A stretch of 64,000 nucleotides of DNA from an uncultured Clostridia bacterium (GTDB lineage: Bacteria; Bacillota; Clostridia; Christensenellales; CAG-138). Under the pieces are notes generated by a model. That model had not been told where the DNA came from. It did not search any database and worked only from the letters and a program-made list of their open reading frames with translations. The stretch is taken from positions 50,592 through 114,591 of the forward strand of contig CAMVMM010000007.1 of assembly GCA_947168565.1 (NCBI GenBank), in the 5' to 3' direction. The stretch's first letter is position 1, and every line of letters begins with the position of its first letter. Of the stretch, positions 1-64,000 are shown one piece after another. A program made the translations under genes and the position numbers.

Positions 1-235
1 GATAGCCCACCTTCGCAAGGGAAGTGAAATCTATCTGCTTCAGCCCGATAAAGCTTAAAAACGGCGTTTTGATGGTTGGAAAGATCCACGTCTGCTGCCA
101 GAAATGGAAAATGAGCACGATTATCACGCTGATCGCGCGAATGCCGTCCAGCACGTCTATATACCTGGCGTTTATGCCGTTATCCGCCGGCTTTTGCGCC
201 TGTTTTTCGCGTTTTGCAAGTAGTTTTGCCGCCAT
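1..235 (-). CDS. Acyltransferase 3 family membrane protein (N-terminal part, cut by window edge)
   Basis: The minus-strand frame from the ATG at 235 runs open to base 1, so only the first 78 or so residues are visible. After a basic, Lys/Gln-rich cytoplasmic start comes YIDVLDGIRAISVIIVLIFH, which matches the opening of acyltransferase-3 (OatA/OafA-like) integral membrane proteins: the D-G-R-A motif followed by the first membrane helix and a histidine in the FHFW segment. Such proteins transfer acetyl or other acyl groups to cell-surface polysaccharide or peptidoglycan. The substrate cannot be told from this fragment. Family assignment is fairly sure; the rest of the gene lies to the left of the window. 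Confidence 0.75.
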   Translation of the reverse strand, partial: MAAKLLAKREKQAQKPADNGINARYIDVLDGIRAISVIIVLIFHFWQQTWIFPTIKTPFLSFIGLKQIDFTSLAKVGY

Positions 236-334
236 ACTGCCTCCAATAATAGCTTATCAAGCATAATAATACCATTATTGCGGCATTTTTTCAATAGCGC
301 TTCGTGCTTTTTCGCGTTGTTTGTGCGCTGCGGC

Positions 335-592
335 TCAGTCGATGCGCTTCAGGTCGTTCAGATCCACGAGGATCACGTCGTCCCCTATCTTTTGTATTTT
401 GCAATAGGGGATCACAAGCTCCTCCGCGTTTTTTATAAGCCCAAGCATTCTCGGCGGCCCGGGCACGACTATCGAGCAGATGGTGCCGGCGCAGTCGTCC
501 AGCTCCAGATCGCAGATGTACCCAAGCCGCGCCCCGTCGCAGATATTTATTATCTCCTTGCGCTTCAGCTCCGAATAGGTGGTGTGTGCCAT
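335..592 (-). CDS. YlmC/YmxH family PRC-barrel sporulation-associated protein
   Basis: 85 residues beginning MAHTTYSELKRKEIINICDG, then a compact beta-barrel pattern with LGYICDLELDD and IPYCKIQKIGDDVILVDL. This is the pattern of the small PRC-barrel YlmC/YmxH proteins common in spore-forming Firmicutes, whose precise role is not settled. I chose the ATG at 592 because AAGGGAG lies about 7 bases upstream; an in-frame ATG 30 bases earlier (MVKKAEG) is possible but lacks a good site. It stands alone, divergent from the next gene to the right. Family call is good, function inferred only. Confidence 0.75.
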   Translation of the reverse strand: MAHTTYSELKRKEIINICDGARLGYICDLELDDCAGTICSIVVPGPPRMLGLIKNAEELVIPYCKIQKIGDDVILVDLNDLKRID

Positions 593-754
593 AATTCCGC
601 TCCCTTCTGCTTTTTTCACCATGATATGACGGCGATTCCGAAAATATGCGCGGAAGCGACAGCCTGCGTGCTTTCTTTGATCTAAACGAAAAGCGCAAGC
701 CATGCACCCTTTCCCACCGCCGCGCATAGTATGAATTGGACGGAGGGCGAAACT

Positions 755-1753
755 ATGATAAGGCTGATTGCACTTCACGGAAGGCTGAGCGGTTCGGCCG
801 TGCTCAGATCATCCGGCGGTAAAACCGAATTTATGCTTAAAACGCGGAACGCGGGCGAGATAGACGAAGGGAGCCTGAGCGCGTATCTTATCGCTCCGGC
901 GGCGGGAGGGAGCTTTCGCATGGTTCGCGCGGGCATAAAAAACGGCTCCGGCGGCGCGGAGATAGACGGCGTGCGCGGCATGGTGATCACGGGCGCAAAC
1001 GGCATAGTTTCCGAAGGCTCGAGCGGCATGAGCGAAACCGCCCTTGAGCGCGCCAAGGTGCAGCTGAGGCTCGGCCTTTCCCCAAGCGCTGCCTCCGCGG
1101 GGCAGCCGGCGGCGGAGCGCGGCGACGGGTTTATCGCCGCGTCAAGCCCCGGGGAAACGGGCAGGCAGGCGGGCCATGCGGAAAAAGGAGAGCCGTCAAG
1201 CAATCGGGAAACGGGCAGGCCGCCGGGCCATGCGGAATTGGATGAAACCGCAGGCGCAAGCGGTGCGGAAAGCGGCGCGAATGGCGGCGCAGGGGCCGCT
1301 GCCGAGGGTGGGGCGAATGTCGGCGCTTCGCCCGTCACAAGGCGCATTCTGAGCCAGGCAAAGGCGCTTTTCGGCACAGGCTATTCGGACGCGATCATTT
1401 CCGATGCGCAGCAGCCCGAAGCCGAGCCGCCGACGGCATCGCACCGTGAATTCTCCGCCCCTCCCCCGCCCTCCGCGCAGGAGCGCGCAAGGCCGCAGAT
1501 CAGGCCGTATTCCGCCGAAAACGAGGCGGTGAAGAACCCCTTCCCCGCGCTTTTTCCCAATTCAAGCTGGCGAAGGGACGCGGGCTCCCCGGCGCTTTTC
1601 GGCAAAGTGAAGCATCGCGGAAGGCTGCATGAAGTGATGGCGCTGCCGCGCGAGGGCAGGTTTCCGCCAAACGAGCTTTCGCCCTTTCCGAGCATCCGCA
1701 CGGCGAGGGCGGAGGATGGGAGGATCTATTGGCTTGGGGTCAGGCGGCTGTGA
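755..1753 (+). CDS. Hypothetical protein with Ala/Gly/Glu-rich central region
   Basis: 332 residues, not recognised. Residues 1-100 form an ordered, beta-rich domain (MIRLIALHGRLSGSAVLRSS..., then GSLSAYLIAPAAGG). Residues about 110-200 are low complexity and contain an imperfect repeat (ETGRQAGHAEKGE / ETGRPPGHAELDE). The last 60 residues are ordered again (HRGRLHEVMALPREGRF ... GRIYWLGVRRL). No signal peptide or membrane helix is evident, so it is probably cytoplasmic. The start at 755 is preceded by GGAGGG; an in-frame ATG at 731 is less likely. The frame ends with a terminator-like hairpin 33 bases after the stop, which supports a single-gene transcript. Function unknown. Confidence 0.6.
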   Translation: MIRLIALHGRLSGSAVLRSSGGKTEFMLKTRNAGEIDEGSLSAYLIAPAAGGSFRMVRAGIKNGSGGAEIDGVRGMVITGANGIVSEGSSGMSETALERAKVQLRLGLSPSAASAGQPAAERGDGFIAASSPGETGRQAGHAEKGEPSSNRETGRPPGHAELDETAGASGAESGANGGAGAAAEGGANVGASPVTRRILSQAKALFGTGYSDAIISDAQQPEAEPPTASHREFSAPPPPSAQERARPQIRPYSAENEAVKNPFPALFPNSSWRRDAGSPALFGKVKHRGRLHEVMALPREGRFPPNELSPFPSIRTARAEDGRIYWLGVRRL

Positions 1754-1785
1754 TACGGGATTTAAAAGAGTAAAGCTTTTCAAGC

Positions 1786-1812
1786 AAAAAGCGCCCCCCT
1801 TGGAGCGCTTTT
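1786..1812 (+). terminator. Terminator-like hairpin after the hypothetical gene
   Basis: AAAAAGCGC and GCGCTTTT form a stem around a short loop, with A and T runs on both sides, so it could act in either direction. A near-identical hairpin recurs at 2115-2142. Confidence 0.6.
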
Positions 1813-1850
1813 GGAGTTAAGGAACAGGAATGCCTCGGGACGCGGTTTAA

Positions 1851-1915
1851 GCCTTCCCCTCCGAGGGGAAGGTGGCTGAGGCGGCGCGGAGCGCCGCGAA
1901 GACGGATGAGGTGGC
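1851..1915 (+). repeat. Intergenic two-hairpin repeat (GGAAGGTGGC...GGATGAGGTGG type), forward copy
   Basis: In the 415-base gap between the hypothetical gene and the VWA gene. A first stem (CTTCCCCT/AGGGGAAG) is followed by GGTGGC, a second stem (GGCGGCGC/GCGCCGC) and the tail GGATGAGGTGG. I recognise this layout from repeated intergenic elements in gut Clostridia genomes. No protein frame of quality is present in the gap; the 103-residue minus frame is a product of the repeats. Confidence 0.5.
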
Positions 1916-2040
1916 ATAATTCACAAATCCCGCAGGGGATTTGAGCATATTTTGATTTACCGAATGACTTGCCGAAAAAGCTTGGCTTGATTAGCTTTTG
2001 GGAGGATAAAACAGGATAAAACGCCGTGCGCGGCCGTTTA

Positions 2041-2093
2041 GAGGTGCTCACCCACCGCCTTCGGCGGTCCCACTCTCCACATGGAGAGTGCTT
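2041..2093 (-). repeat. Second intergenic two-hairpin repeat, reverse orientation
   Basis: On the minus strand this reads stem CACTCTCC/GGAGAGTG, linker GGGA, stem CCGCC/GGCGG, tail GGGTGAGCACC. It has the same two-stem plan as the copy at 1851-1915 but different stem bases, so it is a second subtype pointing the other way. Confidence 0.45.
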
Positions 2094-2114
2094 TCGGGGC
2101 GTTTATCAGAGCGT

Positions 2115-2142
2115 AAAAAAGCGCCCCCTTGGAGCGCTTTTT
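2115..2142. terminator. Bidirectional terminator-like hairpin
   Basis: AAAAAAGCGC then CCCCTTGGA loop then GCGCTTTTT. It lies just beyond the 3' end of the minus-strand VWA gene (which ends at 2169) and is nearly the same sequence as the hairpin at 1786-1812. Confidence 0.6.
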
Positions 2143-2168
2143 CCGTTTGCAACACCTAATTTACTGCA

Positions 2169-2816
2169 TCAGTCTTTCTTTCTGTTTTCAAAATCCTCCT
2201 CGATGCTTGCCTTCCACTTTCTGCCGAGGGGCACGCTTTTGCGGACCGAGGAGATAGCCTCGCTCATCACCGAGAAATTGAGGGCGGTTCCGGCGGCGTC
2301 GCTGTGATAATTGACCGCGCGATCCTCCGCTATGCCGAAATGCTTCGCGGTTTCGATTGCGTCGATATTCGCGCCAAGGAAGATGAATTCCCAGCCCTGC
2401 GCCTTCTTTTCCTCGATAAGCTTCTTCACCCTGTCCGCGCTGTACTCGCGGCTGGCGTTCTCCATGCCGTCCGTGGTGATGATAAACATCGTGTGCTCCG
2501 GCACGTCCTCCTCGCGGATATACTTATGCACGTTTGAAATATGATGCACGGCGCCGCCGACAGCATCCAGAAGCGCGGTGCAGCCGCGAACGAAATAGTC
2601 CTTCTCGGTCATGCTCCCGATCTTGTCGATCGGCACGCGGTCGTGCAGCACTTCGCTGACGCCGTCAAACAGCACGGTGGAAACCAGCGCTTCGCCCTCC
2701 TCCTTCCTCTGCTTGGCGATCATCGAGTTGAAGCCGCCGATGGTGTCCCCCTCCAGCCCGCTCATGGAGCCGCTGCGGTCAAGGATGAATACGATCTCAG
2801 TAAGGTTCTTTTTCAT
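2169..2816 (-). CDS. VWA-domain protein
   Basis: 215 residues that consist almost wholly of one von Willebrand A domain. The metal-binding (MIDAS) motif DRSGSMSG is near the N-terminus, the conserved threonine is in the CTALLDAVGG segment, and the second acidic site is TDGMEN. No signal peptide or membrane helix is seen, so a cytoplasmic metal-dependent binding role is likely; small stand-alone VWA proteins of this kind are usually of unknown function. The start at 2816 has GGAGG 9 bases upstream; an upstream TTG in frame is less likely. It appears to be transcribed alone. Confidence 0.8.
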   Translation of the reverse strand: MKKNLTEIVFILDRSGSMSGLEGDTIGGFNSMIAKQRKEEGEALVSTVLFDGVSEVLHDRVPIDKIGSMTEKDYFVRGCTALLDAVGGAVHHISNVHKYIREEDVPEHTMFIITTDGMENASREYSADRVKKLIEEKKAQGWEFIFLGANIDAIETAKHFGIAEDRAVNYHSDAAGTALNFSVMSEAISSVRKSVPLGRKWKASIEEDFENRKKD

Positions 2817-2873
2817 GGTTTTGTCCTCCAAATTCTTATTGTATTGCGCTTTCGCCGCTTGGTGAGGTTTTTA

Positions 2874-2936
2874 GCATTACGCATTACGCTTTACGCATTC
2901 GCATTACGCTTTACGCATTCGCATTACGCTTTACGC
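2874..2936. repeat. 20-bp tandem repeat, about 3 copies
   Basis: GCATTACGCTTTACGCATTC is repeated head to tail at 2881 and 2901, with a partial third copy at 2921 and a partial copy before. It sits immediately upstream of the VWA gene, within what should be its promoter region. Confidence 0.8.
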
Positions 2937-3074
2937 TCTGCCGCATTTCTCACCCTGTGATCGCATTATACATTAGAATTCGGGAGGCGTGGTCGCTTGT
3001 GCGGCGACAAAAAAAGAAACCGAATTCGTCCGGTTTCCTTTTATTAAATTGCTCTATCGGTTTATCAACATGCT

Positions 3075-4550
3075 CTATCGGTTTTTCGCGCCGCCGGGCA
3101 GCATTTCGCCGGGCTTGCCCGCGTTTTTCTTTCCCGCATAGATCAGCGCGAAGATATAAAGCACTGTGAGCGCGCCGGAGATTATGTAGCTTACCGGCCA
3201 CGAAAGGTTGATGCCGATACGCGCGTTCAGAATATAGCTTACTACAACGAAGAAATAGAAGGTGCCGGGCACAAGCGCCATCAGATACGGCATTTTGTGC
3301 CTCATCATATACATTGTGATCATGGAAAACGCGAACACCGCCGTGGTTTCATTCACCCAGGAGCAATAGCGCCACAGCATATTGAAGCCGCTGGGGCTTG
3401 CCTTCGCAAACACGAGGATCACGGCGGCCACGGCAAATATGCACGCAGTGATGATATAGGTGCCGCGCTTATTCTTGCGGTCCACATGGAAGGTATCCGA
3501 AAGGATGAGGCGAAGCGATCTGAGCGAGGTGTCGCCCGTGGTGATTGGCAGCACTATAACGCCGACTATGGCGATAAACCCTCCCACGGGGCCGAGCATA
3601 TTCTTTGCCACTATGCCGATCACGTCGGTGGGCTGATTATGCATCATTTCGGCGGTCACAAGCCCCGCGTTCATCGCGCCCATCGCGGCGGCCGCCCAAA
3701 CCATGGCTATGAAGCCCTCAACGATCATCATATTATAGAAGGTCATCCTGCCCTCGCGCTCGTGAGTCATCGTGCGCGAGATCATGGTCGCCTGCGTGGA
3801 ATGGAAGCCCGAAAGAATGCCGCAGGAAACGGTGAGGAAGAATATTGGAATGAAGTTTTCGCCATAGATATTGGTAAAGGAGAAGCCGGAATCCCAAAGC
3901 TCATTCAGCTTATAGCCTTTGAAAAACAATCCCGCGAACACGCCCACGGCCGAGAGCAGCAGAATTCCGCCGAAAACGGGGTAGATCTTGCCGATTATCT
4001 TATCTATTGGCAGCAGGGTCGCCACGATATAATACACGAAGATCGCGGCGTAAACGATTATCATTACCACGCCGGAGGAGCTTTTGCCAAGCATCTGCGT
4101 TACAAACAGATCGCCGGGGGCGTAGATGAACACAACGCCCGCAAGCAGCATCAGCAGGCACACGAAGGCGTAATAGACAATATTCACATATTTGCCGAGA
4201 AAGCGCCTTATAAGCCCGGGCATCTGCTCTCCGCCGTGGCGAAGGGAGATCATGCCGGTCATATAGTCGTGCAGCGCGCCGCCGATCACGCAGCCTATCG
4301 GGATCGTGATAAAGGCGATAGGCCCGAAGAGAATGCCCTGGATGGGTCCGATGATGGGGCCGGAGCCGGCGATATTAAGAAGCTGGATGAGGCTGTTTTT
4401 CCATTTTTTCATCGGAACGTAGTCCACGCCGTCGTACTTTTCAACAGCGGGGGTTTTTCGATCCGTTGGCTTCATTACCCGCTCGGTGAGCTTGCCGTAG
4501 GCCGCGCCGCCGAGGATCAGTATGGCAAGACCGATCAAAAAGGTTATCAT
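3075..4550 (-). CDS. cstA: Carbon starvation protein A family transporter (CstA-like)
   Basis: 491 residues with about a dozen hydrophobic helices. Conserved CstA segments include NIAGSGPIIGPIQGILFGP near the N-terminus, IGCVIGGALHDYMTGMISLRHGG, and SCGILSGFHSTQATMISRT in the middle. Members of this family take up peptides or pyruvate at the cytoplasmic membrane during nutrient limitation; the substrate here is not known. The start is uncertain: family members begin close to MITFLIGLAILILGG, which favours the ATG at 4550, but no good ribosome site precedes it, and a GTG at 4598 in the same frame directly abuts AGAGGAG. A strong promoter lies upstream at 4628-4656. Single-gene unit. Confidence 0.85.
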   Translation of the reverse strand: MITFLIGLAILILGGAAYGKLTERVMKPTDRKTPAVEKYDGVDYVPMKKWKNSLIQLLNIAGSGPIIGPIQGILFGPIAFITIPIGCVIGGALHDYMTGMISLRHGGEQMPGLIRRFLGKYVNIVYYAFVCLLMLLAGVVFIYAPGDLFVTQMLGKSSSGVVMIIVYAAIFVYYIVATLLPIDKIIGKIYPVFGGILLLSAVGVFAGLFFKGYKLNELWDSGFSFTNIYGENFIPIFFLTVSCGILSGFHSTQATMISRTMTHEREGRMTFYNMMIVEGFIAMVWAAAAMGAMNAGLVTAEMMHNQPTDVIGIVAKNMLGPVGGFIAIVGVIVLPITTGDTSLRSLRLILSDTFHVDRKNKRGTYIITACIFAVAAVILVFAKASPSGFNMLWRYCSWVNETTAVFAFSMITMYMMRHKMPYLMALVPGTFYFFVVVSYILNARIGINLSWPVSYIISGALTVLYIFALIYAGKKNAGKPGEMLPGGAKNR

Positions 4551-4627
4551 ACTGTTTTTCGGCGCGCACTCATGCCCGAAAGCCTGCTTGCGCGCCACTC
4601 CTCTTTTCTCTTAAAATTTACTTATTA

Positions 4628-4656
4628 ATTATAGCTTATTCGTCATTTTCCGTCAA
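4628..4656 (-). promoter_or_regulatory. Sigma-A promoter for cstA
   Basis: On the minus strand TTGACG, 17 bases, TATAAT. The transcript would start near 4621, about 25-70 bases before the two candidate starts. Confidence 0.7.
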
Positions 4657-4714
4657 GATAATTTTACCCCCATGCGCATTTGAGCCGCAAAGGGGGTAAG
4701 GCTTTATTTCAGTT

Positions 4715-5263
4715 TCAGTTTACAATGGCGTCTATCACCTTGCAATACCTGTATTTTTCATCGGTATAGGTGTGGAAAACGCCGGTTACGGTGATCTCCT
4801 CGCCCGGCTCCGGCAGCTTCGCGCCCCCGTCCGCGGGCTCAAACTCTATGCCGGTGGAGCAGCAGGCGGTGGCGTCCGCTATCACGCAGGTGAAAAACAC
4901 TCTGTTGTCGCCCTCCTCATACGAAAAAGCGCCCTTCATGCGAACTATCCTGCCCTGATACTCCTCAGGCGTACTTATCATATTATACACCTCGGAGTAG
5001 ACCATCGTGGCGCTCATGGCCGTTAGGTCTATATCCACGCGATCGTAGTTTTTTTCGCTCCCGCCGTTCGCAGGCTTTGCCCCGCTCTCGGGCTTCACGG
5101 ATGCGGGCGGCGTTTGCCCCGTTTGCCCCGTACCTTCGTTTAAAACGTCGTTTACGGTTTTACCCTGACTGCTTGAGCCGGAGCCCGAAACGGGCTTTTC
5201 CCCGCAGCCTGAAAATGCGGCGAGCATCAGCGCCGCGAGCAGCACGGCAAGTGCCTTTTTCAT
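4715..5263 (-). CDS. Lipoprotein of the zinc uptake operon, OB-fold-like
   Basis: 182 residues. An N-terminal signal peptide ends in the lipobox AAFSGC, so it is anchored outside the membrane. A Ser/Gly/Pro-rich linker of about 50 residues follows, then a C-terminal beta-rich domain (EEYQGRIVRMKGAFSYEE ... FFTCVIADATACC ... GEEITVTGVFHTYTD) that reads like an OB-fold. Its ATG overlaps the stop of the permease gene by 4 bases, so translation is coupled. The C and CC residues in CVIADATACC resemble a motif I associate with the extracytoplasmic part of YcgQ/TIGR03943 proteins, which suggests metal handling. That is inference; the protein is otherwise undescribed to me. Confidence 0.75.
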   Translation of the reverse strand: MKKALAVLLAALMLAAFSGCGEKPVSGSGSSSQGKTVNDVLNEGTGQTGQTPPASVKPESGAKPANGGSEKNYDRVDIDLTAMSATMVYSEVYNMISTPEEYQGRIVRMKGAFSYEEGDNRVFFTCVIADATACCSTGIEFEPADGGAKLPEPGEEITVTGVFHTYTDEKYRYCKVIDAIVN

Positions 5264-6114
5264 GCCTTTATACCTCCTTTAACTCTTCCAATCAAGCAGA
5301 AAATAAGGAATCCAAGTATATCCACCGCCACTATCGTTGAGCCGACCGGCGTGCCGGCAAGGATCGCAGTCAAAAGGCCGATAAGGGCGCAGGTGACTGA
5401 AAACAGGGCGGAGCAGACGGTGACCGCCTTGAAATTTTTAAACACGCGCATAGCCGAAAGCGCGGGAAAGATCACGAGCGCGGAGATGAGCAGCGAGCCC
5501 ACCAGATTCATGGCAAGCACGATTATCACCGCCGTAACTATTGCAATAAGCAGGTTGTAAAGCCCCGCCCTGATGCCCGTGGCGCGCGCAAACGCTTCAT
5601 CGAAGGTGACGGAGAAGATTTTATTATAGAAAAACACAAACACAGCCGCGACCAGAACCGAGAGCGCCACGCAGAGCCAAACCTCCGCCTGCGAGAGCGT
5701 CAGTATCGAGGTGGAGCCGAAGAGAGTGGAGCAAACGTCGCCGGAGAGGTTGCTTGATTTTGAAAACAGGTTCATCAAAAGATAGCCTATCGCAAGCGCC
5801 CCCACCGAGATCATCGCCACGGCCGCATCGCCCTTTATGCGCGTATTCTGACCGGTGCGCAAAAGCAGCACCGCGCTTATTACGGTCACGGCGAGCACGA
5901 GCGGCATTTCGTTTGTGAGCCCCACCACGGCGCCAACCGCCATCGCGCCGAACGCAACGTGCGAAAGCCCGTCCCCAATGAATGAAAAGCGCTTCAGCAC
6001 GAGCGTAACGCCGAGCAGCGACGAGCAGAGCGCGATAAGCACGCCGACTATCAGCGCGTAGCGCACGAAGGGATACTGAAGATACAGCGAAAGCTTATCA
6101 AATAATTCAGCCAT
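5260..6114 (-). CDS. znuB: Zinc/manganese-type ABC transporter permease (ZnuB)
   Basis: 284 residues with 7-8 hydrophobic helices and the signature of ABC-3 family metal permeases: LVLKRFSFIGDGLSHVAFGA near residue 40, GDAAVAMISVGALAIGY, and the coupling segment DEAFARATGIRAGLYN. It forms the membrane channel for metal delivered by the ZnuA lipoprotein. The gene overlaps the end of the ATPase gene by 8 bases and the following lipoprotein by 4, so all are one operon. A GTG three codons upstream (6123) is an alternative start; GAGGGG lies just before the ATG. Zinc rather than manganese specificity is inferred from the Zur-like regulator and the His-rich ZnuA. Confidence 0.9.
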   Translation of the reverse strand: MAELFDKLSLYLQYPFVRYALIVGVLIALCSSLLGVTLVLKRFSFIGDGLSHVAFGAMAVGAVVGLTNEMPLVLAVTVISAVLLLRTGQNTRIKGDAAVAMISVGALAIGYLLMNLFSKSSNLSGDVCSTLFGSTSILTLSQAEVWLCVALSVLVAAVFVFFYNKIFSVTFDEAFARATGIRAGLYNLLIAIVTAVIIVLAMNLVGSLLISALVIFPALSAMRVFKNFKAVTVCSALFSVTCALIGLLTAILAGTPVGSTIVAVDILGFLIFCLIGRVKGGIKA

Positions 6115-6817
6115 TCCCCTCACCGCCCTTCAAAAACGACTGCGCGAACGCGCTTTGCAGGTATTCATCCTTTGTGCCGAAAAAGACCTCCCGCCCGATA
6201 TGGAGGATATGATCGGCGCAGCGGAGCGCCGCCTCGATATCGTGCGTTATCATCACGACCGTTATGCCGTCCTCGCGGTTCAGCGAGAGTATAAGCTCAT
6301 AAAGCTCATTCATCGCCTTGGGGTCGAGCCCCGCCACAGGCTCGTCGAGCAGGATCATTTTCCTTGTGGCGCAGAGCGCCCTTGCAAGCAGCACGCGCTG
6401 CTGCTGCCCGCCGGAAAGCTCGCGGTAGCAGCGCCTTGTGAGCTTCGCAAGCCCCATTTTTTCTATATTGCGCTTCGCAAGCGCCTTCTCGTCCTTATTA
6501 TAAAAGGGTCTGAGTCCTGTTCTGCCGCCGCAGCCGGACAGCACGATCTCCCAAACCGAAGCGGGAAAATCCCTCTGCACAAGCGTTTGCTGCGGCAGAT
6601 AGCCTATCTCGCTGTGCCTTAAGCCGTCCCCCGTCAGCACCTTGCCGCCAAGGGGCGCCTGAAGGCCGAGGAGGGTTTTCATAAGGGTCGTTTTTCCGGA
6701 GCCGTTCTCTCCGATTATGCAAAGATAATCGCCGGCCTTTACCGAAAAATTCAAGCCTTGCACGATCTGCTGCCCCTCGTAGCCGAGCGCAAGATCATGG
6801 CAGGTGAGCAACGCCAT
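6107..6817 (-). CDS. znuC: Zinc ABC transporter ATP-binding protein (ZnuC)
   Basis: 236 residues, a full ABC ATPase. Walker A is GENGSGKTT (about residue 37), the Q-loop is YLPQQ, the ABC signature is LSGGQQQR, Walker B is KMILLDEP, and the switch histidine is in MITHDIE. It powers uptake through the permease encoded directly downstream. The gap from the ZnuA gene is 15 bases and carries GGAGGAA-type spacing, consistent with one transcript from the promoter at 8315-8343. Confidence 0.92.
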   Translation of the reverse strand: MALLTCHDLALGYEGQQIVQGLNFSVKAGDYLCIIGENGSGKTTLMKTLLGLQAPLGGKVLTGDGLRHSEIGYLPQQTLVQRDFPASVWEIVLSGCGGRTGLRPFYNKDEKALAKRNIEKMGLAKLTRRCYRELSGGQQQRVLLARALCATRKMILLDEPVAGLDPKAMNELYELILSLNREDGITVVMITHDIEAALRCADHILHIGREVFFGTKDEYLQSAFAQSFLKGGEGNG

Positions 6818-6832
6818 TCTGGTTTTTCCTCC

Positions 6833-7879
6833 TTAATTCAGCGCGTCCTTTAAAACCGAAAGGTTCTTTTCCATAATGCTCAAATACGATGCGCCGTTTT
6901 TCACCTTCTCCATCGTGACAGACTGCATGGAGTCAAGCGTCAGTATCCGCTGATCCTTCGTGGTTGTCGCGTTCCTGATGGTTTCGGCTATTCTGCCGTC
7001 CGAGCTTTCGATCTGCATGATCGCCCTCAGGCCGAGCTCATCCGCCTTGTTTGCAAGAAAAACGATGGTTTCAAAGCTTGCCTCTGTCTCCGCGCTGCAT
7101 CCGGCAAACGCGGCGTAATAATCAAGCGCGTAATCGTCCGTAAGGTAGCGGAACGGGAACCTGTCTCCAAAAAGCAGCGTCCTTATTTTTGCGGAGGAAG
7201 CGGCGGCTTCGTATTCGCCGTCAAGCTTATTAAGCCTTTGGATATACTCTTCCGAATTTTTCCTGTATTCGGCAGCATTTTCGGGATCGATCAAGCAGAG
7301 CTTTTCGGCTATAAAGGCGCAGAACTCGGCCGCGTTGCGAAGCGAGAGCCACACGTGCTCATCGTATTCCGCCCCGCCATGCTCATGCTCATCCCCCTCA
7401 TGCTCATGCTCGTTTTCATGCTCATGCTCGTTTTCATGCTCATGCTCGTTTTCATGCTCATGCTCATGCTCATGCTCTTCCTGCATGCCCTCCTTTATTT
7501 CCTCCTGCTTCACCTTATCGCCGAGCACGTCCATAAGGTTCACCACGACCATATCCTTTTTGACCGTGCTTTTCAGCGCCTCCCGCACCCAGCTATCGGA
7601 TTCGCCGCCCGTGTAAATCAACATATCGCAGGAGGAGATTTTGACGATATCCTCCGCCGACGGCTGAAAGCTGTGCAGATCCACGCCGCTGTCAAGAAGC
7701 AGGGTGATATCCGCATTCTCCGCGCGGCTGCCCAATATATTTTTGACCCAATCGTATTGCGGAAAAACGGTGACAACGATGCTGAGCCCGCCGTTCTGTT
7801 TTGTGCCGTTCGTGCCGCATGCCGCCGGTACCGATGAAACCAGCAGCAGGCAGAGAAGTGTGGTAAAAAATCTTTTCAT
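6833..7879 (-). CDS. znuA: Zinc-binding lipoprotein of ABC transporter (ZnuA)
   Basis: 348 residues. Signal peptide with lipobox SSVPAAC, then the cluster A-1/SBP_bac_9 fold: VVTVFPQYDWVKNILG, the metal-ligand segment DLHSFQPSAEDI, a flexible acidic-histidine loop (residues about 145-180, repeats of EHEHEN), EHVWLSLRNA, and a C-terminal lobe with SFETIVFLANKADELG. The His/Glu loop is the usual zinc-collecting loop of ZnuA proteins and is encoded by a short tandem repeat (near 7381-7480), so its length is likely variable. It starts one base after the zur stop; AGGAAAGG lies within the end of zur. Substrate: Zn2+ (inferred). Confidence 0.92.
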   Translation of the reverse strand: MKRFFTTLLCLLLVSSVPAACGTNGTKQNGGLSIVVTVFPQYDWVKNILGSRAENADITLLLDSGVDLHSFQPSAEDIVKISSCDMLIYTGGESDSWVREALKSTVKKDMVVVNLMDVLGDKVKQEEIKEGMQEEHEHEHEHENEHEHENEHEHENEHEHEGDEHEHGGAEYDEHVWLSLRNAAEFCAFIAEKLCLIDPENAAEYRKNSEEYIQRLNKLDGEYEAAASSAKIRTLLFGDRFPFRYLTDDYALDYYAAFAGCSAETEASFETIVFLANKADELGLRAIMQIESSDGRIAETIRNATTTKDQRILTLDSMQSVTMEKVKNGASYLSIMEKNLSVLKDALN

Positions 7880-7880
7880 A

Positions 7881-8273
7881 TCAGCCTTTCCTGCATTTTT
7901 CGCAAACGCCGTGCAGCACCGTTGTGCCGCTGTCGACCTCAAAATTTGAATCCCGCCTCACGTTTTCAATGAGCGCGTTTGTGGACGGAATATTCATGTG
8001 GAAGGTTTTTCCGCATTTAAAGCACTCCATGTGCAGATGCTCCCTGCACTCCGGCGAACCCGTATACCTGTAAAAGATGCGCTTGGTGCCCGAAACGGTG
8101 ATCCGCTTCACGCACCCGTTTTTTTCAAGCGCAGACAGATTGCGGTATACGGCGCTTTTGCTGATCGCATCATTGCCCAGCAAGGCGATGATCTGATCCG
8201 CGCTCAGATTCTCGTCCCGATGGCGCTCAAGCGCTTCGATCAATGCCCTTCTTTGCTTTGTGGTGTAGCTCAT
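7881..8273 (-). CDS. zur: Fur-family repressor, probably zinc-responsive (Zur)
   Basis: 130 residues. N-terminal winged helix (LSADQIIALLGNDAISKSAVYRNLSALEKNGCVKR), then the dimer and metal domain with HLHMECFKCGKTFHM and a C-terminal CEKC, the two CxxC pairs that hold the structural zinc in Fur proteins. It is the first gene of the znu operon and is separated from znuA by one base, which points to zinc sensing and autoregulation. The ATG at 8273 has GGGAGG 8 bases upstream. A 9-5-9 palindrome at 8291-8313, overlapping the start of transcription, is its likely own operator. Zinc rather than iron specificity is inferred from context. Confidence 0.88.
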   Translation of the reverse strand: MSYTTKQRRALIEALERHRDENLSADQIIALLGNDAISKSAVYRNLSALEKNGCVKRITVSGTKRIFYRYTGSPECREHLHMECFKCGKTFHMNIPSTNALIENVRRDSNFEVDSGTTVLHGVCEKCRKG

Positions 8274-8290
8274 CAAAACCGCCTCCCGAT

Positions 8291-8313
8291 AATTTGCGAT
8301 AAAGTCGCAAATT
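8291..8313. promoter_or_regulatory. Candidate Zur operator (9-5-9 palindrome)
   Basis: AATTTGCGA, TAAAG, TCGCAAATT: a perfect inverted repeat placed between the -10 box and the zur ribosome site, where a bound repressor would block transcription. The link to Zur is inferred from position. Confidence 0.65.
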
Positions 8314-8314
8314 C

Positions 8315-8343
8315 ATTATAGCCCACAAGCAGCCGTGTGTCAA
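8315..8343 (-). promoter_or_regulatory. Consensus sigma-A promoter of the zur-znuACB operon
   Basis: On the minus strand TTGACA, exactly 17 bases, TATAAT. Both hexamers match consensus fully, as expected for a strong promoter held in check by a repressor. Confidence 0.85.
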
Positions 8344-8389
8344 GCGCTTTTGCCTTCGTACCGCCTTTTTTTCGCGGCAAAACTTTTCC

Positions 8390-8555
8390 GCATTTAAAAT
8401 ATCGAGAGCAGGCGAGCGGATTTTTCGCAGAATCAATAAAGAAAATCTTGATCGACACTTGAGCGTCGATCAAGATTTTACGAAGCGGGCGCAGAGGAAA
8501 AGCTGCCGTCCGAAACAAGGTTTTAGGCGTAGGACAGTATCAGGAGCCGGAAATC
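8390..8555. repeat. Interspersed intergenic repeat, copy 1
   Basis: Fills the gap between zur and the PepSY gene. It contains the hairpin AATCTTGATCGAC / GTCGATCAAGATT, then ACGAAGC, GCCGTCCGAA, AAGG-TTTTAGG and AGGA-AGTAT motifs. These recur in the same order at 60790-60945, and the right-hand part recurs at 13355-13460. No protein frame is supported here. Confidence 0.7.
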
Positions 8556-8576
8556 AAAGCTTTCCCATGCCCCGTA

Positions 8577-9182
8577 TCAGATCGCGGGAGCGGCCTCGGC
8601 TGCACCGTTTTGCGCCGCCTCTCCCCCGCTGCCCTGCATGGCTCCGGAGCTCTGCGGCCTTCCGTGACGGCCGCCCTCGTTCGTCACCTCGGAAACGGTT
8701 TTATCCAGCACCGCTCCGCTCACGGGGTCTATCCTATAGGAATAACTTTGGTTTTCATAGGTGAATTTCACCTTGTAAACCGTCGTGCCGTCCTTATCCG
8801 AAACGCGCGATCTCAGCTTTTGCACCTGCTCGGCGGTGAGCCCCGCATCCGCAAGCGCAGCGGCTTTGGCGGCGTCCTTGCCTATCGCGCCCTCGGGCTC
8901 GGCTGCCTCGGCGGGCTTTGCGCCGTGACCGTGGCCGTGACCGTGGCCTCGACCATGGCAGCTGCCGCCGCGCTCGGCCGTTTCGCCCCTGGCATTCCCC
9001 GCCCCTGCCTGCGCTTTTCCGAGGTCGCCGTTTTCTTGGGGAGCCTCGATGGCGGGAATCTCGTTTGCGGGAGCTTGGGACTCTCCGGATGAGGATGCCT
9101 GCGCGAGCGCCCCGGGAAGGGTGACCGCGCTCAGAATGCCTGCGCCGATGAGCGCCGCTGCGATGATTTTGACGTGTTTCAA
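8577..9182 (-). CDS. Secreted or membrane-anchored PepSY-domain protein with His/Gly tract
   Basis: 201 residues. One N-terminal hydrophobic segment (IIAAALIGAGILSAVTLPG) may be a signal or anchor. A Gly/Ala linker follows with a histidine tract GRGHGHGHGHG, then a PepSY-like domain (AAALADAGLTAEQVQKLRSR ... VYKVKFTYENQSYSYRIDPV) and a low-complexity tail. The chosen start is the TTG at 9182 because AAGGAG lies 9 bases upstream; the in-frame ATG at 9224 sits only a few bases after a possible TATAAT and lacks a ribosome site. PepSY proteins often modulate peptidases or sensor kinases. The divergent two-component system next door suggests a sensory partnership, which is inference. Confidence 0.7.
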   Translation of the reverse strand: MKHVKIIAAALIGAGILSAVTLPGALAQASSSGESQAPANEIPAIEAPQENGDLGKAQAGAGNARGETAERGGSCHGRGHGHGHGHGAKPAEAAEPEGAIGKDAAKAAALADAGLTAEQVQKLRSRVSDKDGTTVYKVKFTYENQSYSYRIDPVSGAVLDKTVSEVTNEGGRHGRPQSSGAMQGSGGEAAQNGAAEAAPAI

Positions 9183-9344
9183 ATGAATCAACTCCTTTTT
9201 TTGTTTTTTCGCGGTCTTTTTCATCCGCTGACTGCATTATAACCCGCTTCCGCCCCATTAATCCCCGAAAAGAAGCGGCGAAATTTACGAAAATCATACG
9301 AAAAGCCGCGTATGATCTGCGGCAGGCTTTTCGCGCCCGGATCA

Positions 9345-9373
9345 TTGCGTTTAAAGAAAAAAGCTGATACAAT
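9345..9373 (+). promoter_or_regulatory. Promoter of the two-component operon
   Basis: TTGCGT, 17 bases, TACAAT, followed by the response regulator start 45 bases on. Confidence 0.5.
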
Positions 9374-9417
9374 TAAGCCAGTATAGTGCCGAGGGGCGCA
9401 AAGCCGAGGTTAAATGA

Positions 9418-10122
9418 ATGGAAGAAAAAAGAAAAACCGTTTATATTGCCGATGACGACGACAGCATACGGCAGATAGTTAAAACCTTTCTTGTGAACGA
9501 CGGCTATATAACCGAGGATTTTTCCACGGGGGACGCGCTTTTTGAAAGGTTTGAGCAGAAAAGCTGCGAGCTTGTGATACTGGACGTGATGATGCCGGGC
9601 ACGGACGGCTTCGGAATACTGACGAAGCTGCGGAAGATAAGCACCGTGCCTGTTATAATGCTGACCGCGCGGGATTCGGAAAACGACCTTGCCATGGGGC
9701 TTGGGCTTGGCAGCGACGATTACATCACCAAGCCCTTTTCGGCCATGGCGCTTCTGATGCGCGTGCGGGCAATATTCCGAAGGATAGAATTTGAAAGCAG
9801 CAAATACGTTAAGCCCGCTGCGGCGGGTGCGGGCTTTGGGCCGCTCGAGCTTGACGAAGCCTCAAGAAGCGTGCGCGTCGGCGGCGAACCGTTGGCGCTG
9901 ACCCCCACCGAATACGGCGTGCTGCGCGATCTTATGCTGCATGCGGGCGAGGCGGTTTCCCGCGACGAGCTGCTTGAGCGGGTGTGGGGCTTTGAGGCGG
10001 TGGTGGAAACGCGCGCCACGGACGACACCGTGCGCAGGCTGCGCCAAAAGCTTGCGGGAAGCGGCGTGAATATTGCGGCTGTATGGGGCTACGGCTTCAG
10101 GCTTGAGGAAGCTGGCAAATGA
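9418..10122 (+). CDS. OmpR/PhoB-family response regulator
   Basis: 234 residues. Receiver domain 1-120: acidic pocket ADDDDS near residue 13, phosphoacceptor Asp in VILDVMMPGTDG (about residue 58), Thr in IMLTARD and Lys in YITKPFS. C-terminal winged-helix DNA-binding domain 140-230 with LALTPTEYGVLRDLMLH and TRATDDTVRRLRQKL. It should bind DNA when phosphorylated by the kinase encoded next. Its stop overlaps the kinase start by 4 bases. GAGG lies 8 bases before the ATG at 9418. Targets are not known; the divergent PepSY gene and the downstream beta-helix lipoprotein are candidates. Confidence 0.9.
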   Translation: MEEKRKTVYIADDDDSIRQIVKTFLVNDGYITEDFSTGDALFERFEQKSCELVILDVMMPGTDGFGILTKLRKISTVPVIMLTARDSENDLAMGLGLGSDDYITKPFSAMALLMRVRAIFRRIEFESSKYVKPAAAGAGFGPLELDEASRSVRVGGEPLALTPTEYGVLRDLMLHAGEAVSRDELLERVWGFEAVVETRATDDTVRRLRQKLAGSGVNIAAVWGYGFRLEEAGK

Positions 10123-11453
10123 AAGGAAAGATACGTCTAAAAACCAAGCTGCTGCTCACCTTCGCGGGGCTGACGAGCGCTCTGCTTATCGCCGTGATGC
10201 TTATTTTCAATCTTTCCATTCGGGGCTACATAAATTCAAGCGTAAACTCCCGGCTTGAAAGCATGAATACCGCCGTGGAGGACGAGCGGCGCGGGCATGG
10301 CAAGCCTTTTGACAACAGGCCCGACAGGTTCACCGGCGCAAGGGGCAGCGCGATAGTTTTGAGCGAAAGCGGCGATATAATCAGCGTGCTGCACGGCGAT
10401 GAGGACACGGCCGCCGTGATCGCGGAAAAATATCGCAGCGGCGCGCTCACAAAGGGCGCGTATACCACCGTTTCCACGGAGGACGGCACCTTTGCCGTTG
10501 CCGTTGCGGACGATCCCGTTCAAAAGGGCTCCCTGCTGGTTTCCTTTCTGGATATTACGGCGATAAGCGGGCTTGCCGCAAGGGTAAACATAGTATTGAT
10601 GCTGCTTATAGCGGCGGCGATAGTGCTTTGCTTCGTGCTGAGCCGCTTTTTTGCAAGGGCGATCTCAAAGCCCGTTCAGGACCTTTCGGACTATGCGCGG
10701 AGCATCGGCGAGGGCGACCTTGAGATAAGGCGCATGGATTTTCGTGAGCTGGAGTTTGCCGGGCTTGCCGATTCCATGCGTGATATGGCGGCGAATCTGA
10801 AGGAGGCGAAGGCCGGGCAGGAGGTGTTTTTTCAGAACGTGTCGCACGAGCTTCGCACGCCGCTGACAAGCATACGCGGCAGCGCTGAGGGCATAGTGTA
10901 CGGCGTTATGGAGCCCGTTGAGGCGGGAAACACGATCATACGCGAAACGGAGCGGCTCACCGCCATGGTGGAGGATATTCTTTATATCTCCCGAATAAAT
11001 AAAACCGAGCCCGCCGAGAGCGCAGAGCCCATGGATATAAGGGAAACGCTTTCGCTCTGCGCCTCCGAGCAGCGCGCCGAGGCCGCGAAAAGGGGGCTGC
11101 ACTTTGAATTCGATTTTGACGATGCGCCCGCGCTTGTGAGAATACGCGCCAAGGACGCGGAGCGGATTTTCGGCAACCTGGTTTCAAACGCGATAAGATA
11201 CGCAAAAAGCGCGATAAGCCTTTCCTGCCATGATACGGGCGAGGGCATCACCGTGCGCATCAGCGACGACGGCCCCGGCATACCCGAAAAGGATCTGCCG
11301 CATATCTTTGAAAGGTTTTACAAGGGCGAGGGCGGCAAGCACGGCATAGGGCTTGCGATCGCGCGGGAGGCAGCGGAAGCCTATCACGGCAGCCTTGAGG
11401 CCTCAAACGCGCCCGGCGCGGTGTTTACCGCAAGCTTTCCCAGGGCGGAATAG
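10119..11453 (+). CDS. Membrane sensor histidine kinase
   Basis: 444 residues. Two membrane helices (about residues 12-32 and 160-182) bracket an extracytoplasmic sensor of about 125 residues. A HAMP linker (SKPVQDLSDYARSIGEGDLE) follows, then the phosphoacceptor H-box FFQNVSHELRTPLTSIRG. The catalytic domain carries N-box NLVSNAIRYAK, G1 DDGPGIPEKDLPHIFERF and G2 KHGIGLAIAREA. It is the partner of the overlapping upstream response regulator. The signal it senses is unknown. Confidence 0.9.
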   Translation: MKGKIRLKTKLLLTFAGLTSALLIAVMLIFNLSIRGYINSSVNSRLESMNTAVEDERRGHGKPFDNRPDRFTGARGSAIVLSESGDIISVLHGDEDTAAVIAEKYRSGALTKGAYTTVSTEDGTFAVAVADDPVQKGSLLVSFLDITAISGLAARVNIVLMLLIAAAIVLCFVLSRFFARAISKPVQDLSDYARSIGEGDLEIRRMDFRELEFAGLADSMRDMAANLKEAKAGQEVFFQNVSHELRTPLTSIRGSAEGIVYGVMEPVEAGNTIIRETERLTAMVEDILYISRINKTEPAESAEPMDIRETLSLCASEQRAEAAKRGLHFEFDFDDAPALVRIRAKDAERIFGNLVSNAIRYAKSAISLSCHDTGEGITVRISDDGPGIPEKDLPHIFERFYKGEGGKHGIGLAIAREAAEAYHGSLEASNAPGAVFTASFPRAE

Positions 11454-11540
11454 AATCGGCCTTTGATGAAGACTATTCCTTTTCGGCTTTTGAATCGGAT
11501 TTGATTTCGGGCGGCATTCGGCTGTTTGCCGCAAAAAACG

Positions 11541-11567
11541 GAGCCTCGGCGAAGCTGGGGCTCTTTT
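11541..11567 (+). terminator. Terminator of the two-component operon
   Basis: GAGCCTCGGC, loop GAA, GCTGGGGCTC (10 pairs, two of them G-T), followed by TTTT and preceded by an A run. It separates the kinase from the next gene. Confidence 0.7.
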
Positions 11568-11664
11568 CGTATGCTTTGCGTATTTTTCGCCGCTCTTTTT
11601 CGGAGATACGGCTTAAATAAGCGGGTATAATAAAGCCAGCAAAAAAGCAAAGGGGGTGTTTCAA

Positions 11665-12987
11665 ATGAAACACGGCATTATCAAAAAAACCTTTTCGGCG
11701 GCGCTCTCCATGGCGCTTATCGCCTCCATCGCGGCGCTTGGCGCGTGCGGCATAAGGATCGCGGAGGAAGGCGCAGACGTTCAAGCGGGCGCTCAAAGTG
11801 CGGCGTATTCAAGCACGGTTTCAAGCACGGTTTCAAGCGCGAATACCGCAGAAAGCGCGGACGCTTCCGCATTCACCGCCGCATCGACGGTCTCCACTCA
11901 AACGGAGCTTGCCGCAAGCGCGTTTTCAAGCAGGGATCTTTCGGGCGAATACGATGCACAGGGCGCGGTGCTCATTTCGCTTGAGGGCGGCACGGCAAGC
12001 GCTTCCTCCGAAAGCGTAACCGTAAGCGGCTCCACCATCACCATTACCGCCGCAGGCACCTATATCATAAGCGGCACGCTCGATAACGGCAGCATCATAG
12101 TGAACGCAGGCAAGGAGGATAAGGTGCAGCTCGTGCTGAACGGCGCGAAGATACATTCCGAGGATTATGCCGCGATCTACGTTTTCCAGGCGGACAAGGT
12201 GTTTATCTCCCTTGCGGACGGCACGGAAAACAGCCTTTCAAACGGCGGAAGCTTCACTCAGCGCGATGAACACAACGTGGACGGCGTTATCTACTCAAGG
12301 GACGACGTCACCCTGAATGGCGGCGGCGCGCTTACCATAGCTTCACCCGCCGAAAACGGCATCGTGAGCAAGGATGAGCTTGTGATAACCGGCGGCAGCT
12401 ATTCCGTTACCGCCGGCGGGCACGCGCTTCAGGGCAAGGACAGCATTGCGATCTCGGACGGCAGCTTTACCCTCAGCTCCGGCAAGGACGCGCTGCATTC
12501 GGAAAACTCCGATGACGACGCCCTTGGCACTATATACGTCTGCGGCGGCAGCTTCAATATAAGCGCCGCGGACGACGGGATCCACGCCACCTCGCTGCTT
12601 CAGATAGACGGCGGCAAATTCGAGATTGCGGCGGCGGAGGGGCTTGAATCGACCTATATCCTTATAAACGGCGGCGATATCTCCGTCACATCGGGCGACG
12701 ACGGCATAAACGCCTCGCTCAAATCCTCCGCCTATTACCACACGGTGGAGATAAACGGCGGCAGCATCACCATCTCCATGGCAAGGGGCGATACGGACGG
12801 CATCGATTCCAACGGAAACCTTATCGTAACCGGCGGCGAAATAAATATCACCGGCCAATCCGCCTTTGACTGCGACGGCACCATAACCCACACCGGCGGC
12901 ACTATCACGATAAACGGACGGCAGGCTTCGCAGATAAGCTCCCAAATGACGGGCGGCCGGGGCGGCTTCGGCGGCGGATGGCGCTGA
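11665..12987 (+). CDS. Cthe_2159-like beta-helix carbohydrate-binding lipoprotein
   Basis: 440 residues. Signal peptide with lipobox IAALGAC, a Ser/Thr-rich linker to about residue 80, then a long series of short beta-strand turns (GSIIVNAGKEDKVQLVLNG, ITGGSYSVTAGGHALQGKDS, ISDGSFTLSSGKDALHSENS, SAADDGIHATSLLQIDGG). This is the pattern of the Cthe_2159 family of right-handed parallel beta-helices, which bind polysaccharides such as cellulose or pectin in the characterised member. The tail is Gly-rich (GGRGGFGGGWR). AGGGGG precedes the ATG at 11665; a GTG three codons earlier is an alternative. TATAAT at 11626 may be its -10 box. The stop codon lies inside the first unit of the tandem repeat downstream. 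Confidence 0.8.
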   Translation: MKHGIIKKTFSAALSMALIASIAALGACGIRIAEEGADVQAGAQSAAYSSTVSSTVSSANTAESADASAFTAASTVSTQTELAASAFSSRDLSGEYDAQGAVLISLEGGTASASSESVTVSGSTITITAAGTYIISGTLDNGSIIVNAGKEDKVQLVLNGAKIHSEDYAAIYVFQADKVFISLADGTENSLSNGGSFTQRDEHNVDGVIYSRDDVTLNGGGALTIASPAENGIVSKDELVITGGSYSVTAGGHALQGKDSIAISDGSFTLSSGKDALHSENSDDDALGTIYVCGGSFNISAADDGIHATSLLQIDGGKFEIAAAEGLESTYILINGGDISVTSGDDGINASLKSSAYYHTVEINGGSITISMARGDTDGIDSNGNLIVTGGEINITGQSAFDCDGTITHTGGTITINGRQASQISSQMTGGRGGFGGGWR

Positions 12988-12990
12988 ACT

Positions 12991-13247
12991 CAATCTGCGC
13001 TGAAACGGCAATCGGCGGTTAAACGGCAATCGGCGGTGAAACGACAATCGGCGGTGAAGCGGCAATCGGCACTGAAACGGCAATCGGCGCTGAAACGGCA
13101 ATCGGCGCTGAAACGGCAATCGGTGCTGAACGGCAATCGGCGCTGAAACGGCAATCCGGCAATCGGCGGTGAAACGGCAATCGGCGGTGAAGCGGCAATC
13201 GGCGGTGAAGCGGCAATCGGCGGTGAAGCGGCAATCGGCGGTGAAGC
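12991..13247. repeat. 18-bp tandem repeat, about 14 units
   Basis: The unit is CGGCAATCGGCGGTGAAA, with G/C and A/G variants and two length breaks (near 13130 and 13155). It begins at the stop codon of the beta-helix gene. Because 18 is a multiple of 3, three minus-strand frames stay open and give false six-residue-repeat proteins. The rest of the 541-base gap up to 13528 holds the hairpin and the interspersed repeat listed next. Confidence 0.9.
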
Positions 13248-13290
13248 GGCGCGGCCATGAGGCGCAGAAAAGTGAATATAGATATAGAAA

Positions 13291-13322
13291 AACGCTCCCT
13301 TCGCTTTGGCGAAGGGAGCGTT
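13291..13322. terminator. Perfect 14-bp hairpin, probable terminator
   Basis: AACGCTCCCTTCGC, loop TTTG, GCGAAGGGAGCGTT. A-rich on the left and T-rich on the right, so it may end transcription from either side. Confidence 0.6.
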
Positions 13323-13354
13323 TGCTTTGAGCTTTTGAGCGTTAGGCGGAGCGG

Positions 13355-13460
13355 TCGAGGCGCTTTTTCGCCCGATCCAGTCCGTAGGATCGCAGAGCGA
13401 TGCCCGATCTGCAATCAAGGTTTTAGATGTACGATAGTATTAGGTGCAGAACAGTATTAA
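13355..13460. repeat. Interspersed intergenic repeat, copy 2 (partial)
   Basis: Shares CAAGGTTTTAGATGTACGAT and AGTATTAGGTGCA with the copies at 53618-53664 and, more distantly, at 8390-8555 and 60790-60945. No coding sequence is seen here. Confidence 0.6.
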
Positions 13461-13528
13461 CAGACTTTTTTCAAAAAGCCGCAGGCGCCGCATTTTTCTG
13501 CGCCTGCGGAGAATGGATCAAAAAAGAA

Positions 13529-14860
13529 TCACCACCAAAGCTCAGGGTTTTCGCTGTCGCTTGCAAAGCCGGGCTTATAGATACGGAAAAGCCAGTTGCC
13601 CTCGCCGTCCTTGATGCCGACATACAGCTCGCTATGCGCCACCGCGCGGTCCTCGATGTGCAGCGCGCCGTAGATATCCGCCCTCTCCCCGCCGTGCCGC
13701 TCCGCGGCCGAGGGCTTGTCGATGCGTTCAAACTCCGCATTGTAATAGTTGCCGTCACTTGCCTGAAGATGATCCGCATAGCCCGTGGTGATATACATTT
13801 CATGCTCCGGATGATACCCCTGATAATAGAGCGGCAGAACGCGCTCCATCACAAGCTCGCCCGAAAGCGTGTAAAGATTGATCCTTTCATACGATATCCC
13901 GCCGTCGATCCGCTGCTCCGGCTCCTCAAGGGCTTGGGTGCCGATGATATATTTGCCGCCGAAAACGCCGCAGATCCTTCCAAACGGCGCTGTATCGAAC
14001 TGCGAAAGCACCTCGCCGCTCTCGGAAACCAGCATCGCGCTGTGCGTTGTAAGCGAAAGCCACGGCGTTTCCGCGCCGTAATTGATAGTGCGATCAAGAA
14101 TAAGATACTTGCCGTCTATCTTCACTATTGCTCCGGCGTAGTCCACCTTGAACGCGCGGCGCACTAAGCGCTCCTGCTCCATACCGTTTTCGGTATATTC
14201 CGTGCGCAAAAAGGTATACTCCGGCGCGGCGTTCATCAGAGGTGAGGGCTCAAGATCAATTTTCCTTATATCTGTAATAAAAACGTTTCCGCGCGTTTCG
14301 CCCTCCTCATTGATATACTCCCAATACTCGGTCTGTATCATGATATCGCCTAATCTTTGGTATTCCGGCAGGTTCTCGCCCCGCTCTATGCTGTAGCCGT
14401 AGGGCGCGCCGTGCTCGCCGTAGAAGCCCTCTCCGTCCCAATCGGTGTATTCATACTCCGTCCTGTTGAAGGTGGTCACAAGAGTGCCGAAGCGGTCGTA
14501 AACGTAGTGCAGGTCGCTTTCCCCATCCAAAACAAAATACTTCGCGCTCTCCGGAAAAAGCTCGCCGCCTATAAGGTTCCCAAGCCTCACCGCGCCGGGA
14601 AATGCGGGTGTATCCCCCGAAAAATCCGGCGGGAGTGTGGGCCTTTCCTGCGGCCCCGGCGCTGCGGTGGGCGCATCGGTGGGCGCGTCCGTGGGCGCTG
14701 CGGTGGGCGCATCCGTGGGTTTTTCGGTGGGCGCATCGGTGGGCGCGGCGGTTATTTCCGCAGTGGGCGCGGGTGTAGTATCCGGCTTTACCGCCGGAGC
14801 GCAGGCGGAGGCAAAAAGCAGCAGCGCCGCAAGTGAAGCCATCGTCGTTTTTTTATTCAT
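13529..14860 (-). CDS. Array lipoprotein 1 (PT-linker family, unknown function)
   Basis: 443 residues. Signal peptide with lipobox LLFASAC, then a linker of about 45 residues made of APTDAPTEKPTDAPT repeats, then a beta-rich domain. Family signatures are VRLGNLIGGELFPESAKYFV, LDGESDLHYVYDRFG, FDTAPFGRICGVFGGKYIIG, YTLSGELVM and, near the C-terminus, VGIKDGEGNWLFRIYKPGFA ending SDSENPELWW. The domain is not one I can name; the repeated YDxxG..., LDENG... and G-N-W-x-F segments look like blades of a beta-propeller or WG-type repeats (inference). It faces outside and is lipid-anchored. It is the last gene of a run of paralogues on this strand, 24 bases downstream of array lipoprotein 2. Confidence 0.75.
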   Translation of the reverse strand: MNKKTTMASLAALLLFASACAPAVKPDTTPAPTAEITAAPTDAPTEKPTDAPTAAPTDAPTDAPTAAPGPQERPTLPPDFSGDTPAFPGAVRLGNLIGGELFPESAKYFVLDGESDLHYVYDRFGTLVTTFNRTEYEYTDWDGEGFYGEHGAPYGYSIERGENLPEYQRLGDIMIQTEYWEYINEEGETRGNVFITDIRKIDLEPSPLMNAAPEYTFLRTEYTENGMEQERLVRRAFKVDYAGAIVKIDGKYLILDRTINYGAETPWLSLTTHSAMLVSESGEVLSQFDTAPFGRICGVFGGKYIIGTQALEEPEQRIDGGISYERINLYTLSGELVMERVLPLYYQGYHPEHEMYITTGYADHLQASDGNYYNAEFERIDKPSAAERHGGERADIYGALHIEDRAVAHSELYVGIKDGEGNWLFRIYKPGFASDSENPELWW

Positions 14861-14884
14861 TTCCGGTATTCCTTTCGCATTTTA

Positions 14885-16135
14885 TCAGTCGTGGAGCTCA
14901 TCAAAGCCCTCGCTCACTCCCTGTGAATCGTTTGCAAGCCTCGGATCGTAGATACGAAAAACCCAGTTGCCCTTTTCATCCTTTACGCCGGCGTAAACGC
15001 CGTTTTGAACGACTTTATACGGGCAGTTGTAGAATTCATGCAGTATCGAGGTCTGCTCGAAGGACATAATATCCGTATTATGCAGATCGGTGCCCTCCTC
15101 AAGGGTAAAAAGCGTGTTCAGCTCGCCGTCAAGCACCTCACCGCTCCTTGTGACGCAGTGGTCCGCATATAAAAAGCCCCTTCCGAGGCCGTCCCAGTAA
15201 TGGAACCTGCCCCACGCATACGCGCTCGCCCAGCAATCCGTCATCACGCATTCGCCGGAAAGCGTGTATATGTCGTATTTCATATACGAGCCCCAGTCGC
15301 CGGACTCCATCGGATGCTGCTCGACCCCCGCGTTCACAAGCAGGTATTTTTTGCCGAGCACGCCCTCTATTTTATCGAAGCCGCCGAAGGGCGCGGGATC
15401 GAATTCGCCGATATATTCGCCGTTTTCATCCAGCACCTTGCCCTCGGTCACGCTCAATTGCTCGCCGTTTTCCTCCGAAACGCGCGAGGCGATCACAATG
15501 ATCCTGCCGTCCACCGGAAGCACGCCGCCGGATGCGCCAAGCCCGATCGGCCCGTTGGGCTCAAACGTAATGCGCCTTTCAAGCCTTTCATCCCACATGG
15601 CGGTTAAAACAAAGCCGTAATACTCTGAAAAATCGGAGTAGCCCTCCTCATCCTCCCATATCTTTTTAAATTCAAAAACTCTGTTCGCAAAGGTGATGCA
15701 GTTTTCCGGCATCGGCTCGCCGCGCTTTATGCAGTAGCCGTAGGGCACGCCGTATTCGCCGTAAATGCCCGGGCTGTTTGACCAGCAGTTGAAACTCGCA
15801 GTTGCCCGAAACGTGGTGACAAGCTCGCCGAAGCGGTCGTACACGTAGCGAATACCGCTCTCCCCGTCCAGCACGAAATACTTCATGCCATCGGGCAGCA
15901 CGGCTTCGCCGTTCAAAAGGTTGCCCATTCCTCCGGGCGTTGGGAAAACCGGCGCGGCGGTGGGAGCTTCGGTGGGCACATCGGTCGGCGCGGCGGTGGG
16001 TGCTTCGGTCGGCACATCGGTTGGCGCGGCGGTGATCTCCGCCGTGGGTTCGGGTGTATTTTGGGGCTTTACATTTGGAGTGCAAGCCGAGGAAGCAAGC
16101 AGCAGAAGCGCGAATAAAGCTGCGAGTTTTTTCAT
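14885..16135 (-). CDS. Array lipoprotein 2 (PT-linker family, unknown function)
   Basis: 416 residues. The start MKKLAALFALLLLASSAC gives a clean lipobox; the linker is PTAEITAAPTDVPTEAPTAA. The outer domain carries GNLLNGEAVLPDGMKYFVLD, GESGIRYVYDRFGELVTTF, EFDPAPFGGFDKIEGVLG, KYLLVN, YTLSGECVM, TRSGEVLDGELNTLFTLEEG and VYAGVKDEKGNWVFRIYDPR. The upstream in-frame ATG at 16186 is rejected because it would add a non-signal segment and overlap the preceding gene. The first 20 codons and the upstream 45 bases are identical to those of array lipoprotein 3, a sign of recent duplication. Function unknown. Confidence 0.75.
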   Translation of the reverse strand: MKKLAALFALLLLASSACTPNVKPQNTPEPTAEITAAPTDVPTEAPTAAPTDVPTEAPTAAPVFPTPGGMGNLLNGEAVLPDGMKYFVLDGESGIRYVYDRFGELVTTFRATASFNCWSNSPGIYGEYGVPYGYCIKRGEPMPENCITFANRVFEFKKIWEDEEGYSDFSEYYGFVLTAMWDERLERRITFEPNGPIGLGASGGVLPVDGRIIVIASRVSEENGEQLSVTEGKVLDENGEYIGEFDPAPFGGFDKIEGVLGKKYLLVNAGVEQHPMESGDWGSYMKYDIYTLSGECVMTDCWASAYAWGRFHYWDGLGRGFLYADHCVTRSGEVLDGELNTLFTLEEGTDLHNTDIMSFEQTSILHEFYNCPYKVVQNGVYAGVKDEKGNWVFRIYDPRLANDSQGVSEGFDELHD

Positions 16136-16179
16136 GCGTTTATTCTCTCTTTCTCTATGATAGGGCGATTTACCGGTCG

Positions 16180-17433
16180 TCACCATTCATCATCCTCCGT
16201 TATCTCGATCTGCGAATCGCTTGCGAGCTTCGGGTTATAGATCTTGAATTCCCAGTTGCCCGCTTCATCCTTTACGCCGGCGTAAATGCCCTCCTGATCG
16301 ACCGTATAGCCGCAGAGGTCGTTTTTATTATGGAAGATCGAGCCGTATTCGCTCGGCTCGATATTAAAGCTGCTCAGGTCGGTACCCTCGGGCACGGTAT
16401 AGAGCAGGTTGAGATCGCCGTCGAACACCTCACCCTGCCTGTTTATGAAGCAGTTTGCATAGACAAGCCCTCTGCCAACGCCGTCCCAATAGTGGAATCT
16501 CTCACTCGGAATTGCCCAACGATCCCGCAAAACACATTCGCCCGAAAGCGAATAGAGATCGTATTTTACATACCGCCGCCATTCGCGGTCAAGCTCGAGC
16601 GGGTGGAATTCGTCATCCGCTCTTACAAGAAGATATCGGTCTGCGAGCACGCCATCGATCTTATCAAGACCGCCAAAGGGCGCGGGATCGAGATCGCCGA
16701 TGATCTCGCCGTTTTCATCGAGAATTATCGCTTCGGTTTGTGAGATCTGCTCCCCGTTTTCCTCGGTATCCCTTGATGTTATCACGATCAGCTTATCGTC
16801 CACGGGAAGTATGCTGCCGCCGAACCCAAACCCTACGGGGCTGTCGAATTCGATGCGCCCTTCAAGCTTTTTATCCCAAAATGCAGTTAAAACGAAGCCG
16901 TAGTACCCTGCATACTCGGAATAACCTTCCTCATCATCCTCTATCTTTCTGTATTCAAAGAGCCTGTTTGCAAAATCGATGATATTTTCCGGCATCATAT
17001 CGCCGCGCTTTATGCAATAGCCGTAGGGCACGCCGTATTCGCCGTATATGCCCGCAGCATTTGACCAGCAGGTGTAATCATCGGAAGGGGCGGTAAAGGT
17101 CGCTTCAAGCTCTCCGAATCGATCGTAAACATAGTGGATATCGCTCTCGCCGTCCAGCACGAAATACTCCATGCCCTCGGGCAGCACGGCTTCACCGTTC
17201 ACAAGGTTGCCAAGCCTGCCGGGGGTTGGGAAAACGAGCTCAGGCTTCGCCGGAGTACCCGGCGCTTCGGTCGGCACATCGGTTGGCGCGGCGGTGGGTG
17301 CTTCGGTCGGCACATCGGTCGGCGCGGCGGTAATCTCCGCCGTGGGTTCGGGTGTATTTTGGGGCTTTACATTTGGAGTGCAAGCCGAGGAAGCAAGCAG
17401 CAGAAGCGCGAATAAAGCTGCGAGTTTTTTCAT
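16180..17433 (-). CDS. Array lipoprotein 3 (PT-linker family, unknown function)
   Basis: 417 residues with the same first 40 or so residues as array lipoprotein 2 (MKKLAALFALLLLASSACTP and the PTAEITAAPTD linker). Domain signatures: FPTPGRLGNLVNGEAVLPEG, LDGESDIHYVYDRFGELEAT, LDENGEIIGDLDPAPFGGLD, YSLSGECVL, NRQGEVFDGDLNLLYTVPEG, IYAGVKDEAGNWEFKIYNPK. The C-terminus SDSQIEITEDDEW is shared with array lipoprotein 4 to the residue. The 5' leader is near identical to that of lipoprotein 2, and the 3' end matches lipoprotein 4, so parts of the array look copied as units about 1298 bases long. Outside-facing, lipid-anchored; function unknown. Confidence 0.75.
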   Translation of the reverse strand: MKKLAALFALLLLASSACTPNVKPQNTPEPTAEITAAPTDVPTEAPTAAPTDVPTEAPGTPAKPELVFPTPGRLGNLVNGEAVLPEGMEYFVLDGESDIHYVYDRFGELEATFTAPSDDYTCWSNAAGIYGEYGVPYGYCIKRGDMMPENIIDFANRLFEYRKIEDDEEGYSEYAGYYGFVLTAFWDKKLEGRIEFDSPVGFGFGGSILPVDDKLIVITSRDTEENGEQISQTEAIILDENGEIIGDLDPAPFGGLDKIDGVLADRYLLVRADDEFHPLELDREWRRYVKYDLYSLSGECVLRDRWAIPSERFHYWDGVGRGLVYANCFINRQGEVFDGDLNLLYTVPEGTDLSSFNIEPSEYGSIFHNKNDLCGYTVDQEGIYAGVKDEAGNWEFKIYNPKLASDSQIEITEDDEW

Positions 17434-17477
17434 GCGTTTATTCTCTCTTTCTCTATGATAGGGCGATTTACCGGTCG

Positions 17478-18734
17478 TCACCATTCATCATCTTCCGTTA
17501 TCTCGATCTGCGAATCGCTTGCGAGCTTCGGGTTATAGATACGAAAGACCCAGTTGCCCGCTTCATCCTTTACGCCCGCGTAAACTCCATCCTGATCCAC
17601 GGTATAGCTGCAGCGGTAGTTTTCATGGAAGATCGAGCTGTATTCGCTTGGCACGATCTCAAAATTGCTCAGGTCGGTGCCCTCGGGCACGGTATAAAGC
17701 AGGTTGAGCTCGCCGTCAAACACCTCTCCACAGCTGTTGATAAGGCAGTTTGCGTAGAAAAGCTCCCTGCCGAGGCCGCCTGCATATCTGAAGCGATCAT
17801 CCCTCCGCCTCAACCAGCAATCGCTCATGACGCATTCGCCGGAAAGAGCGTAGATATCGTATCTATTATACCTTGACCAATCATCCTCGCGCTCCATCGG
17901 GTGCTTTTGCAGCTCGGCGTTCACAAGCAGATACTTTCCGCCAAACGCGCCCGCGATGCCCTCGAAGCCTCCGAAGGGCTCGGGATCGAACGCGCCCATA
18001 GGATCGCCGTTTTCATCGATCAGCGTTGCTTCCGTTCGATAGACATAGGCACCGTCTTCCCATGACGCCCTGTCTGCGATGACGATAAACTTTCCGTCCA
18101 CAGGGAGTACCGCGCCTTGATCGCCAAGCCCCATCAAGCGGTCGGGTGCCAAATCGATTCGGTTTTCAAGTTTTTCATCCCATATGGCGGTCAGAACAAT
18201 GCCGCTATAATCGGAGAATTCCGAACCCTCGATCCAACGCATTTCAAAGACCCTGTCCGCAAACGGGATAGCCGAAGCGTTCGGGAGCATTTTTCCGAGC
18301 TTGATGCAGTACCCATAAGGCACGCCGTATTCGCCGTATATCCCCGGTTCGTTTGACCAAGACCAATCGAAATCAAAATCCGGCGCAGCGTTGAACACCG
18401 CAGTAATCTTGCCGAAACGATCGTAAACATACTTAAGATCGCTCTCGCCGTCCAGCACGAAATACTCCATGCCCTCGGGCAGCACGGGTGCACCGTTCAC
18501 AAGGTTGCCAAGCCTGCCGGGGGTTGGGAAAACGAGCTCAGGCTTCGCCGGAGTGCCCGGCGCTTCGCTCGGCTTTTCCGTTGGCGCGGCGGTGGGTGCT
18601 TCGGTGGGTGCTTCGGTCGGCGCGGCGGTGATCTCCGCCGTTGGCGCCGGGGTGGTTTTATTGTCAATATTCGGCGCACACGCGGCTTGAGCAAAAAGCG
18701 CAAGCGCACAGGCAAGCACAAAAAGCTTTTTCAC
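17478..18734 (-). CDS. Array lipoprotein 4 (PT-linker family, unknown function)
   Basis: 418 residues from a GTG at 18734, which is preceded by GGAAAGGA; the start is set by the signal peptide VKKLFVLACALALFAQAAC. Longer in-frame ATG starts lie inside the preceding gene. The linker PTEAPTEAPTAAPTEKPSEA leads to the shared domain: FPTPGRLGNLVNGAPVLPEG, LDGESDLKYVYDRFGKITAV, AFDPEPFGGFEGIAGAFGGK, YALSGECVM, NSCGEVFDGELNLLYTVPEG, VYAGVKDEAGNWVFRIYNPK. It ends SDSQIEITEDDEW like lipoprotein 3. Function unknown. A role as an extracellular sensor or binding protein is only a guess from the lipid anchor and propeller-like repeats. Confidence 0.75.
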   Translation of the reverse strand: MKKLFVLACALALFAQAACAPNIDNKTTPAPTAEITAAPTEAPTEAPTAAPTEKPSEAPGTPAKPELVFPTPGRLGNLVNGAPVLPEGMEYFVLDGESDLKYVYDRFGKITAVFNAAPDFDFDWSWSNEPGIYGEYGVPYGYCIKLGKMLPNASAIPFADRVFEMRWIEGSEFSDYSGIVLTAIWDEKLENRIDLAPDRLMGLGDQGAVLPVDGKFIVIADRASWEDGAYVYRTEATLIDENGDPMGAFDPEPFGGFEGIAGAFGGKYLLVNAELQKHPMEREDDWSRYNRYDIYALSGECVMSDCWLRRRDDRFRYAGGLGRELFYANCLINSCGEVFDGELNLLYTVPEGTDLSNFEIVPSEYSSIFHENYRCSYTVDQDGVYAGVKDEAGNWVFRIYNPKLASDSQIEITEDDEW

Positions 18735-18768
18735 AGCATCCTTTCCTTTCGACAGAGCGAATGGTTCT

Positions 18769-20100
18769 TCATTCATCGATCGAGAGATTGTCCCAATACC
18801 ATTGCCAGAACCACTCCGGCCAGCTTTCCCTTCCCAAGCCGTCGTTCGTCGATCTCGGATCATAGATGCGAAATATCCAGTTTCCCTCCCCGTCCTTGAT
18901 TCCGGCATAAACGCCGCTCCGCGTGAATACTCTATCATCCGTGACGATGGGATCGTAAATGCTATCGGGCTTACTGATTTCGACTTCGCTTCCATCCACG
19001 ATATTCAGATCCCTATCGTAATAAACTCCGTTTTCATCAACTATATAGTCGCCATAGATATACGTGATCTCGCCCTTATCGGAGCTATCATCGGTGAAAT
19101 GCCCCGAGATATCAAACGGGCAGCTTCCCTTTTTGACAAGCTCAACATTCTCCATCACCCTTTCGCCGTCAAGAGTGAATATGGCGTTTTCCGCAAAGAT
19201 ATAGCGATCGCCGAAAACGCCGCTGACCTTTCCGAAGGCCATATAGTTTACCGGCTCATCCAAAAAGCGTAGGTTTTCATCGTAAAGCCTTGCATCTCTT
19301 ATGCTTGCGTAGGCGCAAGCATACATTTTTCTGTAATAATCATCATCACCGTAATCAACTGTTGTATCCGGCCATGCGTTTAGAGCAAGATAGCGATCAT
19401 CCAGCTTAAAAATGCAGCCGCATAAGCCGATGCTGCAGGTCTCTGCCGTTATCGGAGGCTCGCCCGTTTCAGCAGCCACTTCTTTAACACTATCCGGATC
19501 GCCCGAAAAGCGCATTGGGTTTTCAAAGGAGATATCGCGCACCTCATATACGTCGAGGCCGTAACGCATGAAGCATTTTCCCTGAAAATAGAACCTGACC
19601 CAATCCACCGAGGTTTTATCCTTCAAGCTGTAGCCATGGCATATCCCGTATGCGCCGTATAAGCCGTGCATATCATCCTGCCCATCCGCATCGCTCATGC
19701 AGCCCGTTGAAAGGAAGGTGTCCACAAGCTCGCCGTTTCTATCGTAAACGTAGTGCAGACCGCTCTCTCCGGGAATAACGAGATACTTCGCGGATTCGGG
19801 GAAGATCTCTCCCTCTATGAGCTTTCCAAGCTGAACAGAGCCCGGGAAGCTCGGCATCTCGCCATAATCCGGCGGCGCTGTGGGTCTTCCGGCGGGCGCT
19901 CCGGTCGGTACTGCCGTCAGTTCCTCGGTCGGGGCTGCCGTCAGTTCTTCGGTCGGGGCTGCCGTCAGCTCATCGGTCGGCGCGGCGGTGATCTCCGCCG
20001 TGGGAGCGGGTGTGGTTTCGGGCTTTTCAACGGTTGCGCAGGCGCAGAAAAGGAGTGTTGCCATACACAGCGTGAGCGCGGCGGTTACTCGCGGCTTCAT
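18769..20100 (-). CDS. Array lipoprotein 5 (PT-linker family, divergent member)
   Basis: 443 residues. Signal peptide with lipobox LLFCAC, then a linker with a clear 9-residue repeat (TAAPTEELT). Shared signatures: VQLGKLIEGEIFPESAKYLV, PGESGLHYVYDRNGELVDTF, AFGKVSGVFGDRYIFAENAI and VYAGIKDGEGNWIFRIYDPR. The centre differs from the other members and has several extra Cys (CSIGLCGCIF). The C-terminus is Trp-rich (WPEWFWQWYWDN). GGAGGG stands 6 bases before the ATG at 20100. It lies 73 bases downstream of the PstS-like gene, with a hairpin between, so it may be partly separated from it. Function unknown. Confidence 0.75.
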   Translation of the reverse strand: MKPRVTAALTLCMATLLFCACATVEKPETTPAPTAEITAAPTDELTAAPTEELTAAPTEELTAVPTGAPAGRPTAPPDYGEMPSFPGSVQLGKLIEGEIFPESAKYLVIPGESGLHYVYDRNGELVDTFLSTGCMSDADGQDDMHGLYGAYGICHGYSLKDKTSVDWVRFYFQGKCFMRYGLDVYEVRDISFENPMRFSGDPDSVKEVAAETGEPPITAETCSIGLCGCIFKLDDRYLALNAWPDTTVDYGDDDYYRKMYACAYASIRDARLYDENLRFLDEPVNYMAFGKVSGVFGDRYIFAENAIFTLDGERVMENVELVKKGSCPFDISGHFTDDSSDKGEITYIYGDYIVDENGVYYDRDLNIVDGSEVEISKPDSIYDPIVTDDRVFTRSGVYAGIKDGEGNWIFRIYDPRSTNDGLGRESWPEWFWQWYWDNLSIDE

Positions 20101-20128
20101 AGTGTTCCCTCCGTATAAAACAGGCTTT

Positions 20129-20150
20129 GAGCGCCGAATGACCGGCGCTC
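20129..20150 (-). terminator. Hairpin between the PstS-like gene and array lipoprotein 5
   Basis: GAGCGCCG, loop GTCATT, CGGCGCTC on the minus strand, followed by AAAGCCTGTTTTAT. The T run is displaced, so termination may be partial. Confidence 0.45.
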
Positions 20151-20173
20151 AATTCAATTATGCTATATTATAA

Positions 20174-21220
20174 TTATTTGTTTACGGTTATGCCCTTCAT
20201 ATAGGGCACGTAGCCGCAGGTTGCCACGAGCGTCTGCCCCTCGGCGGTTTCAAGCCAGTCCACGATCTTCTTCGCGTTCTCGTTCACGTTCGTTTTGGGA
20301 AGGATCGCGTAGAAGGGGTTGATGTAGGGGTATTCGCCCGAGTTGATGGTTTCGTAGGTGGGCTCAACGCCGTTCACGGTGATGAACTTGAGGTTGGGCT
20401 GATTGAACATATAGCTTGCGTAATAAAACACGGAGTAGCCGATGGCGTTCGCGCTGCTGTCGTAGGCGGCGATATCGTTTATAACGTCGCTCATGGTAAC
20501 GGAAACGGTGACCTCCTCGGGATCCGCCATCGGGGTATCCTTCATCACAAGGTCGAGCATAAGGGTTTGGCTGCCGCTGAGAACGGGACGCTGGAACGCC
20601 TTGATCGGCTGATCGAGACCGCCGACCTCCTTCCAGTTCTTTATTTCGCCGCTGTAAATGCCCTTGACCTGCTCCTCGGTGAGGCTCTCCACGGGGTTGT
20701 CCTTATTTACGATGAAAACCAGCGCGTCAAGACCGATGGGGCGCATATCGAAGCGGTTCTTGGGGTCGAATTTCTCCTTGGTGGGCTTGCTTGCCTCATA
20801 CACGAGCAGCATATCCGCCTCGCCCTTATCGAGCGCCTCATAGGAATAATCGGTGGTGCTTACGCCGCACTTCGCCTCAGCCTCCTCCTCGGAGCAGCCG
20901 GTAACGAACCGGATAAGGCTCATGGCAAGGGGGATATTGGCGGTGGAGCCGTCAAAGCGCGGATAATCCTCATAGGAGCACTGCGGGCGCTCGACTGCGG
21001 GCGCATCGGAGGGTGCGTCCGTGGGAGCGTCGGAGGGTGCATCCGTGGGCGCGTCGGTCGGCGCATCGGTGGGCGCGTCGGTGGGCGCGTTCGCGGGCGT
21101 GCTCGTGGGCGCTTCGGAAGCGGGCGCGGGGGTATCGCCGGGCTTATTCTGCACGTTGCAGGAAGCAAGCGCGGCGGCGCAGGCAAGGGCGGTCGTAAAA
21201 GCGATAAAGCGTTTCATCAT
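20174..21220 (-). CDS. PstS-like substrate-binding lipoprotein
   Basis: 348 residues. Signal peptide with lipobox AAALASC, a linker of nine APTDAPSDAP-type repeats (residues about 30-75), then a periplasmic-binding-protein fold of the phosphate-binding (PstS-like) class: DYPRFDGSTANIPLAMSLIR, ADMLLVYEASKPT, PIGLDALVFIVNKDNPVESL, GIYSGEIKNWKEVGG, RPVLSGSQTLMLDLVM. Ligand is likely an oxyanion such as phosphate, but no pstCAB or phoU is adjacent, so transport is not assured; it may sense or scavenge. The linker resembles those of the array lipoproteins on both sides. GAGGAG precedes the ATG; its own promoter is at 21268-21296. Confidence 0.82.
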   Translation of the reverse strand: MMKRFIAFTTALACAAALASCNVQNKPGDTPAPASEAPTSTPANAPTDAPTDAPTDAPTDAPSDAPTDAPSDAPAVERPQCSYEDYPRFDGSTANIPLAMSLIRFVTGCSEEEAEAKCGVSTTDYSYEALDKGEADMLLVYEASKPTKEKFDPKNRFDMRPIGLDALVFIVNKDNPVESLTEEQVKGIYSGEIKNWKEVGGLDQPIKAFQRPVLSGSQTLMLDLVMKDTPMADPEEVTVSVTMSDVINDIAAYDSSANAIGYSVFYYASYMFNQPNLKFITVNGVEPTYETINSGEYPYINPFYAILPKTNVNENAKKIVDWLETAEGQTLVATCGYVPYMKGITVNK

Positions 21221-21267
21221 AATGGTTTTCTCCTCTCAATACGCGGCTTTTGCCGCAAGTCCAGTGT

Positions 21268-21296
21268 ATTTTACAGCAGAATGTCTGTATATTCAA
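21268..21296 (-). promoter_or_regulatory. Promoter of the PstS-like gene
   Basis: On the minus strand TTGAAT, 17 bases, TAAAAT, in the 109-base gap after array lipoprotein 6. Confidence 0.6.
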
Positions 21297-21329
21297 GTGC
21301 TTTTATAAAAATTCATAATTTGTTTATAA

Positions 21330-22487
21330 TTAGCCTATCCTCTTAAACCGGGAGCCGCGCCTTGAATCGCTCGCAAGGGCGGGATTGAAGATTTTAAAGA
21401 GCCAGCTTCCGTTTTCGTCCTTTATGCCCACGTATACGCGCACGGGCTCGGGCGTTGCGCTCTGCCCAAAGAGCGGGGAATAGCTGATGGTGCTGTTGTC
21501 CGAAACAATGAAGCGGTTTTCCACCTCCATGCTGTAATGCATCCGCACGCAGTCCACGCCGCTTATATCCTGCACCGACGCACTCAGCCGGTTCAGGCTT
21601 TGATCAAACATATTGTCGTGCTCGTCATAGACGTAGCTCGCTATCTCAAGCCAGCGGGCGAGCGACGCTTCGGTTATTATGCCGCCGACCGGCATATAAA
21701 ACACCGCCGCGGTCGCCGCCTCTACATTGCCAAGCAGCGCTTCGCCCTGCTGCGAATACACGGTGGTGCAGAAATAATCCTCCTCCGCGCTATCCTGCAC
21801 GGGCGGCCTTGCCAGAATGTATTTTCCGCCGAACACGCCCTCGATATACCCAAAGGGCGCGGGGTCGAATTCTCCGGTGATGTTTCCGTTTTCATCCAGC
21901 CACACGCAGCGGCCGTAGCGAATGGCGCGCCGCGCTCCGTAGCCCTCCTGATCGTATGCCTCCAGCAGCAGGTATTTTCCGCCCTCAAAGGGCAGCACGC
22001 CGCCCGCCGTGCCCGCGCTCAGCCCCTGCGATTTTAACGCTATGGTTTTATCCGTATAGCAGTCCAAAAAATCAACAAGCTCGCCGTCCTCGAAGCGAAG
22101 CATGAGCTGGCCGAAAACGCTGTAATCATCCAGCCGCTTCATAAGGCGGAGGGAAAAATCGCCCACTATGCCGTCCCTGCCGTAGAAGCCGGAAAACAGC
22201 CCTAACGCGGGAAACGCCGCCGCAAGCTCGCCCATGCGGTCGTAGGCATAGTAAAGATCGCCCTCGCCCTTGAGCACGAGGTATTCCGCAGGCTTTGGAA
22301 AAAGCTCGCCGCCTATAAGGTTGCCAAGCCTTCCCTGGGTCGGAAAGCTCAGCGGGGCGGCGGTCTGCTCGGCGGCCTGCGTGGGCTTGGGCGCTTCGGT
22401 TTGCGCACCTCCGCCGTTATTATTTGCGCAGGCAAAAAGTGAAAACGCGGCAAGAAGTGCGGCGGCGATGGCGGCTGTTCTTTTCAT
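21330..22487 (-). CDS. Array lipoprotein 6 (short-linker member)
   Basis: 385 residues. Signal peptide with lipobox FSLFAC, a short linker without the PTAEITAAPT repeats (QTEAPKPTQAAEQTAAP), then the family domain: FPTQGRLGNLIGGELFPKPA, LKGEGDLYYAYDRMGELAAA, LDENGNITGEFDPAPFGYIE, GVFGGKYILA, and VYVGIKDENGSWLFKIFNPA. The C-terminus is SDSRRGSRFKRIG. Its short linker makes it a useful outgroup for the tandem copies. GGAGGG precedes the ATG, and a strong promoter lies upstream at 22534-22562, making this the first gene of the array. Function unknown. Confidence 0.75.
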   Translation of the reverse strand: MKRTAAIAAALLAAFSLFACANNNGGGAQTEAPKPTQAAEQTAAPLSFPTQGRLGNLIGGELFPKPAEYLVLKGEGDLYYAYDRMGELAAAFPALGLFSGFYGRDGIVGDFSLRLMKRLDDYSVFGQLMLRFEDGELVDFLDCYTDKTIALKSQGLSAGTAGGVLPFEGGKYLLLEAYDQEGYGARRAIRYGRCVWLDENGNITGEFDPAPFGYIEGVFGGKYILARPPVQDSAEEDYFCTTVYSQQGEALLGNVEAATAAVFYMPVGGIITEASLARWLEIASYVYDEHDNMFDQSLNRLSASVQDISGVDCVRMHYSMEVENRFIVSDNSTISYSPLFGQSATPEPVRVYVGIKDENGSWLFKIFNPALASDSRRGSRFKRIG

Positions 22488-22533
22488 GGATTGCCCTCCT
22501 TTTTAATCGGTTTTTTCAATGGATACCATAAAA

Positions 22534-22562
22534 ATTATAGTTTAAAAAGGCCCGAATTGCAA
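22534..22562 (-). promoter_or_regulatory. Promoter of array lipoprotein 6
   Basis: On the minus strand TTGCAA, 17 bases, TATAAT, about 47 bases before the ATG at 22487. Confidence 0.7.
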
Positions 22563-22625
22563 GCAAAACGAGCCTTTGTCACATAAAGTTTATATTTGCG
22601 GGGGCAAAACCCGTTCACGCGCCCA

Positions 22626-23759
22626 TCACTCGGCGGGCGAAACCTGCACCACCACGTATTCGCAGTAGAAGGCGTTGCGCACGGGCCAGCCCCAGCCCGT
22701 GAAGCCGGAGGAGGTGATATGCGTCATATCCCCGAAGCGGTACTCGCCGTAATTCAGAATGCCCATAAGGCTATGCATCACGGAATAGGGAAAGATCTGC
22801 CCGCCGTGGGTGTGTCCCGAAAGCTGAAGCTCAAAGCCGAGCTCCGCGTTTTTCTCCGTATCAAGGGGCTGATGATCGAGCATCACGCGCATCATGCCCT
22901 CCGGCGCACCGAGAATAAGCTCCTCCGTGCTCGCGCGGCTGCCCACATTCCAGCCGTAATCGCCGCGCCCCACAAGCAGCATTTCGCCGCCCACAACGGC
23001 ATAGTTTTCTTTCAAAATCACTATTCCGTTGTCCGTTACGGCGTTTTCAAGCTCAATATCGCTGAAGGTGCGCTCGCCGTTCGGCAGGTCCACCGTATAG
23101 GGCTGGGTATCGTGGTTTCCGTAAATGAAATAGGTTCCGAATTTGGGCCTGAGCCTGCCCAGATCGGCAAAAACGCCCTGCATATCCTCCTTCGAGGTGC
23201 GCTCGTCCACAATATCGCCGCCAAGCACCACAATATCCGGCGAAAGGGCGTTTATATCGTCCACCGCCTTTGTGAGCAGCGCCTTGTTCTGGATGGTGCC
23301 GTAATGCGTGTCGCTTATAAACACGATTTTATAAGGATTTTTCACATTTTTTGAGGCCACGCGGTACTCGGTTTTAACGATGCGGTTCATGCCGTACAGC
23401 CCGTGGACAAGCAGCAGCGCGAACACCACGGCGGCCAGTCCCCCCGCAAGATAGAACCTGCTGCCGCTCTTTTTAAGCAGCTTGTGAAACACAAATGCAA
23501 GAATATCGGCTATTATTCCGCTCAGCATTATGTAAAACGCCAAAACGCAGCTTGGCGCCCACATATTCAGGCAAAAGGGAATATTCAGCACGGCAAGGAA
23601 GGAGCGCAGCAGGCAGCTTTTCGCGCTGAGCGGGTTTTTGCCGAGCGCACGGATAAGCCCCTTCGTGCGGAAAAAGGTGTACGCACCGCACAGAACGCCC
23701 ACCGCGGCGCCGATAGGAAGATATTCCTCCATATAGCCAAGAGTGAAGAACTGCAGCAT
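22626..23759 (-). CDS. Membrane-anchored metallophosphoesterase (YkuE-like)
   Basis: 377 residues. Four hydrophobic helices in the first 150 residues, then a calcineurin-type phosphoesterase domain with all metal motifs: FISDTHYG, VVLGGDIVDE, YGNHDTQPY and LSGHTHGGQIFP. It cleaves phosphomonoester or diester bonds, on the outer face of the membrane if the topology follows its relatives; the substrate is unknown. The ATG at 23759 has AGGGGG 6 bases upstream. A GTG at 23804 in frame abuts the topoisomerase stop and has no ribosome site. It probably shares a transcript with the topoisomerase gene. Confidence 0.85.
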   Translation of the reverse strand: MLQFFTLGYMEEYLPIGAAVGVLCGAYTFFRTKGLIRALGKNPLSAKSCLLRSFLAVLNIPFCLNMWAPSCVLAFYIMLSGIIADILAFVFHKLLKKSGSRFYLAGGLAAVVFALLLVHGLYGMNRIVKTEYRVASKNVKNPYKIVFISDTHYGTIQNKALLTKAVDDINALSPDIVVLGGDIVDERTSKEDMQGVFADLGRLRPKFGTYFIYGNHDTQPYTVDLPNGERTFSDIELENAVTDNGIVILKENYAVVGGEMLLVGRGDYGWNVGSRASTEELILGAPEGMMRVMLDHQPLDTEKNAELGFELQLSGHTHGGQIFPYSVMHSLMGILNYGEYRFGDMTHITSSGFTGWGWPVRNAFYCEYVVVQVSPAE

Positions 23760-23807
23760 TTTATCCCCCTGAATATCAAATATGTATTGCGTCGTTCGGC
23801 TCACGGC

Positions 23808-26240
23808 TTATTTTTTGATAAGCCCCACCACAACGTCGTCCATCAGCGCCATTACCACGGGCTCGCCCCTTCCGGCGCGCTGATCTATTTTTATTTCCTC
23901 CGTGTTGAAGGGCGTTTCCTTTCCGCTCTTTTGCACGGCGGCAAGCTCAAGCGGCACGGTGACGTGCATGGCTGCGGCGATGCGCGTGCCGTTCGAGCCG
24001 TTCTTTTTGAAGCCGAAGCATTGAAGCCCCTTGCCATTGCGCCCCTGTATATCGTGGTCGAAAACGAAGCTGCGCTTCATATAGCCCCTGTCCGTAACGG
24101 TCAAAAGCTCGCCCTCGTCCGTGATATGGCCTGCAAAGATCACGCGGTCGGCTTCATCAAGCTTTATGCCCTTCACGCCCGCGCTGGCTCTGCCCGTCAC
24201 GGGCACGGAATCCGCCGCAAAGCGTATGCTCATGCCCTTTTCGGTCACAAGCATAATGCTGTCCTCCTCGGCGGGCTCGGGAATGTATTCCACGGCAAGC
24301 ACCGTGTCCCCCTCCTTTAGATTTACGGCGGCTATGCGCTTTGTGCGGGTCACGTACTCCTTTGCCTCGGTGGCCTTGACCATGCCTTGCGCCGTGTGGA
24401 AAAACATAAGCCCGCGAATAAAATCATCGTCAAACGCGCCGATAATGCGCTCCTCCCCCTCCATCTCCACTATTGCGGAAAGGTTGGCGGGCTTTTTATC
24501 CGGCCTGGTTTCCGGAATATCCTCCACGCGCAGCGTGATGAGCGCGCCGTGGCTTGTGAAAAGGCGCAGGCTTCGCTCGGTGGAGCTTGGGAAAACCGCA
24601 AGCGGCTTTTCGGCGGCAAGCAGCTCGGGCGTAACGAGCTTGGGCAAAAGCCTTCTGATCCTGTTATCCGAGAGAAGCAGCACCGTGGCGGGCTCGCTTA
24701 TCGCTTCCTTTGCCTCCTGCTCCACCTCCGCGCCGTCGTCCCCAATGAGCTGGGTTCTTCGCTCGGATCTGAACTGCTCGCGTATCGCGGTCAGCTCGTC
24801 CACTATCAGCGCATGAAGCTTTTTCTTTGATGCAAGGATATCCCTGAGCTTTTTTATCTGCTTTTTTATGTCGTTAAATTCTCTTTCGATCTCAAGCTGC
24901 TCGAGGTTGGTGAGCCTTTGCAGCCTTAGATCGAGGATCGCCTCCGCCTGAAGCTGGGTAAGCTCAAACCGCTCCATCAGCCCTGCCTTCGCCTCCTTGG
25001 GCGATTTTGAGGCGCGAATGAGGGCGATAACCTCGTCTATATTAAGCAGCGCGATCATCAAGCCCTCTAAAATATGGCTCCTGCGCTCCGCCTGCTCAAG
25101 CTCGTTTTGGCAGCGCCTTGTGACCACCTCGTCCTGATGCTTGATATAGTAGTCGATAAGCTCGGTGAGGCTCAAAAGCCTGGGCTTGCCCTCGGCTATC
25201 GCAACCATTATGACGCTTACGGTTTTTTGCAGATCGGAATACTTGAAAAGCGCGTTCAGCACCTTCTGCGGGTCGAAATCCTTCTTGACCTCGATGACCG
25301 CGCGAACTCCCGTTCTGTCGGATTCGTCCCTGATATCACTGATGCCCGCAAACGCGGATTTACTCTTTTGCTGAACGAGCGCAAGTATCTTTTCAAGCGC
25401 GGAGGCCTTGTTCACCTGATACGGGAACTCGGTGATAACGATATTCGTTTTGCCGTTTTTCAGCGGCTCGAAATGCGTTTTGGCGCGGTTGGTGAGCTTG
25501 CCGCGGCCGGTTTCGTATGCGGTGCGGATCTCATCGGACTCTATAAGATAGCCGCCCGTAGGAAAATCCGGGCAGGGCATTATCTTCATAAGCTCGTCAA
25601 GGCCGATTTCGGGATCGTTTATTCTTGCGATCACCGCGTCTATCGCCTCGGTGGGGTTATGCGGCGGTATGGAGGTGGTAAGACCCACGGCGATGCCGTT
25701 TGAGCCGTTTATAAGAAGATTCGGAAGCCTTCCCGGAAGCAGGTCGGGTTCCTTCAATGTGTCGTCGAAATTCAGGCTGAATTTAACGGTGTCGCGCTCG
25801 ATATCGCGCAGCATCTGCATGGCGGCGGGCGTCATCCTCGCCTCGGTATAGCGCATTGCGGCGGCGGAATCGCCGTCCATGCTGCCGAAATTGCCGTGCC
25901 CATCAACCATAGGAAGGCGCATATTGAAATCCTGCGCCATGCGCACCATTGCATCGTACACCGAGCTGTCGCCGTGCGGATGATATTTGCCCAGGCAGTC
26001 GCCCACGATGCGTGCGCTCTTTCTGTGCGGCTTATCGGGCGAGAGCCCCAGCTCCATCATGGTGTAGAGGATGCGCCTTTGAACGGGCTTCAAGCCGTCC
26101 TCAACGCGCGGAAGGGCGCGCTCCAGGATGACGTGCTCGGCGTAGGGCATCATGGACTGGTGCATCACGTCGTCCATGCTCTTTATAATTATGGGGAGCT
26201 TCGGCTCGCGCGGCTCCTGCGGTTGATTCTTCTTTGCCAT
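23808..26240 (-). CDS. Type IIA DNA topoisomerase A subunit (GyrA/ParC-like)
   Basis: 810 residues. The breakage-reunion core has the quinolone-region segment [20 protein letters not shown] (Ser at about 92), and the catalytic tyrosine is Tyr131 in [13 protein letters not shown]. The coiled-coil and exit gate follow (residues about 340-480). The C-terminal beta-pinwheel from about 500 shows repeated blades ([30 protein letters not shown]). I do not find the glutamine-arginine-glycine GyrA box expected in the first blade of a true gyrase, which leans towards a topoisomerase IV-type or divergent subunit. No B subunit gene is adjacent. Ribosome site AAGGAAG precedes the ATG. Confidence 0.88.
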
Positions 26241-26338
26241 TTATTCTTCCTTTAATACTTCCCTTGAACAGCTCCGAGATGATTGCATTTATCCCTGCTG
26301 CTTTTGCTTTGATTATTTATTCTGCTGCGCTTGCTTTT

Positions 26339-26542
26339 TTACTCCTTTTCGCCGCCCGCGCTTGCAGCGGCAAGCCCTACGCACATTCCGACGCTCACGC
26401 CAATGCCCGTCCAAAGGGCGAAGTTTTTGGTTGCGGCGCCGATCACAAGCCCGATTGCAACGCCTATGCTCATTCCCAAAGCAAGACCCACGGCAAGCCT
26501 GTTGTTCTTCCCGCCGCCGGTTCCGTTATTCTTATTATCCAT
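26339..26542 (-). CDS. Small glycine-zipper membrane protein
   Basis: 67 residues: an Asn/Gly-rich start (MDNKNNGTGGGKNN), then two hydrophobic segments packed with GxxxG motifs (LAVGLALGMSIGVAIGLVIG and IGVSVGMCVGLAAA). The ATG overlaps the acetyltransferase stop (TGATG), and GGAGAA stands 9 bases before it, so it is translated together with that gene. Function not known. Confidence 0.6.
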   Translation of the reverse strand: MDNKNNGTGGGKNNRLAVGLALGMSIGVAIGLVIGAATKNFALWTGIGVSVGMCVGLAAASAGGEKE

Positions 26543-27036
26543 CAAGCGTTCTCCTTTTCAGTATTGTCCGTTCGCTTCACAAGCAGCGCATGGTTGAAGC
26601 GCATGCCGAGTTCATCTGTATAAAGCCTTAAAAGCGGCTTGTAATTATCCGTTGCGGCGGTGAGCCCGATAACGCTCACCCTGTTGCGCACGTCGTTTTC
26701 GGCAAAGCGAAAGAGTGCGCTCGCTATGCCCCTTCCTCGGAAAGCCTTCGTTACGAAAAGCTCGTCCAGCTCAAACGCCTTTTCTCCGACTGCGTTATAC
26801 GAGGTCTTTTCCTCAAGCACCCTGATATGCCCGAGCGCGTAGCCGACGGTTTTTCCTTCAATGCGGGCAATATACAGCTCCTTATCGAAGTACTCCTCCG
26901 CATCGTTCGCATAATAGCCGGGGCAAACGCCCTCCTCCGCCCATTCCCTTGAAAGCGCGGCAAGCTCGGCAAGAAGCTCCGCGTTTTCCAGGGCATTTTC
27001 TTTATTTATTGCTATTTTTTCTATTTCAGCGTTCAT
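26542..27036 (-). CDS. GNAT-family N-acetyltransferase
   Basis: 164 residues. The acetyl-CoA site is motif A, ELDELFVTKAFRGRGIASAL (R-G-R-G-I-A), with RIEGKTVGYALGHIRV as the preceding strands and LRLYTDELGM near the C-terminus. It transfers an acyl group from acyl-CoA to an amine on an unknown substrate. It sits 2 bases after a second GNAT gene and overlaps the small membrane protein that follows. Confidence 0.8.
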   Translation of the reverse strand: MNAEIEKIAINKENALENAELLAELAALSREWAEEGVCPGYYANDAEEYFDKELYIARIEGKTVGYALGHIRVLEEKTSYNAVGEKAFELDELFVTKAFRGRGIASALFRFAENDVRNRVSVIGLTAATDNYKPLLRLYTDELGMRFNHALLVKRTDNTEKENA

Positions 27037-27038
27037 AT

Positions 27039-27608
27039 TTAATTCTCCTTCCGGTTTACCGGGCGCGCCATCGCGTATTCGTTCAAAAGCGTGCCGTCCT
27101 TGAGCCTGAATGCGTTCGGGCGAACGCAGGTTATGCGGAAGCCGAGGCTTTCATACATGGCGCGGGCGCGGTGGTTGCCCTCGATAAACTCAAGCTCTAT
27201 TTGCAGCACGCCCTCTCTTTTTTCTGCGATGGAGATAAGCTCCTTCATCATTTGCCTGCCGATCCCCTGCCGCCAGTATTTTTTCACCACCGCGATGGCG
27301 ACCCGCGCAATATGCCTTGTTTTGATGCGCGTATTGAAGCTCAGATTGCAAACGCCCGCGATCTCGCCGTCCGCTTCACAAAGCAGCATCAACTCGTTTT
27401 CGGATGAGATTATCCTGTTTATAATTGCCTTTTCGCCCTCAAGCGAATACAGGCTGTCGCACTCCTCGGGGTAGCGCAGTAAATAATCCGTTTCCGCAGC
27501 CGTTATGCGCAGATAATCCAAAAGACCCTGCGCGTCGCTTTCGGTTGGATTTCTTAAAAGCGCGGTGCTGCCGCCCTTTAAAACGATGCTTTTTTCCTCT
27601 GTCAGCAT
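27039..27608 (-). CDS. GNAT-family N-acetyltransferase
   Basis: 189 residues from the ATG at 27608, one base after the rpe stop; GAGGGG in the end of rpe serves as ribosome site, and a GTG three codons earlier is possible. Motif A is ARVAIAVVKKYWRQGIGRQM (Q-G-I-G-R), followed by ELEFIEGNHRARAMYESLGF, the acceptor-binding part typical of the family. Substrate unknown. It appears to be a late member of the def-to-rpe operon. Confidence 0.8.
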   Translation of the reverse strand: MLTEEKSIVLKGGSTALLRNPTESDAQGLLDYLRITAAETDYLLRYPEECDSLYSLEGEKAIINRIISSENELMLLCEADGEIAGVCNLSFNTRIKTRHIARVAIAVVKKYWRQGIGRQMMKELISIAEKREGVLQIELEFIEGNHRARAMYESLGFRITCVRPNAFRLKDGTLLNEYAMARPVNRKEN

Positions 27609-27609
27609 T

Positions 27610-28263
27610 TCACTCACCCCTCAAGCGCCCAATCATTTCCCTCGGGTCGGGCGCAGAATACACGGCGTTTCCCGCAACCAGCACGTTTGCACCGTATTCG
27701 CGGCAGATCCTCGCGGTCTCGGCGTTCACGCCGCCGTCCACCTCGATCTCCACCTTACCCGCAAGCCCCTTTTCCTGAAGCATTTTTCTTATTACGGCGA
27801 TCTTTTTAGCGGCCTCGGGTATGAACCTCTGCCCGCCGAAGCCGGGGTTCACCGTCATAATGAGGATAAGATCGACCGCCTCAAGCAGGTATTCTATCGC
27901 CTCCGGCGGGGTCTGGGGATTCAGCGCTATCCCCGCCTTCATGCCGAGCGAGCGGATGAGCTGGAGGGTGCGGTGCGCGTGGCGGTCCGCCTCGATATGG
28001 ATGGTGAGGATATCCGCGCCCGCAGCCTTGAAATCCTGCACCCATTTGGAGGGCTCATCCACCATCAGATGCGCGTCGAAAACGAGGTCGGTGTGGCTGC
28101 GCAGCGCCTTCACCATCGGAGCGCCGAAGGTGATATTCGGCACGAACGCGCCGTCCATCACGTCAAGATGAACGTAATCCGCGCCCCAGGGCTTCAGCGC
28201 GTCCACCGCGCTGCCGAGGGAGGCGTAATCCGCCGAAAGTATGCTGGGTGCGATCTTAATCAT
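27610..28263 (-). CDS. rpe: Ribulose-phosphate 3-epimerase
   Basis: 217 residues, a single TIM barrel of normal length. Interconverts ribulose 5-phosphate and xylulose 5-phosphate in the pentose phosphate pathway, in the cytoplasm. Signatures: IAPSILSADYASLG at the start, the metal/catalytic segment HLDVMDGAFVPNITFG, FDAHLMVDEPSKW, MTVNPGFGGQRFIPE, and EVDGGVNAETA with the phosphate-binding LVAGNAVYS. The ATG overlaps the end of rsgA by 8 bases, the usual Firmicutes order. Confidence 0.95.
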   Translation of the reverse strand: MIKIAPSILSADYASLGSAVDALKPWGADYVHLDVMDGAFVPNITFGAPMVKALRSHTDLVFDAHLMVDEPSKWVQDFKAAGADILTIHIEADRHAHRTLQLIRSLGMKAGIALNPQTPPEAIEYLLEAVDLILIMTVNPGFGGQRFIPEAAKKIAVIRKMLQEKGLAGKVEIEVDGGVNAETARICREYGANVLVAGNAVYSAPDPREMIGRLRGE

Positions 28264-29215
28264 ATTTATGCTTCCTTCTTTCTATTGCCTCATTCACAAG
28301 GCGAATATATCTTTCGTATCGGTTTTTATGTATCGGCGGATGCTTGCCCGCCATCGCCTTTTTAACGCAGCAGCCCGGCTCCGACACGTGCAGGCAGCCG
28401 TTGAAGCGGCAGCCCTCCTCCATGCCGCGCAGCTCCGGGTACAGAAGCCTTATCTCCGCCTCGTCAAGCTCCAGCGTTTCAAGGAAGCTGAAGCCCGGCG
28501 TATCCAGCACCGCGCCGCCCGTTTCATCAAGCGGAATAAGCTCCGTGTGCCGCGTGGTGTGCCTGCCGCGCTCGGTTTTTTCACTGAGACCCCCCACGGC
28601 AAGCTTTATGCCCGGGATGAGCGCGTTCAAAAGCGAGCTTTTGCCAACGGCCGACTGCCCCGCAAGGCAGATGACCGCGCCGGCGAGCCTTTGCCGCAGC
28701 TCCGCCAGCCCCTCCCCCGTTTCCGCCGAAACCGCAAGGATCGGGTACTCCGTTTTTTCGTATTCCGCACGGAGCGCTTCTATATCCGCGCCCTCCGCCT
28801 CGTCGCACTTATTTATAACGATTATCGGCTCTATTCCGTATTTTTCGCAAAGCAGCAGCAGCTTATCTATAAGCAGCAGATCGGGCTGCGGGCGGCTTGC
28901 GGCTATCACGGCAAACAGCCTGTCTATATTGGAAACGGCGGGGCGGACAAGCTCGTTTTTCCTTGGCAGAATGCGCGAAAGACAGCCCGAAGCGGCAGCC
29001 CCGTCCGCCGCTCTGCCGTCCATTTTGGACTGCGCGGAGTTCAGCTCTATCTCCGCCATATCGCCTATAAGCGGCGTTACGCCCTGCTTTCTGAAAAGCC
29101 CGCGCGCCTTGCACACGCAGCTTGTGCCGTCCGAAAGCAAAACGGTGTAAAAGCCGCCTATGCCCTTTATTATTCTGCCCGTTTTGTATTCTTTTTCCAA
29201 ATGCGCCTCTTTCAT
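28256..29215 (-). CDS. rsgA: Ribosome small-subunit biogenesis GTPase RsgA
   Basis: 319 residues. N-terminal OB-fold (GRIIKGIGGFYTVLLSDGTS), then a circularly permuted GTPase: G4 INKCDEAEG comes before G1 GQSAVGKSSLLNALI and G3 DTPGF. The C-terminal zinc site uses Cys/His in CRFNGCLHVSEPGC. It acts in late 30S subunit assembly. It is the seventh gene of the translation/signalling operon, 49 bases after the kinase gene. The ribosome site is weak (AAAGCG). Confidence 0.93.
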   Translation of the reverse strand: MKEAHLEKEYKTGRIIKGIGGFYTVLLSDGTSCVCKARGLFRKQGVTPLIGDMAEIELNSAQSKMDGRAADGAAASGCLSRILPRKNELVRPAVSNIDRLFAVIAASRPQPDLLLIDKLLLLCEKYGIEPIIVINKCDEAEGADIEALRAEYEKTEYPILAVSAETGEGLAELRQRLAGAVICLAGQSAVGKSSLLNALIPGIKLAVGGLSEKTERGRHTTRHTELIPLDETGGAVLDTPGFSFLETLELDEAEIRLLYPELRGMEEGCRFNGCLHVSEPGCCVKKAMAGKHPPIHKNRYERYIRLVNEAIERRKHKYD

Positions 29216-29264
29216 TCGCTTTGATCATGCTTTATCAACACGGCGGATCAAGCGCCGCTTTTTC

Positions 29265-31148
29265 TTATTCCTCCGAGGCTGTAAACTCCGCAAGCAGCCT
29301 CATAAGCTCGTTTTCCCCTGAGTACACGATCACCGTAAACCTTCCCGCCTCGGGGCTGCCCGCGCGAAAGGCTATGGTTGCCGCCGAATCCGATTTTTCC
29401 ATCTCCGCTTCATACAGCACAAATTCGCCGTTTTCGGACAGAAGCGTTACCGAAAGCCCCTTTCCCGTTTGGCTTGCGGGAATTGAAAATTCAATATCGG
29501 AAAACGCCTTCATGCTGCCCGGTGAAAGCGTGATCTCGGCCCTTAAATTGACCGGAAGCGCCATTCTGCCCGCGCTTGGAAGCTGCGAAAGCACCGCGAA
29601 ATCACCTTCGCCCGGCTCGCCCCCGGCGATTCTGAATATGAAATCCTCAAAGCCGTATATCCTCAGCACCTCCGCGATGCGCTTTGCGGATTTATATTTG
29701 GAAAGATCGGGCATCGGCACAAGCGTGGTATCCTTCGAGCCGCTTATCTCGATGCTTATGCTTTCATCGCCCTTCACAAGCTCCGTGCCCTCCGGTATGG
29801 ACTGCCAAAGCACCACGCCCTCCGAGCCGACGCTTGCATCAAAGCTGATGGATTCCACGGCGATCCCGTATGCGTCAAGCAGCAGCGCCGCCTCCTCAAA
29901 GCTTTGCCCCACCAGATTCGGCATCGCCACGGTTTCCGTGCCGCTGGATACCCAAACCTGCACCTCGGAGCCCGTTTCAAACGCCGTGCCGCCCACCGGC
30001 ATCTGCTTGCACACCGTGCCCGCGTCGTATTCCGGATCCGCCATCGTGCCCGCGATTTGAATAATAAACTCCCTGTTTTCAAGCAGCCTTTTGGCGCTCT
30101 GCGCCGTTCTTCCAAGCACATCCGGCACCTTGGAGAGCCTGCCGCCGCCGTCATCCCTCATGATCTTGAGCCAGGAGAAAAACAGCGCCGCCACAAAGCC
30201 TATCACAAGCGCCGCCGCGCCGAGGATCAGCCCGGTTTTGAGCTTGGGGCCGTGTCTTGCCGAGGGCTCCTCGTCGCCGTCGAAATGCGTGAGCGCGGAT
30301 TTTTTGACCCGCGCAAACCTGCCGTTCGGGTTCTTGAAGGTGCGCATGATGTCCCGCTTCATAGCGGTGGCGGTGGCGTACCTTGCGCGCCTGTCCTTCG
30401 CCGTTGCCTTGAGCACCACGTCGCTCAGCGCGCGGGGGATCCTCGGCTCCAGCTCGCAGGGGGGCGTGACGGGCTGCTCCACATGGCGCATAGCTATATT
30501 CACCGCAAGATCGCCGTCAAAGGGCGGCGCGCCCGTCAGCATCTCATAAAGCATTATGCCAACGGAGTAAAGGTCGCTTTTTTCAGTCACCCGCTCGCCC
30601 TTCACCTGCTCCGGGGACATATATTCCACCGAGCCTATTATCTTTGTGCTCTCAAAGGTGTTTGTGACCTTCTGGCGGGATTTTGCTATGCCGAAATCGG
30701 TGAGCTTTATATCGTTGTCGTTTGAAATAAGCACGTTTTGCGGCTTCACGTCCCTGTGAACGTAGCCGCTTTTATGGGCGCACTCAAGCGCGTTCAGCAC
30801 CTTGCTTGCATAGTACGCAGCCTCCCGCGGGTTGAGCTTTCCGCGCCTGTCCAAAACCTCCTTGAGCGTATAGCCCTCCACAAGCTCCATCACAAGGAAA
30901 TGCCGCCCGTCGTAAACGCCGAAATCGTATGCGCGCACGATGTTCGGATGATCCAGCGAAAGCACGGCGTCTATCTCGCGCTCAAACCTGCGGATGTATT
31001 CCTTATCCTCGCAAAATTCCTTTTTTATAAGCTTTATGGCAACCTCGCGCCGCTCGATCTCGTCAAAGGCGCGGTAAACCTCCGCCATGCCGCCGTTTGC
31101 AATTTCGTCCGTGATCCTGTATCTTTCGGAAAGCAATTTGCCTATCAT
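29265..31148 (-). CDS. prkC: PASTA-domain Ser/Thr protein kinase (PrkC/Stk1)
   Basis: 627 residues. Kinase domain 1-270: glycine loop IANGGMAEVY, Lys in VAIKLIKK, catalytic YVHRDVKPQN, DFGIAK and SPEQ. One membrane helix at about 310-330 (LILGAAALVIGFVAALFFSW). Three PASTA-like repeats follow outside (VPDVLGRTAQSAKRLL, MPNLVGQSFEEAALLL, MPDLSKYKSAKRIAEVL), then a C-terminal beta-sandwich-like extension. PASTA repeats bind muropeptides, so it links cell wall state to phosphorylation. Its ATG overlaps the phosphatase stop by 4 bases, its usual partner. Confidence 0.93.
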   Translation of the reverse strand: MIGKLLSERYRITDEIANGGMAEVYRAFDEIERREVAIKLIKKEFCEDKEYIRRFEREIDAVLSLDHPNIVRAYDFGVYDGRHFLVMELVEGYTLKEVLDRRGKLNPREAAYYASKVLNALECAHKSGYVHRDVKPQNVLISNDNDIKLTDFGIAKSRQKVTNTFESTKIIGSVEYMSPEQVKGERVTEKSDLYSVGIMLYEMLTGAPPFDGDLAVNIAMRHVEQPVTPPCELEPRIPRALSDVVLKATAKDRRARYATATAMKRDIMRTFKNPNGRFARVKKSALTHFDGDEEPSARHGPKLKTGLILGAAALVIGFVAALFFSWLKIMRDDGGGRLSKVPDVLGRTAQSAKRLLENREFIIQIAGTMADPEYDAGTVCKQMPVGGTAFETGSEVQVWVSSGTETVAMPNLVGQSFEEAALLLDAYGIAVESISFDASVGSEGVVLWQSIPEGTELVKGDESISIEISGSKDTTLVPMPDLSKYKSAKRIAEVLRIYGFEDFIFRIAGGEPGEGDFAVLSQLPSAGRMALPVNLRAEITLSPGSMKAFSDIEFSIPASQTGKGLSVTLLSENGEFVLYEAEMEKSDSAATIAFRAGSPEAGRFTVIVYSGENELMRLLAEFTASEE

Positions 31149-31873
31149 AACCCGCCCTCCGTATTCTGAACGAGTATCACGGTGATATTATCCGTTGAGC
31201 CGTTTGCAAGCGCGGCGTCGGTGAGCGCATCGCAGGCCTCAAGCAGATCGCGGCTTTCCGCGATTATCCGCGCCATCTCCTCATCGGTAAGGCTGCCGTG
31301 AAGCCCGTCACTGCAAAGCATGATTATATCCCCGCGGCGCCATGCAGCGCTGCCCGTGTCCGTTTCCACAAACCTTGAAGCGCCAACCGCCCTTGTGAGG
31401 ATATTTCGCTGGGGATGCGTTTTTGCCTGCTGCCTTGTGATAATGCCGGACTGCACGAGCTCCTCCACAAGCGAATGATCGCGCGAGATCCTGGCTATGC
31501 CCTCGGCGCCGATAAGATACAGCCTGCTGTCGCCCACGTTGGCAAAGGTAAAGCGCTCCGCCTCCACAAGCGCCGCCACGACGGTGGTGCCCATTCCGGC
31601 GCAGCTTTCATCCTGCGCGGAGATATTATGGATCTGCCTGTTCGCATTTGAAACGGCCTGTGAAAGCAGGCGCTCCGGGGGCGCACCTTCCCCGGCTGCT
31701 TTTATATAATCCACCATGCTCTGCACGGCCTTTCTGCTTGCAAGATCCCCCGCTCTGTGCCCGCCCATGCCGTCCGCAACTATCACAAGCTGCGGCTCAT
31801 CCTCGGCAGGCACGTAAAAAAAGTCCTGATTCGAGCTTCTTTTGCCTATATCGGTTCTATGCGCAAAGATCAT
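31145..31873 (-). CDS. prpC: PP2C-family Ser/Thr phosphatase (Stp1/PrpC)
   Basis: 242 residues, a full PP2C domain. Metal and catalytic motifs in order: KRSSNQDFFYV, VIVADGMGGHRAGDLAS, GMGTTVVAALV, FANVGDSRLYLI, LCSDGLHGSLTD and STDNITVILV. It removes phosphates placed by the kinase encoded directly after it. Overlaps the rlmN stop and the kinase start by 4 bases each. Confidence 0.93.
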   Translation of the reverse strand: MIFAHRTDIGKRSSNQDFFYVPAEDEPQLVIVADGMGGHRAGDLASRKAVQSMVDYIKAAGEGAPPERLLSQAVSNANRQIHNISAQDESCAGMGTTVVAALVEAERFTFANVGDSRLYLIGAEGIARISRDHSLVEELVQSGIITRQQAKTHPQRNILTRAVGASRFVETDTGSAAWRRGDIIMLCSDGLHGSLTDEEMARIIAESRDLLEACDALTDAALANGSTDNITVILVQNTEGGL

Positions 31874-32982
31874 TGGTCGTCCTCCGCCCGCCCGTTGGTT
31901 TCCGGGTTCGCCTTCACGTTTTCGTTTTCATTTTCACGCATCTTTTTTTCACTCATCCGCCTGTTGCGAAGCTGCCCGCACGCGCCCTCGATATCGCTTC
32001 CAAGCTCCCTTCGCACGCTTGCCGATATGCCGCGCTTTTTAAGAAGCTCCTCAAAGGAATGCGCGTAGGCGCGCGAAACGCCCATCAGCGAGCGCTCCTT
32101 AACGGAATTGAGCGGAATAAGGTTCACGTGCGCGTTTATGCCGCGAAGCCTTGAAGCAAGCTCCGCCGCGCACTGTTCGGAGGAATTAACGCCGTCCACC
32201 AGCGCGTATTCAAATATCACCCTGCGTCCTGTTGCGTCCGCATACGCCTTTGCTGCGGGCAAAAGCTCCTCCATGCGCCATTTGGCGTTTATGGGCATCA
32301 GCCTGTCCCTTATCTCGTTATTGGGCGCGTGAAGGGATATGCAGAGCGTGATATGCGGCGCTTCCTCTATAAGGGAGTGGATCCTCGGCACTATGCCGCA
32401 GGTGGAGAGGGAGATATTGCGCGGGCTTATCCGCAGCCCATCCTCCGCCGTTGCCCTTTGAAGAAAGCGGAGCGTGTTTTCATAATTATCAAGGGGCTCG
32501 CCGCTGCCCATCAGCACTATATTGGTTACGGTTCGCTTGCGCTCCCCGCCATGCTCAAAGTTTTTTTCGGTTTCGATCACCTCGGAAAGCATCTCTCCCG
32601 CCGTAAGATCGCGCACCCTGCCGTTCAGCGTGGAGGCGCAGAAGGCGCAGCCCATCCTGCACCCCGCCTGAGTGGAGATGCAGAGCGTGTTTCCGTAGCT
32701 GTATCGCATCAGCACGCATTCTATAATATTGCCGTCCTCAAGCTCATAGAGCATTTTGGCGGTATCGTCCTTTTTTGAGCGGAGCGTTTCGATAAGGCGC
32801 ACTCCCCCAAAGGGCAGCGCGGCAAGCTTTTCGCGCAGCGCCTTTGGAATATTGCCCATCTCCTCCGGTCTTGCGCCCTTTTTGAGCCAGTCCATGATCT
32901 GAGCGGCGCGAAAACGCGGCTCCTTCCATTGTGAAAGCAGCTCCTCAAGCTCCTGTTTTGTGATGGATAACAGATCTATCAT
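31870..32982 (-). CDS. rlmN: Dual-specificity 23S rRNA/tRNA A2 methyltransferase RlmN
   Basis: 370 residues, a radical-SAM enzyme that methylates A2503 of 23S rRNA and A37 of some tRNAs. The iron-sulfur motif is CRMGCAFC (after STQAG), with MGSGEPLDNYENTLRFL and the conserved C-terminal cysteine region ELGSDIEGACGQLR. The last 25 residues are an unusual charged tail (ENENENVKANPETNGRAEDD). AAGGA stands 9 bases before the ATG. Confidence 0.95.
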   Translation of the reverse strand: MIDLLSITKQELEELLSQWKEPRFRAAQIMDWLKKGARPEEMGNIPKALREKLAALPFGGVRLIETLRSKKDDTAKMLYELEDGNIIECVLMRYSYGNTLCISTQAGCRMGCAFCASTLNGRVRDLTAGEMLSEVIETEKNFEHGGERKRTVTNIVLMGSGEPLDNYENTLRFLQRATAEDGLRISPRNISLSTCGIVPRIHSLIEEAPHITLCISLHAPNNEIRDRLMPINAKWRMEELLPAAKAYADATGRRVIFEYALVDGVNSSEQCAAELASRLRGINAHVNLIPLNSVKERSLMGVSRAYAHSFEELLKKRGISASVRRELGSDIEGACGQLRNRRMSEKKMRENENENVKANPETNGRAEDDQ

Positions 32983-33027
32983 ACCAAATAATCCTTCCGC
33001 ACACGGCGGCGAACAAGACGCAAACGG

Positions 33028-33080
33028 TAATTAACAATTAGCAGTCAGCAATTAGCAATTAGCAATTGGCAATAATCAAT
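33028..33080. repeat. Short AT-rich tandem repeat (CAATTAG units)
   Basis: Repeated CAATTAG/CAATTGG units between rsmB and rlmN in the operon. It is the only AT-rich spacer in this otherwise overlapping gene run. Confidence 0.6.
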
Positions 33081-33087
33081 TCACGGG

Positions 33088-34605
33088 TCAGCCCTTTTTC
33101 ACAAGCCTTGCTATGTAAAAGCCGTCCATCCCGTCGATATTCGGGAAAAGCTGAAGCCCGTATTCTCCGCGAAGGCCGCCCGGAAGGGCGGAAGCGGGGC
33201 TTTCCGGAGCGTGTTCCGGCTTGAGTTCGGGCTCGTGTTCCGGCTTGGGTTCGGGCTCGGGTTCGGGCTTGGGTTCCGGCTCGTGTTCCGGCTCGGCTTC
33301 GGGCTTGGGTTCGGGCTCGGCTTCGGGCTTTATCAGCCAATCGAGGCGCTGCGGCTCAAAATCCTTGCGCTCATCAAGAAAACGGCGGATATTCAGCTCG
33401 TTTTCACGCCTTGAAACGGTGCAGGTGGAGTACACGAGTGCGCCGCCCGATTTCACGAAATTTGCGGCGCTCAAAAGAATTTTAAGCTGTATCTCCTTCA
33501 GCTCGTCTATGCTTGCGTCGGTGCGCTTCAAAAGCGCGTCCGGCTTGCCGCCGCCTCCGAGTCCGGAGCAGGGCGCGTCCACAAGCACTATATCAAAGCC
33601 TTCGCCTCCGAATGCGGCGCAGGAAGCATCCCGCGTTTCGCATTCACAGCATGAAACGCCCAGCCTTTTCAGCGCCGAGCGCATCAGCTCCGTGCGGTGA
33701 GCGTGCGCCTCCCATGCGGTGATGCTGCCCGTATTCTCCATAAGGCTTGCAAGATACGCGCTCTTTCCGCCCGGCGCGGCGCAGGCATCGAGCACCCTCA
33801 TGCCCTTTTCCGCCCTGCATGCGCGAACGGCAAGCATCGCGCTCTCGCTCTGCACGGCAAGCCTTCCTTCCTTAAATAAATCAAGCTCCGCGGCGTTCAC
33901 CCCGCCGGAGAGTGTCAGCGCGTTTTTATCGTATCTTCCGCGCCGAAACGCTATGCCGAGCCGCGCAAGCCCGCGCTCAAGGGCATCGGTCGTAAAGGGA
34001 TACTGCGCGCGCACCGTAAGCTCATGCACCCTTGAGGAAAGCATTTCGAGCGCAAAATCAAAGCCGTAGTCCTCTATATACTCCACGGCAAGCCCTTTTG
34101 GAATGCCGAAGCGCACGCATAGGCGCTCCGCCGGCTCATCCGGCAGCGGAAAAAGTGAATTTTCGGCGGCAGCGCGCGCGATCGAACGCATCACGCCGTT
34201 CACAAAGCCGCAGAGCGCCGCCTTGCCAATCGATCGGGTCAGCTCCGCCGCGCCGTTCACCGCTGCGTGGGCGGGCACGTCCATAAAAAGCAGGCGCACG
34301 ATCGAAAGGCGAAGCACGTTCTTTATGCCGCTCTGCACCCTGCCCTTTGCGTAATGCGAAATAAGATAGTCCGCATAAGAAATATTCTCAAGCGTGGTGT
34401 AAACGAGCGCGGTGACGGCGGCTGCCGTGCCGGGGTGAGCGCCAAAAAGCGCCTGCTTCAGGGCAAGGTTTGCAAACGCGCCTTCCGCGGTGACCTTTTT
34501 CAGCACGGAGTATGCCGTGCACAGTATATCCTCCCCCGGCGCGGTTCGCGGGCGCTCCGAAGAAAGCCGCCCCGTTGTATTCCGATTTGCCCTGCCTTCG
34601 CTCAT
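33088..34605 (-). CDS. rsmB: 16S rRNA m5C967 methyltransferase RsmB with Glu-Pro-Lys insertion
   Basis: 505 residues. N-terminal NusB-like RNA-binding domain (about 1-150), then the methyltransferase: motif I VLDACAAPGGKSAYLASLM, motif IV VDAPCSGLGGGG and motif VI VYSTCTVSRRENE carry the two catalytic cysteines. Between the core and the last strand (LRGEYGLQLFPNIDGMDGFY) is an insertion at about residues 424-466 made of alternating Glu, Pro, Lys and His, encoded by tandem repeats at 33206-33333. It lies where the protein normally has a short loop. The ATG overlaps the fmt stop by 4 bases. Confidence 0.92.
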   Translation of the reverse strand: MSEGRANRNTTGRLSSERPRTAPGEDILCTAYSVLKKVTAEGAFANLALKQALFGAHPGTAAAVTALVYTTLENISYADYLISHYAKGRVQSGIKNVLRLSIVRLLFMDVPAHAAVNGAAELTRSIGKAALCGFVNGVMRSIARAAAENSLFPLPDEPAERLCVRFGIPKGLAVEYIEDYGFDFALEMLSSRVHELTVRAQYPFTTDALERGLARLGIAFRRGRYDKNALTLSGGVNAAELDLFKEGRLAVQSESAMLAVRACRAEKGMRVLDACAAPGGKSAYLASLMENTGSITAWEAHAHRTELMRSALKRLGVSCCECETRDASCAAFGGEGFDIVLVDAPCSGLGGGGKPDALLKRTDASIDELKEIQLKILLSAANFVKSGGALVYSTCTVSRRENELNIRRFLDERKDFEPQRLDWLIKPEAEPEPKPEAEPEHEPEPKPEPEPEPKPEHEPELKPEHAPESPASALPGGLRGEYGLQLFPNIDGMDGFYIARLVKKG

Positions 34606-35576
34606 GCTCTATCCGGCGCTTCAAACACAAGGCCGAGCAGCTTTTTGCCGTTCAGCGCCGCCTTCGCGCTCATGCGCTTTGCGTTCGGAAGCTGCAGCTC
34701 GATCAGCTCTATATAGCCGTCGCCCGTTTTAACGGCAAGCCCCTTTTTGGAGCTTGCCACAACGCATTCACCGAGCCTTGCGGCTTCGCCTGCTTCGGCG
34801 GCTTCTTCATAAAGGGGCGATCCCGCACAAAGCACCTTCGTTTTAAACAGCTTTATGCGCTCGCCGCCGCAGATGCCGTAGGCAACTGGCGAGGGGTCGA
34901 AGCCGCGCACAAGGTCGTGAATTTTTTGAGAGGGAAGCGAAAAATCTATCTGCGCCTCGCTCTTTTTTATGGTTTTGCAATGCGTTGCCGCCTCGTCGTT
35001 CTGCGGGATGCGCACGAGGCTTCCCGCTTCAAGCCTTGCGATGGTTTCCTTTAGCAGCTCCGCGCCGACAACCGCAAGGCGCGAATACAGCTCGCCGTAG
35101 GTTTCGTCCTCTCCTATTTCAACCTGCCTGCAAAGCAATATATCGCCCGTGTCCATGCCTATATCGGTCAGCATGGTGGTGCATCCCGTGACCCTTTCGC
35201 CCTCTATTATTGCGCTTTGGATCGGGGATGCGCCGCGATATTTTGGAAGCAGACTGCCGTGAACGTTTATGCAGCCGTGCTTGGGCACCGCCAGATTTTC
35301 CTTTGATAAAAGCTGCCCGAACGCCGCTGTGACCATCAGCTCCGGCGCGAAGGCGCGAAGCGAAGCAAGCCCCTCCTCGGAGCGGATCTTTTCAAACTGA
35401 TACACGGGCAATCCGGCTTCGAGCGCGAAAGCCTTCACGGCGGGCATCGCAAGCGAATTGCCCCTGCCCTTGGGCCTGTCCGGCTGGGTGAAAACGGCAA
35501 GCTCATGAGCGCATTCCGCAAGCATTTTTAATGAAGGAACGGCAAATTCCGGCGTTCCCAGAAAAGCGATCCTCAT
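34602..35576 (-). CDS. fmt: Methionyl-tRNA formyltransferase
   Basis: 324 residues. Formylates initiator Met-tRNA with 10-formyl-tetrahydrofolate. Signatures: MRIAFLGTPEFAVPSL at the start, the catalytic loop NVHGSLLPKYRGASPIQ (Asn, His), and DIGMDTGDILL. The C-terminal RNA-binding domain begins around residue 210. Overlaps def and rsmB by 4 bases each, the common Firmicutes order. Confidence 0.95.
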   Translation of the reverse strand: MRIAFLGTPEFAVPSLKMLAECAHELAVFTQPDRPKGRGNSLAMPAVKAFALEAGLPVYQFEKIRSEEGLASLRAFAPELMVTAAFGQLLSKENLAVPKHGCINVHGSLLPKYRGASPIQSAIIEGERVTGCTTMLTDIGMDTGDILLCRQVEIGEDETYGELYSRLAVVGAELLKETIARLEAGSLVRIPQNDEAATHCKTIKKSEAQIDFSLPSQKIHDLVRGFDPSPVAYGICGGERIKLFKTKVLCAGSPLYEEAAEAGEAARLGECVVASSKKGLAVKTGDGYIELIELQLPNAKRMSAKAALNGKKLLGLVFEAPDRA

Positions 35577-36151
35577 TCCTGCGCTTCCCCTTTGGATTTG
35601 GGTTCCGATTTGGGTTCCGACTCGGCTCCCGCTTCGGGCGCGGCTTCGGCTTTGGCTCCCGCTTCGGGCTCGCGCTCGTCCTCCGCCTGCTCCTCGGTGA
35701 AGCCCTCCGGCGGCTCCGTCACCTTCTCAAGGTACACGTGCCCGTCCAGATGATCGGTTTCGTGCATAACGCATCTTGCGCTCAGCCCCTCGCATTCGTA
35801 TTCCATAAGCTCGCCGATTCGATTGTACGCGCGGAAAACGACCCTGTTCGGGCGCACAACGTAGCCACGGCGCTCCGGGAAGGAGAGGCATCCCTCCATG
35901 CCGCCCTGCTCGCCGCTCGTTTCGATTATTTCGGGGTTCACGGCCTCGATAAGCCCGTCCCCGCAGTCCATCACGAAGATGCGGCGCAGTATGCCCACCT
36001 GCGGCGCGGCAAGGCCCACGCCCTCCGCCGCATACATGGTTTCCGACATATCGTCGAGCAGATCGTGAAGCTTTTTATCGAATTTTTCAACGGGTCGCGC
36101 CTTTTTGTAAAGGCAGCTCGCGTCGTCCGTGAATATGTTTCTAACAGCCAT
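35573..36151 (-). CDS. def: Peptide deformylase with acidic C-terminal tail
   Basis: 192 residues. Removes the N-formyl group from new proteins. All three metal motifs are present: GVGLAAPQVG, EGCLSFPE (Cys ligand) and HETDHLDG (two His and the catalytic Glu). The last 45 residues are a low-complexity tail of Glu, Ala, Pro and Lys beyond the usual end of the domain. GGAGG precedes the ATG; a possible -10 box TATAAT stands at 36260-36265. It is the first gene of the operon that continues to rpe. Confidence 0.94.
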   Translation of the reverse strand: MAVRNIFTDDASCLYKKARPVEKFDKKLHDLLDDMSETMYAAEGVGLAAPQVGILRRIFVMDCGDGLIEAVNPEIIETSGEQGGMEGCLSFPERRGYVVRPNRVVFRAYNRIGELMEYECEGLSARCVMHETDHLDGHVYLEKVTEPPEGFTEEQAEDEREPEAGAKAEAAPEAGAESEPKSEPKSKGEAQE

Positions 36152-36311
36152 TATACTTACCTCCGCTGCTTAATTTTCGTTTATCCGAAAACGGAAAGAG
36201 CGCCGAGCCGCAAAACCGGAGCGCGCGCATTCCGTTTTCCCGTATAAACTTCCAATGTAATTATAGCACGGCGAACGAAAGAATAAAAGCCCCCTGCGCG
36301 ATTTTAACCTA

Positions 36312-36363
36312 TTGGCGTGTGAATCAGGCCTTGAGTATTTCGGAGGCATGTATGGCACGCCTC
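36312..36363. repeat. 52-bp inverted-repeat element, copy A
   Basis: Stem GGCGTG/CACGCC encloses a core with CTTGAGTATTTCGGAGGCAT and GTATGG. It aligns without gaps to 54832-54883, where the stem is GATGTG/CACATC. Similarity stops at the stem ends. It covers the last 12 codons and the stop of the MreB-like gene. Confidence 0.65.
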
Positions 36364-37343
36364 GCTCCCGTTCCTTCCCCTCTTCCTTCTTTTCCGGCGG
36401 CTTTATCCGGAAAAAGATACGTCCTCATGCCGTCCGCAGCGGCGGTTTCGGCGTTTTCCGCCACTCTTGCCGGAATGCCCAGCTCCGCTTCAAACAGCTC
36501 GCCAAGACCCTCCATTTTCGCGCCTCCGCCGATGAGCGTTACGCCCGAATCGAGGATATCCGCGCAGACCTCGACCGGAATATGGCGCAGCATGTCGGCG
36601 GCAAGGGAAACGATGCTCCCCGCCGCGGTGAGGGCGCAGGCGCGAATATCCTCCGCATTCGCCCTCACAGCCCTTGGAAGCCCGTCCTCAACGGAGCGGC
36701 CGTCCACGGTGAAGCCGAGCCTGCCGAGATTCATCTTGATAAGCTCCGCTGTGCGCGAGCCGATAAGCACGCCGTGCGCCGAGGCAAAATAATTCCGGAT
36801 GGCTCTATCGCACCTTTCGCTGCCGAAGCTCTCGCAGCATTCATAGATGATGCCGCCGAAGCCGAACGCGGCGCAGCACACCGTTTGCGCGCCTATATCC
36901 ACTATCATGCCCGCTCTGCCCGCCTCGATATCCTCCCCTGCGCCGAGCGCGCCCATCAGCATGCGCTCCAAAATGCGCACCGAGCGAAAGCCCGCCTCCT
37001 CCGCAGCCCTTTCAAACGCCCTCACCCTTTGAAACGGCATCGTTTTTGGCAGGGCATAGTAAAGCTCCGCGCCGCGAAGAACGCCCCTTCTGCCGAGGTG
37101 CTTTTGACTGAGCGCCGAAAGCTCAAGCGAAAGCAGCCTGATATTGGCGCAGCGGCCGTTTCTGATTGGAGCTGCGCTTGAGCGCTCAAAATTCCCTGCC
37201 GCATCGAGCGAAGAGCGCATACGCCCTCCCGAAGCTGCCTCCATGCCGTATGAAGCAAGCGTTTTTTCGCATACGCATCCACTTTTCAGCGCAAGCCTTG
37301 TATTCTGCGAACCCACGTCCGCCCCGATCACCGACGCAAACAT
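36324..37343 (-). CDS. MreB-like actin-family protein
   Basis: 339 residues. Actin ATPase motifs: IGADVGSQNTRLAL (phosphate 1), MIVDIGAQTVCCAAFGFGG (phosphate 2) and GVTLIGGGAKMEGLGELFEA (adenosine). The spacing fits MreB/Mbl, but the sequence is divergent, with Ala/Arg-rich surface. MreB filaments guide side-wall synthesis at the membrane. No mreC or mreD lies nearby. The ATG at 37343 has GGAGG 8 bases upstream; the longer frame from 37427 would run into a tandem repeat. The last residues (RAIHASEILKA) are encoded by the 52-bp repeat element. Maf is encoded upstream on the same strand. Confidence 0.82.
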   Translation of the reverse strand: MFASVIGADVGSQNTRLALKSGCVCEKTLASYGMEAASGGRMRSSLDAAGNFERSSAAPIRNGRCANIRLLSLELSALSQKHLGRRGVLRGAELYYALPKTMPFQRVRAFERAAEEAGFRSVRILERMLMGALGAGEDIEAGRAGMIVDIGAQTVCCAAFGFGGIIYECCESFGSERCDRAIRNYFASAHGVLIGSRTAELIKMNLGRLGFTVDGRSVEDGLPRAVRANAEDIRACALTAAGSIVSLAADMLRHIPVEVCADILDSGVTLIGGGAKMEGLGELFEAELGIPARVAENAETAAADGMRTYLFPDKAAGKEGRGEGTGARRAIHASEILKA

Positions 37344-37410
37344 ACACACAAAACCTCCGGAATAATCATGGTTAAAGCTTATTCCGAAGGCTTTAAAACG
37401 ATTCACGGCG

Positions 37411-37534
37411 GGGCGGAGCGTGCGCATTATCTTAAATCGCCGGGCGGATTGTGCGCACCGTCTTAAATTGCCGGGCGGAGCGTGCGAACTGTATTAAATC
37501 GCCGGGCGGATTGTGCACACCGTCTTAAATCGCC
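37411..37534. repeat. 31-bp tandem repeat, 4 units
   Basis: Four units of exactly 31 bases beginning GGGCGGA and ending TTAAATYGCC, followed by a broken fifth. It lies between maf and the MreB-like gene. There is no unique spacer, so it is not a CRISPR array. Confidence 0.85.
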
Positions 37535-37550
37535 GGTCGGAGCCGACGCG

Positions 37551-38183
37551 CTATTTGAAATCGCGCGGCAGCACCCCCACGCTTGCAAGCATTCGATACA
37601 CCTTGGGCAGCGGCAGCCCGATCACGGTGAAATAATTGCCCTCTATCCCCTTAACGAACATTCCGAAGGGCCCCTGTATGCCGTAGGCGCCCGCCTTGTC
37701 CATGGGCTCACCGGATGCGATATACTTTCCTATCTCCTCATCGCTCAGCCTCTCGAAGGCAACGCGGGTAACGTCATATTCCACGAGCCGCCGCTTTGCC
37801 GTTATCACCGCAACGCCCGTGTAGACCTCATGCGTTTTTCCCGAAAGCGCGGACAGGATATTGTAAGCGTTTTTTTCGTCCGAGGGCTTGCCAATTATTC
37901 TTCCTTCGTGGTATACTATGGTATCGGAGCCGAGCACCGCGATATCCTCCTTTGCGCCATCCGCGCCAAGGCCGGCCCGCGTTTTATTCGCTCCGCCCTC
38001 TTTGCCGCAAAGCCGCGAAAAGACCTCCCGCGCCTTTTCCTCCGCGAGCCGCGAAACGAGCCTCCCCGGGTCGCTCTCCGCTATGTGCTCGTCCGTTTCG
38101 GAAGGCACTATGTCAAACTCGTAGCCGCACATGTGCATCAGCTCGCGCCTGCGCTGCGAGGCGCTGGCAAGTATAAGTTTCAT
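37551..38183 (-). CDS. maf: Maf-family nucleotide pyrophosphatase
   Basis: 210 residues. Hydrolyses dTTP/UTP or modified nucleotides to monophosphates. Signatures: MKLILASASQRRRELM with the catalytic SxSxRR, VPSETDEH, VLGSDTIVYHEGRIIGKP and SGEPMDKAGAYGIQG. A family tie to division-site control is known for B. subtilis Maf; here the division cluster starts 285 bases away on the other strand. Start at 38183 by family; GGAG lies 12 bases upstream. Confidence 0.92.
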   Translation of the reverse strand: MKLILASASQRRRELMHMCGYEFDIVPSETDEHIAESDPGRLVSRLAEEKAREVFSRLCGKEGGANKTRAGLGADGAKEDIAVLGSDTIVYHEGRIIGKPSDEKNAYNILSALSGKTHEVYTGVAVITAKRRLVEYDVTRVAFERLSDEEIGKYIASGEPMDKAGAYGIQGPFGMFVKGIEGNYFTVIGLPLPKVYRMLASVGVLPRDFK

Positions 38184-38349
38184 ATTGAAATATTTCTCCG
38201 TTTTCTTCGTGGTTTTGTAGTTTTTTTGCGGGTTTCGCGCCCGTTTCCGAATCAAATCCGGCACTTGAAGCGTTCACGGCGCAGGTTTATCTTATCAGTT
38301 TATGCGCCGCAAATCAATAAAATAGAAAAAATCATTATTTTTTTACCGT

Positions 38350-38378
38350 TGGGTGGGAAAAAGTGTTGCAAAGTGGAG
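38350..38378 (+). promoter_or_regulatory. Candidate MraZ-binding repeats
   Basis: TGGGA (38354), TGTTG (38364) and TGGAG (38374) start exactly 10 bases apart, the spacing known for MraZ boxes (TGGGN every 10 bases). An extra TGGGT overlaps at 38350. They cover the -35 box. Confidence 0.5.
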
Positions 38379-38395
38379 AATGCGTATGGTATAAT
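38366..38395 (+). promoter_or_regulatory. Promoter of the division cluster
   Basis: TTGCAA, 18 bases, TATAAT, with a TG extension before the -10 box. Confidence 0.7.
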
Positions 38396-38467
38396 GGGGC
38401 TGAGGATAGTAAATATGGGTATTCATCCCCAAACACAACGCAGCACGCCGCGAAAGGAGGGCACGCC

Positions 38468-38941
38468 ATGTTCAAGGGCTCCAGCCGGAACACCGTTGAC
38501 ACCAAGGGCAGATTCACCGTGCCCGTTCGATGGCGCGGCGGGCTTAACGAAAACCTTGTGATCATGTACGGCCTGAGCGATAAGGCGGAGGACAGGTTTC
38601 TTCAGCTCATGAATCTGGAAACCTTCGACACCAAGTTTGGCGACATTGCAAGCTCCTCCATGTACGACAGCGAGTTTGCAAGGGCAAAGCGCTTCATCCT
38701 CTCGAACGCGGAGGACGTGACGCTGGACAAGAGCGACCGTCTGCTCATTCCCCAGCACCTGATCCAATACGCCGACCTCGGCAGCGAAGTGCTGCTCTTC
38801 GGAGTTGGCGATCTTATCGAGATATGGAACCCCGAGCAATACGCGGTCAACCATGAGGACTACAACGTGGCGACCTATTCCGCCGACTCCGCTAAGCTGA
38901 GATTGCAGAAGGAAGCGGAAGCTGCGCGCACCAGGGGCTGA
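38468..38941 (+). CDS. mraZ: Transcriptional regulator MraZ
   Basis: 157 residues with two tandem AbrB-like MraZ domains: KGSSRNTVDTKGRFTVPVRW at the start and DVTLDKSDRLLIPQHLIQYA in the second half, each with the DxxGR/DxxxR-type motif. It binds direct repeats upstream of its own gene and regulates the division cluster. AAGGAGG is 7 bases before the ATG at 38468; longer in-frame starts have no such site. Confidence 0.94.
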   Translation: MFKGSSRNTVDTKGRFTVPVRWRGGLNENLVIMYGLSDKAEDRFLQLMNLETFDTKFGDIASSSMYDSEFARAKRFILSNAEDVTLDKSDRLLIPQHLIQYADLGSEVLLFGVGDLIEIWNPEQYAVNHEDYNVATYSADSAKLRLQKEAEAARTRG

Positions 38942-38947
38942 TGCACT

Positions 38948-39889
38948 ATGGAAAGCACCTACCATGTTCCGATAATGCTGAACGAAGCGCTTTCCCTTCT
39001 TAAGCCTTCGCGGGGCGGCGTGTTTGTGGACGGCACCCTTGGCGGCGGCGGACACAGCGCCGGAATACTCTCGCTTCTGCCCGAAGGCGGCCGCCTTTAT
39101 GGCATCGACCGCGACGAGGAAGCGCTTACGGAATGCGGCAAAAGGCTTGGGCACGACCCAAGATTTACTGCCGTACACGGTAATTTTTTCGATATGCGCA
39201 CCCTTCTTGCCCCATACGGGGTGAGCGAGGTGAACGGCATAATGCTCGACCTTGGCGTGAGCTCCCACCAGCTTGACGATTCAAGCCGAGGCTTCTCCTA
39301 CATGGCGGAGGCAAGGCTTGATATGAGAATGGACAGGAGCCAAAATATAAGTGCGTTTGAGGTCGTAAACACCTACCCAACCGCGCGTCTGTATGATATA
39401 ATAAGGTATTATGGGGAAGAGCGTTATGCTTCCCGTATCGCAGACGCGATCGTGAGGGAAAGACAAGCCTCCCCCATTGAGACCACGAGCGAGCTTTCCG
39501 AGGTCATAAAGCGCGCGATGCCCGCTGCGGCAAGGCGCGAAAACCAGCATCCCGCCAAAAGAACCTTCCAGGCGATACGCATAGAAGTGAACGGCGAGCT
39601 GAACGGGCTTGAAAAAGCCATAGAGGATGCGGTTCGGTTTTTGGCCCCCGGAGGAGTGATAGCGGTTATCACCTTTCACTCCCTTGAGGACCGCGTGGTC
39701 AAAAGAGTTTTTAAAGCTCTTCAAAATCCCTGCACCTGCCCGCCCAGCGCGCCCATATGCACCTGCGGCAAGGTGAGGGAAATAGAGATCCTTACAAACA
39801 AACCGCTTACTGCAGCGGATCCGGAGCTTGAGTTGAATCCGCGCTCCCGCAGCGCAAAGCTGCGCGCGGCACGAAAGCTCGATAGATAA
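38948..39889 (+). CDS. rsmH: 16S rRNA m4C1402 methyltransferase RsmH
   Basis: 313 residues. SAM-binding motif DGTLGGGGHSAGIL, then MLDLGVSSHQLDDSSRGFSY and the C-terminal FHSLEDRVVKRVFK and ELNPRSRSAKLRAARK. Methylates the N4 position of C1402 in 16S rRNA. It follows mraZ by 6 bases, the standard position in the division cluster. Confidence 0.95.
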   Translation: MESTYHVPIMLNEALSLLKPSRGGVFVDGTLGGGGHSAGILSLLPEGGRLYGIDRDEEALTECGKRLGHDPRFTAVHGNFFDMRTLLAPYGVSEVNGIMLDLGVSSHQLDDSSRGFSYMAEARLDMRMDRSQNISAFEVVNTYPTARLYDIIRYYGEERYASRIADAIVRERQASPIETTSELSEVIKRAMPAAARRENQHPAKRTFQAIRIEVNGELNGLEKAIEDAVRFLAPGGVIAVITFHSLEDRVVKRVFKALQNPCTCPPSAPICTCGKVREIEILTNKPLTAADPELELNPRSRSAKLRAARKLDR

Positions 39890-39920
39890 ATGCTCATAAA
39901 TTCTCAGGGGGAAGAATAAA

Positions 39921-40370
39921 ATGGCAAGGAACAGTGAATTTTATTCAGCCGAAAACGGAAAGGAGCTTGTTTACGCTCCCAGCAACGGCTCTTTAGCATA
40001 CAGGACCGATTACGTTTACCGCACCGCGCAGCTTGCGCCCACCCAAAAGCGCAGGCAGCAGACCGAAAAAAGAAACCAAAAACGCGCCAAGGCGGAGCGC
40101 ACGCCGTTCTCCCTCCGCGAGTTTTTAAAGCAGAACCGTTTTCTGCCCAAGCTTTTTGTGGTCGGCTGTGCCGCAGCGGTAACGGCGGTGGCATTTTTCA
40201 CGGCGACCCGCTTTGCGGGCATCGCCGGAGTACAGGCAGATATAAACGAGCTGAACGGCAGCATCGAGGCTGCGGGCGAATCCATTCGGGAGCTTAACCT
40301 GAGCTCCCAGCCGGTGGTAAACGCGGCGGAATTTGCCGAAGCCGTGGGGCTGGTTCAGCCACAACCGTAA
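39921..40370 (+). CDS. ftsL: Cell-division protein FtsL
   Basis: 149 residues: a long basic cytoplasmic segment (1-70), one membrane helix (LFVVGCAAAVTAVAFFTATR) and a short outer helix (QADINELNGSIEAAGESIRE) with coiled-coil spacing. Weakly conserved in sequence but its place between rsmH and the transpeptidase gene fits FtsL, which works with FtsQ/DivIB and DivIC to activate septal wall synthesis. CAGGGGGAAG precedes the ATG. Confidence 0.75.
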   Translation: MARNSEFYSAENGKELVYAPSNGSLAYRTDYVYRTAQLAPTQKRRQQTEKRNQKRAKAERTPFSLREFLKQNRFLPKLFVVGCAAAVTAVAFFTATRFAGIAGVQADINELNGSIEAAGESIRELNLSSQPVVNAAEFAEAVGLVQPQP

Positions 40371-40438
40371 AAACATTTGCCGCGCCGCCGTTCGCTCCCT
40401 ATGGTTAATTCTGTAATGAAAGGAAGCCCGTCCGAACG

Positions 40439-42802
40439 GTGGCGCGGATTTGTTTTTGCTCAATGAATATCAATTCCATTCCAGGCGGAAAGAGATCATC
40501 CCGCAGAAAAAAGACGCAAAACAGGGCGAACCCCGCTTTCGAGCCCGCGGCATCCTTTAAAAGAAGAATGCCGTGGCTGATTATTGTACTCATTCTTTTC
40601 TCCCTTGCGCTCGTCGTTCGCATCTTCCACCTTCAGGTTTCCGGACGCGATTTCTACCTTGAAAAGGCGCAGGGTCAATGGCGAAGAACCACCGCCATCT
40701 CCGCCTCGCGCGGCACCATTGTGGACGCGAAGGGCGCGGAGCTTGCGGTAAACGCCTCCGCCTTCAAAATAGTGGTGTGGCCGCAGTCCGCAAAAAGCTC
40801 TGAAAAGCCGCGCATCGCCACCGAGCTTGCCTCCCTTTTGGAGGTGGACGAAGCAAACCTTCTTTCAAGGCTTGAGAGCACGCGCATCAACGAATACGTC
40901 GTCAAGCGCGCCGTGGATAAGCAGACCGCCGATTCCGTAACGGCGCTGCGCCTTGGAAACGGCGTGGGCGTGCTGCCCGATATAAAGCGCTACTACCCCT
41001 ACGGCAGCCTGCTTTCGCAGACGCTCGGCTTTACCACCGTGGATAACGTGGGTCAGAGCGGGCTTGAGCTTGTGTTTGACAAATACCTCACCGGAAGGGA
41101 CGGCAAGTATATCGCCGAAACCGACCGCGCGGGCGCGCTTTTGCCGAACAGCACCGTGGAATACGTCGAGCCCGAGGACGGCTGCAAGCTGCGCCTCACG
41201 GTGGACACCGATTTTCAGATCTTCCTTGAAAGCGCGCTTGAGGAGGCGGTGAAGGTAAACAGCGCTTCAAACGCGCAGGGGATCATACTTGACGTGAACA
41301 CGGGCGCAATAAAGGCCATATCCACAAAGCCGGATTTCGATTTGAACGCGCCGCCGAGAAGCAGCCTTGAAACGCTTGCCGCGCTTTCCAAAAACCGCGT
41401 TGTTACCGACGCTTACGAGCCCGGCTCCACCTTCAAGATACTCACGCTTGCCGCCGCGCTCGATTCCGGCAGCGCCAACCTCTCCTCCGGCTTCTACTGC
41501 AACGGCGGCTACATCGTCGGCTCCGAGCGCATCAAGTGCTGGAGGCACGCAGGCCACGGCAGCCAGAATCTTACCGAGGCCACCGAAAACAGCTGCAACG
41601 TGTGCTTTATGCAGCTTGCGCTTTCCATGGGCGCGGAAAAGCTTTACGATTACCTCTATTCCTTCGGGCTTGGCCAAAGCACCGGCAGCGGGCTTCCCGG
41701 CGAGGGCGAGGGCATAGTTACAAACCAAAAATACGTTAAGGACAACGACCTTGCAAGGATAGGCTTCGGCCAAAGCATCGCGGTCACCCCCATCCAGCTT
41801 GCAGCCGCCGTTGCTGCGGCGGTGAACGGCGGGGAGCTGCTCACGCCCTATATAGTGGATCAGATAGTTTCGCACGACGGCAAGGTGGTTTACGAGATGG
41901 ACACCACGCCCGTGCGCCGCGTGATAAGCGAGGAAACCTCCAAAACCGTGCGGCAGATACTTCAATCCGTTGTGGATAACGGCACGGGCCGAAACGCGAA
42001 GATCGAGGGCTACGCCGTTGGCGGAAAGACCGGCACGGCGCAGAAATACGATAAATACGGCAGGGTGTCGAGCGGCAGCTATATCTGCTCCTTCATAGGC
42101 TTCGCGCCGGCAGACGAGCCGCGCTATCTCTGCCTCATCCTTGTGGATGAGCCGCACGTCAGCTCCATCTTCGGCAGCACCGTGGCGGCGCCGTACGTGC
42201 GCAAGGTGCTCTCGGACGTGCTGAATCATGCGGGCGTACCCAAAACGGATATAAACACCACCACCGTTCAGCTTCCCTCCCTCAGCGGAATGAGCATGCA
42301 GGAGGCGGTGCAGACGCTTTCGGAGCTTGGGCTTTACGCGGTTTACGAATGCGACGCGCCGGTGACCGTGCAGGTGCCCGCCGCCGGGCAAAGCGTTCCC
42401 TACGGCTCGTCCGTGCTGCTTTACACCGGCATGGAGGGGCAGCAGCTTGAACCCGACGAGCCCTATATGGTGGAGGTGCCGAACCTTATCGGCATGACGC
42501 CCCTTCAGGCTTACGACGCGCTGAAGGCGGCCGGTCTCAAAATGCAGTCTGAGCCCTCCGATCCCTACGGCGAGGTGTACGCGCAGAGCGTTTACGCGCA
42601 CCAGATGGCGGAATACGGCTCCACCGTTACGGTTTACTTCAGAGCCACCGCCCCCATCGTGACCGTTGCCCCCACCGCCGTTCCGACGGCTCAGCCGACG
42701 GAGCAGCCCTCCGATCAGCCGACCGGGCAGCCGACAGAGCAGCCGACGGAGCAGCCCTCCGATCAGGCCGGCGGCGGTTCGGAGCCTACGGCGAACCCAT
42801 GA
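40439..42802 (+). CDS. Class B penicillin-binding protein with PASTA domains (PBP2B/SpoVD type)
   Basis: 787 residues. One N-terminal membrane helix (PWLIIVLILFSLALVVRIFH), a dimerisation domain, then the transpeptidase with SxxK in EPGSTFKI (about 329), SxN in ENSCNVCF (about 385) and KTGTA in GGKTGTAQKYD (about 530). Two PASTA domains follow (LPSLSGMSMQEAVQTL, VPNLIGMTPLQAYDAL), then a Pro/Thr/Gln repeat tail (PTEQPSDQPTGQP) at the C-terminus, unusual for the family. It crosslinks septal peptidoglycan. The start is a GTG 12 bases after AAGGAAG; an ATG at 40463 is possible. Confidence 0.92.
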   Translation: MARICFCSMNINSIPGGKRSSRRKKTQNRANPAFEPAASFKRRMPWLIIVLILFSLALVVRIFHLQVSGRDFYLEKAQGQWRRTTAISASRGTIVDAKGAELAVNASAFKIVVWPQSAKSSEKPRIATELASLLEVDEANLLSRLESTRINEYVVKRAVDKQTADSVTALRLGNGVGVLPDIKRYYPYGSLLSQTLGFTTVDNVGQSGLELVFDKYLTGRDGKYIAETDRAGALLPNSTVEYVEPEDGCKLRLTVDTDFQIFLESALEEAVKVNSASNAQGIILDVNTGAIKAISTKPDFDLNAPPRSSLETLAALSKNRVVTDAYEPGSTFKILTLAAALDSGSANLSSGFYCNGGYIVGSERIKCWRHAGHGSQNLTEATENSCNVCFMQLALSMGAEKLYDYLYSFGLGQSTGSGLPGEGEGIVTNQKYVKDNDLARIGFGQSIAVTPIQLAAAVAAAVNGGELLTPYIVDQIVSHDGKVVYEMDTTPVRRVISEETSKTVRQILQSVVDNGTGRNAKIEGYAVGGKTGTAQKYDKYGRVSSGSYICSFIGFAPADEPRYLCLILVDEPHVSSIFGSTVAAPYVRKVLSDVLNHAGVPKTDINTTTVQLPSLSGMSMQEAVQTLSELGLYAVYECDAPVTVQVPAAGQSVPYGSSVLLYTGMEGQQLEPDEPYMVEVPNLIGMTPLQAYDALKAAGLKMQSEPSDPYGEVYAQSVYAHQMAEYGSTVTVYFRATAPIVTVAPTAVPTAQPTEQPSDQPTGQPTEQPTEQPSDQAGGGSEPTANP

Positions 42803-42857
42803 CGCGGCAGCGCCGCAGAACACACAGAATCCGCTTCTTTGCGAAAGGAGAAAACCC

Positions 42858-44312
42858 ATGCTTATCAGCGCTTTGACCGAAAACATAGATCACAGGCTCG
42901 TCGGAAGCGACGTGGATATTTCCGAAATAGCATACGATTCCCGAAAGGTGAAGCCCGGAGTGCTGTTTTGCTGCATAGTCGGCACCAATCTTGACGGACA
43001 CAACTACGCCGAATCGGCGGTCAAGGCGGGCGCGGCGGCTCTGCTCGTTGAAAGGGAGCTTCCGCTTGACGTGCCGCAGATAATAGTTAAGAATTCGCGC
43101 ACCGCAATGGCGGAGATAGCCGAAAATTTCTTCGATCATCCCCTCCGCGGCATACCCGTTATCGGCATCACCGGCACGAACGGCAAAACCACCACCACCT
43201 ATATGATAAAGGCGATCTGCGAAAAGGCCGGCATGAAGGTGGGGCTCATAGGCACGATCTGCAACCTTATCGGCGACAGGGTTATAAACACAAGGCTCAC
43301 AACGCCCGAAAGCGTTGAGCTGCAGCGGGTTTTCCGTCAGATGCGCGACGCCGGAGTGAATATCGTGGTCATGGAGGTAAGCTCCAGCGCTCTGGATCAG
43401 GACAGGGTGCACGGCATAGAGTTCGTTGTGGGCGGCTTCACCAATCTTACTCAGGACCACCTTGATTACCACAAGACCTTTGAAAACTATCTTGAGGCCA
43501 AAAAGAAAATGTTCCGGCGCAGCAAGTTCGCCGTTATGAACGCGGACGATATCCACAGCGATATGCTGCTTGACGGACTGAACCTGCCCGCGATGCGCTA
43601 CGGCGTGCGCACCAACACCGCCGATATTCGCGCCGGCAATATAGACATCTGCGCCACGCACCTGGAATTCGATATGTGCTGCACCATGGGTATGCAGCAT
43701 ATAACCGTGCCGATGCCCGGCCTTTTCAACGTGTTCAACGCCATGCTCGCCGCAGGCGTATGTCTTAAGCTCGGCATATCGCTTGAGAACATAGCGGCGG
43801 GCCTTGCGAGCGTTGAGAGCGTTTCCGGCAGAATGGAAACGCTGCCCACCGAAGGCTTTGATTTTTCCGTGATACTTGATTTTGCGCACACTCCGGACGG
43901 GCTTGAGAACCTGCTCTCCTCCGTGCGCGATTTCGCAAAAGCGCGCATCATCACCGTGTTCGGCTGCGGAGGCGACAGGGACAACTCCAAGCGCCCCGTT
44001 ATGGGCGAAACCGCCGCAAAGCATTCCGATATTTGCGTTGTTACCTCCGACAATCCGCGCACCGAGGATCCCATGCGCATCATAGACATGGTGCTTGAGG
44101 GCGTGAATCGGGTGAGCTGCGAGCATGTGGTCATAGAAAACAGGCGCGAGGCTATAAGATACGCGCTGAATGCCGCGAAAAAGGACGATATAGTTGTGCT
44201 TGCGGGCAAGGGTCACGAGCATTACCAGGAGATAAACGGCGTTAAATACCCCTTCGATGAAAAGGTCGTAGTGGCGGAGCTGCTTGAGGAGATGCGCGAG
44301 CAGCGCAGGTAA
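42858..44312 (+). CDS. murE: UDP-N-acetylmuramoyl-tripeptide synthetase MurE
   Basis: 484 residues. Adds the third amino acid to the peptidoglycan stem. N-terminal domain with SDVDISEIAYDSRKVKPG, ATP loop GITGTNGKTTTTYM (about 106-112), and the C-terminal DNPRTEDP motif, the DNPR form linked to meso-diaminopimelate as substrate rather than lysine. AAGGAG precedes the ATG. murF, the usual next gene, is absent: 117 noncoding bases follow before mraY. Confidence 0.95.
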   Translation: MLISALTENIDHRLVGSDVDISEIAYDSRKVKPGVLFCCIVGTNLDGHNYAESAVKAGAAALLVERELPLDVPQIIVKNSRTAMAEIAENFFDHPLRGIPVIGITGTNGKTTTTYMIKAICEKAGMKVGLIGTICNLIGDRVINTRLTTPESVELQRVFRQMRDAGVNIVVMEVSSSALDQDRVHGIEFVVGGFTNLTQDHLDYHKTFENYLEAKKKMFRRSKFAVMNADDIHSDMLLDGLNLPAMRYGVRTNTADIRAGNIDICATHLEFDMCCTMGMQHITVPMPGLFNVFNAMLAAGVCLKLGISLENIAAGLASVESVSGRMETLPTEGFDFSVILDFAHTPDGLENLLSSVRDFAKARIITVFGCGGDRDNSKRPVMGETAAKHSDICVVTSDNPRTEDPMRIIDMVLEGVNRVSCEHVVIENRREAIRYALNAAKKDDIVVLAGKGHEHYQEINGVKYPFDEKVVVAELLEEMREQRR

Positions 44313-44429
44313 GCTCCCCCGCAGCACTGCCGCTGTTTCACTCACACCACGCCCCTGCTCCCCGATCGGGCGAAAAGGCCGATCCAATGAGCGCGGGCGA
44401 TGAACAATACGCAGGAAAGGTTTTAGATT

Positions 44430-45452
44430 ATGCAAAGGATGATCCTCGCTTTTTTGGAAGCAGCGGTAATAACGATGCTTATTTCCCCTCCGTTCATAAA
44501 GCTGCTGCACCGGCTTAAATACGGCCAGGTGGAGCGCGTTGAGGGGCCGCATGCCAACTCCGCCAAGGAAGGCACCCCCACCATGGGCGGCATAATGTTC
44601 ATAATAGGCATTATCGCAGCGGTGCTTATCTCGAGCAAATACGATATTGCGCTTGAATATTCCATTCCGTCCATACTTATCATGGTCGCCTTCGGTCTGG
44701 TGGGCTTCCTTGACGATTTCATCAAGGTAAAGGCAAAGCATAATCAGGGCCTTAAGGCGTATCAAAAGATAATCGCCCAATTCCTGCTTTCGCTCGTGGT
44801 GGCGCTTTACGCCTACAAGAGCGAAAACATCGGTTCAAAGCTTTACGACCCCATCTTCGGTGAGATAGAGCTCGGCTGGTTCTATATTCCCTTCGTTATG
44901 TTCACCGTTATTGCAATAGTGAACAGCGCGAACCTTACGGACGGCCTTGACGGGCTGCTTTCCGGCACCACGCTCATCTATTCGCTTGCCATGGGCGCGC
45001 TTTTCCTCTTCTTTGCAAGGGCATTTTCGGTCGATTTCACCGGAAGGGAGCCGCTTTTCATAGCCAAGAGCGACGGCATGCTGAATATGGCCATCTTCGC
45101 CTTCGCGGTTGCGGGAGGCTGCCTGGGCTTTTTAAGGAAAAACAGCTACCCCGCAAAGGTTTTCATGGGCGACACCGGCTCAATGGCGCTTGGCGGCGCT
45201 ATGTGCGCAATGGTTATTTACAGCCGCGCGCCCTTCCTTTTCCTGCTGATGGGCTGCTGCATCGTGGCCTCGGCGGTAAGCGACGTGCTTCAGGTCGGCT
45301 CCTTCAAGCTGCGCCACGGCAAGCGCGTATTCAAAATGGCTCCCCTGCACCATCACTTTGAAATGCTCGGCTATCCCGAAACAAAGATCGTGGCCGGCTA
45401 TATGATAGTGACGGCGATATGCTGCCTGGCGGCGCTGGCGCTCTTCCTTTGA
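44430..45452 (+). CDS. mraY: Phospho-MurNAc-pentapeptide transferase MraY
   Basis: 340 residues, ten membrane helices. Forms lipid I on the inner face of the membrane. Signatures: GPHANSAKEGTPTMGG near residue 35, GFLDDFIKVKAKHNQGL, NSANLTDGLDGLLSGT, FMGDTGSMALGG and the histidine motif MAPLHHHFEMLG. The ribosome site is GGAAAGG. Confidence 0.96.
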   Translation: MQRMILAFLEAAVITMLISPPFIKLLHRLKYGQVERVEGPHANSAKEGTPTMGGIMFIIGIIAAVLISSKYDIALEYSIPSILIMVAFGLVGFLDDFIKVKAKHNQGLKAYQKIIAQFLLSLVVALYAYKSENIGSKLYDPIFGEIELGWFYIPFVMFTVIAIVNSANLTDGLDGLLSGTTLIYSLAMGALFLFFARAFSVDFTGREPLFIAKSDGMLNMAIFAFAVAGGCLGFLRKNSYPAKVFMGDTGSMALGGAMCAMVIYSRAPFLFLLMGCCIVASAVSDVLQVGSFKLRHGKRVFKMAPLHHHFEMLGYPETKIVAGYMIVTAICCLAALALFL

Positions 45453-45505
45453 TCGGAGGCGGCGGACGCGGCGGCAGTTCGTGATCCTCAGGCATATTTC
45501 CCCGT

Positions 45506-45645
45506 AAAAAGCCGATCGGGGGAAGGCGGGTCCACCGTGATTCTTGTTGGCGCTTGGCACGGTTGGCGCGCTTGGCAGCGCTAAGCTATTTGAGAGATAA
45601 GCAGCGGCACATCCCTCAAATATCTTGGAGCCCCGATCGGTTTTT
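45506..45645. repeat. 140-bp nested inverted-repeat element between mraY and murD
   Basis: Ends are AAAAAGCCGATCGGGG (45506-45521) and CCCCGATCGGTTTTT (45631-45645). Inside are a second inverted pair TATTTGAG/CTCAAATA (45587-45594 and 45615-45622) and GGCGCTTGGCACGG / TTGGCGCGCTTGGC near-repeats. The T run after the right arm would suit a terminator. The rest of this 324-base gap shows no gene; AAAAGGAGG before murD ends it. Confidence 0.55.
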
Positions 45646-45776
45646 ATAGTTTATTAAGCACCGAACAAGCACCGCATAAAGCGATAAAAGCTCACAGAAC
45701 ACGAAAAATTATTCTCTTTGCGCTCGGAGCGCCTCATAGGGAGCGCATGCGCGAAGAATGAAAAGGAGGACACGAA

Positions 45777-47174
45777 ATGGAGAGAGCCCCCAGGCAAAAC
45801 GGAAAAACCGCCCTCATCGTGGGCATGGCGAAAAGCGGCATTGCTTCTGCGAAGCTGCTGTATAAAAAGGGCTATCGGATCATAATAAACGATCTTAAAA
45901 GCGAGATCCCCGGCGTTGAGGAAGCGCTTTCGGGCATTCGCTACACAAACCGTCTCGGCGTGGCGCCGGAGGCGCTGCTTGATGAAGCCGATCTTATGAT
46001 CCTCTCCCCCGTTATCCCCATCTTCAAGCCCTTTGTGAAGAGCGCAATAAAGCTCGGCGTGGAGGTAATAGGCGAGATAGAGCTTGGCTACCGCTATTGC
46101 GATCGGAAAACGCGCTTTGTGTGCATCGGCGGCACGAACGGCAAAACCACCACCACCGCGCTCACGGGCAAAATTTTTGAGGAGCATCATAAAAAGGTCG
46201 GCGGCAGAAGCTTCACGCTTGGCAATATCGGCATTCCCATCACCGAGCACGCGCTTGAAACACGCGCGGGCGACACGGTTGTGGCGGAGACCGCGGCGCT
46301 TCAGCTTGAAAGCATAGTGGAGTTCCGCTGCAACGCGGCGGGCCTGCTGAATATCACGGAGGATCACCTCAACCGCTTCGGCAGCATGGAGGCGTATATA
46401 GCCGCCAAAATGCGTATGTTTGAAAATCAGACCGAGCAGGATTTCGCCGTGCTGAACGCGGACGATCCCATCGTTGCCGCCGCGGAAACAAAAGCAAAGA
46501 AGCTCTTTTTCTCCCTCCTGCACGAGGTTGAAAACGGCGCTTTCGTGCGCGATGGCATAATGGTTTTCCGCATGGACGGCGAGGAAACCGAGCTTATCCC
46601 CGCAAGCGAGCTTGGCATAATCGGCGCGCACAACCTTGAAAACGCGCTCTGCGCGGTGTGTCTCTCCCTTTCAATGGGAGTGGACGCGCAAACCGTATGC
46701 GACGTGCTGCGCTCCTTCAATGGCGTGGAGCACCGCATAGAGTACACAAGGGAGTTCAGGGGCGTTACCTTCTACAACGACTCCAAGGGCACCAACCCCG
46801 AATCCACCGTGAAGGCGGTGGAGGCGATGACCAAGCCCACCGTGCTTATACTGGGCGCGGGCAACTACGATAAAAACAGCGACTACCGCCCCGTTTTCCG
46901 CGCGTTCAACGGCAGGATAAAGGCGGTTGTGGTGAACGGCTCAAACACCGACGCCATCATGAAGGCGGCGGCGGACGAGGGCTATACGAATATCCACGCC
47001 TGCCCAGATGATTTCAGGGAGCTTATCTACTCCGCGTTTTCATACGCCGAGCCGGGCGACGCGGTGCTGCTCTCCCCCGCCTGCGCAAGCTGGGGCATGT
47101 TTGACAATTTCGAGCAGCGGGGCGATATATTCAAGCGGATCGTGAACGACATGAAGGAGGACTCGATCTACTGA
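45777..47174 (+). CDS. murD: UDP-N-acetylmuramoylalanine-D-glutamate ligase MurD
   Basis: 465 residues. Adds D-Glu to UDP-MurNAc-Ala. Rossmann-like start (ALIVGMAKSGIASAKLL), ATP loop CIGGTNGKTTTTALTG, TEDHLNRFGS, GVEHRIEYTREFRGVTFYND and SKGTNPESTVKAVE, and the C-terminal LLSPACASWGMFDNFEQRG. AAAAGGAGGACACGAA precedes the ATG. Separated from mraY by the inverted-repeat element. Confidence 0.95.
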   Translation: MERAPRQNGKTALIVGMAKSGIASAKLLYKKGYRIIINDLKSEIPGVEEALSGIRYTNRLGVAPEALLDEADLMILSPVIPIFKPFVKSAIKLGVEVIGEIELGYRYCDRKTRFVCIGGTNGKTTTTALTGKIFEEHHKKVGGRSFTLGNIGIPITEHALETRAGDTVVAETAALQLESIVEFRCNAAGLLNITEDHLNRFGSMEAYIAAKMRMFENQTEQDFAVLNADDPIVAAAETKAKKLFFSLLHEVENGAFVRDGIMVFRMDGEETELIPASELGIIGAHNLENALCAVCLSLSMGVDAQTVCDVLRSFNGVEHRIEYTREFRGVTFYNDSKGTNPESTVKAVEAMTKPTVLILGAGNYDKNSDYRPVFRAFNGRIKAVVVNGSNTDAIMKAAADEGYTNIHACPDDFRELIYSAFSYAEPGDAVLLSPACASWGMFDNFEQRGDIFKRIVNDMKEDSIY

Positions 47175-47283
47175 GCCTTGATCCTTTTGGCTGCAAAAGC
47201 GCATTCCCCCTCATCATGCGGAGGGAATGCGCATATAATGCTAACCGACACGACCCAGATTTGAAAAGGGCAAAGAGCGAAAT

Positions 47284-48489
47284 ATGGAAAGCAACGTAAC
47301 TCCCATCAAATTCAGAAACACGGCAAGCCGCCGCCGCGCGGCAGCATCCGGCGGAAAGCAGGGAATGGATTTTCTGCTTTTTTTCGCCGTTTGCGCCATT
47401 TCGCTTTTCGGCCTTGTGATGCTGTTTTCGGCAAGCTATTATAAATCGCTTTCCGAACAGGGCAACGTGCTTAGCATATTCGGCAACCAGGGCTATTACC
47501 TTGTTGCCGGAGTGTTGGCAATGTATCTGCTTTCCCTTTGGGACTACCACTTTTTTTCAAAAAAATGGGTGCTGCTCATTGGCTATTTCGGCACGGCTCT
47601 GCTGCTTTTGCTCACGCTCTTCTTCGGAAAAACGGTGCTTGGCGCAAGGCGCTGGCTTGAGATAACAAGCTCATTTCGGATGCAGCCCTCGGAGCTTGTG
47701 AAATTCGTGCTGGTGGTGTGCATGGCGAGCTATATGAGCAAATACCCCGACCGCATCGCCACTCCCAAGGGCTTTATCTACCTGCTTTCAATGGTGCTGC
47801 TGCCCGTGGCGCTGATCTATTTTCAGCCCAATATGTCCATGATAATCATAATCGTGGTGCTGAGCGGCACGATGCTGTTTTTGGGCGGAGCGCCGTGGAA
47901 ATATCTTTTGACCGTTTTGGCGATAGGCGCGGCGGCCATTCTTGTGCTGGTTTTATTCGAGGGCTACCGCATGAAAAGGCTCTACGCCTGGCAGGATCCC
48001 TGGTCCGACCCCACGGGCAACGCCTATCAGGTGATACAGTCCATGTACGCCTTTGCAAACGGCGGCTTCACCGGTCAGGGCTTCAACAACAGCAGGCAGA
48101 AACTGCTTTTCCTGCCCGAGATGGAGAACGACTATATCCTTGCCATCATCGCCGAGGAGCTTGGCTTTGTGGGCGTTATCGCGCTGCTTGCCGCCTTTGC
48201 GTTCGTTATCTGGCGCGGCATCCGGATAGGCCTGAACGCGCGCGACCGCTTCGGCAGGCTTACCGCGCTCGGCATCACCCTCGCCCTCGCGTTTCAGGTG
48301 ATGGTAAACGTTGGCGTTGTGACCAATTTTATCCCCTCCACGGGTCAGTCCCTCCCCTTCATCAGCTCCGGCGGCTCCTCCCTCGTTGTGTTTTTCGCGG
48401 CGATAGGCGTGCTGCTGAATATTTCAAGAAACACGAAGGTGCCGAAAAAGCCCGCCTTTAAGGACGATAATGCACCTGCCGCTACGTAA
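47284..48489 (+). CDS. ftsW: SEDS-family glycosyltransferase FtsW/SpoVE
   Basis: 401 residues, ten membrane helices. Polymerises lipid II at the septum together with the class B PBP. Signatures: MLFSASYYKSL in the first loop, LGARRWLEITSSFRMQPSEL, the catalytic-region Asp loop WQDPWSDPTGNAYQVIQS, and NVGVVTNFIPSTGQSLPFIS with SSGGSSL. The C-terminus is Lys/Pro-rich. Confidence 0.94.
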   Translation: MESNVTPIKFRNTASRRRAAASGGKQGMDFLLFFAVCAISLFGLVMLFSASYYKSLSEQGNVLSIFGNQGYYLVAGVLAMYLLSLWDYHFFSKKWVLLIGYFGTALLLLLTLFFGKTVLGARRWLEITSSFRMQPSELVKFVLVVCMASYMSKYPDRIATPKGFIYLLSMVLLPVALIYFQPNMSMIIIIVVLSGTMLFLGGAPWKYLLTVLAIGAAAILVLVLFEGYRMKRLYAWQDPWSDPTGNAYQVIQSMYAFANGGFTGQGFNNSRQKLLFLPEMENDYILAIIAEELGFVGVIALLAAFAFVIWRGIRIGLNARDRFGRLTALGITLALAFQVMVNVGVVTNFIPSTGQSLPFISSGGSSLVVFFAAIGVLLNISRNTKVPKKPAFKDDNAPAAT

Positions 48490-48502
48490 AGCGTTTTGAT
48501 AC

Positions 48503-48640
48503 GGAACGGAACCGCAAACGACAGCAAACGGAACGGAACCGCAAGCGACAGCAAACGGAACGGATACTGCAAACGACAGCAAACGGAACGGATACTGCAA
48601 ACGACAGCAAACGGAATGGATAATGCAAACGACAGCAAAA
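48503..48640 (+). repeat. 27/28-bp tandem repeat at the start of ftsQ
   Basis: Five units of GGAACGGATACTGCAAACGA CAGCAAAC type (27, 27, 28, 28, 28 bases) fill the gap after ftsW. The fifth carries the changes that create the ATG chosen as ftsQ start (48616). Confidence 0.85.
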
Positions 48641-49932
48641 AGAATAGGGAGCGCATAAAAAGCGGCATAAACACAAGGCGCGAGAAGGGCGAGCGCCCCC
48701 GAAGGCTGCACCAAAAGGGGGACGGCAGGGCCTCCTTCCCCGCCGTCGATCCCACCTTCGACATGGAGCCGGTTTCGCAGTTGGGCTCTGAGGACTCTCG
48801 GAGCTCCTCCGCCTCATACGCCTCCGCCGCCTCCGCAGCCTCCGCAGCCTCCGCAGCAGGCGCGGAAATGAAGGCGCCCCGTGAGAAGGGCGAAGCAGGG
48901 CAGGAACGCGGACGAGCCCGAACGGGCAAAAAACCGGCAGCCGGCAAGGAAAAGCCCGTGTCAGGCGAGCTGAAATTCGGCGAGATAAATTTCGATCGCA
49001 GCCAAACCGAAGCCCCCCATGAAGGCACGGCTGCCGCCTATGAAGGCGCCGCCCCAAGGGAGCGCAGAGCGGCGGGCGCAAGGAGCGAAGCGAACGCCCC
49101 GAATGCCAACGGCGCTAAAGCTGCCAAAAACAAAATGGGCGCAAGGAGCGCAAATCGCGGCGCGGACCACAGGCAGCGCAGACGCAAACAGCTCACGCGC
49201 GATCTTATAAAGGTGCTTTCGGTGGTGTGTGCGCTGCTGCTGATATTTGCGGCGTATTCGCTTTTCAAGCGCATAACCATTGTGAACAGCATCGCCTTCA
49301 AGGGCTCCAGCGTGTACAGCGGCGCGCAGCTTGCGAGCATCAGCGGGCTTGCCGCGGGCAAGAGCTTTTACAGCGAGGATTACAGCGATTCCGCCATCCG
49401 CAGGGCGGTGGGCGCGGTGCCGAACGTGCGCGTTTCCTCCGTTGCAAGGCGCTTTCCCCGCACGATAGAGATAGTTGTTGAGGATATAACGCCGTGCGCG
49501 GCGATACTCGGCTCAAACGGCAGATATTCCGTGATAAGCGCGGAAGGGTACGTTTTGAGCATTGCGGACGAAAAGCCCGACGGGCTGATAGAGATACTCG
49601 GCATGAGCGGCTACAGCTTCGCGCCGAACACCTATATAAATGAAACGAGCAGCAATATCCGCACCGTCGGCTGCATAAATATGCTCACCGCGCTTGAGGG
49701 CAGCGAGATAGCAAAAAGCGTGCTGCGCATCGATTTCTCCGGCGCGGCATACACCGCTCTTGATCTGGAGGGCGGCTTCCGCGTGGTGCTTGGTGCGATC
49801 ACCACCGCCCATGAGTGCCTTGACACCGCCTACCTTGCCTATACGCGCTTTTCAAGCGTTTACCCCCGCGGCGGCACTATAAACGTTTTCCCCGGCTCAA
49901 CCATTGCGGATTTCACTCCGAACAACGGCTGA
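48616..49932 (+). CDS. ftsQ: Cell-division protein FtsQ/DivIB with long N-terminal tail
   Basis: 438 residues. A cytoplasmic tail of about 190 residues, rich in Ala, Ser, Arg and Glu (with SAASAASAASAAGAEM), precedes one membrane helix (LIKVLSVVCALLLIFAAYSL). Outside are the POTRA domain (TIVNSIAFKGSSVYSGAQLA ... RRFPRTIEIVVEDITPCAAI) and a beta domain (YVLSIADEKPDGLIEILGM, RIDFSGAAYTALDLEGGF). It bridges FtsL/DivIC in the divisome. The frame is open back to a TTG at 48496 through the tandem repeat. The ATG at 48616, inside the last repeat unit, is my choice, with weak ribosome-site support. Confidence 0.85.
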   Translation: MDNANDSKKNRERIKSGINTRREKGERPRRLHQKGDGRASFPAVDPTFDMEPVSQLGSEDSRSSSASYASAASAASAASAAGAEMKAPREKGEAGQERGRARTGKKPAAGKEKPVSGELKFGEINFDRSQTEAPHEGTAAAYEGAAPRERRAAGARSEANAPNANGAKAAKNKMGARSANRGADHRQRRRKQLTRDLIKVLSVVCALLLIFAAYSLFKRITIVNSIAFKGSSVYSGAQLASISGLAAGKSFYSEDYSDSAIRRAVGAVPNVRVSSVARRFPRTIEIVVEDITPCAAILGSNGRYSVISAEGYVLSIADEKPDGLIEILGMSGYSFAPNTYINETSSNIRTVGCINMLTALEGSEIAKSVLRIDFSGAAYTALDLEGGFRVVLGAITTAHECLDTAYLAYTRFSSVYPRGGTINVFPGSTIADFTPNNG

Positions 49933-49979
49933 TCCGCTCCGTTTTATCGGCAAAATCTTTTGTTTTTCCCCCATCGGTA

Positions 49980-50009
49980 TTGCGCCGATCGGAAAATCTA
50001 TGGTATAAT
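49980..50009 (+). promoter_or_regulatory. Internal promoter before the ftsA-like gene
   Basis: TTGCGC, 18 bases, TATAAT with TG extension. It would give the ftsA-like and ftsZ genes transcription of their own. Confidence 0.5.
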
Positions 50010-50132
50010 AAAACAGTCTATGTATCCGGCGCATGATCCGCCGCAGACCCGCGTGAAAAAGCCTTTATCCCTCACGCAGGCTTCGGAAGGGCGGCGCTTT
50101 GAATACAAGCCCCAACACGGAAAGTTTTCCTC

Positions 50133-51347
50133 ATGAAACGCAGCTTAGTGATGGACGTCGGCTCAAGCAAGGTTTCCTTTCTGGACTCCTCCGCCTCCGC
50201 CGGCGCGCTGATAATAAACAGCTTCAGGACATGCCCCTATTCGGGATATTCCCTTGGAAGATCGCCCGACGCGCCATCGTTTTCCGATGCCGTTGACGAG
50301 CTGCTTTCGCAGGGCGTTTCCGCGTTCGATCTGCGCACGCACGGCATCACCGTGGGAGTTCCCGCCCCCTTTATCACCACGGCGGTCACCACCCGCTATG
50401 CGGACACGCCCTCCGGCAGGGTGCGCGATGCGGACCTTGAGCTTTTGCTCGATCGCGGCGAAAATATAGAGCCGCCCTCGGGCTTCGTGCTTATGCACAC
50501 CACGCCCTTTGACTATGCGGTGAACGGCATTCCCTGCGGCGGCTCACCCGTTGGGCTCAAATCCAAAAGGCTGACCGCCAAATTCTGCCACGCCTTTGTA
50601 AGCGAACGCTTCCATGCGCTTGTGAGCGACGCGGTGGAATCCTGCGGCGCGCACGTCAGCAGCTTCATCTCCCTGCCGATGGCATGCGCCTCCTTCACCA
50701 TCCCCTTCAACGCAAGGATGGGCGGCGCCGTGCTGGTGGACTGCGGCGGCACGCACTGCGATGTTTCCGCGATAAGGAGCAACGCCGTGCTTTCCACCGA
50801 ATCCTTCGGTATAGGCGGCATACATTTTGCAAAGGATATTGCCTACGGCTTCGAGCTTCCGCTCGATACCGCCGAGGAGCTAAAGCGTGGATACCGCTTC
50901 GCGTCCGGCGGCGCAGGGCCCGATGAGCCCGTTCGCCCTGCCGGCGATCCAAGCCTTGTGTTTGATGCGGCCGAACTTGCGTTCATAGTCGAATCCCGCG
51001 CCGAGGAATTTGCGGACAGGCTCTCCGGCGCACTCACCTCTGTGGAGAAGCTGCTTCCCGCAGGCTCCCCCGTGTATCTCGTCGGCGGCGGGCTTTGCGG
51101 AATGCGCGGCTTGGCGGACTATCTATCCGAAAAAACCGGCAGAAGCATCATTATAAATGCTCCGAAGGCCGGCAAGCTGAACGGGCTCAGGCATATTCCC
51201 CCGCTCTCCATAGCTCATTTCATGCTGTACGACGGCGGAATGCCGCTTGAAGCATCCTCCGGCCTTGATTCCGCCGCAGGAAGGCTTTTAGGCAGTGTGA
51301 AGGGGCTTTTCACCCCGGGCCTGTTTGCCCGCAGGAATAAAAGCTAA
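50133..51347 (+). CDS. ftsA: Divergent FtsA-like actin-family protein
   Basis: 404 residues directly before ftsZ. Actin motifs: VMDVGSSKVSFL, AVLVDCGGTHCDVSAI, GIGGIHFAKDIAYGFELPLD with the SHS2-like TAEELKRGYRF, and VYLVGGGLCGMRGLADYLSE. The C-terminus LLGSVKGLFTPGLFARRNK could form the amphipathic helix that ties FtsA to the membrane. Overall identity to typical FtsA looks low; the call rests on fold motifs plus position. It would anchor FtsZ filaments. Confidence 0.75.
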   Translation: MKRSLVMDVGSSKVSFLDSSASAGALIINSFRTCPYSGYSLGRSPDAPSFSDAVDELLSQGVSAFDLRTHGITVGVPAPFITTAVTTRYADTPSGRVRDADLELLLDRGENIEPPSGFVLMHTTPFDYAVNGIPCGGSPVGLKSKRLTAKFCHAFVSERFHALVSDAVESCGAHVSSFISLPMACASFTIPFNARMGGAVLVDCGGTHCDVSAIRSNAVLSTESFGIGGIHFAKDIAYGFELPLDTAEELKRGYRFASGGAGPDEPVRPAGDPSLVFDAAELAFIVESRAEEFADRLSGALTSVEKLLPAGSPVYLVGGGLCGMRGLADYLSEKTGRSIIINAPKAGKLNGLRHIPPLSIAHFMLYDGGMPLEASSGLDSAAGRLLGSVKGLFTPGLFARRNKS

Positions 51348-51386
51348 ATAATCAAAATTTTTATACTCAAAGGAGGTATTTTACCT

Positions 51387-52811
<1,425 letters not shown>

Positions 52812-52826
52812 GCAATTATGCTTCTG

Positions 52827-52855
52827 CGGAGCGGCGCTGCCGCTCCGTTTTGTTT
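52827..52855 (+). terminator. Terminator of the division cluster
   Basis: CGGAGCGGC, loop GCT, GCCGCTCCG, then TTTTGTTT. It begins 15 bases after the ftsZ stop. Confidence 0.85.
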
Positions 52856-52896
52856 GACCGGAGCAGGCGCTCCGAAAAACGAAAAAAGTAACCGAT

Positions 52897-53601
52897 ATGC
52901 CCGAATTCATTCATGAAAACCAATCCATATTCTATGAGCTTGTGAACCCAGGCAGATTTGACTCCCGCACGCCCATACTCATGCTTCACGGCAACGGTGA
53001 GGACATGGAGATTTTTGAAAACGTGCTGCTCCCCCTTATCGGCATGAAAAGCTTCGTGCTTATGGACTCAAGGCTCCAGGGCAGGTCGCGCCCGCTCGAG
53101 GGCGGCAGCCTCAGCTTGAGCTACGAGGCGATCGCTTCCGACGCTTTGGCGCTGATGGAGCACCTCGGCATTCCCGAATATGACGTTGTTGGCTATTCGG
53201 ACGGCGGGATCGCGGCGCTTATGATGGCGATGCGCTCGATGAGGATCCGCAAGGTGATGACGATAGGCGCGAATACCGATCCTATCGGGCTCACGCCCAA
53301 GGCAAGGCGCATTATGACGGCGGCGCTTAAATCGGCGCTCGCGGAGGGCGACGGGCTTGCGGCGGAGCTCAACCGCCTTATGCTTGAGGAGCCGCATATC
53401 ACCGACTCTCAGCTTGCCTCGATAATCTGCGAGGTCACGGTGGTTATCGGCAGCCGCGACAGCTTCATTTCAAGGCATCATTCCGAGCATATCGCAAATA
53501 TCATCCCCCGCGCTTCGCATATCGTTATGGACGGAGCGGGGCACGGCATACCCGAGACCCATGCCGCCGAGCTTGCGGAGCTGATACGGAATATTCTGTA
53601 A
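52897..53601 (+). CDS. Alpha/beta hydrolase
   Basis: 234 residues. Oxyanion-hole segment LMLHGNGED, nucleophile serine in GYSDGGIAAL (about residue 101), acid in VIGSRDSF and histidine in DGAGHGIPET complete the triad. Esterase- or lipase-like activity on an unknown substrate; cytoplasmic, no signal. It stands alone after the division cluster. Confidence 0.82.
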   Translation: MPEFIHENQSIFYELVNPGRFDSRTPILMLHGNGEDMEIFENVLLPLIGMKSFVLMDSRLQGRSRPLEGGSLSLSYEAIASDALALMEHLGIPEYDVVGYSDGGIAALMMAMRSMRIRKVMTIGANTDPIGLTPKARRIMTAALKSALAEGDGLAAELNRLMLEEPHITDSQLASIICEVTVVIGSRDSFISRHHSEHIANIIPRASHIVMDGAGHGIPETHAAELAELIRNIL

Positions 53602-53617
53602 CACACGCTCCCCCGCT

Positions 53618-53664
53618 CTCAATGTTTTAGATGTACGATAGTATAAGGATGGTATAACAAACGA
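53618..53664. repeat. Interspersed intergenic repeat, copy 3 (partial)
   Basis: Carries CGCTCTCAATGTTTTAGATG and TACGATAGTATAAGG, matching 13421-13455 closely and the reverse complement of 60781-60815. Confidence 0.65.
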
Positions 53665-53674
53665 ACGGCAAAGC

Positions 53675-53705
53675 AAGCGGCGCGCCTTTTGGAGGTGCGC
53701 CGCTT
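53675..53705. terminator. Hairpin between convergent genes
   Basis: AAGCGGCGC, 13-base loop, GCGCCGCTT. Placed between the convergent hydrolase and dehydrogenase genes; could end both. Confidence 0.5.
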
Positions 53706-53794
53706 TGGTTCCTTCCCTGATTCAGCTTTGCCCTGCTTGATTTCGTAAATTCAGCGTTATTTTTGTATTACTCTTTGCTTCTTTTAGGGTGTGT

Positions 53795-54751
53795 TCACAG
53801 CCTGTTTTCCATCACCCTGTACCCCGTTTGCGCGTCCACAAGGTTGCCTATTTCCCCGCCGCTCACATAGGCGTGCAGGTTTCTTGCGGCTATGGAGATG
53901 ATGCGGTCATGCGTGTGCCTCAGGTGATAGAAGCCGGAAATATGGGGCGTAACGAGGCAGTTTTCGCATTTCCAGAGCGGATGTTCGGCGGGAAGCGGCT
54001 CCGGATCGGTCACGTCCACGCCCGCCATGATATGCCCCTCGTTCAGCACCCTCACAAGCGCGTCCGTATCTATGGCGCTGCCCCTGCCCACGTTCAGCAG
54101 GATCGCGCCCCGCTTCATTTCGCGCAGACGGCTTTCGTTCATAAGCCCCGCGCTCTGTGCGGATTGCGGCAGCGCAAGCGCCACCACGTCCGCCGTGCCG
54201 AGCAGCGCATCCAGCATATCGAGCGTATGCAGCTCGTCTATATAATCCGGCTTATCATGGATGCTGCGGCGTATGCCGATGCAGTACGCGCCAAGCGCCT
54301 TGCACTTTTTGGCAAACTCGCCGCCGATGTCGCCAAGGCCGACCACCAGCACGCGCGCGCCCTCCACGCTTGTGACCTTGCCCTCATCGCGCCAGAGCGA
54401 GGCGGCCTGATTATCCCTGTAAAGATGGAGCTTTTTCATCAGCATCAGCATATTGCCGAGCATGTGCTCGCTTATCGCAAGCCCGTAGGCGCCGCTGGCG
54501 TTTGCAAGCAGCACCCCCTCCGGCACCCTGCCGCGATAGTTGTCCGAGCCTGCCATGCCGAGCTGCACAAAGCGCAGCTTTTCGCACTCCGCGAACCTGT
54601 TCACCGGAAGATTGCCGATTATCACCTCGGCATCCCGAATGCGTTCGGTTGAATAATCCCCCTCCGCAAAATAGAATTCCCCATCTGGGCAGGCGGCGGT
54701 CAGCAGCTCCCTGTGCTTTCTGTCGGTCGGCAGCGCCACAAGTATTTTCAT
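53795..54751 (-). CDS. D-isomer-specific 2-hydroxyacid dehydrogenase
   Basis: 318 residues. NAD-binding fold with VLVVGLGDIGGEFAKKCKAL, then ALPQSAQSAGLMNESRLREM, the catalytic Arg in LLNVGRGSAIDTDAL, Glu in GVDVTDPEPLPAEHPLW and His in VTPHISGFYH. Reduces a 2-ketoacid or oxidises a D-2-hydroxyacid; substrate unknown. The start MKILVALPTD at 54751 is set by family and the AAAGG site; longer frames run into noncoding DNA. Confidence 0.9.
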   Translation of the reverse strand: MKILVALPTDRKHRELLTAACPDGEFYFAEGDYSTERIRDAEVIIGNLPVNRFAECEKLRFVQLGMAGSDNYRGRVPEGVLLANASGAYGLAISEHMLGNMLMLMKKLHLYRDNQAASLWRDEGKVTSVEGARVLVVGLGDIGGEFAKKCKALGAYCIGIRRSIHDKPDYIDELHTLDMLDALLGTADVVALALPQSAQSAGLMNESRLREMKRGAILLNVGRGSAIDTDALVRVLNEGHIMAGVDVTDPEPLPAEHPLWKCENCLVTPHISGFYHLRHTHDRIISIAARNLHAYVSGGEIGNLVDAQTGYRVMENRL

Positions 54752-54800
54752 AAAACCTTTCGCTCCTTTCACAGCGCTTAACGATGATTGTATCGGTAAT

Positions 54801-54828
54801 ATTTTACCGCAAATCATTGGATTGTCAA
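54801..54828 (-). promoter_or_regulatory. Promoter of the dehydrogenase gene
   Basis: On the minus strand TTGACA, 16 bases, TAAAAT. The 52-bp repeat element ends 4 bases upstream of the -35 box. Confidence 0.65.
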
Positions 54829-54831
54829 CTA

Positions 54832-54883
54832 TTGATGTGCCTATAAAAGCTTGAATATTTCGGTAGTATGTATGGCACATCAA
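54832..54883. repeat. 52-bp inverted-repeat element, copy B
   Basis: Perfect 10-bp ends TTGATGTGCC/GGCACATCAA around CTTGAATATTTCGGTAGTAT and GTATG. Aligns gap-free to 36312-36363. The remainder of this 405-base gap (54884-55156) has no supported gene, only the promoter and hairpin listed next. Confidence 0.7.
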
Positions 54884-55001
54884 CAGTTCAGATTTTATGC
54901 CATTTCGCTCGCAGCCAAGGCGGCAGCCGCGAAATATGGCTGATATTGCTCCAAAAACCGCGCGCTTTTTCATTCGCTTTGGATATATTTCATCGTGGGG
55001 G

Positions 55002-55030
55002 TTGAAAAATGCCGAAAATAGTGATAAAAT
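55002..55030 (+). promoter_or_regulatory. Promoter of the YitT-family gene
   Basis: TTGAAA, 17 bases, TAAAAT, 127 bases before the start codon. Confidence 0.6.
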
Positions 55031-55056
55031 TGCCGCCGTAGCCGCGTGGAACGCCC

Positions 55057-55086
55057 AAAAAGCCTGTATGCTGTCGGGCTTTTTTC
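55057..55086 (+). terminator. Early terminator-like hairpin in the yitT leader
   Basis: AAAAAGCCTG, loop, CGGGCTTTTTT. It lies about 20 bases after the predicted transcription start and 71 before the gene, so it may act as an attenuator. Confidence 0.55.
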
Positions 55087-55156
55087 TTTGCTTTTCGGCG
55101 TTGGATACGGCAAAAGGTTCGCGCGGAAAGAATCAAGAGATAAGGAGTAAAACAAA

Positions 55157-56071
55157 ATGTCCAACAAACCCAAAAAGAGCGTCATTCCCGATATCAAGCA
55201 GCTTATCGGCAAATTCAACCGCAAGGCCTTTGCGATCGACGTGCTGTACGACATCGTCGGCTGCTTTCTGTACGGGCTTGGCATTATTAACTTTGCTCAG
55301 GCCTCCAATTTCGCGCCGGGCGGCGTTTCGGGTCTTGCGCTTATCATAAACCATCTCACCGGCTTCCCCGTCGGCGTGGCAACGGTTATCATAAATGTGC
55401 CCATCATACTGATCTGCTACAAATTCCTGGGGCTTGAATTCTTCCTGCGCTCGGTGAAAACCATACTCTTTTCCGCATTGATAGTGGATACCCTCATGCC
55501 GCTGCTGCCGCTCTATCAGGGCAACCCCATGCTTGCGGCCATCTTCGGCGGCATCCTTGCCGGCGCGGGCCTTGCCTGCATCTATATGCGCGATTCCTCC
55601 ACGGGCGGCTCGGATTTCGTGATCCTCGCCGTGCGCAAAAAGAATCCGCAGCTTTCCATAGGCGTTATCTCCCTTGCGGTGGACGGCATAATCATCCTCG
55701 TTGGCGCTTTCGTTTACAATTCCTTCGACGCGGCGCTCTACGGCCTTATTATGACCATCACGTACAGCCTTATCATCGATAAGATAATGTACGGCAATGA
55801 CTCCAGAAAGCTGCTCACCATCATCACCACGAATGGCCAGGGCATAAGCGACCGCATCCTGCAGGATATCGACCGCGGCGTGACCATGATCAACGGCAGG
55901 GGCGCGTATACCGGCGCGGAAAAGAACGTGCTGCTCTGCGCCTGCAACAAAACCGAGGTTTTCAAAATAAAGCGCATTGCGCACGATGTGGACGATAAAT
56001 CCTTCGTTATGGTAAGCTCCATCGACGCCGCCTACGGCCTCGGTTTCAAAAGCCCGACTTCGGATGATTGA
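55157..56071 (+). CDS. YitT-family membrane protein (DUF2179 C-terminal domain)
   Basis: 304 residues. Five or six membrane helices in residues 30-210, with FAPGGVSGLALIINHLTGFP and MRDSSTGGSDFVILAVRKKN typical of YitT proteins. A C-terminal soluble DUF2179-type domain follows (LTIITTNGQGISDRILQDID, TMINGRGAYTGAEKNVLLCA). Role not established for the family; transport is suspected. TAAGGAG precedes the ATG. Confidence 0.88.
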   Translation: MSNKPKKSVIPDIKQLIGKFNRKAFAIDVLYDIVGCFLYGLGIINFAQASNFAPGGVSGLALIINHLTGFPVGVATVIINVPIILICYKFLGLEFFLRSVKTILFSALIVDTLMPLLPLYQGNPMLAAIFGGILAGAGLACIYMRDSSTGGSDFVILAVRKKNPQLSIGVISLAVDGIIILVGAFVYNSFDAALYGLIMTITYSLIIDKIMYGNDSRKLLTIITTNGQGISDRILQDIDRGVTMINGRGAYTGAEKNVLLCACNKTEVFKIKRIAHDVDDKSFVMVSSIDAAYGLGFKSPTSDD

Positions 56072-56126
56072 TCCGGCAGTGCTGCAATAGCGCGAAGTAA
56101 TTAAGCATATTTGAGCATAATTTAAG

Positions 56127-56161
56127 CCTTGTGCCGGCGGAATGTCGGTACAAGGATTTTT
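56127..56161 (+). terminator. Terminator of the YitT-family gene
   Basis: CCTTGTGCCG, 9-base loop, CGGTACAAGG, then ATTTTT. Confidence 0.7.
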
Positions 56162-56328
56162 CAAACCCTTTGCGGTGTTGTCGTATGAATAAAAAGGCTT
56201 TGCAGATAACCAGGTGAATAAGCCGGCCTCTGCTCGTTGAGAAGGCTGACGTAATCGTCGGTCTCCCAATCACGCCCCTTTCTCCTGCTCGGCTCTCGAC
56301 CCTGCAAAATGCCGCAGAACTCGGTGCA

Positions 56329-56502
56329 TCACTTAGCCGCGATCTGTGCCTTAAGTGCTTCCTGAAGCACCTGAGAGAAGTTGATCCCGCGCTCCAGGGC
56401 GGCGGCATTGAGCCACGCAGGGAGAGTCACGGTGCGGTTGACGGACTTGTTTATCGCGGTGCTTGTGATGCTGCTTGCGCAGGTATTCACGGGCGGCTTC
56501 AC
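56329..56502 (-). pseudogene. HicB-type antitoxin remnant (C-terminal ribbon-helix-helix part)
   Basis: The minus frame gives NKSVNRTVTLPAWLNAAALE followed by RGINFSQVLQEALKAQIAAK and a stop, a clear match in pattern to the DNA-binding C-terminus of HicB antitoxins. The larger N-terminal HicB domain is missing: a stop lies just upstream of a GTG at 56502, and no HicA toxin frame is found. Upstream and downstream DNA (56160-56328, 56503-56680) contains short open stretches of protein-like sequence, such as GRDWETDDYVSLLNEQRP in the same frame after the stop, but nothing complete. Likely a decayed toxin-antitoxin locus in the 648-base gap. Confidence 0.6.
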
Positions 56503-56680
56503 GCTCTATATAAGCCGCCTTGAGCTTGCACTTGTGGCAGCTTTGCCGTTATCTTTTCGGCAAATAGTCTACACAACACTCTGCACAGAATAGCTTTTTT
56601 AAGCACTTTTCAGAATTGTGCTGAAAATCTGGGGAGCGGCACGAGCATGAAACAAGCTTAAAAAAGGCGAAAAAGAGTAC

Positions 56681-56717
56681 AAAAAAGCCCGAAAAACATT
56701 AAGTTTTCGGGCTTTTT
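56681..56717 (-). terminator. Terminator of the tRNA-Ser pair
   Basis: On the minus strand AAAAAGCCCGAAAAC, loop TTAAT, GTTTTTCGGGCTTTTTT, immediately after the second tRNA. Confidence 0.85.
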
Positions 56718-56719
56718 GG

Positions 56720-56809
56720 CGGAGAAGGAGGGATTTGAACCCTCGCGCCCCTTCGCAGAGCCTACTCCCTTAGCAGGGGAGCCCCTTACAGCCACTTGGG
56801 TACTTCTCC
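56720..56809 (-). tRNA. tRNA-Ser (anticodon GCT)
   Basis: Minus strand begins GGAGAAGTACCCAAGTGG; acceptor GGAGAAG pairs with CTTCTCC; anticodon loop CTGCTAA gives GCT; a long variable arm (GTAGGCTCTGCGAAGGGGC region) marks the class II serine type; T-arm GGTTCAAATCC. The CCA end is not encoded. Reads AGC/AGU codons. Confidence 0.95.
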
Positions 56810-56818
56810 ATATTATGG

Positions 56819-56904
56819 CGGAGAGAGAGGGATTCGAACCCCCGGTGCCTTGCGGCATCACCGGTTTTCAAGACCGGCTCCTTAAACCACTCGGACATCT
56901 CTCC
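56819..56904 (-). tRNA. tRNA-Ser (anticodon TGA)
   Basis: Minus strand begins GGAGAGATGTCCGAGTGG; anticodon loop CTTGAAA gives TGA; long variable arm (TGATGCCGCAAGGCACC) and T-arm GGTTCGAATCC. Encoded 9 bases before the other serine tRNA, so they are co-transcribed. The 436-base gap from here to feoA shows no gene before the promoter at 57226. Confidence 0.95.
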
Positions 56905-57225
56905 CTATGTAGTGCAACAGTGCCATTATAGCAGGCGGAAGCGGCGTTGTCAAGCCGAAAAAACGAAAAAATGATATACAATGCGTTCCCATCCCCTGCA
57001 ACCGTTCGCTTCACGTCTTTTTTAAGCCCAAAAGCCCGTTCGACTGCCGCGCCGCGCTCCGTTCAGCCCATGCGCCCGCGCCAAACCGCTCCCGCTTCGT
57101 TTACCCCTCGCCCGCGCACTGCTTTTTGCCAGCGCTGTATCGCGCCGCGCTCCTTTCGCCTTGCTGCTGCGTTTCACCCCGATCCCCCCGCAAAATCCTT
57201 TGCGTAAATATATTTATTCTTGCTG

Positions 57226-57254
57226 TTGACAATTTACGAAACTTGCAGTATTAT
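57226..57254 (+). promoter_or_regulatory. Promoter of the feo operon
   Basis: TTGACA, exactly 17 bases, TATTAT. Confidence 0.75.
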
Positions 57255-57259
57255 AGCAT

Positions 57260-57282
57260 TGGTTAGCAAGCACTAACTTGGT
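57260..57282. promoter_or_regulatory. Candidate DtxR/IdeR-type operator 1
   Basis: TTGGTTAGCAAGCACTAACT, core GTTAG-N6-CTAAC, 6 bases after the -10 box. Similar in form to the DtxR consensus TTAGGTTAGCCTAACCTAA. Confidence 0.6.
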
Positions 57283-57340
57283 TTGCCATGGGCAATCGGT
57301 TTTGCTCTCTTCAGAACTGCTGAAAGGAAGTGTTTTTTTG

Positions 57341-57550
57341 ATGCCCCTTACTCTTGCGCCGGTTGGCGAAGCAAGTATCATAAAGCGTATCGGCGGTAGC
57401 GCCGAGGTCAAAAAGCATCTCAGCGATCTGGGCTTCGTGCCCGGCGGTGAGGTGAAAGTTATTTCCACGCTTGGCGGAAACGTTATCGTCAGCGTTAAGG
57501 AATCCAGAATAGCCATCAGCCGCGAGATGGCGCTCAAGATAATGGTTTGA
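57341..57550 (+). CDS. feoA: FeoA-domain protein 1
   Basis: 69 residues, one SH3-like FeoA domain: MPLTLAPVGEASIIKRIGG, KKHLSDLGFVPGGEVKVIS and GNVIVSVKESRIAISREMAL. FeoA proteins assist FeoB in ferrous iron uptake from the cytoplasmic side. The ATG at 57341 follows AAAGGAAG; an earlier in-frame start at 57278 lies inside the operator. Confidence 0.9.
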   Translation: MPLTLAPVGEASIIKRIGGSAEVKKHLSDLGFVPGGEVKVISTLGGNVIVSVKESRIAISREMALKIMV

Positions 57551-57622
57551 GCGATTTGATGGCTGCGGCTTTCGTTTAAACCTTTAGGCTTTGTTTATTT
57601 TTCCACCATAGGAGGTGTTTTA

Positions 57623-57844
57623 ATGAAAACTCTGAAGCAGACCCCCATAGGTCAGACCGTTCGCGTTGTGAAGCTTCACGGCGAGGGTGCTGTTAAGCGC
57701 AGGATCATGGATATGGGCATCACAAAGGGCGTTGAGGTGTACGTTCGCAAGGTTGCACCGCTTGGCGATCCTATCGAGGTAAACGTTCGCGGCTACGAGC
57801 TGTCCATCCGCAAGGCGGACGCGGACATGGTCGAGGTCGAATAA
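57623..57844 (+). CDS. feoA: FeoA-domain protein 2
   Basis: 73 residues, a second FeoA domain: MKTLKQTPIGQTVRVVKLHG, VKRRIMDMGITKGVEVYVRK and DPIEVNVRGYELSIRKADAD. Distinct from the first copy, so the pair may have different roles or form a heteromer with FeoB. AGGAGG precedes the ATG. Confidence 0.92.
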   Translation: MKTLKQTPIGQTVRVVKLHGEGAVKRRIMDMGITKGVEVYVRKVAPLGDPIEVNVRGYELSIRKADADMVEVE

Positions 57845-57901
57845 GCTATTTTCGCTTTCGTTATCATTCGGCGCGGTTGATCCGCTTTTTTTACGAAAAG
57901 T

Positions 57902-57921
57902 GCGTTAGTCTACGCTAACCG
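57902..57921. promoter_or_regulatory. Candidate DtxR/IdeR-type operator 2
   Basis: GCGTTAGTCTACGCTAACCG, the same core GTTAG-N6-CTAAC as operator 1, between feoA2 and feoB. It follows a weak GCGG/CCGC hairpin with a T run (57870-57893). Confidence 0.5.
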
Positions 57922-57962
57922 ATTTACCGCCGATCCAGCGTATACATCAACAGGAGAAAACT

Positions 57963-60377
57963 ATGAACGGAACAACAAGAATTGCCCTTGCGGGCAACCC
58001 GAACAGCGGTAAAACCACGCTGTTCAACGCGCTTACCGGCTCCAATCAGTTCGTTGGCAACTGGCCAGGCGTTACGGTTGAAAAAAAGGAAGGCAAGCTG
58101 AAGAAGCACGACGACGTTATCATCACGGACCTTCCCGGCATCTACTCCCTCTCGCCGTACACGCTTGAGGAGGTCGTTGCGCGAAACTACCTTATCGGCG
58201 AAAGGCCGGACGCGATACTGAACATCGTGGACGGCACGAACCTTGAAAGAAACCTGTATCTCACCACGCAGCTTCTTGAGCTCGGCATCCCCGTGGTTAT
58301 AGCCGTCAACATGATCGACCTTGTGAAAAAGAACGGCGACAAGCTGAACACGCAGGAGCTTGCAAGAAGCCTCGGCTGCCCGATAGTGGAGATCTCCGCG
58401 CTGAAGGGCACGGGCGTTATGGAGGCTGCGGAGGCCGCCATCAGCGCGGCGCACGGCGGCAAGAAGCCCCCCGTGAGCACTTTTTCCGGCACGGTGGAGC
58501 ACGCGCTTGCGCATATCGAGGAGGCCACGGTTCACGGACTTCCCGAGGAGAAGCAGCGCTGGTACGCGGTCAAGCTCTTTGAGCGCGACGAAAAGGTGCT
58601 GGAGGAGCTGAAGCTTTCCCCCGAAACCAGAGCGCATATCGAAAAGGACATAAAGGCGGTTGAAGCCGAGCTGGACGACGATGCGGAAAGCATCATCACC
58701 AACGAGCGCTACGTTTACATCGCCTCCATCATCAAGGGCGCATACAAGAAAAAGAGCGCGGGCAGCCTCACCGTTTCCGATAAGATAGATAAGATCGTGA
58801 CCAACCGCTTTCTTGCGCTGCCGATCTTCGCCCTCATTATGTTCCTTGTGTACTTCATCTCCGTTTCCACCGTCGGCGGCTGGCTGACGGACTGGACGAA
58901 CGACGGTCTGTTTGGCGACGGTTTCCATCTTTTAGGCATAGGCGAGAAGGAGTATGGGGACAGGATGGACGAATACGCCGAGCAGCATATCTTCACTCCG
59001 GATATTGAATCCACCGTGCAGGAGGCCGAGAAGGCCGGCGTTGTGGGCGCGGACGAGGTGCTTGAGGCTATAAAGGAAAAGGACTTCGGCGCGTTCGAGG
59101 AAGCGCTCGGCACCTATGGCGACGCGCTCGACGAAGCGGACCACGGAATAACCGAAACGGTTGAGGAAAGGCTTGAGGAGGCCCCCGCGCCCGAGGAATT
59201 CGGCGTTTGGGTGCCCGGCATTCCGGTGCTTGCGGAGCGTCTGCTTGAAAAGCTGAACACTCCCGAGTGGCTGAACAGCCTTATTATCGACGGCATCATC
59301 GGCGGCGTTGGCGCCGTGCTCGGCTTCGTGCCCCAGATGCTGCTCATCTTCCTGTTCCTTGCCTTCCTTGAAAGCTGCGGCTATATGGCGCGTATCGCTT
59401 TCGTTATGGACCGTATATTCAGAAGGTTCGGCCTTTCCGGCAAATCCTTCATACCTATGCTCATCGGCACCGGCTGCGGCGTTCCCGGCGTTATGGCCTC
59501 GCGCACCATCGAAAATGAGCGCGACCGCCGCATGACCATCATGACCACCACCTTCATCCCCTGCGGCGCAAAGATCCCGATCATCGCGCTTATCGCAAGC
59601 GCGCTGTTCAACAGGGCGTGGTGGGTCGCTCCCAGCGCGTACTTCATCGGCGTTGCGGCAATAGTTATCTCCGGCATCATCCTTAAAAAGACGAAGATGT
59701 TCGCAGGCGACCCCGCTCCCTTCGTGATGGAGCTTCCCGCGTACCATTGGCCCACCCTTTCAAACGTGCTTCGCAGCATGTGGGAGCGCGGCTGGTCCTT
59801 CATCAAGAAGGCGGGCACCATCATACTGCTCTCCTCCATCATCATCTGGGCGGGCTCCCGCTTCGGCTGGGTGGACGGCAAATTCATGTTTGACGTTGAA
59901 ATGGAGCTTGAAGCGAGCATCCTCGGCAGGATCGGCAACGCCATCAAGTGGATCTTCGCGCCCCTCGGCTTCGGCAGCGGCAGCGAAGGCGCAAAGGCGA
60001 CCATCGCCACCATCATGGGTCTTGTGGCGAAGGAGGAGGTCGTCGGCGTGTTCGGCGTGCTGGACTTCGGCGGCCTGACCAAGCTTGCGGGCTACTGCTT
60101 CCTTATCTTCAACCTGCTCTGCGCGCCCTGCTTTGCGGCTATCGGCGCCATCCGCAGGGAGATGAACTCCGCGAAGTGGACCTGGTTCGCAATCGCCTAT
60201 CAGTGCGTGTTCGCATACGTTATCGCGCTTATCGTGTATCAGATCGGAATGCTCTTTGGCGGCAGCCCGAACGTTATCTGGCTCATCATCGCGCTTGCGC
60301 TCCTTGCCGGCATCTGCTACATGCTGTTTAAGCCCTACAAGGAATCCACCAGGCTTGAGATGAAGCTCAAGAAATAA
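57963..60377 (+). CDS. feoB: Ferrous iron transporter FeoB
   Basis: 804 residues. N-terminal G domain: G1 GNPNSGKTTLFN (11-22), WPGVTVEKKEG switch, G3 DLPGIYSL and G4 NMIDLVKK. A guanine-dissociation-inhibitor-like helical domain follows to about 275. The membrane part has FeoB gates with IGTGCGVPGVMASRTIENER and the cysteine segment NLLCAPCFAAIGAIRREMN. An acidic loop of about 120 residues (EEALGTYGDALDEADHGITE) between the first helices and the core is characteristic of longer FeoB proteins. Imports Fe2+. AGGAG precedes the ATG. Confidence 0.96.
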   Translation: MNGTTRIALAGNPNSGKTTLFNALTGSNQFVGNWPGVTVEKKEGKLKKHDDVIITDLPGIYSLSPYTLEEVVARNYLIGERPDAILNIVDGTNLERNLYLTTQLLELGIPVVIAVNMIDLVKKNGDKLNTQELARSLGCPIVEISALKGTGVMEAAEAAISAAHGGKKPPVSTFSGTVEHALAHIEEATVHGLPEEKQRWYAVKLFERDEKVLEELKLSPETRAHIEKDIKAVEAELDDDAESIITNERYVYIASIIKGAYKKKSAGSLTVSDKIDKIVTNRFLALPIFALIMFLVYFISVSTVGGWLTDWTNDGLFGDGFHLLGIGEKEYGDRMDEYAEQHIFTPDIESTVQEAEKAGVVGADEVLEAIKEKDFGAFEEALGTYGDALDEADHGITETVEERLEEAPAPEEFGVWVPGIPVLAERLLEKLNTPEWLNSLIIDGIIGGVGAVLGFVPQMLLIFLFLAFLESCGYMARIAFVMDRIFRRFGLSGKSFIPMLIGTGCGVPGVMASRTIENERDRRMTIMTTTFIPCGAKIPIIALIASALFNRAWWVAPSAYFIGVAAIVISGIILKKTKMFAGDPAPFVMELPAYHWPTLSNVLRSMWERGWSFIKKAGTIILLSSIIIWAGSRFGWVDGKFMFDVEMELEASILGRIGNAIKWIFAPLGFGSGSEGAKATIATIMGLVAKEEVVGVFGVLDFGGLTKLAGYCFLIFNLLCAPCFAAIGAIRREMNSAKWTWFAIAYQCVFAYVIALIVYQIGMLFGGSPNVIWLIIALALLAGICYMLFKPYKESTRLEMKLKK

Positions 60378-60422
60378 GCGTCAAACCGTGCGAAAGCATA
60401 CAGTATAAACGTAAACGCAAAA

Positions 60423-60454
60423 GCATCCGGCAGGAAAAACCTTCTGCCGGATGC
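60423..60454 (+). other. Stable hairpin between feoB and its small partner
   Basis: GCATCCGGCAG, 10-base loop, CTGCCGGATGC: 11 perfect pairs but no T run, so more likely an RNA-stability or partial-readthrough element than a terminator. Confidence 0.5.
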
Positions 60455-60482
60455 GGACATATTCAAAAAGGGAAGTGATATT

Positions 60483-60683
60483 ATGTTTGAGTGGATAGGC
60501 AAAAACCTCGGCACGATAGTCGTGCTTGCGCTTATTGCGGCGGGCGTTGTGTCCATCATCATCAGCATGATAAAAAATAGGCGCAGCGGAAAGGGCGGCT
60601 CCTGCGGCTGCGGCTGCTCAAGCTGCGCCATGAGCGAAAGCTGCCGCGGCCACGGTGCAGGCAGCGGCGGCGCAAGACAGTGA
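60483..60683 (+). CDS. FeoB-associated Cys-rich membrane protein
   Basis: 66 residues: one membrane helix (LGTIVVLALIAAGVVSIIIS) then a basic stretch and a Cys cluster (GSCGCGCSSCAMSESCRG). This matches the small Cys-rich proteins that often follow feoB in Firmicutes and may take iron on the inner face. GGGAAGTG precedes the ATG. Confidence 0.85.
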   Translation: MFEWIGKNLGTIVVLALIAAGVVSIIISMIKNRRSGKGGSCGCGCSSCAMSESCRGHGAGSGGARQ

Positions 60684-60719
60684 GCGCATAAGGCGGCGCT
60701 TAGCGTTCGCTTTTCACCC

Positions 60720-60945
60720 GATACTATTCTCTCTACAGCAAAGCGGCGGAAGGGTCATACACGATCCCTCCGCCGCTTTGTTATACTATCCTACATCTAA
60801 AGCATTGAGAGCGGGCGAGCAGGTTTTTCGTCGTATCAATGAGAAGAATCTTGATTGACTCTGAGCGTCAATCAAGATTTGACGAAGCAGATACGGCGGA
60901 AAAGATGCCGTCCGAATCAAGGGTTTAGGTGCAGGATAGTATTAA
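60720..60945. repeat. Interspersed intergenic repeat, copy 4, with terminator hairpin
   Basis: 60739-60781 is a long stem (AAAGCGGCGGA.../...TCCGCCGCTTT) that can end the feo transcript. From 60781 it continues with the repeat: TACTATCCTACATCTAAAGC, GAGAGCGGGCGAGCAGG, the hairpin AATCTTGATTGAC/GTCAATCAAGATT, GCCGTCCGAATCAAGGGTTT and AGGATAGTATTA. It matches 8390-8555 in order. Confidence 0.75.
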
Positions 60946-60977
60946 TGCACATTATCCATGCCGAAAGCCGCTTGCTC

Positions 60978-61820
60978 TCAATACTCAAAGAAGCCCCTGC
61001 CGGTTTTCCTTCCGAGCCTGCCGGCGCGCACCATCTTGCGCAGCAGCGTGCTTGCGCGGTACTTGCCGTCGTGCGTTTCGGCGTAAAGCGTGTCCATGAT
61101 GGCAAGGCAAACGTCCAGCCCCACCAGATCGCCCAGCGCGAGCGGGCCCATGGGGTGATTTGCGCCAAGCTTCATGGCGCTGTCGATATCCTCCGCAGAG
61201 GCAACGCCCTGCTGCACGAGGTCTATGGCTTCGTTTATCATGGGGATGAGGATCCTGTTCACCACGAAGCCGGGCGCCTCCGCAACCTCCACCGGCTCCT
61301 TGCCTATTTCAAGCGAAAGCGCTTTGATTTTATCGAAGGTTTCCTGAGAGGTGTTCATCCCGCGGATTATCTCCACAAGCTTCATCACCGTGGCTGGGTT
61401 GAAGAAGTGCATTCCGATGAACCTGTCCGCCCTGGCGGTGGCGGAGGCGATCTCGGTGATGGAGATGGAGCTGGTGTTCGTGGCGAAAACGGTGCTTTCG
61501 GGGCAGATCTCGTCCAGCTTTTTGAACAGTTCGCGCTTTATCTGCACGCTTTCGATTATGGCCTCAAGCACAAGCTCCGCCTCCGCCGCCTTGCTCTGAT
61601 CGGTGGTGAAGGTGATGGAGGCAATGAGCCTGTCCGCCGCCTCGCGCTCCAGCTTGCCGCGCTCCACGCGCTTATCAAGCGCCTTTATCATTCTTTGGCG
61701 CGATCTTTCAAGGATCTCGTCGCTTATGTCGTTTACGGTAACCTTCATTCCGGCGGCCGCGAAAACCTGCGCTATGTCAAGCCCCATGGTGCCCGCGCCG
61801 ATAACAAAAATATTGTTCAT
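60978..61820 (-). CDS. hbd: 3-hydroxybutyryl-CoA dehydrogenase
   Basis: 280 residues. NAD-binding VIGAGTMGLDIAQVFAAAG, then ATNTSSISITEIASATARAD, catalytic HFFNPATVMKLVEII and the C-terminal helical domain with GFVVNRILIPMINEA and NHPMGPLALGDLVGLD. Converts acetoacetyl-CoA to 3-hydroxybutyryl-CoA in the butyrate pathway. Start at 61820 by family and GGAAAAGG. Confidence 0.93.
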   Translation of the reverse strand: MNNIFVIGAGTMGLDIAQVFAAAGMKVTVNDISDEILERSRQRMIKALDKRVERGKLEREAADRLIASITFTTDQSKAAEAELVLEAIIESVQIKRELFKKLDEICPESTVFATNTSSISITEIASATARADRFIGMHFFNPATVMKLVEIIRGMNTSQETFDKIKALSLEIGKEPVEVAEAPGFVVNRILIPMINEAIDLVQQGVASAEDIDSAMKLGANHPMGPLALGDLVGLDVCLAIMDTLYAETHDGKYRASTLLRKMVRAGRLGRKTGRGFFEY

Positions 61821-61881
61821 GCCTTTTCCTTTCTGAATTAAATAAATTTCCTTGTGTTGCTTCGCCCTGCGGCGCACGGGA

Positions 61882-62652
61882 TCATTTTCCCTTGAACTCC
61901 TCCTTGGGAGTTTTATTCACAAAGCTTGTCATCGCCATGCGCTGATCGCAGCTCTCGAAGCAGTCGCCGAAAAGCCTTGCCTCGTTTTCCAGATCCTCCT
62001 CCAGCAGGCGCATATACTTGAAGCGCATCGCCTTTTTGGAATTGCGAACCGCTATCGGCGCGTTTGCGGCTATTTCCTTGGCAAGCCCCATCGCCTCGTC
62101 CATAAGGCTTTCGGGCGGCACAACGCGGCTCACAAGCCCTATGCGCAGTGCCTCGTTTGCATCTATCACCCTGCCGGTGAGAATAAGCTCCATAGCCCTT
62201 GCGCGGTCTATGGTGCGCATAAGCCTCTGCGTGCCGCCAAAGCCGGGAGTGATGCCAAGCCCCACCTCGGGCTGGCCGAATTTTGCCTTTTCACTTGCTA
62301 TGCGGATATCCGCGCAGAGCGCAAGCTCGCAGCCGCCGCCGAGCGCAAAGCCGTTTACCGCGGCGATGATGGGTATCTCCAGGTTTTCAAGCGCACAGAA
62401 GGCGCGATTGCCGTTTCGGGCAAAATCCACCGCCTGCTCGTGTGAAAGGTCCTTCATTTCGGAAATATCCGCGCCGGCCACGAACGCCTTTCCCGCTCCG
62501 GTCACGATGAGGCAGCGCAGGCTTTCATCCCCCGCTATTTCAACCGCCTTTTCGTTCAGCTCGTTCAGCATTTCGGAATTGATGGCGTTCAGCGCATGCG
62601 GGCGGTCGATGGTTAAAATGCCGATATAGCCCTGCTTTTCAAAATTTATCAC
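61882..62652 (-). CDS. crt: Enoyl-CoA hydratase/crotonase
   Basis: 256 residues. Crotonase fold with oxyanion-hole segments [10 protein letters not shown] and [18 protein letters not shown] and the catalytic Glu in [20 protein letters not shown]. Dehydrates 3-hydroxybutyryl-CoA to crotonyl-CoA, the step after hbd. GTG start with AGGAGCACC upstream. The two genes are 61 bases apart on one strand; thiolase and butyryl-CoA dehydrogenase genes are not in the window. Confidence 0.92.
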
Positions 62653-62823
62653 GGTGCTCCTCCTTGATTCTCGTTTTTGCTTTATGCTCGGCGCAGCGCG
62701 ATCGCGCGATCACGCGCCGATAATATACACCATTATTATACAGCTTTTCCTCCGATAATTGAAATATATTTTATCGCATTCGGCGCACTGCGGTATACCT
62801 TTGGGAATTTCCGCGCTTTGCTG

Positions 62824-62852
62824 TTGCCCAACGGCCGCAAATCTGCTATAAT
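62824..62852 (+). promoter_or_regulatory. Promoter of the TSCPD-trmH pair
   Basis: TTGCCC, 17 bases, TATAAT, 41 bases before the start codon. Confidence 0.55.
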
Positions 62853-62893
62853 GCTTTAGCAAAAGGCGCGAAGGCGCAAAAAGGAGAGGTATT

Positions 62894-63142
62894 ATGCACT
62901 ATACTTACAGAACGAGCGGAGTTTGCTCAAGCGAGATCAATTTCGACATTGAGGACGGCAAGCTGCACAATATCGCCTTTACCGGCGGCTGCAACGGCAA
63001 TCTTAAATCCATAGCCAGCCTGCTTGAAGGGGCGGATGCCGAGCTTGCAGTTGAAAGGCTTTCGGGGATCGAGTGCGGCTTCAAGAGCACGAGCTGCGGC
63101 GATCAGCTTGCAAGGGCTGTTAAAAAGGCGCTTGAGAGCTGA
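62894..63142 (+). CDS. TSCPD-domain small protein (TIGR03905-like)
   Basis: 82 residues: YRTSGVCSSEINFDIEDGKL, FTGGCNGNLKSIASLLEGAD and CGFKSTSCGDQLARAVKKAL. This is the stand-alone TSCPD domain, otherwise found at the C-terminus of some ribonucleotide reductases; the conserved cysteines may bind metal. Function not known. AAAGGAGAGG precedes the ATG. Confidence 0.85.
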   Translation: MHYTYRTSGVCSSEINFDIEDGKLHNIAFTGGCNGNLKSIASLLEGADAELAVERLSGIECGFKSTSCGDQLARAVKKALES

Positions 63143-63156
63143 AGCCCCCCATTGAG

Positions 63157-63924
63157 ATGGTTATAACGAGCACAAAAAATGAAACCGTTCGGCTGCTGCG
63201 CTCGCTGAAGGAGCGCCGGAGCCGCCGCGAAACCGGGCTGCACCTTATAGAGGGCGAGCGGCTTGTGTTTGACGCGCTTGAGTCCGGCGTTCTGCCGGAA
63301 GCAATCCTTGCGGAAAGCGGCGCGGAGAGCATAGAGAGGCGGCTTGGCGAAATGGGGCTTTCGTTTATAAGCGTTTCAGAGGCGGTGCTTGAGGCCGTTT
63401 CGGACACGAAAACGCCGCAGGGCATCTGCGCCGCGGTTAAAACGCCGCTCACCGCTCCCCCGCCCCGCTACCCCGAAAACGCGCTGATTGCGGCGCTGGA
63501 CCGCCTTCAGGATCCCGGCAACCTCGGCACCATACTGCGCTCGGCGGATGCGATGGGGGCAGGTGCGGTTATCCTTGGCGAGGGCTGCACCGATCCCTTC
63601 TCCCCCAAGGCGCTGCGATCGGCCATGGGCAGCACCTATCATATACCCGTGTACGAGGGCGAGCTTAAAACGGAGCTTTTGCGGCTGAAATCTGCGGGCT
63701 ATGCGCTTATCTGCGGCCACCTTGAGGGAAGCGAGGAGCTTCCCCCGATAGAGGGCGGCTGCGTGCTTGTGATCGGAAACGAGGGCAGCGGCGTTTCGGA
63801 TGAGATTGCCGCGCTCTGCACGCTTTTCCGCCTGAAGATGCGCGGCAGGGCCGAGAGCCTGAACGCGGCTGCGGCGGCGTCCATTTTGATGTATGAGCTT
63901 TCAAAGCTTGTGTACGGGAGCTGA
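63157..63924 (+). CDS. TrmH/SpoU-family RNA 2'-O-methyltransferase
   Basis: 255 residues. N-terminal substrate-binding domain (RRSRRETGLHLIEGERLV), then the knotted SPOUT domain: LDRLQDPGNLGTILRSADAM (motif 1), LVIGNEGSGVSDEI (motif 2) and MRGRAESLNAAAAASILMYE (motif 3). Methylates a ribose in rRNA or tRNA. It starts 14 bases after the TSCPD gene. The last 76 bases of the window show nothing I can assign. Confidence 0.9.
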   Translation: MVITSTKNETVRLLRSLKERRSRRETGLHLIEGERLVFDALESGVLPEAILAESGAESIERRLGEMGLSFISVSEAVLEAVSDTKTPQGICAAVKTPLTAPPPRYPENALIAALDRLQDPGNLGTILRSADAMGAGAVILGEGCTDPFSPKALRSAMGSTYHIPVYEGELKTELLRLKSAGYALICGHLEGSEELPPIEGGCVLVIGNEGSGVSDEIAALCTLFRLKMRGRAESLNAAAAASILMYELSKLVYGS

Positions 63925-64000
63925 AAACCCGAAAACCCCGCCGGAAGTGATCTGAACCCCAAAAGTTAGACAAAAGAATTAAATCAGGCAGCATCGAGGG

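Follow-up and report, generated by a model that had tools for sequence, protein, structure and literature searches.

The window is the whole stretch of 64,000 nucleotides that was analyzed, from an uncultured Clostridia bacterium, and it contains six paralogous lipoprotein genes on the minus strand, with ORF ends (6/6) as stated in the first-pass annotation. The gene transcribed first in this array is P0007 (21330..22487), a family member without PT linker (zero PT-type units) whose orthologues are present in three other species (support 100/99). The other five encode PT-linker lipoproteins: P0005 (18769..20100), which evolves fastest among the copies; P0004 (17478..18734), with a probable GTG start; P0003 (16180..17433), of which three other species carry one orthologue-like copy each; P0002 (14885..16135); and P0001 (13529..14860), the last gene of the array. 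P0007 is the exception to a Pro-Thr-Ala linker that had been called usual. The earlier gene list was incomplete, as it overlooked a further minus-strand gene inside the array, P0006 (20174..21220), which encodes a PstS-like substrate-binding protein (SBP), likewise a lipoprotein and carrying the PT linker seen in most array proteins. This SBP gene is the best clue to the function of the array.

Gaps between the genes from P0005 to P0001 measure only 24 to 44 nt, and these genes probably form one operon ending at a terminator-like stem of 15 pairs with a T-rich tail (13290..13323, minus strand), which follows P0001. Another such stem, with 11 pairs and a T-rich tail, lies between the SBP gene and P0005 (20127..20152, minus strand); both are consensus matches only. 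Sigma-70-like promoters were no more frequent than in shuffled sequences (8 observed versus 7.4), and therefore no promoter is claimed for the array. The likely start codons of P0002 (MKK at 16135), P0003 (MKK at 17433), and P0004 (GTG at 18734) were chosen from the signal peptide and linker, and longer starts in the ORF list, such as 18995 for P0004, were rejected because they lie upstream of the signal peptides. A lipobox had been reported in each gene; a PROSITE-type pattern fits five of the six array proteins, but P0004 deviates at position -3. Upstream of the array are two minus-strand genes with putative names assigned by reading, a metallophosphoesterase-like gene (22626..23804) and, beyond it, a parC-like gene for topoisomerase IV subunit A (23808..26240). 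The parC-like gene is the fixed neighbor of the array across the genus, and a similar metallophosphoesterase-like gene occupies the equivalent place in the related genome G002.

The array proteins share a domain of approximately 340 residues. All 30 directed phmmer comparisons between mature domains gave E values of 7e-20 or better, compared to a best value of 0.021 among 600 shuffled control sequences, which together with the ORF ends bears out the description of the locus as an array of paralogues. Pairwise identity is 60 to 64% inside the trio starting at 14885, 16180, and 17478 and 28 to 36% for all other pairs, and the domain alignment has 38 invariant columns. Several of the signature motifs quoted for the domain are not common to all six proteins (DGES in 4/6, TLSGE in 2/6, and the exact FDPAPFGG in 1/6). 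That the domain could not be named is in keeping with our searches: the six array proteins have no sequence match in Pfam, NCBIfam, or the PDB, the last of which was searched with a single sequence and with a profile and returned chance-level matches only. A search of PHROGs gave only weak matches in the low-complexity N termini, a search of plasmid sequences gave nothing on the domain, and a first scan of genome contigs with one array protein as the query produced no domain match. The domain was located in 18 of 103 genomes of the family, and in a 396-genome sample of the order it occurred in this family only. Domain-bearing genomes carry one to seven copies; the six window genes are all that were found in their own genome, which is 92% complete. 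The alignments of the domain (A3 and A4) leave out a broken copy in G008, truncated copies in G007 (C167), and a split copy in G010.

The first-pass annotation had guessed at WG-type blades, and this guess gains partial support from the end of the domain. A profile built solely from the C termini of seven WG-type partners in distant genomes reaches E<0.01 in 17 of 32 domain copies, including four of the six window copies; P0001 and P0007 miss this threshold (E values of 0.12 and 0.41). None of the 32 reversed copies match, and the only other matches at E<0.01 among 1,668 ORFs are the seven seeds, one further gene adjoining a seed, and a WG fusion (L174). The last unit of the domain therefore resembles the last unit of the WG partners, with the shared pattern G-x-Y-x-G-x-x-D-x-x-G-x-W. 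Inside the domain, units 3 and 4, 1 and 3, and 5 and 6 match each other at E values of 1.1e-5, 4.8e-4, and 4.5e-3, compared to a best value of 7.6e-3 in 150 controls, and the other 12 of the 15 unit pairs are unremarkable. Because of this last-unit likeness and of internal repeats above the controls, the evidence supports reading the array domain as a putative divergent WG-type propeller of about six units. Direct profile comparison between the array domain and the WG partners is weak (probability of 9.5 over 31 columns), and a comparison of SBP-fused relatives of the domain with the WG partners is moderate (61.2 over 52 columns, last unit only). Unlike WG_beta_rep proteins (PF14903), the six window proteins have no PF14903 match at E<=1, nor do the 32 aligned copies at E<=0.1, and the remainder of the domain constitutes a family of its own.

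Most array paralogues are old and are kept between species as orthologues (four species). Recent tandem duplication of all six genes was rejected, as only P0002, P0003, and P0004 are recent. Gene-wide dN/dS ranges from 0.11 to 0.36 in 19/19 pairs, and no gene-wide positive selection was seen across these 19 pairs. P0002 and P0003 are almost identical in upstream DNA, leader, and linker: their first four 60-column windows have 97 to 100% identity, whereas the domain windows have 55 to 92%. A copy in G008 (L044:6806-8134) combines a G007-type domain with a different leader. Because leader and domain identities disagree in these cases, leaders and domains have been reassorted among the copies. 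On the dN/dS values and the age of the paralogues, rapid diversification of the array is not supported.

P0006 matches PBP_like_2 (PF12849; E 4.5e-27) and resembles PstS structures by sequence, the nearest PDB sequence being 4q8r (E 9.6e-24). The R and SG of the phosphate motif of 4q8r are kept, whereas neighboring positions differ. Although P0006 is the only TIGR02136 match in its own genome, it scores 115.3 bits, under the cut-off of 206.6, and it differs further from PstS-type SBPs in being tied to repeat lipoproteins and in belonging to a genome without a PstC over the cut-off (best profile match of 26.6 bits versus 196.45). The PstC profile detects PstC in 14/14 control genomes, and it has no match at E 1e-20 in 16/16 pair-bearing genomes of the main genera, g1 and g25, because of which the SBP looks transporter-less. 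Ordinary phosphate uptake was rejected on the same absence. The pocket motif of the SBP (DG; R, SGSQ) is invariant in 19/19 aligned SBPs, which points to a retained ligand.

The domain and the SBP class are tightly linked within the family. The SBP class accompanies the domain in 18/18 domain-bearing genomes, adjoining it in 17 and fused to it in one (G027), where three ORFs each encode an SBP followed by the domain in one protein. In a profile alignment by hhalign, the array domain matched the G027 fused domains, taken together with the one in G044, at a probability of 98.8 (E 1.3e-16, 226 columns). Within the genus of the window, all eight domain-bearing genomes have the SBP (E<1e-130), whereas the three domain-free genomes have no SBP-class match (Fisher p 0.006) and parC is directly followed by the obg block in all three, an empty slot. 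In genus g25, the pair occurs in several genomic contexts, with the SBP preceding the domain throughout. The SBP is more constant than its partners: between the window and G002, SBP identity is 90% and ParC identity is 93%, while the best domain matches are 38 to 78%; between the window and g25, the SBP has 69 to 72% identity and the domains have 33 to 37% (in G034, the one genome compared). All genomes surveyed are drafts, 53 to 96% complete. Linkage inside one genus partly reflects shared descent.

Across the order, SBP-class genes also recur beside other repeat proteins. We defined 46 SBP-class places as matches of at least 150 bits in the 396-genome sample, where no more than six candidates per genome were scored, to a profile (A6) of 19 SBPs, some of which were picked for adjoining the domain (G027 and G044). 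A repeat-protein partner, adjacent or fused, is present at 24 of these places on firm matches and at 28 when weak ones are included. The 24 firm partners comprise the array domain (10), LRR_5 (7), WG (5), DUF5050 (1), and YARHG (1). WG partners over the cut-off of 25.6 bits were found in G076, G201 (C61), G086 (where the WG gene lies approximately 500 nt from the SBP), G151, and G348, and weak ones in G170 (24.4 bits), G406 (22.7), and G243 (19.4), so that WG proteins occupy a place equivalent to that of the array domain beside the same SBP class. BspA-type LRR_5 proteins hold an array-like genetic position in 7/46 places, and DUF5050 is fused to the SBP class in one firm and one weak case (the latter in G201, C82; 14.1 bits against a cut-off of 27), but these are unrelated repeat folds, and the six window proteins match neither. 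None of seven ordinary PstS loci has a repeat partner: their 57 neighboring ORFs showed no WG, LRR, or DUF5050 among the Pfam families listed (best 25 of 35), a difference from the SBP-class places with Fisher p values of 0.01 (firm) and 0.003 (including weak). Four local profile or sequence tests likewise found no repeat partner beside these seven control loci.

We put the probability that the array domains and the orphan SBP form a cell-surface recognition module, with a constant SBP and variable domains, at about one-half. Paralogy, tight genetic linkage, and natural fusions are observed, as are the lack of any PstC match among the g1 and g25 genomes that carry the pair and the recurrence of repeat partners across the order; we infer that the proteins are anchored by lipid, that the domain folds as a propeller, that the two partners touch, that a ligand is bound, and that the module serves in recognition. 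The six array proteins would be lipid-anchored, extracytoplasmic recognition domains on flexible PT stalks, each a divergent WG-type propeller of about six units. The PstS-like P0006 would act jointly with them, without a phosphate permease, as the constant, ligand-binding half of the module. The propellers would be the variable half, either docking the SBP to different surface targets or making the SBP responsive to these.

Part of this arrangement has a precedent in Mycobacterium marinum, where FecB was co-purified with AftB, an enzyme, and with a WD40-propeller lipoprotein (PMC12802301). FecB is described there as an orphan SBP lipoprotein, and the resemblance of FecB with MMAR_1667/Rv3035 and AftB to the window proteins, a transporter-less SBP lipoprotein paired with a propeller protein, is one of description (PMC12802301). 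An analogous role at our locus, in which an SBP/propeller complex scaffolds a membrane envelope enzyme such as a glycosyltransferase and nutrient capture is lost, is suggested by this precedent and by a window SBP that is likewise transporter-less and tied to a putative propeller lipoprotein. We nevertheless consider it unlikely. In the terms of that report, the mycobacterial system differs in its FecB-type SBP family, WD40 propeller, single-copy partner, and enzyme in the complex, and the pockets of FecB and LpqZ are poorly conserved (PMC12802301), whereas the pocket motif is invariant here; moreover, no envelope enzyme is a constant neighbor in gene-called loci, and six to seven variable domains per SBP suit a scaffold for a single enzyme less well.

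The array could also be a store of surface antigens or adhesins that diversify under pressure from immunity, phages, or targets, with the SBP as an incidental neighbor. Its paralogues stand in tandem on PT stalks, their leaders and domains have been reshuffled (P0002/P0003 and the G008 copy), and the copy number varies from one to seven per genome. The low dN/dS in every pair and the retention of copies as orthologues across four species make this antigen reading improbable, and it leaves the single-copy states and the SBP fusions without explanation. Scavenging of phosphate by the SBP for some other permease, with the array proteins as accessories, would suit the PstS-type fold indicated by sequence and the partly conserved phosphate motif, but pair-bearing g1 and g25 genomes have no PstC match, and an ordinary PstS of the family adjoins PstC in all four genomes compared (G004, G020, G023, and G024), so we regard this as highly improbable. 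A PstC is present elsewhere in the genomes of G027 and G044.

The reading of the array as a recognition module may extend beyond this family. Tentatively, and at less than even odds, we propose an undescribed general surface module of Clostridia, in which a constant, transporter-less SBP of the PstS class is neighbored by or fused to interchangeable repeat domains, namely WG propellers, the new propeller family, DUF5050, BspA-type LRR, or YARHG. In the ruminant genus under study, one SBP would serve up to seven propeller lipoproteins with reassorted leaders and domains, an arrangement in which ligand capture would stay constant and target recognition would vary. Gut Clostridia commonly encode orphan SBPs as well as WG, LRR, and DUF5050 repeat proteins, of which, to our knowledge, hardly any has an assigned function; we found no description of the SBP-class/repeat-protein pairing in the open-licence PubMed Central literature. 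If the rule of a constant SBP and variable repeats is true, a single characterized pair would explain what many still unnamed surface proteins do, and the module would be a second, independently built case, after mycobacterial FecB, of an SBP that has gone from transport to a propeller-type partner. The remaining 18 of the 46 SBP-class places lack a repeat protein directly beside or fused to the SBP, as judged from 78 neighboring ORFs and the best 25 of 104 families listed; at two of these 18, a repeat protein is encoded farther away, an LRR protein at L161 and a DUF5050 protein at L113.

Seven minus-strand genes lie between positions 13529 and 22487 of the window, which comes from contig 7 of a 2.36-Mb draft genome (completeness 92%). 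The first-pass annotation had described an array of six paralogous lipoproteins; the six genes stand, and its list lacked a seventh within the array, at 20174-21220 (P0006). The products of the six each have a signal peptide, a correctly placed cysteine, and a common domain of about 340 residues (the array domain). P0006 is a lipoprotein with a Pro-Thr linker of the array type and a PstS-type substrate-binding domain (PF12849, E 4.5e-27 in a Pfam search; TIGR02136, 115.3 bits, below the cut-off of 206.6). Along transcription, the order is P0007, the substrate-binding protein (SBP) gene, P0005, P0004, P0003, P0002, and P0001. Because the gaps from P0005 to P0001 are only 24-44 nt, these five genes look like one operon. 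Terminator-like stems matching the consensus follow 3' of the SBP gene and of P0001.

Paralogy of the six mature domains was confirmed, as each pair matches at E 7e-20 or better versus a best of 0.021 among 600 shuffled sequences. Identity is 60-64% within P0002/P0003/P0004 and 28-36% for other pairs. No covering sequence match to the array domain was found in Pfam, NCBIfam, or PDB, and the PT linker is the sole part of the array proteins recognized by Pfam. Profile searches, first with the six and then with 32 copies, matched the domain in 18 of the 103 genomes of the family: eight in the window's own genus (g1), eight in g25, one in g15 (G044, a weak match at E 7.1e-5), and one in g18 (G027). 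All eight array-domain genomes in an order-wide sample of 396 fall within the family. As judged from these profiles, the array domain is an unnamed family confined, within the genomes searched, to one Clostridia family. The window and G002 carry six copies, G003 and G034 two, and most others one; G007 and G008 give seven matches each, with fragments and one interrupted copy counted in. One G008 copy (L044:13236-14438) is broken by an in-frame stop, and the single copy of G010 (L047:7135-8247) was matched as two pieces, reflecting a frameshift, an assembly error, or a true break.

Within g1, the array sits directly 3' of parC or one gene further, with an nth-/obg-like block beyond (names from sequence reading). 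Three genomes lacking the array domain (G001, G004, and G005) hold an empty slot at parC, with a parC-obg distance of just 1.4-1.8 kb. The window's obg is on a separate contig, so the far side of the slot is rearranged here.

The SBP class of P0006 accompanies the array domain in 18/18 domain-bearing genomes and is the neighboring gene in 17 (g1, 8/8; g25, 8/8; and G044). In G027, three open reading frames (ORFs; 675, 768, and 728 residues) each encode both as one protein, with the SBP N-terminal to the domain. A profile comparison aligned the array domain with the G027 fused domains and the G044 domain over 226 columns (probability 98.8, E 1.3e-16). SBP presence in g1 tracks the domain (8/8 genomes with it versus 0/3 without), and g25 holds the pair in at least four distinct neighborhoods, every time in the order SBP then domain. 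This linkage is a classic pattern for proteins acting together, and from the co-occurrence, fusion, and repeated adjacency we infer contact between the two.

Partners of other kinds occur across the order. Among 396 genomes, 46 places hold the SBP class at 150 bits or more, and 24 of these have a firm repeat-protein partner as neighbor or fusion (28 with weak ones): the array domain in 10 places, WG_beta_rep (PF14903) in 5 above the Pfam cut-off and 3 below, BspA-type LRR_5 in 7, DUF5050 in 1 plus a weak one, and YARHG in 1. Two of the 18 partnerless places have an LRR or DUF5050 protein near, not adjacent; at most of the remainder, the SBP is membrane-anchored and about 400 residues long. Seven ordinary PstS loci had no repeat partner, their neighbors being Pst permease, ATPase, PhoU, and two-component genes. 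Fisher's p for the partner excess is 0.01 (firm) or 0.003 (wider count), with a small control set and related genomes that are not independent. The YARHG fusion is in G027 (L101:4159-5703), which carries at least six SBP-class proteins. In seven genomes of another family, f4 (L154-L157 and L162-L164), the adjoining BspA-type LRR proteins mostly carry bacterial SH3 domains. At G170, one SBP has two adjoining WG-type genes (L150:5795-8785), possibly a second, independent small array.

At its last unit, the array domain has the sequence G-x-Y-x-G-x-K-D-x-x-G-N-W, which resembles the ends of the WG partners. A profile restricted to the C-terminal 75 residues of seven WG partners found, at E<0.01, 17/32 array-family copies and 4/4 fused or G044 domains. 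Window copies found were P0002 (6e-5), P0005 (2e-3), P0004 (4e-3), and P0003 (7e-3); P0001 (0.12) and P0007 (0.41) missed the threshold, and no reversed array-family copy matched. The remaining matches among 1668 ORFs were the seven seeds, L150:7478-8785 beside one seed, and a WG fusion (L174). When profiles were compared directly, the WG partners matched the array domain with a probability of 9.5% (weak) and the fused domains with 61%. Six internal units can be delimited. Three of their pairs match (3-4, E 1.1e-5; 1-3, E 4.8e-4; 5-6, E 4.5e-3), where the best of 150 controls, reversed or shuffled, reached 7.6e-3; the other 12 pairs were not above these controls. The earlier guess of WG-type blades is supported by the last-unit profile and by these three internal pairs. 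WG repeats form propellers. We call the array domain a putative divergent WG-type repeat domain, and it is probably a propeller. One classical WG repeat protein is encoded in the same genome outside the window (G000:C15:16623-17375, a 435-residue open frame).

In a tree of 32 array-family copies, the clades of P0007, of P0001, and of the trio P0002-P0004 are well supported, and G002, G007, and G008 contribute one copy apiece to every one of them. This indicates that the main paralogues predate these species; the trio's extra copies are recent. P0005 is unplaced, on a long branch. Across 100 nt of upstream DNA, the signal, and the linker, which make up the first four 60-column windows, P0002 and P0003 are 97-100% identical; in the later windows they are just 55-92% identical. 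One G008 copy (L044:6806-8134) has its domain as in one G007 copy and its leader as in another. Leader and domain are not always inherited together.

P0006 is the genome's single TIGR02136 match and appears not to be a transporter part. The sole match to the profile of the phosphate permease PstC reached 26.6 bits, well under the cut-off, in a search positive in 14/14 control genomes. PstC was matched at E 1e-20 in 28/103 family genomes and in 0/16 pair-bearing genomes of g1 and g25; G027 and G044 have a match away from the SBP-domain pair. Ordinary PstS genes adjoin PstC in all four family genomes with coordinates from both searches. The pocket motif (an N-terminal-side DG, plus R and SGSQ) is invariant in 19/19 SBPs, and its retention makes a ligand likely. 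Plain phosphate scavenging by the SBP remains a rival reading.

The most likely reading is a two-part surface module: a constant part, the SBP, would bind ligand, and a variable part, the lipid-anchored repeat proteins, would recognize targets. Between the window and G002, the SBP hardly changes (90% identity; ParC, 93%) while the array domains vary (38-78%). That the array proteins are surface antigens remains a rival; the diversification suggested earlier was not borne out at gene level, with dN/dS of 0.11-0.36 across 19 pairs and main paralogues that are old and common to several species. A scaffold for an envelope enzyme is a further rival. The pairing of an SBP with a propeller protein has one measured precedent: FecB, a mycobacterial SBP without a transporter, was purified together with AftB, an arabinosyltransferase, and a lipoprotein bearing a WD40 propeller (PMC12802301). 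The parallel is an analogy: the SBP there is of another type, and the pockets are described as poorly conserved, whereas the pocket motif is invariant in the P0006 class, which argues against a scaffold. We found no report of the SBP-repeat protein pairing in the open-licence literature searched; complexes of an SBP with a propeller protein are, in principle, already known.

Facing the array, a lipoprotein-like gene (11656-12987, plus strand) carries a Cthe_2159 carbohydrate-binding domain (PF14262, E 3.3e-82), preceded by a response regulator and histidine kinase pair (named from sequence reading). Positions 12991-13250, between this gene and the array end, hold about 15 tandem copies of an 18-nt unit (consensus CAATCGGCGGTGAAACGG). 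At 6833-7942 (minus strand), a metal-ABC-type binding protein gene (sequence reading) has a long His-Glu-rich stretch and is followed by ABC ATPase and permease genes.
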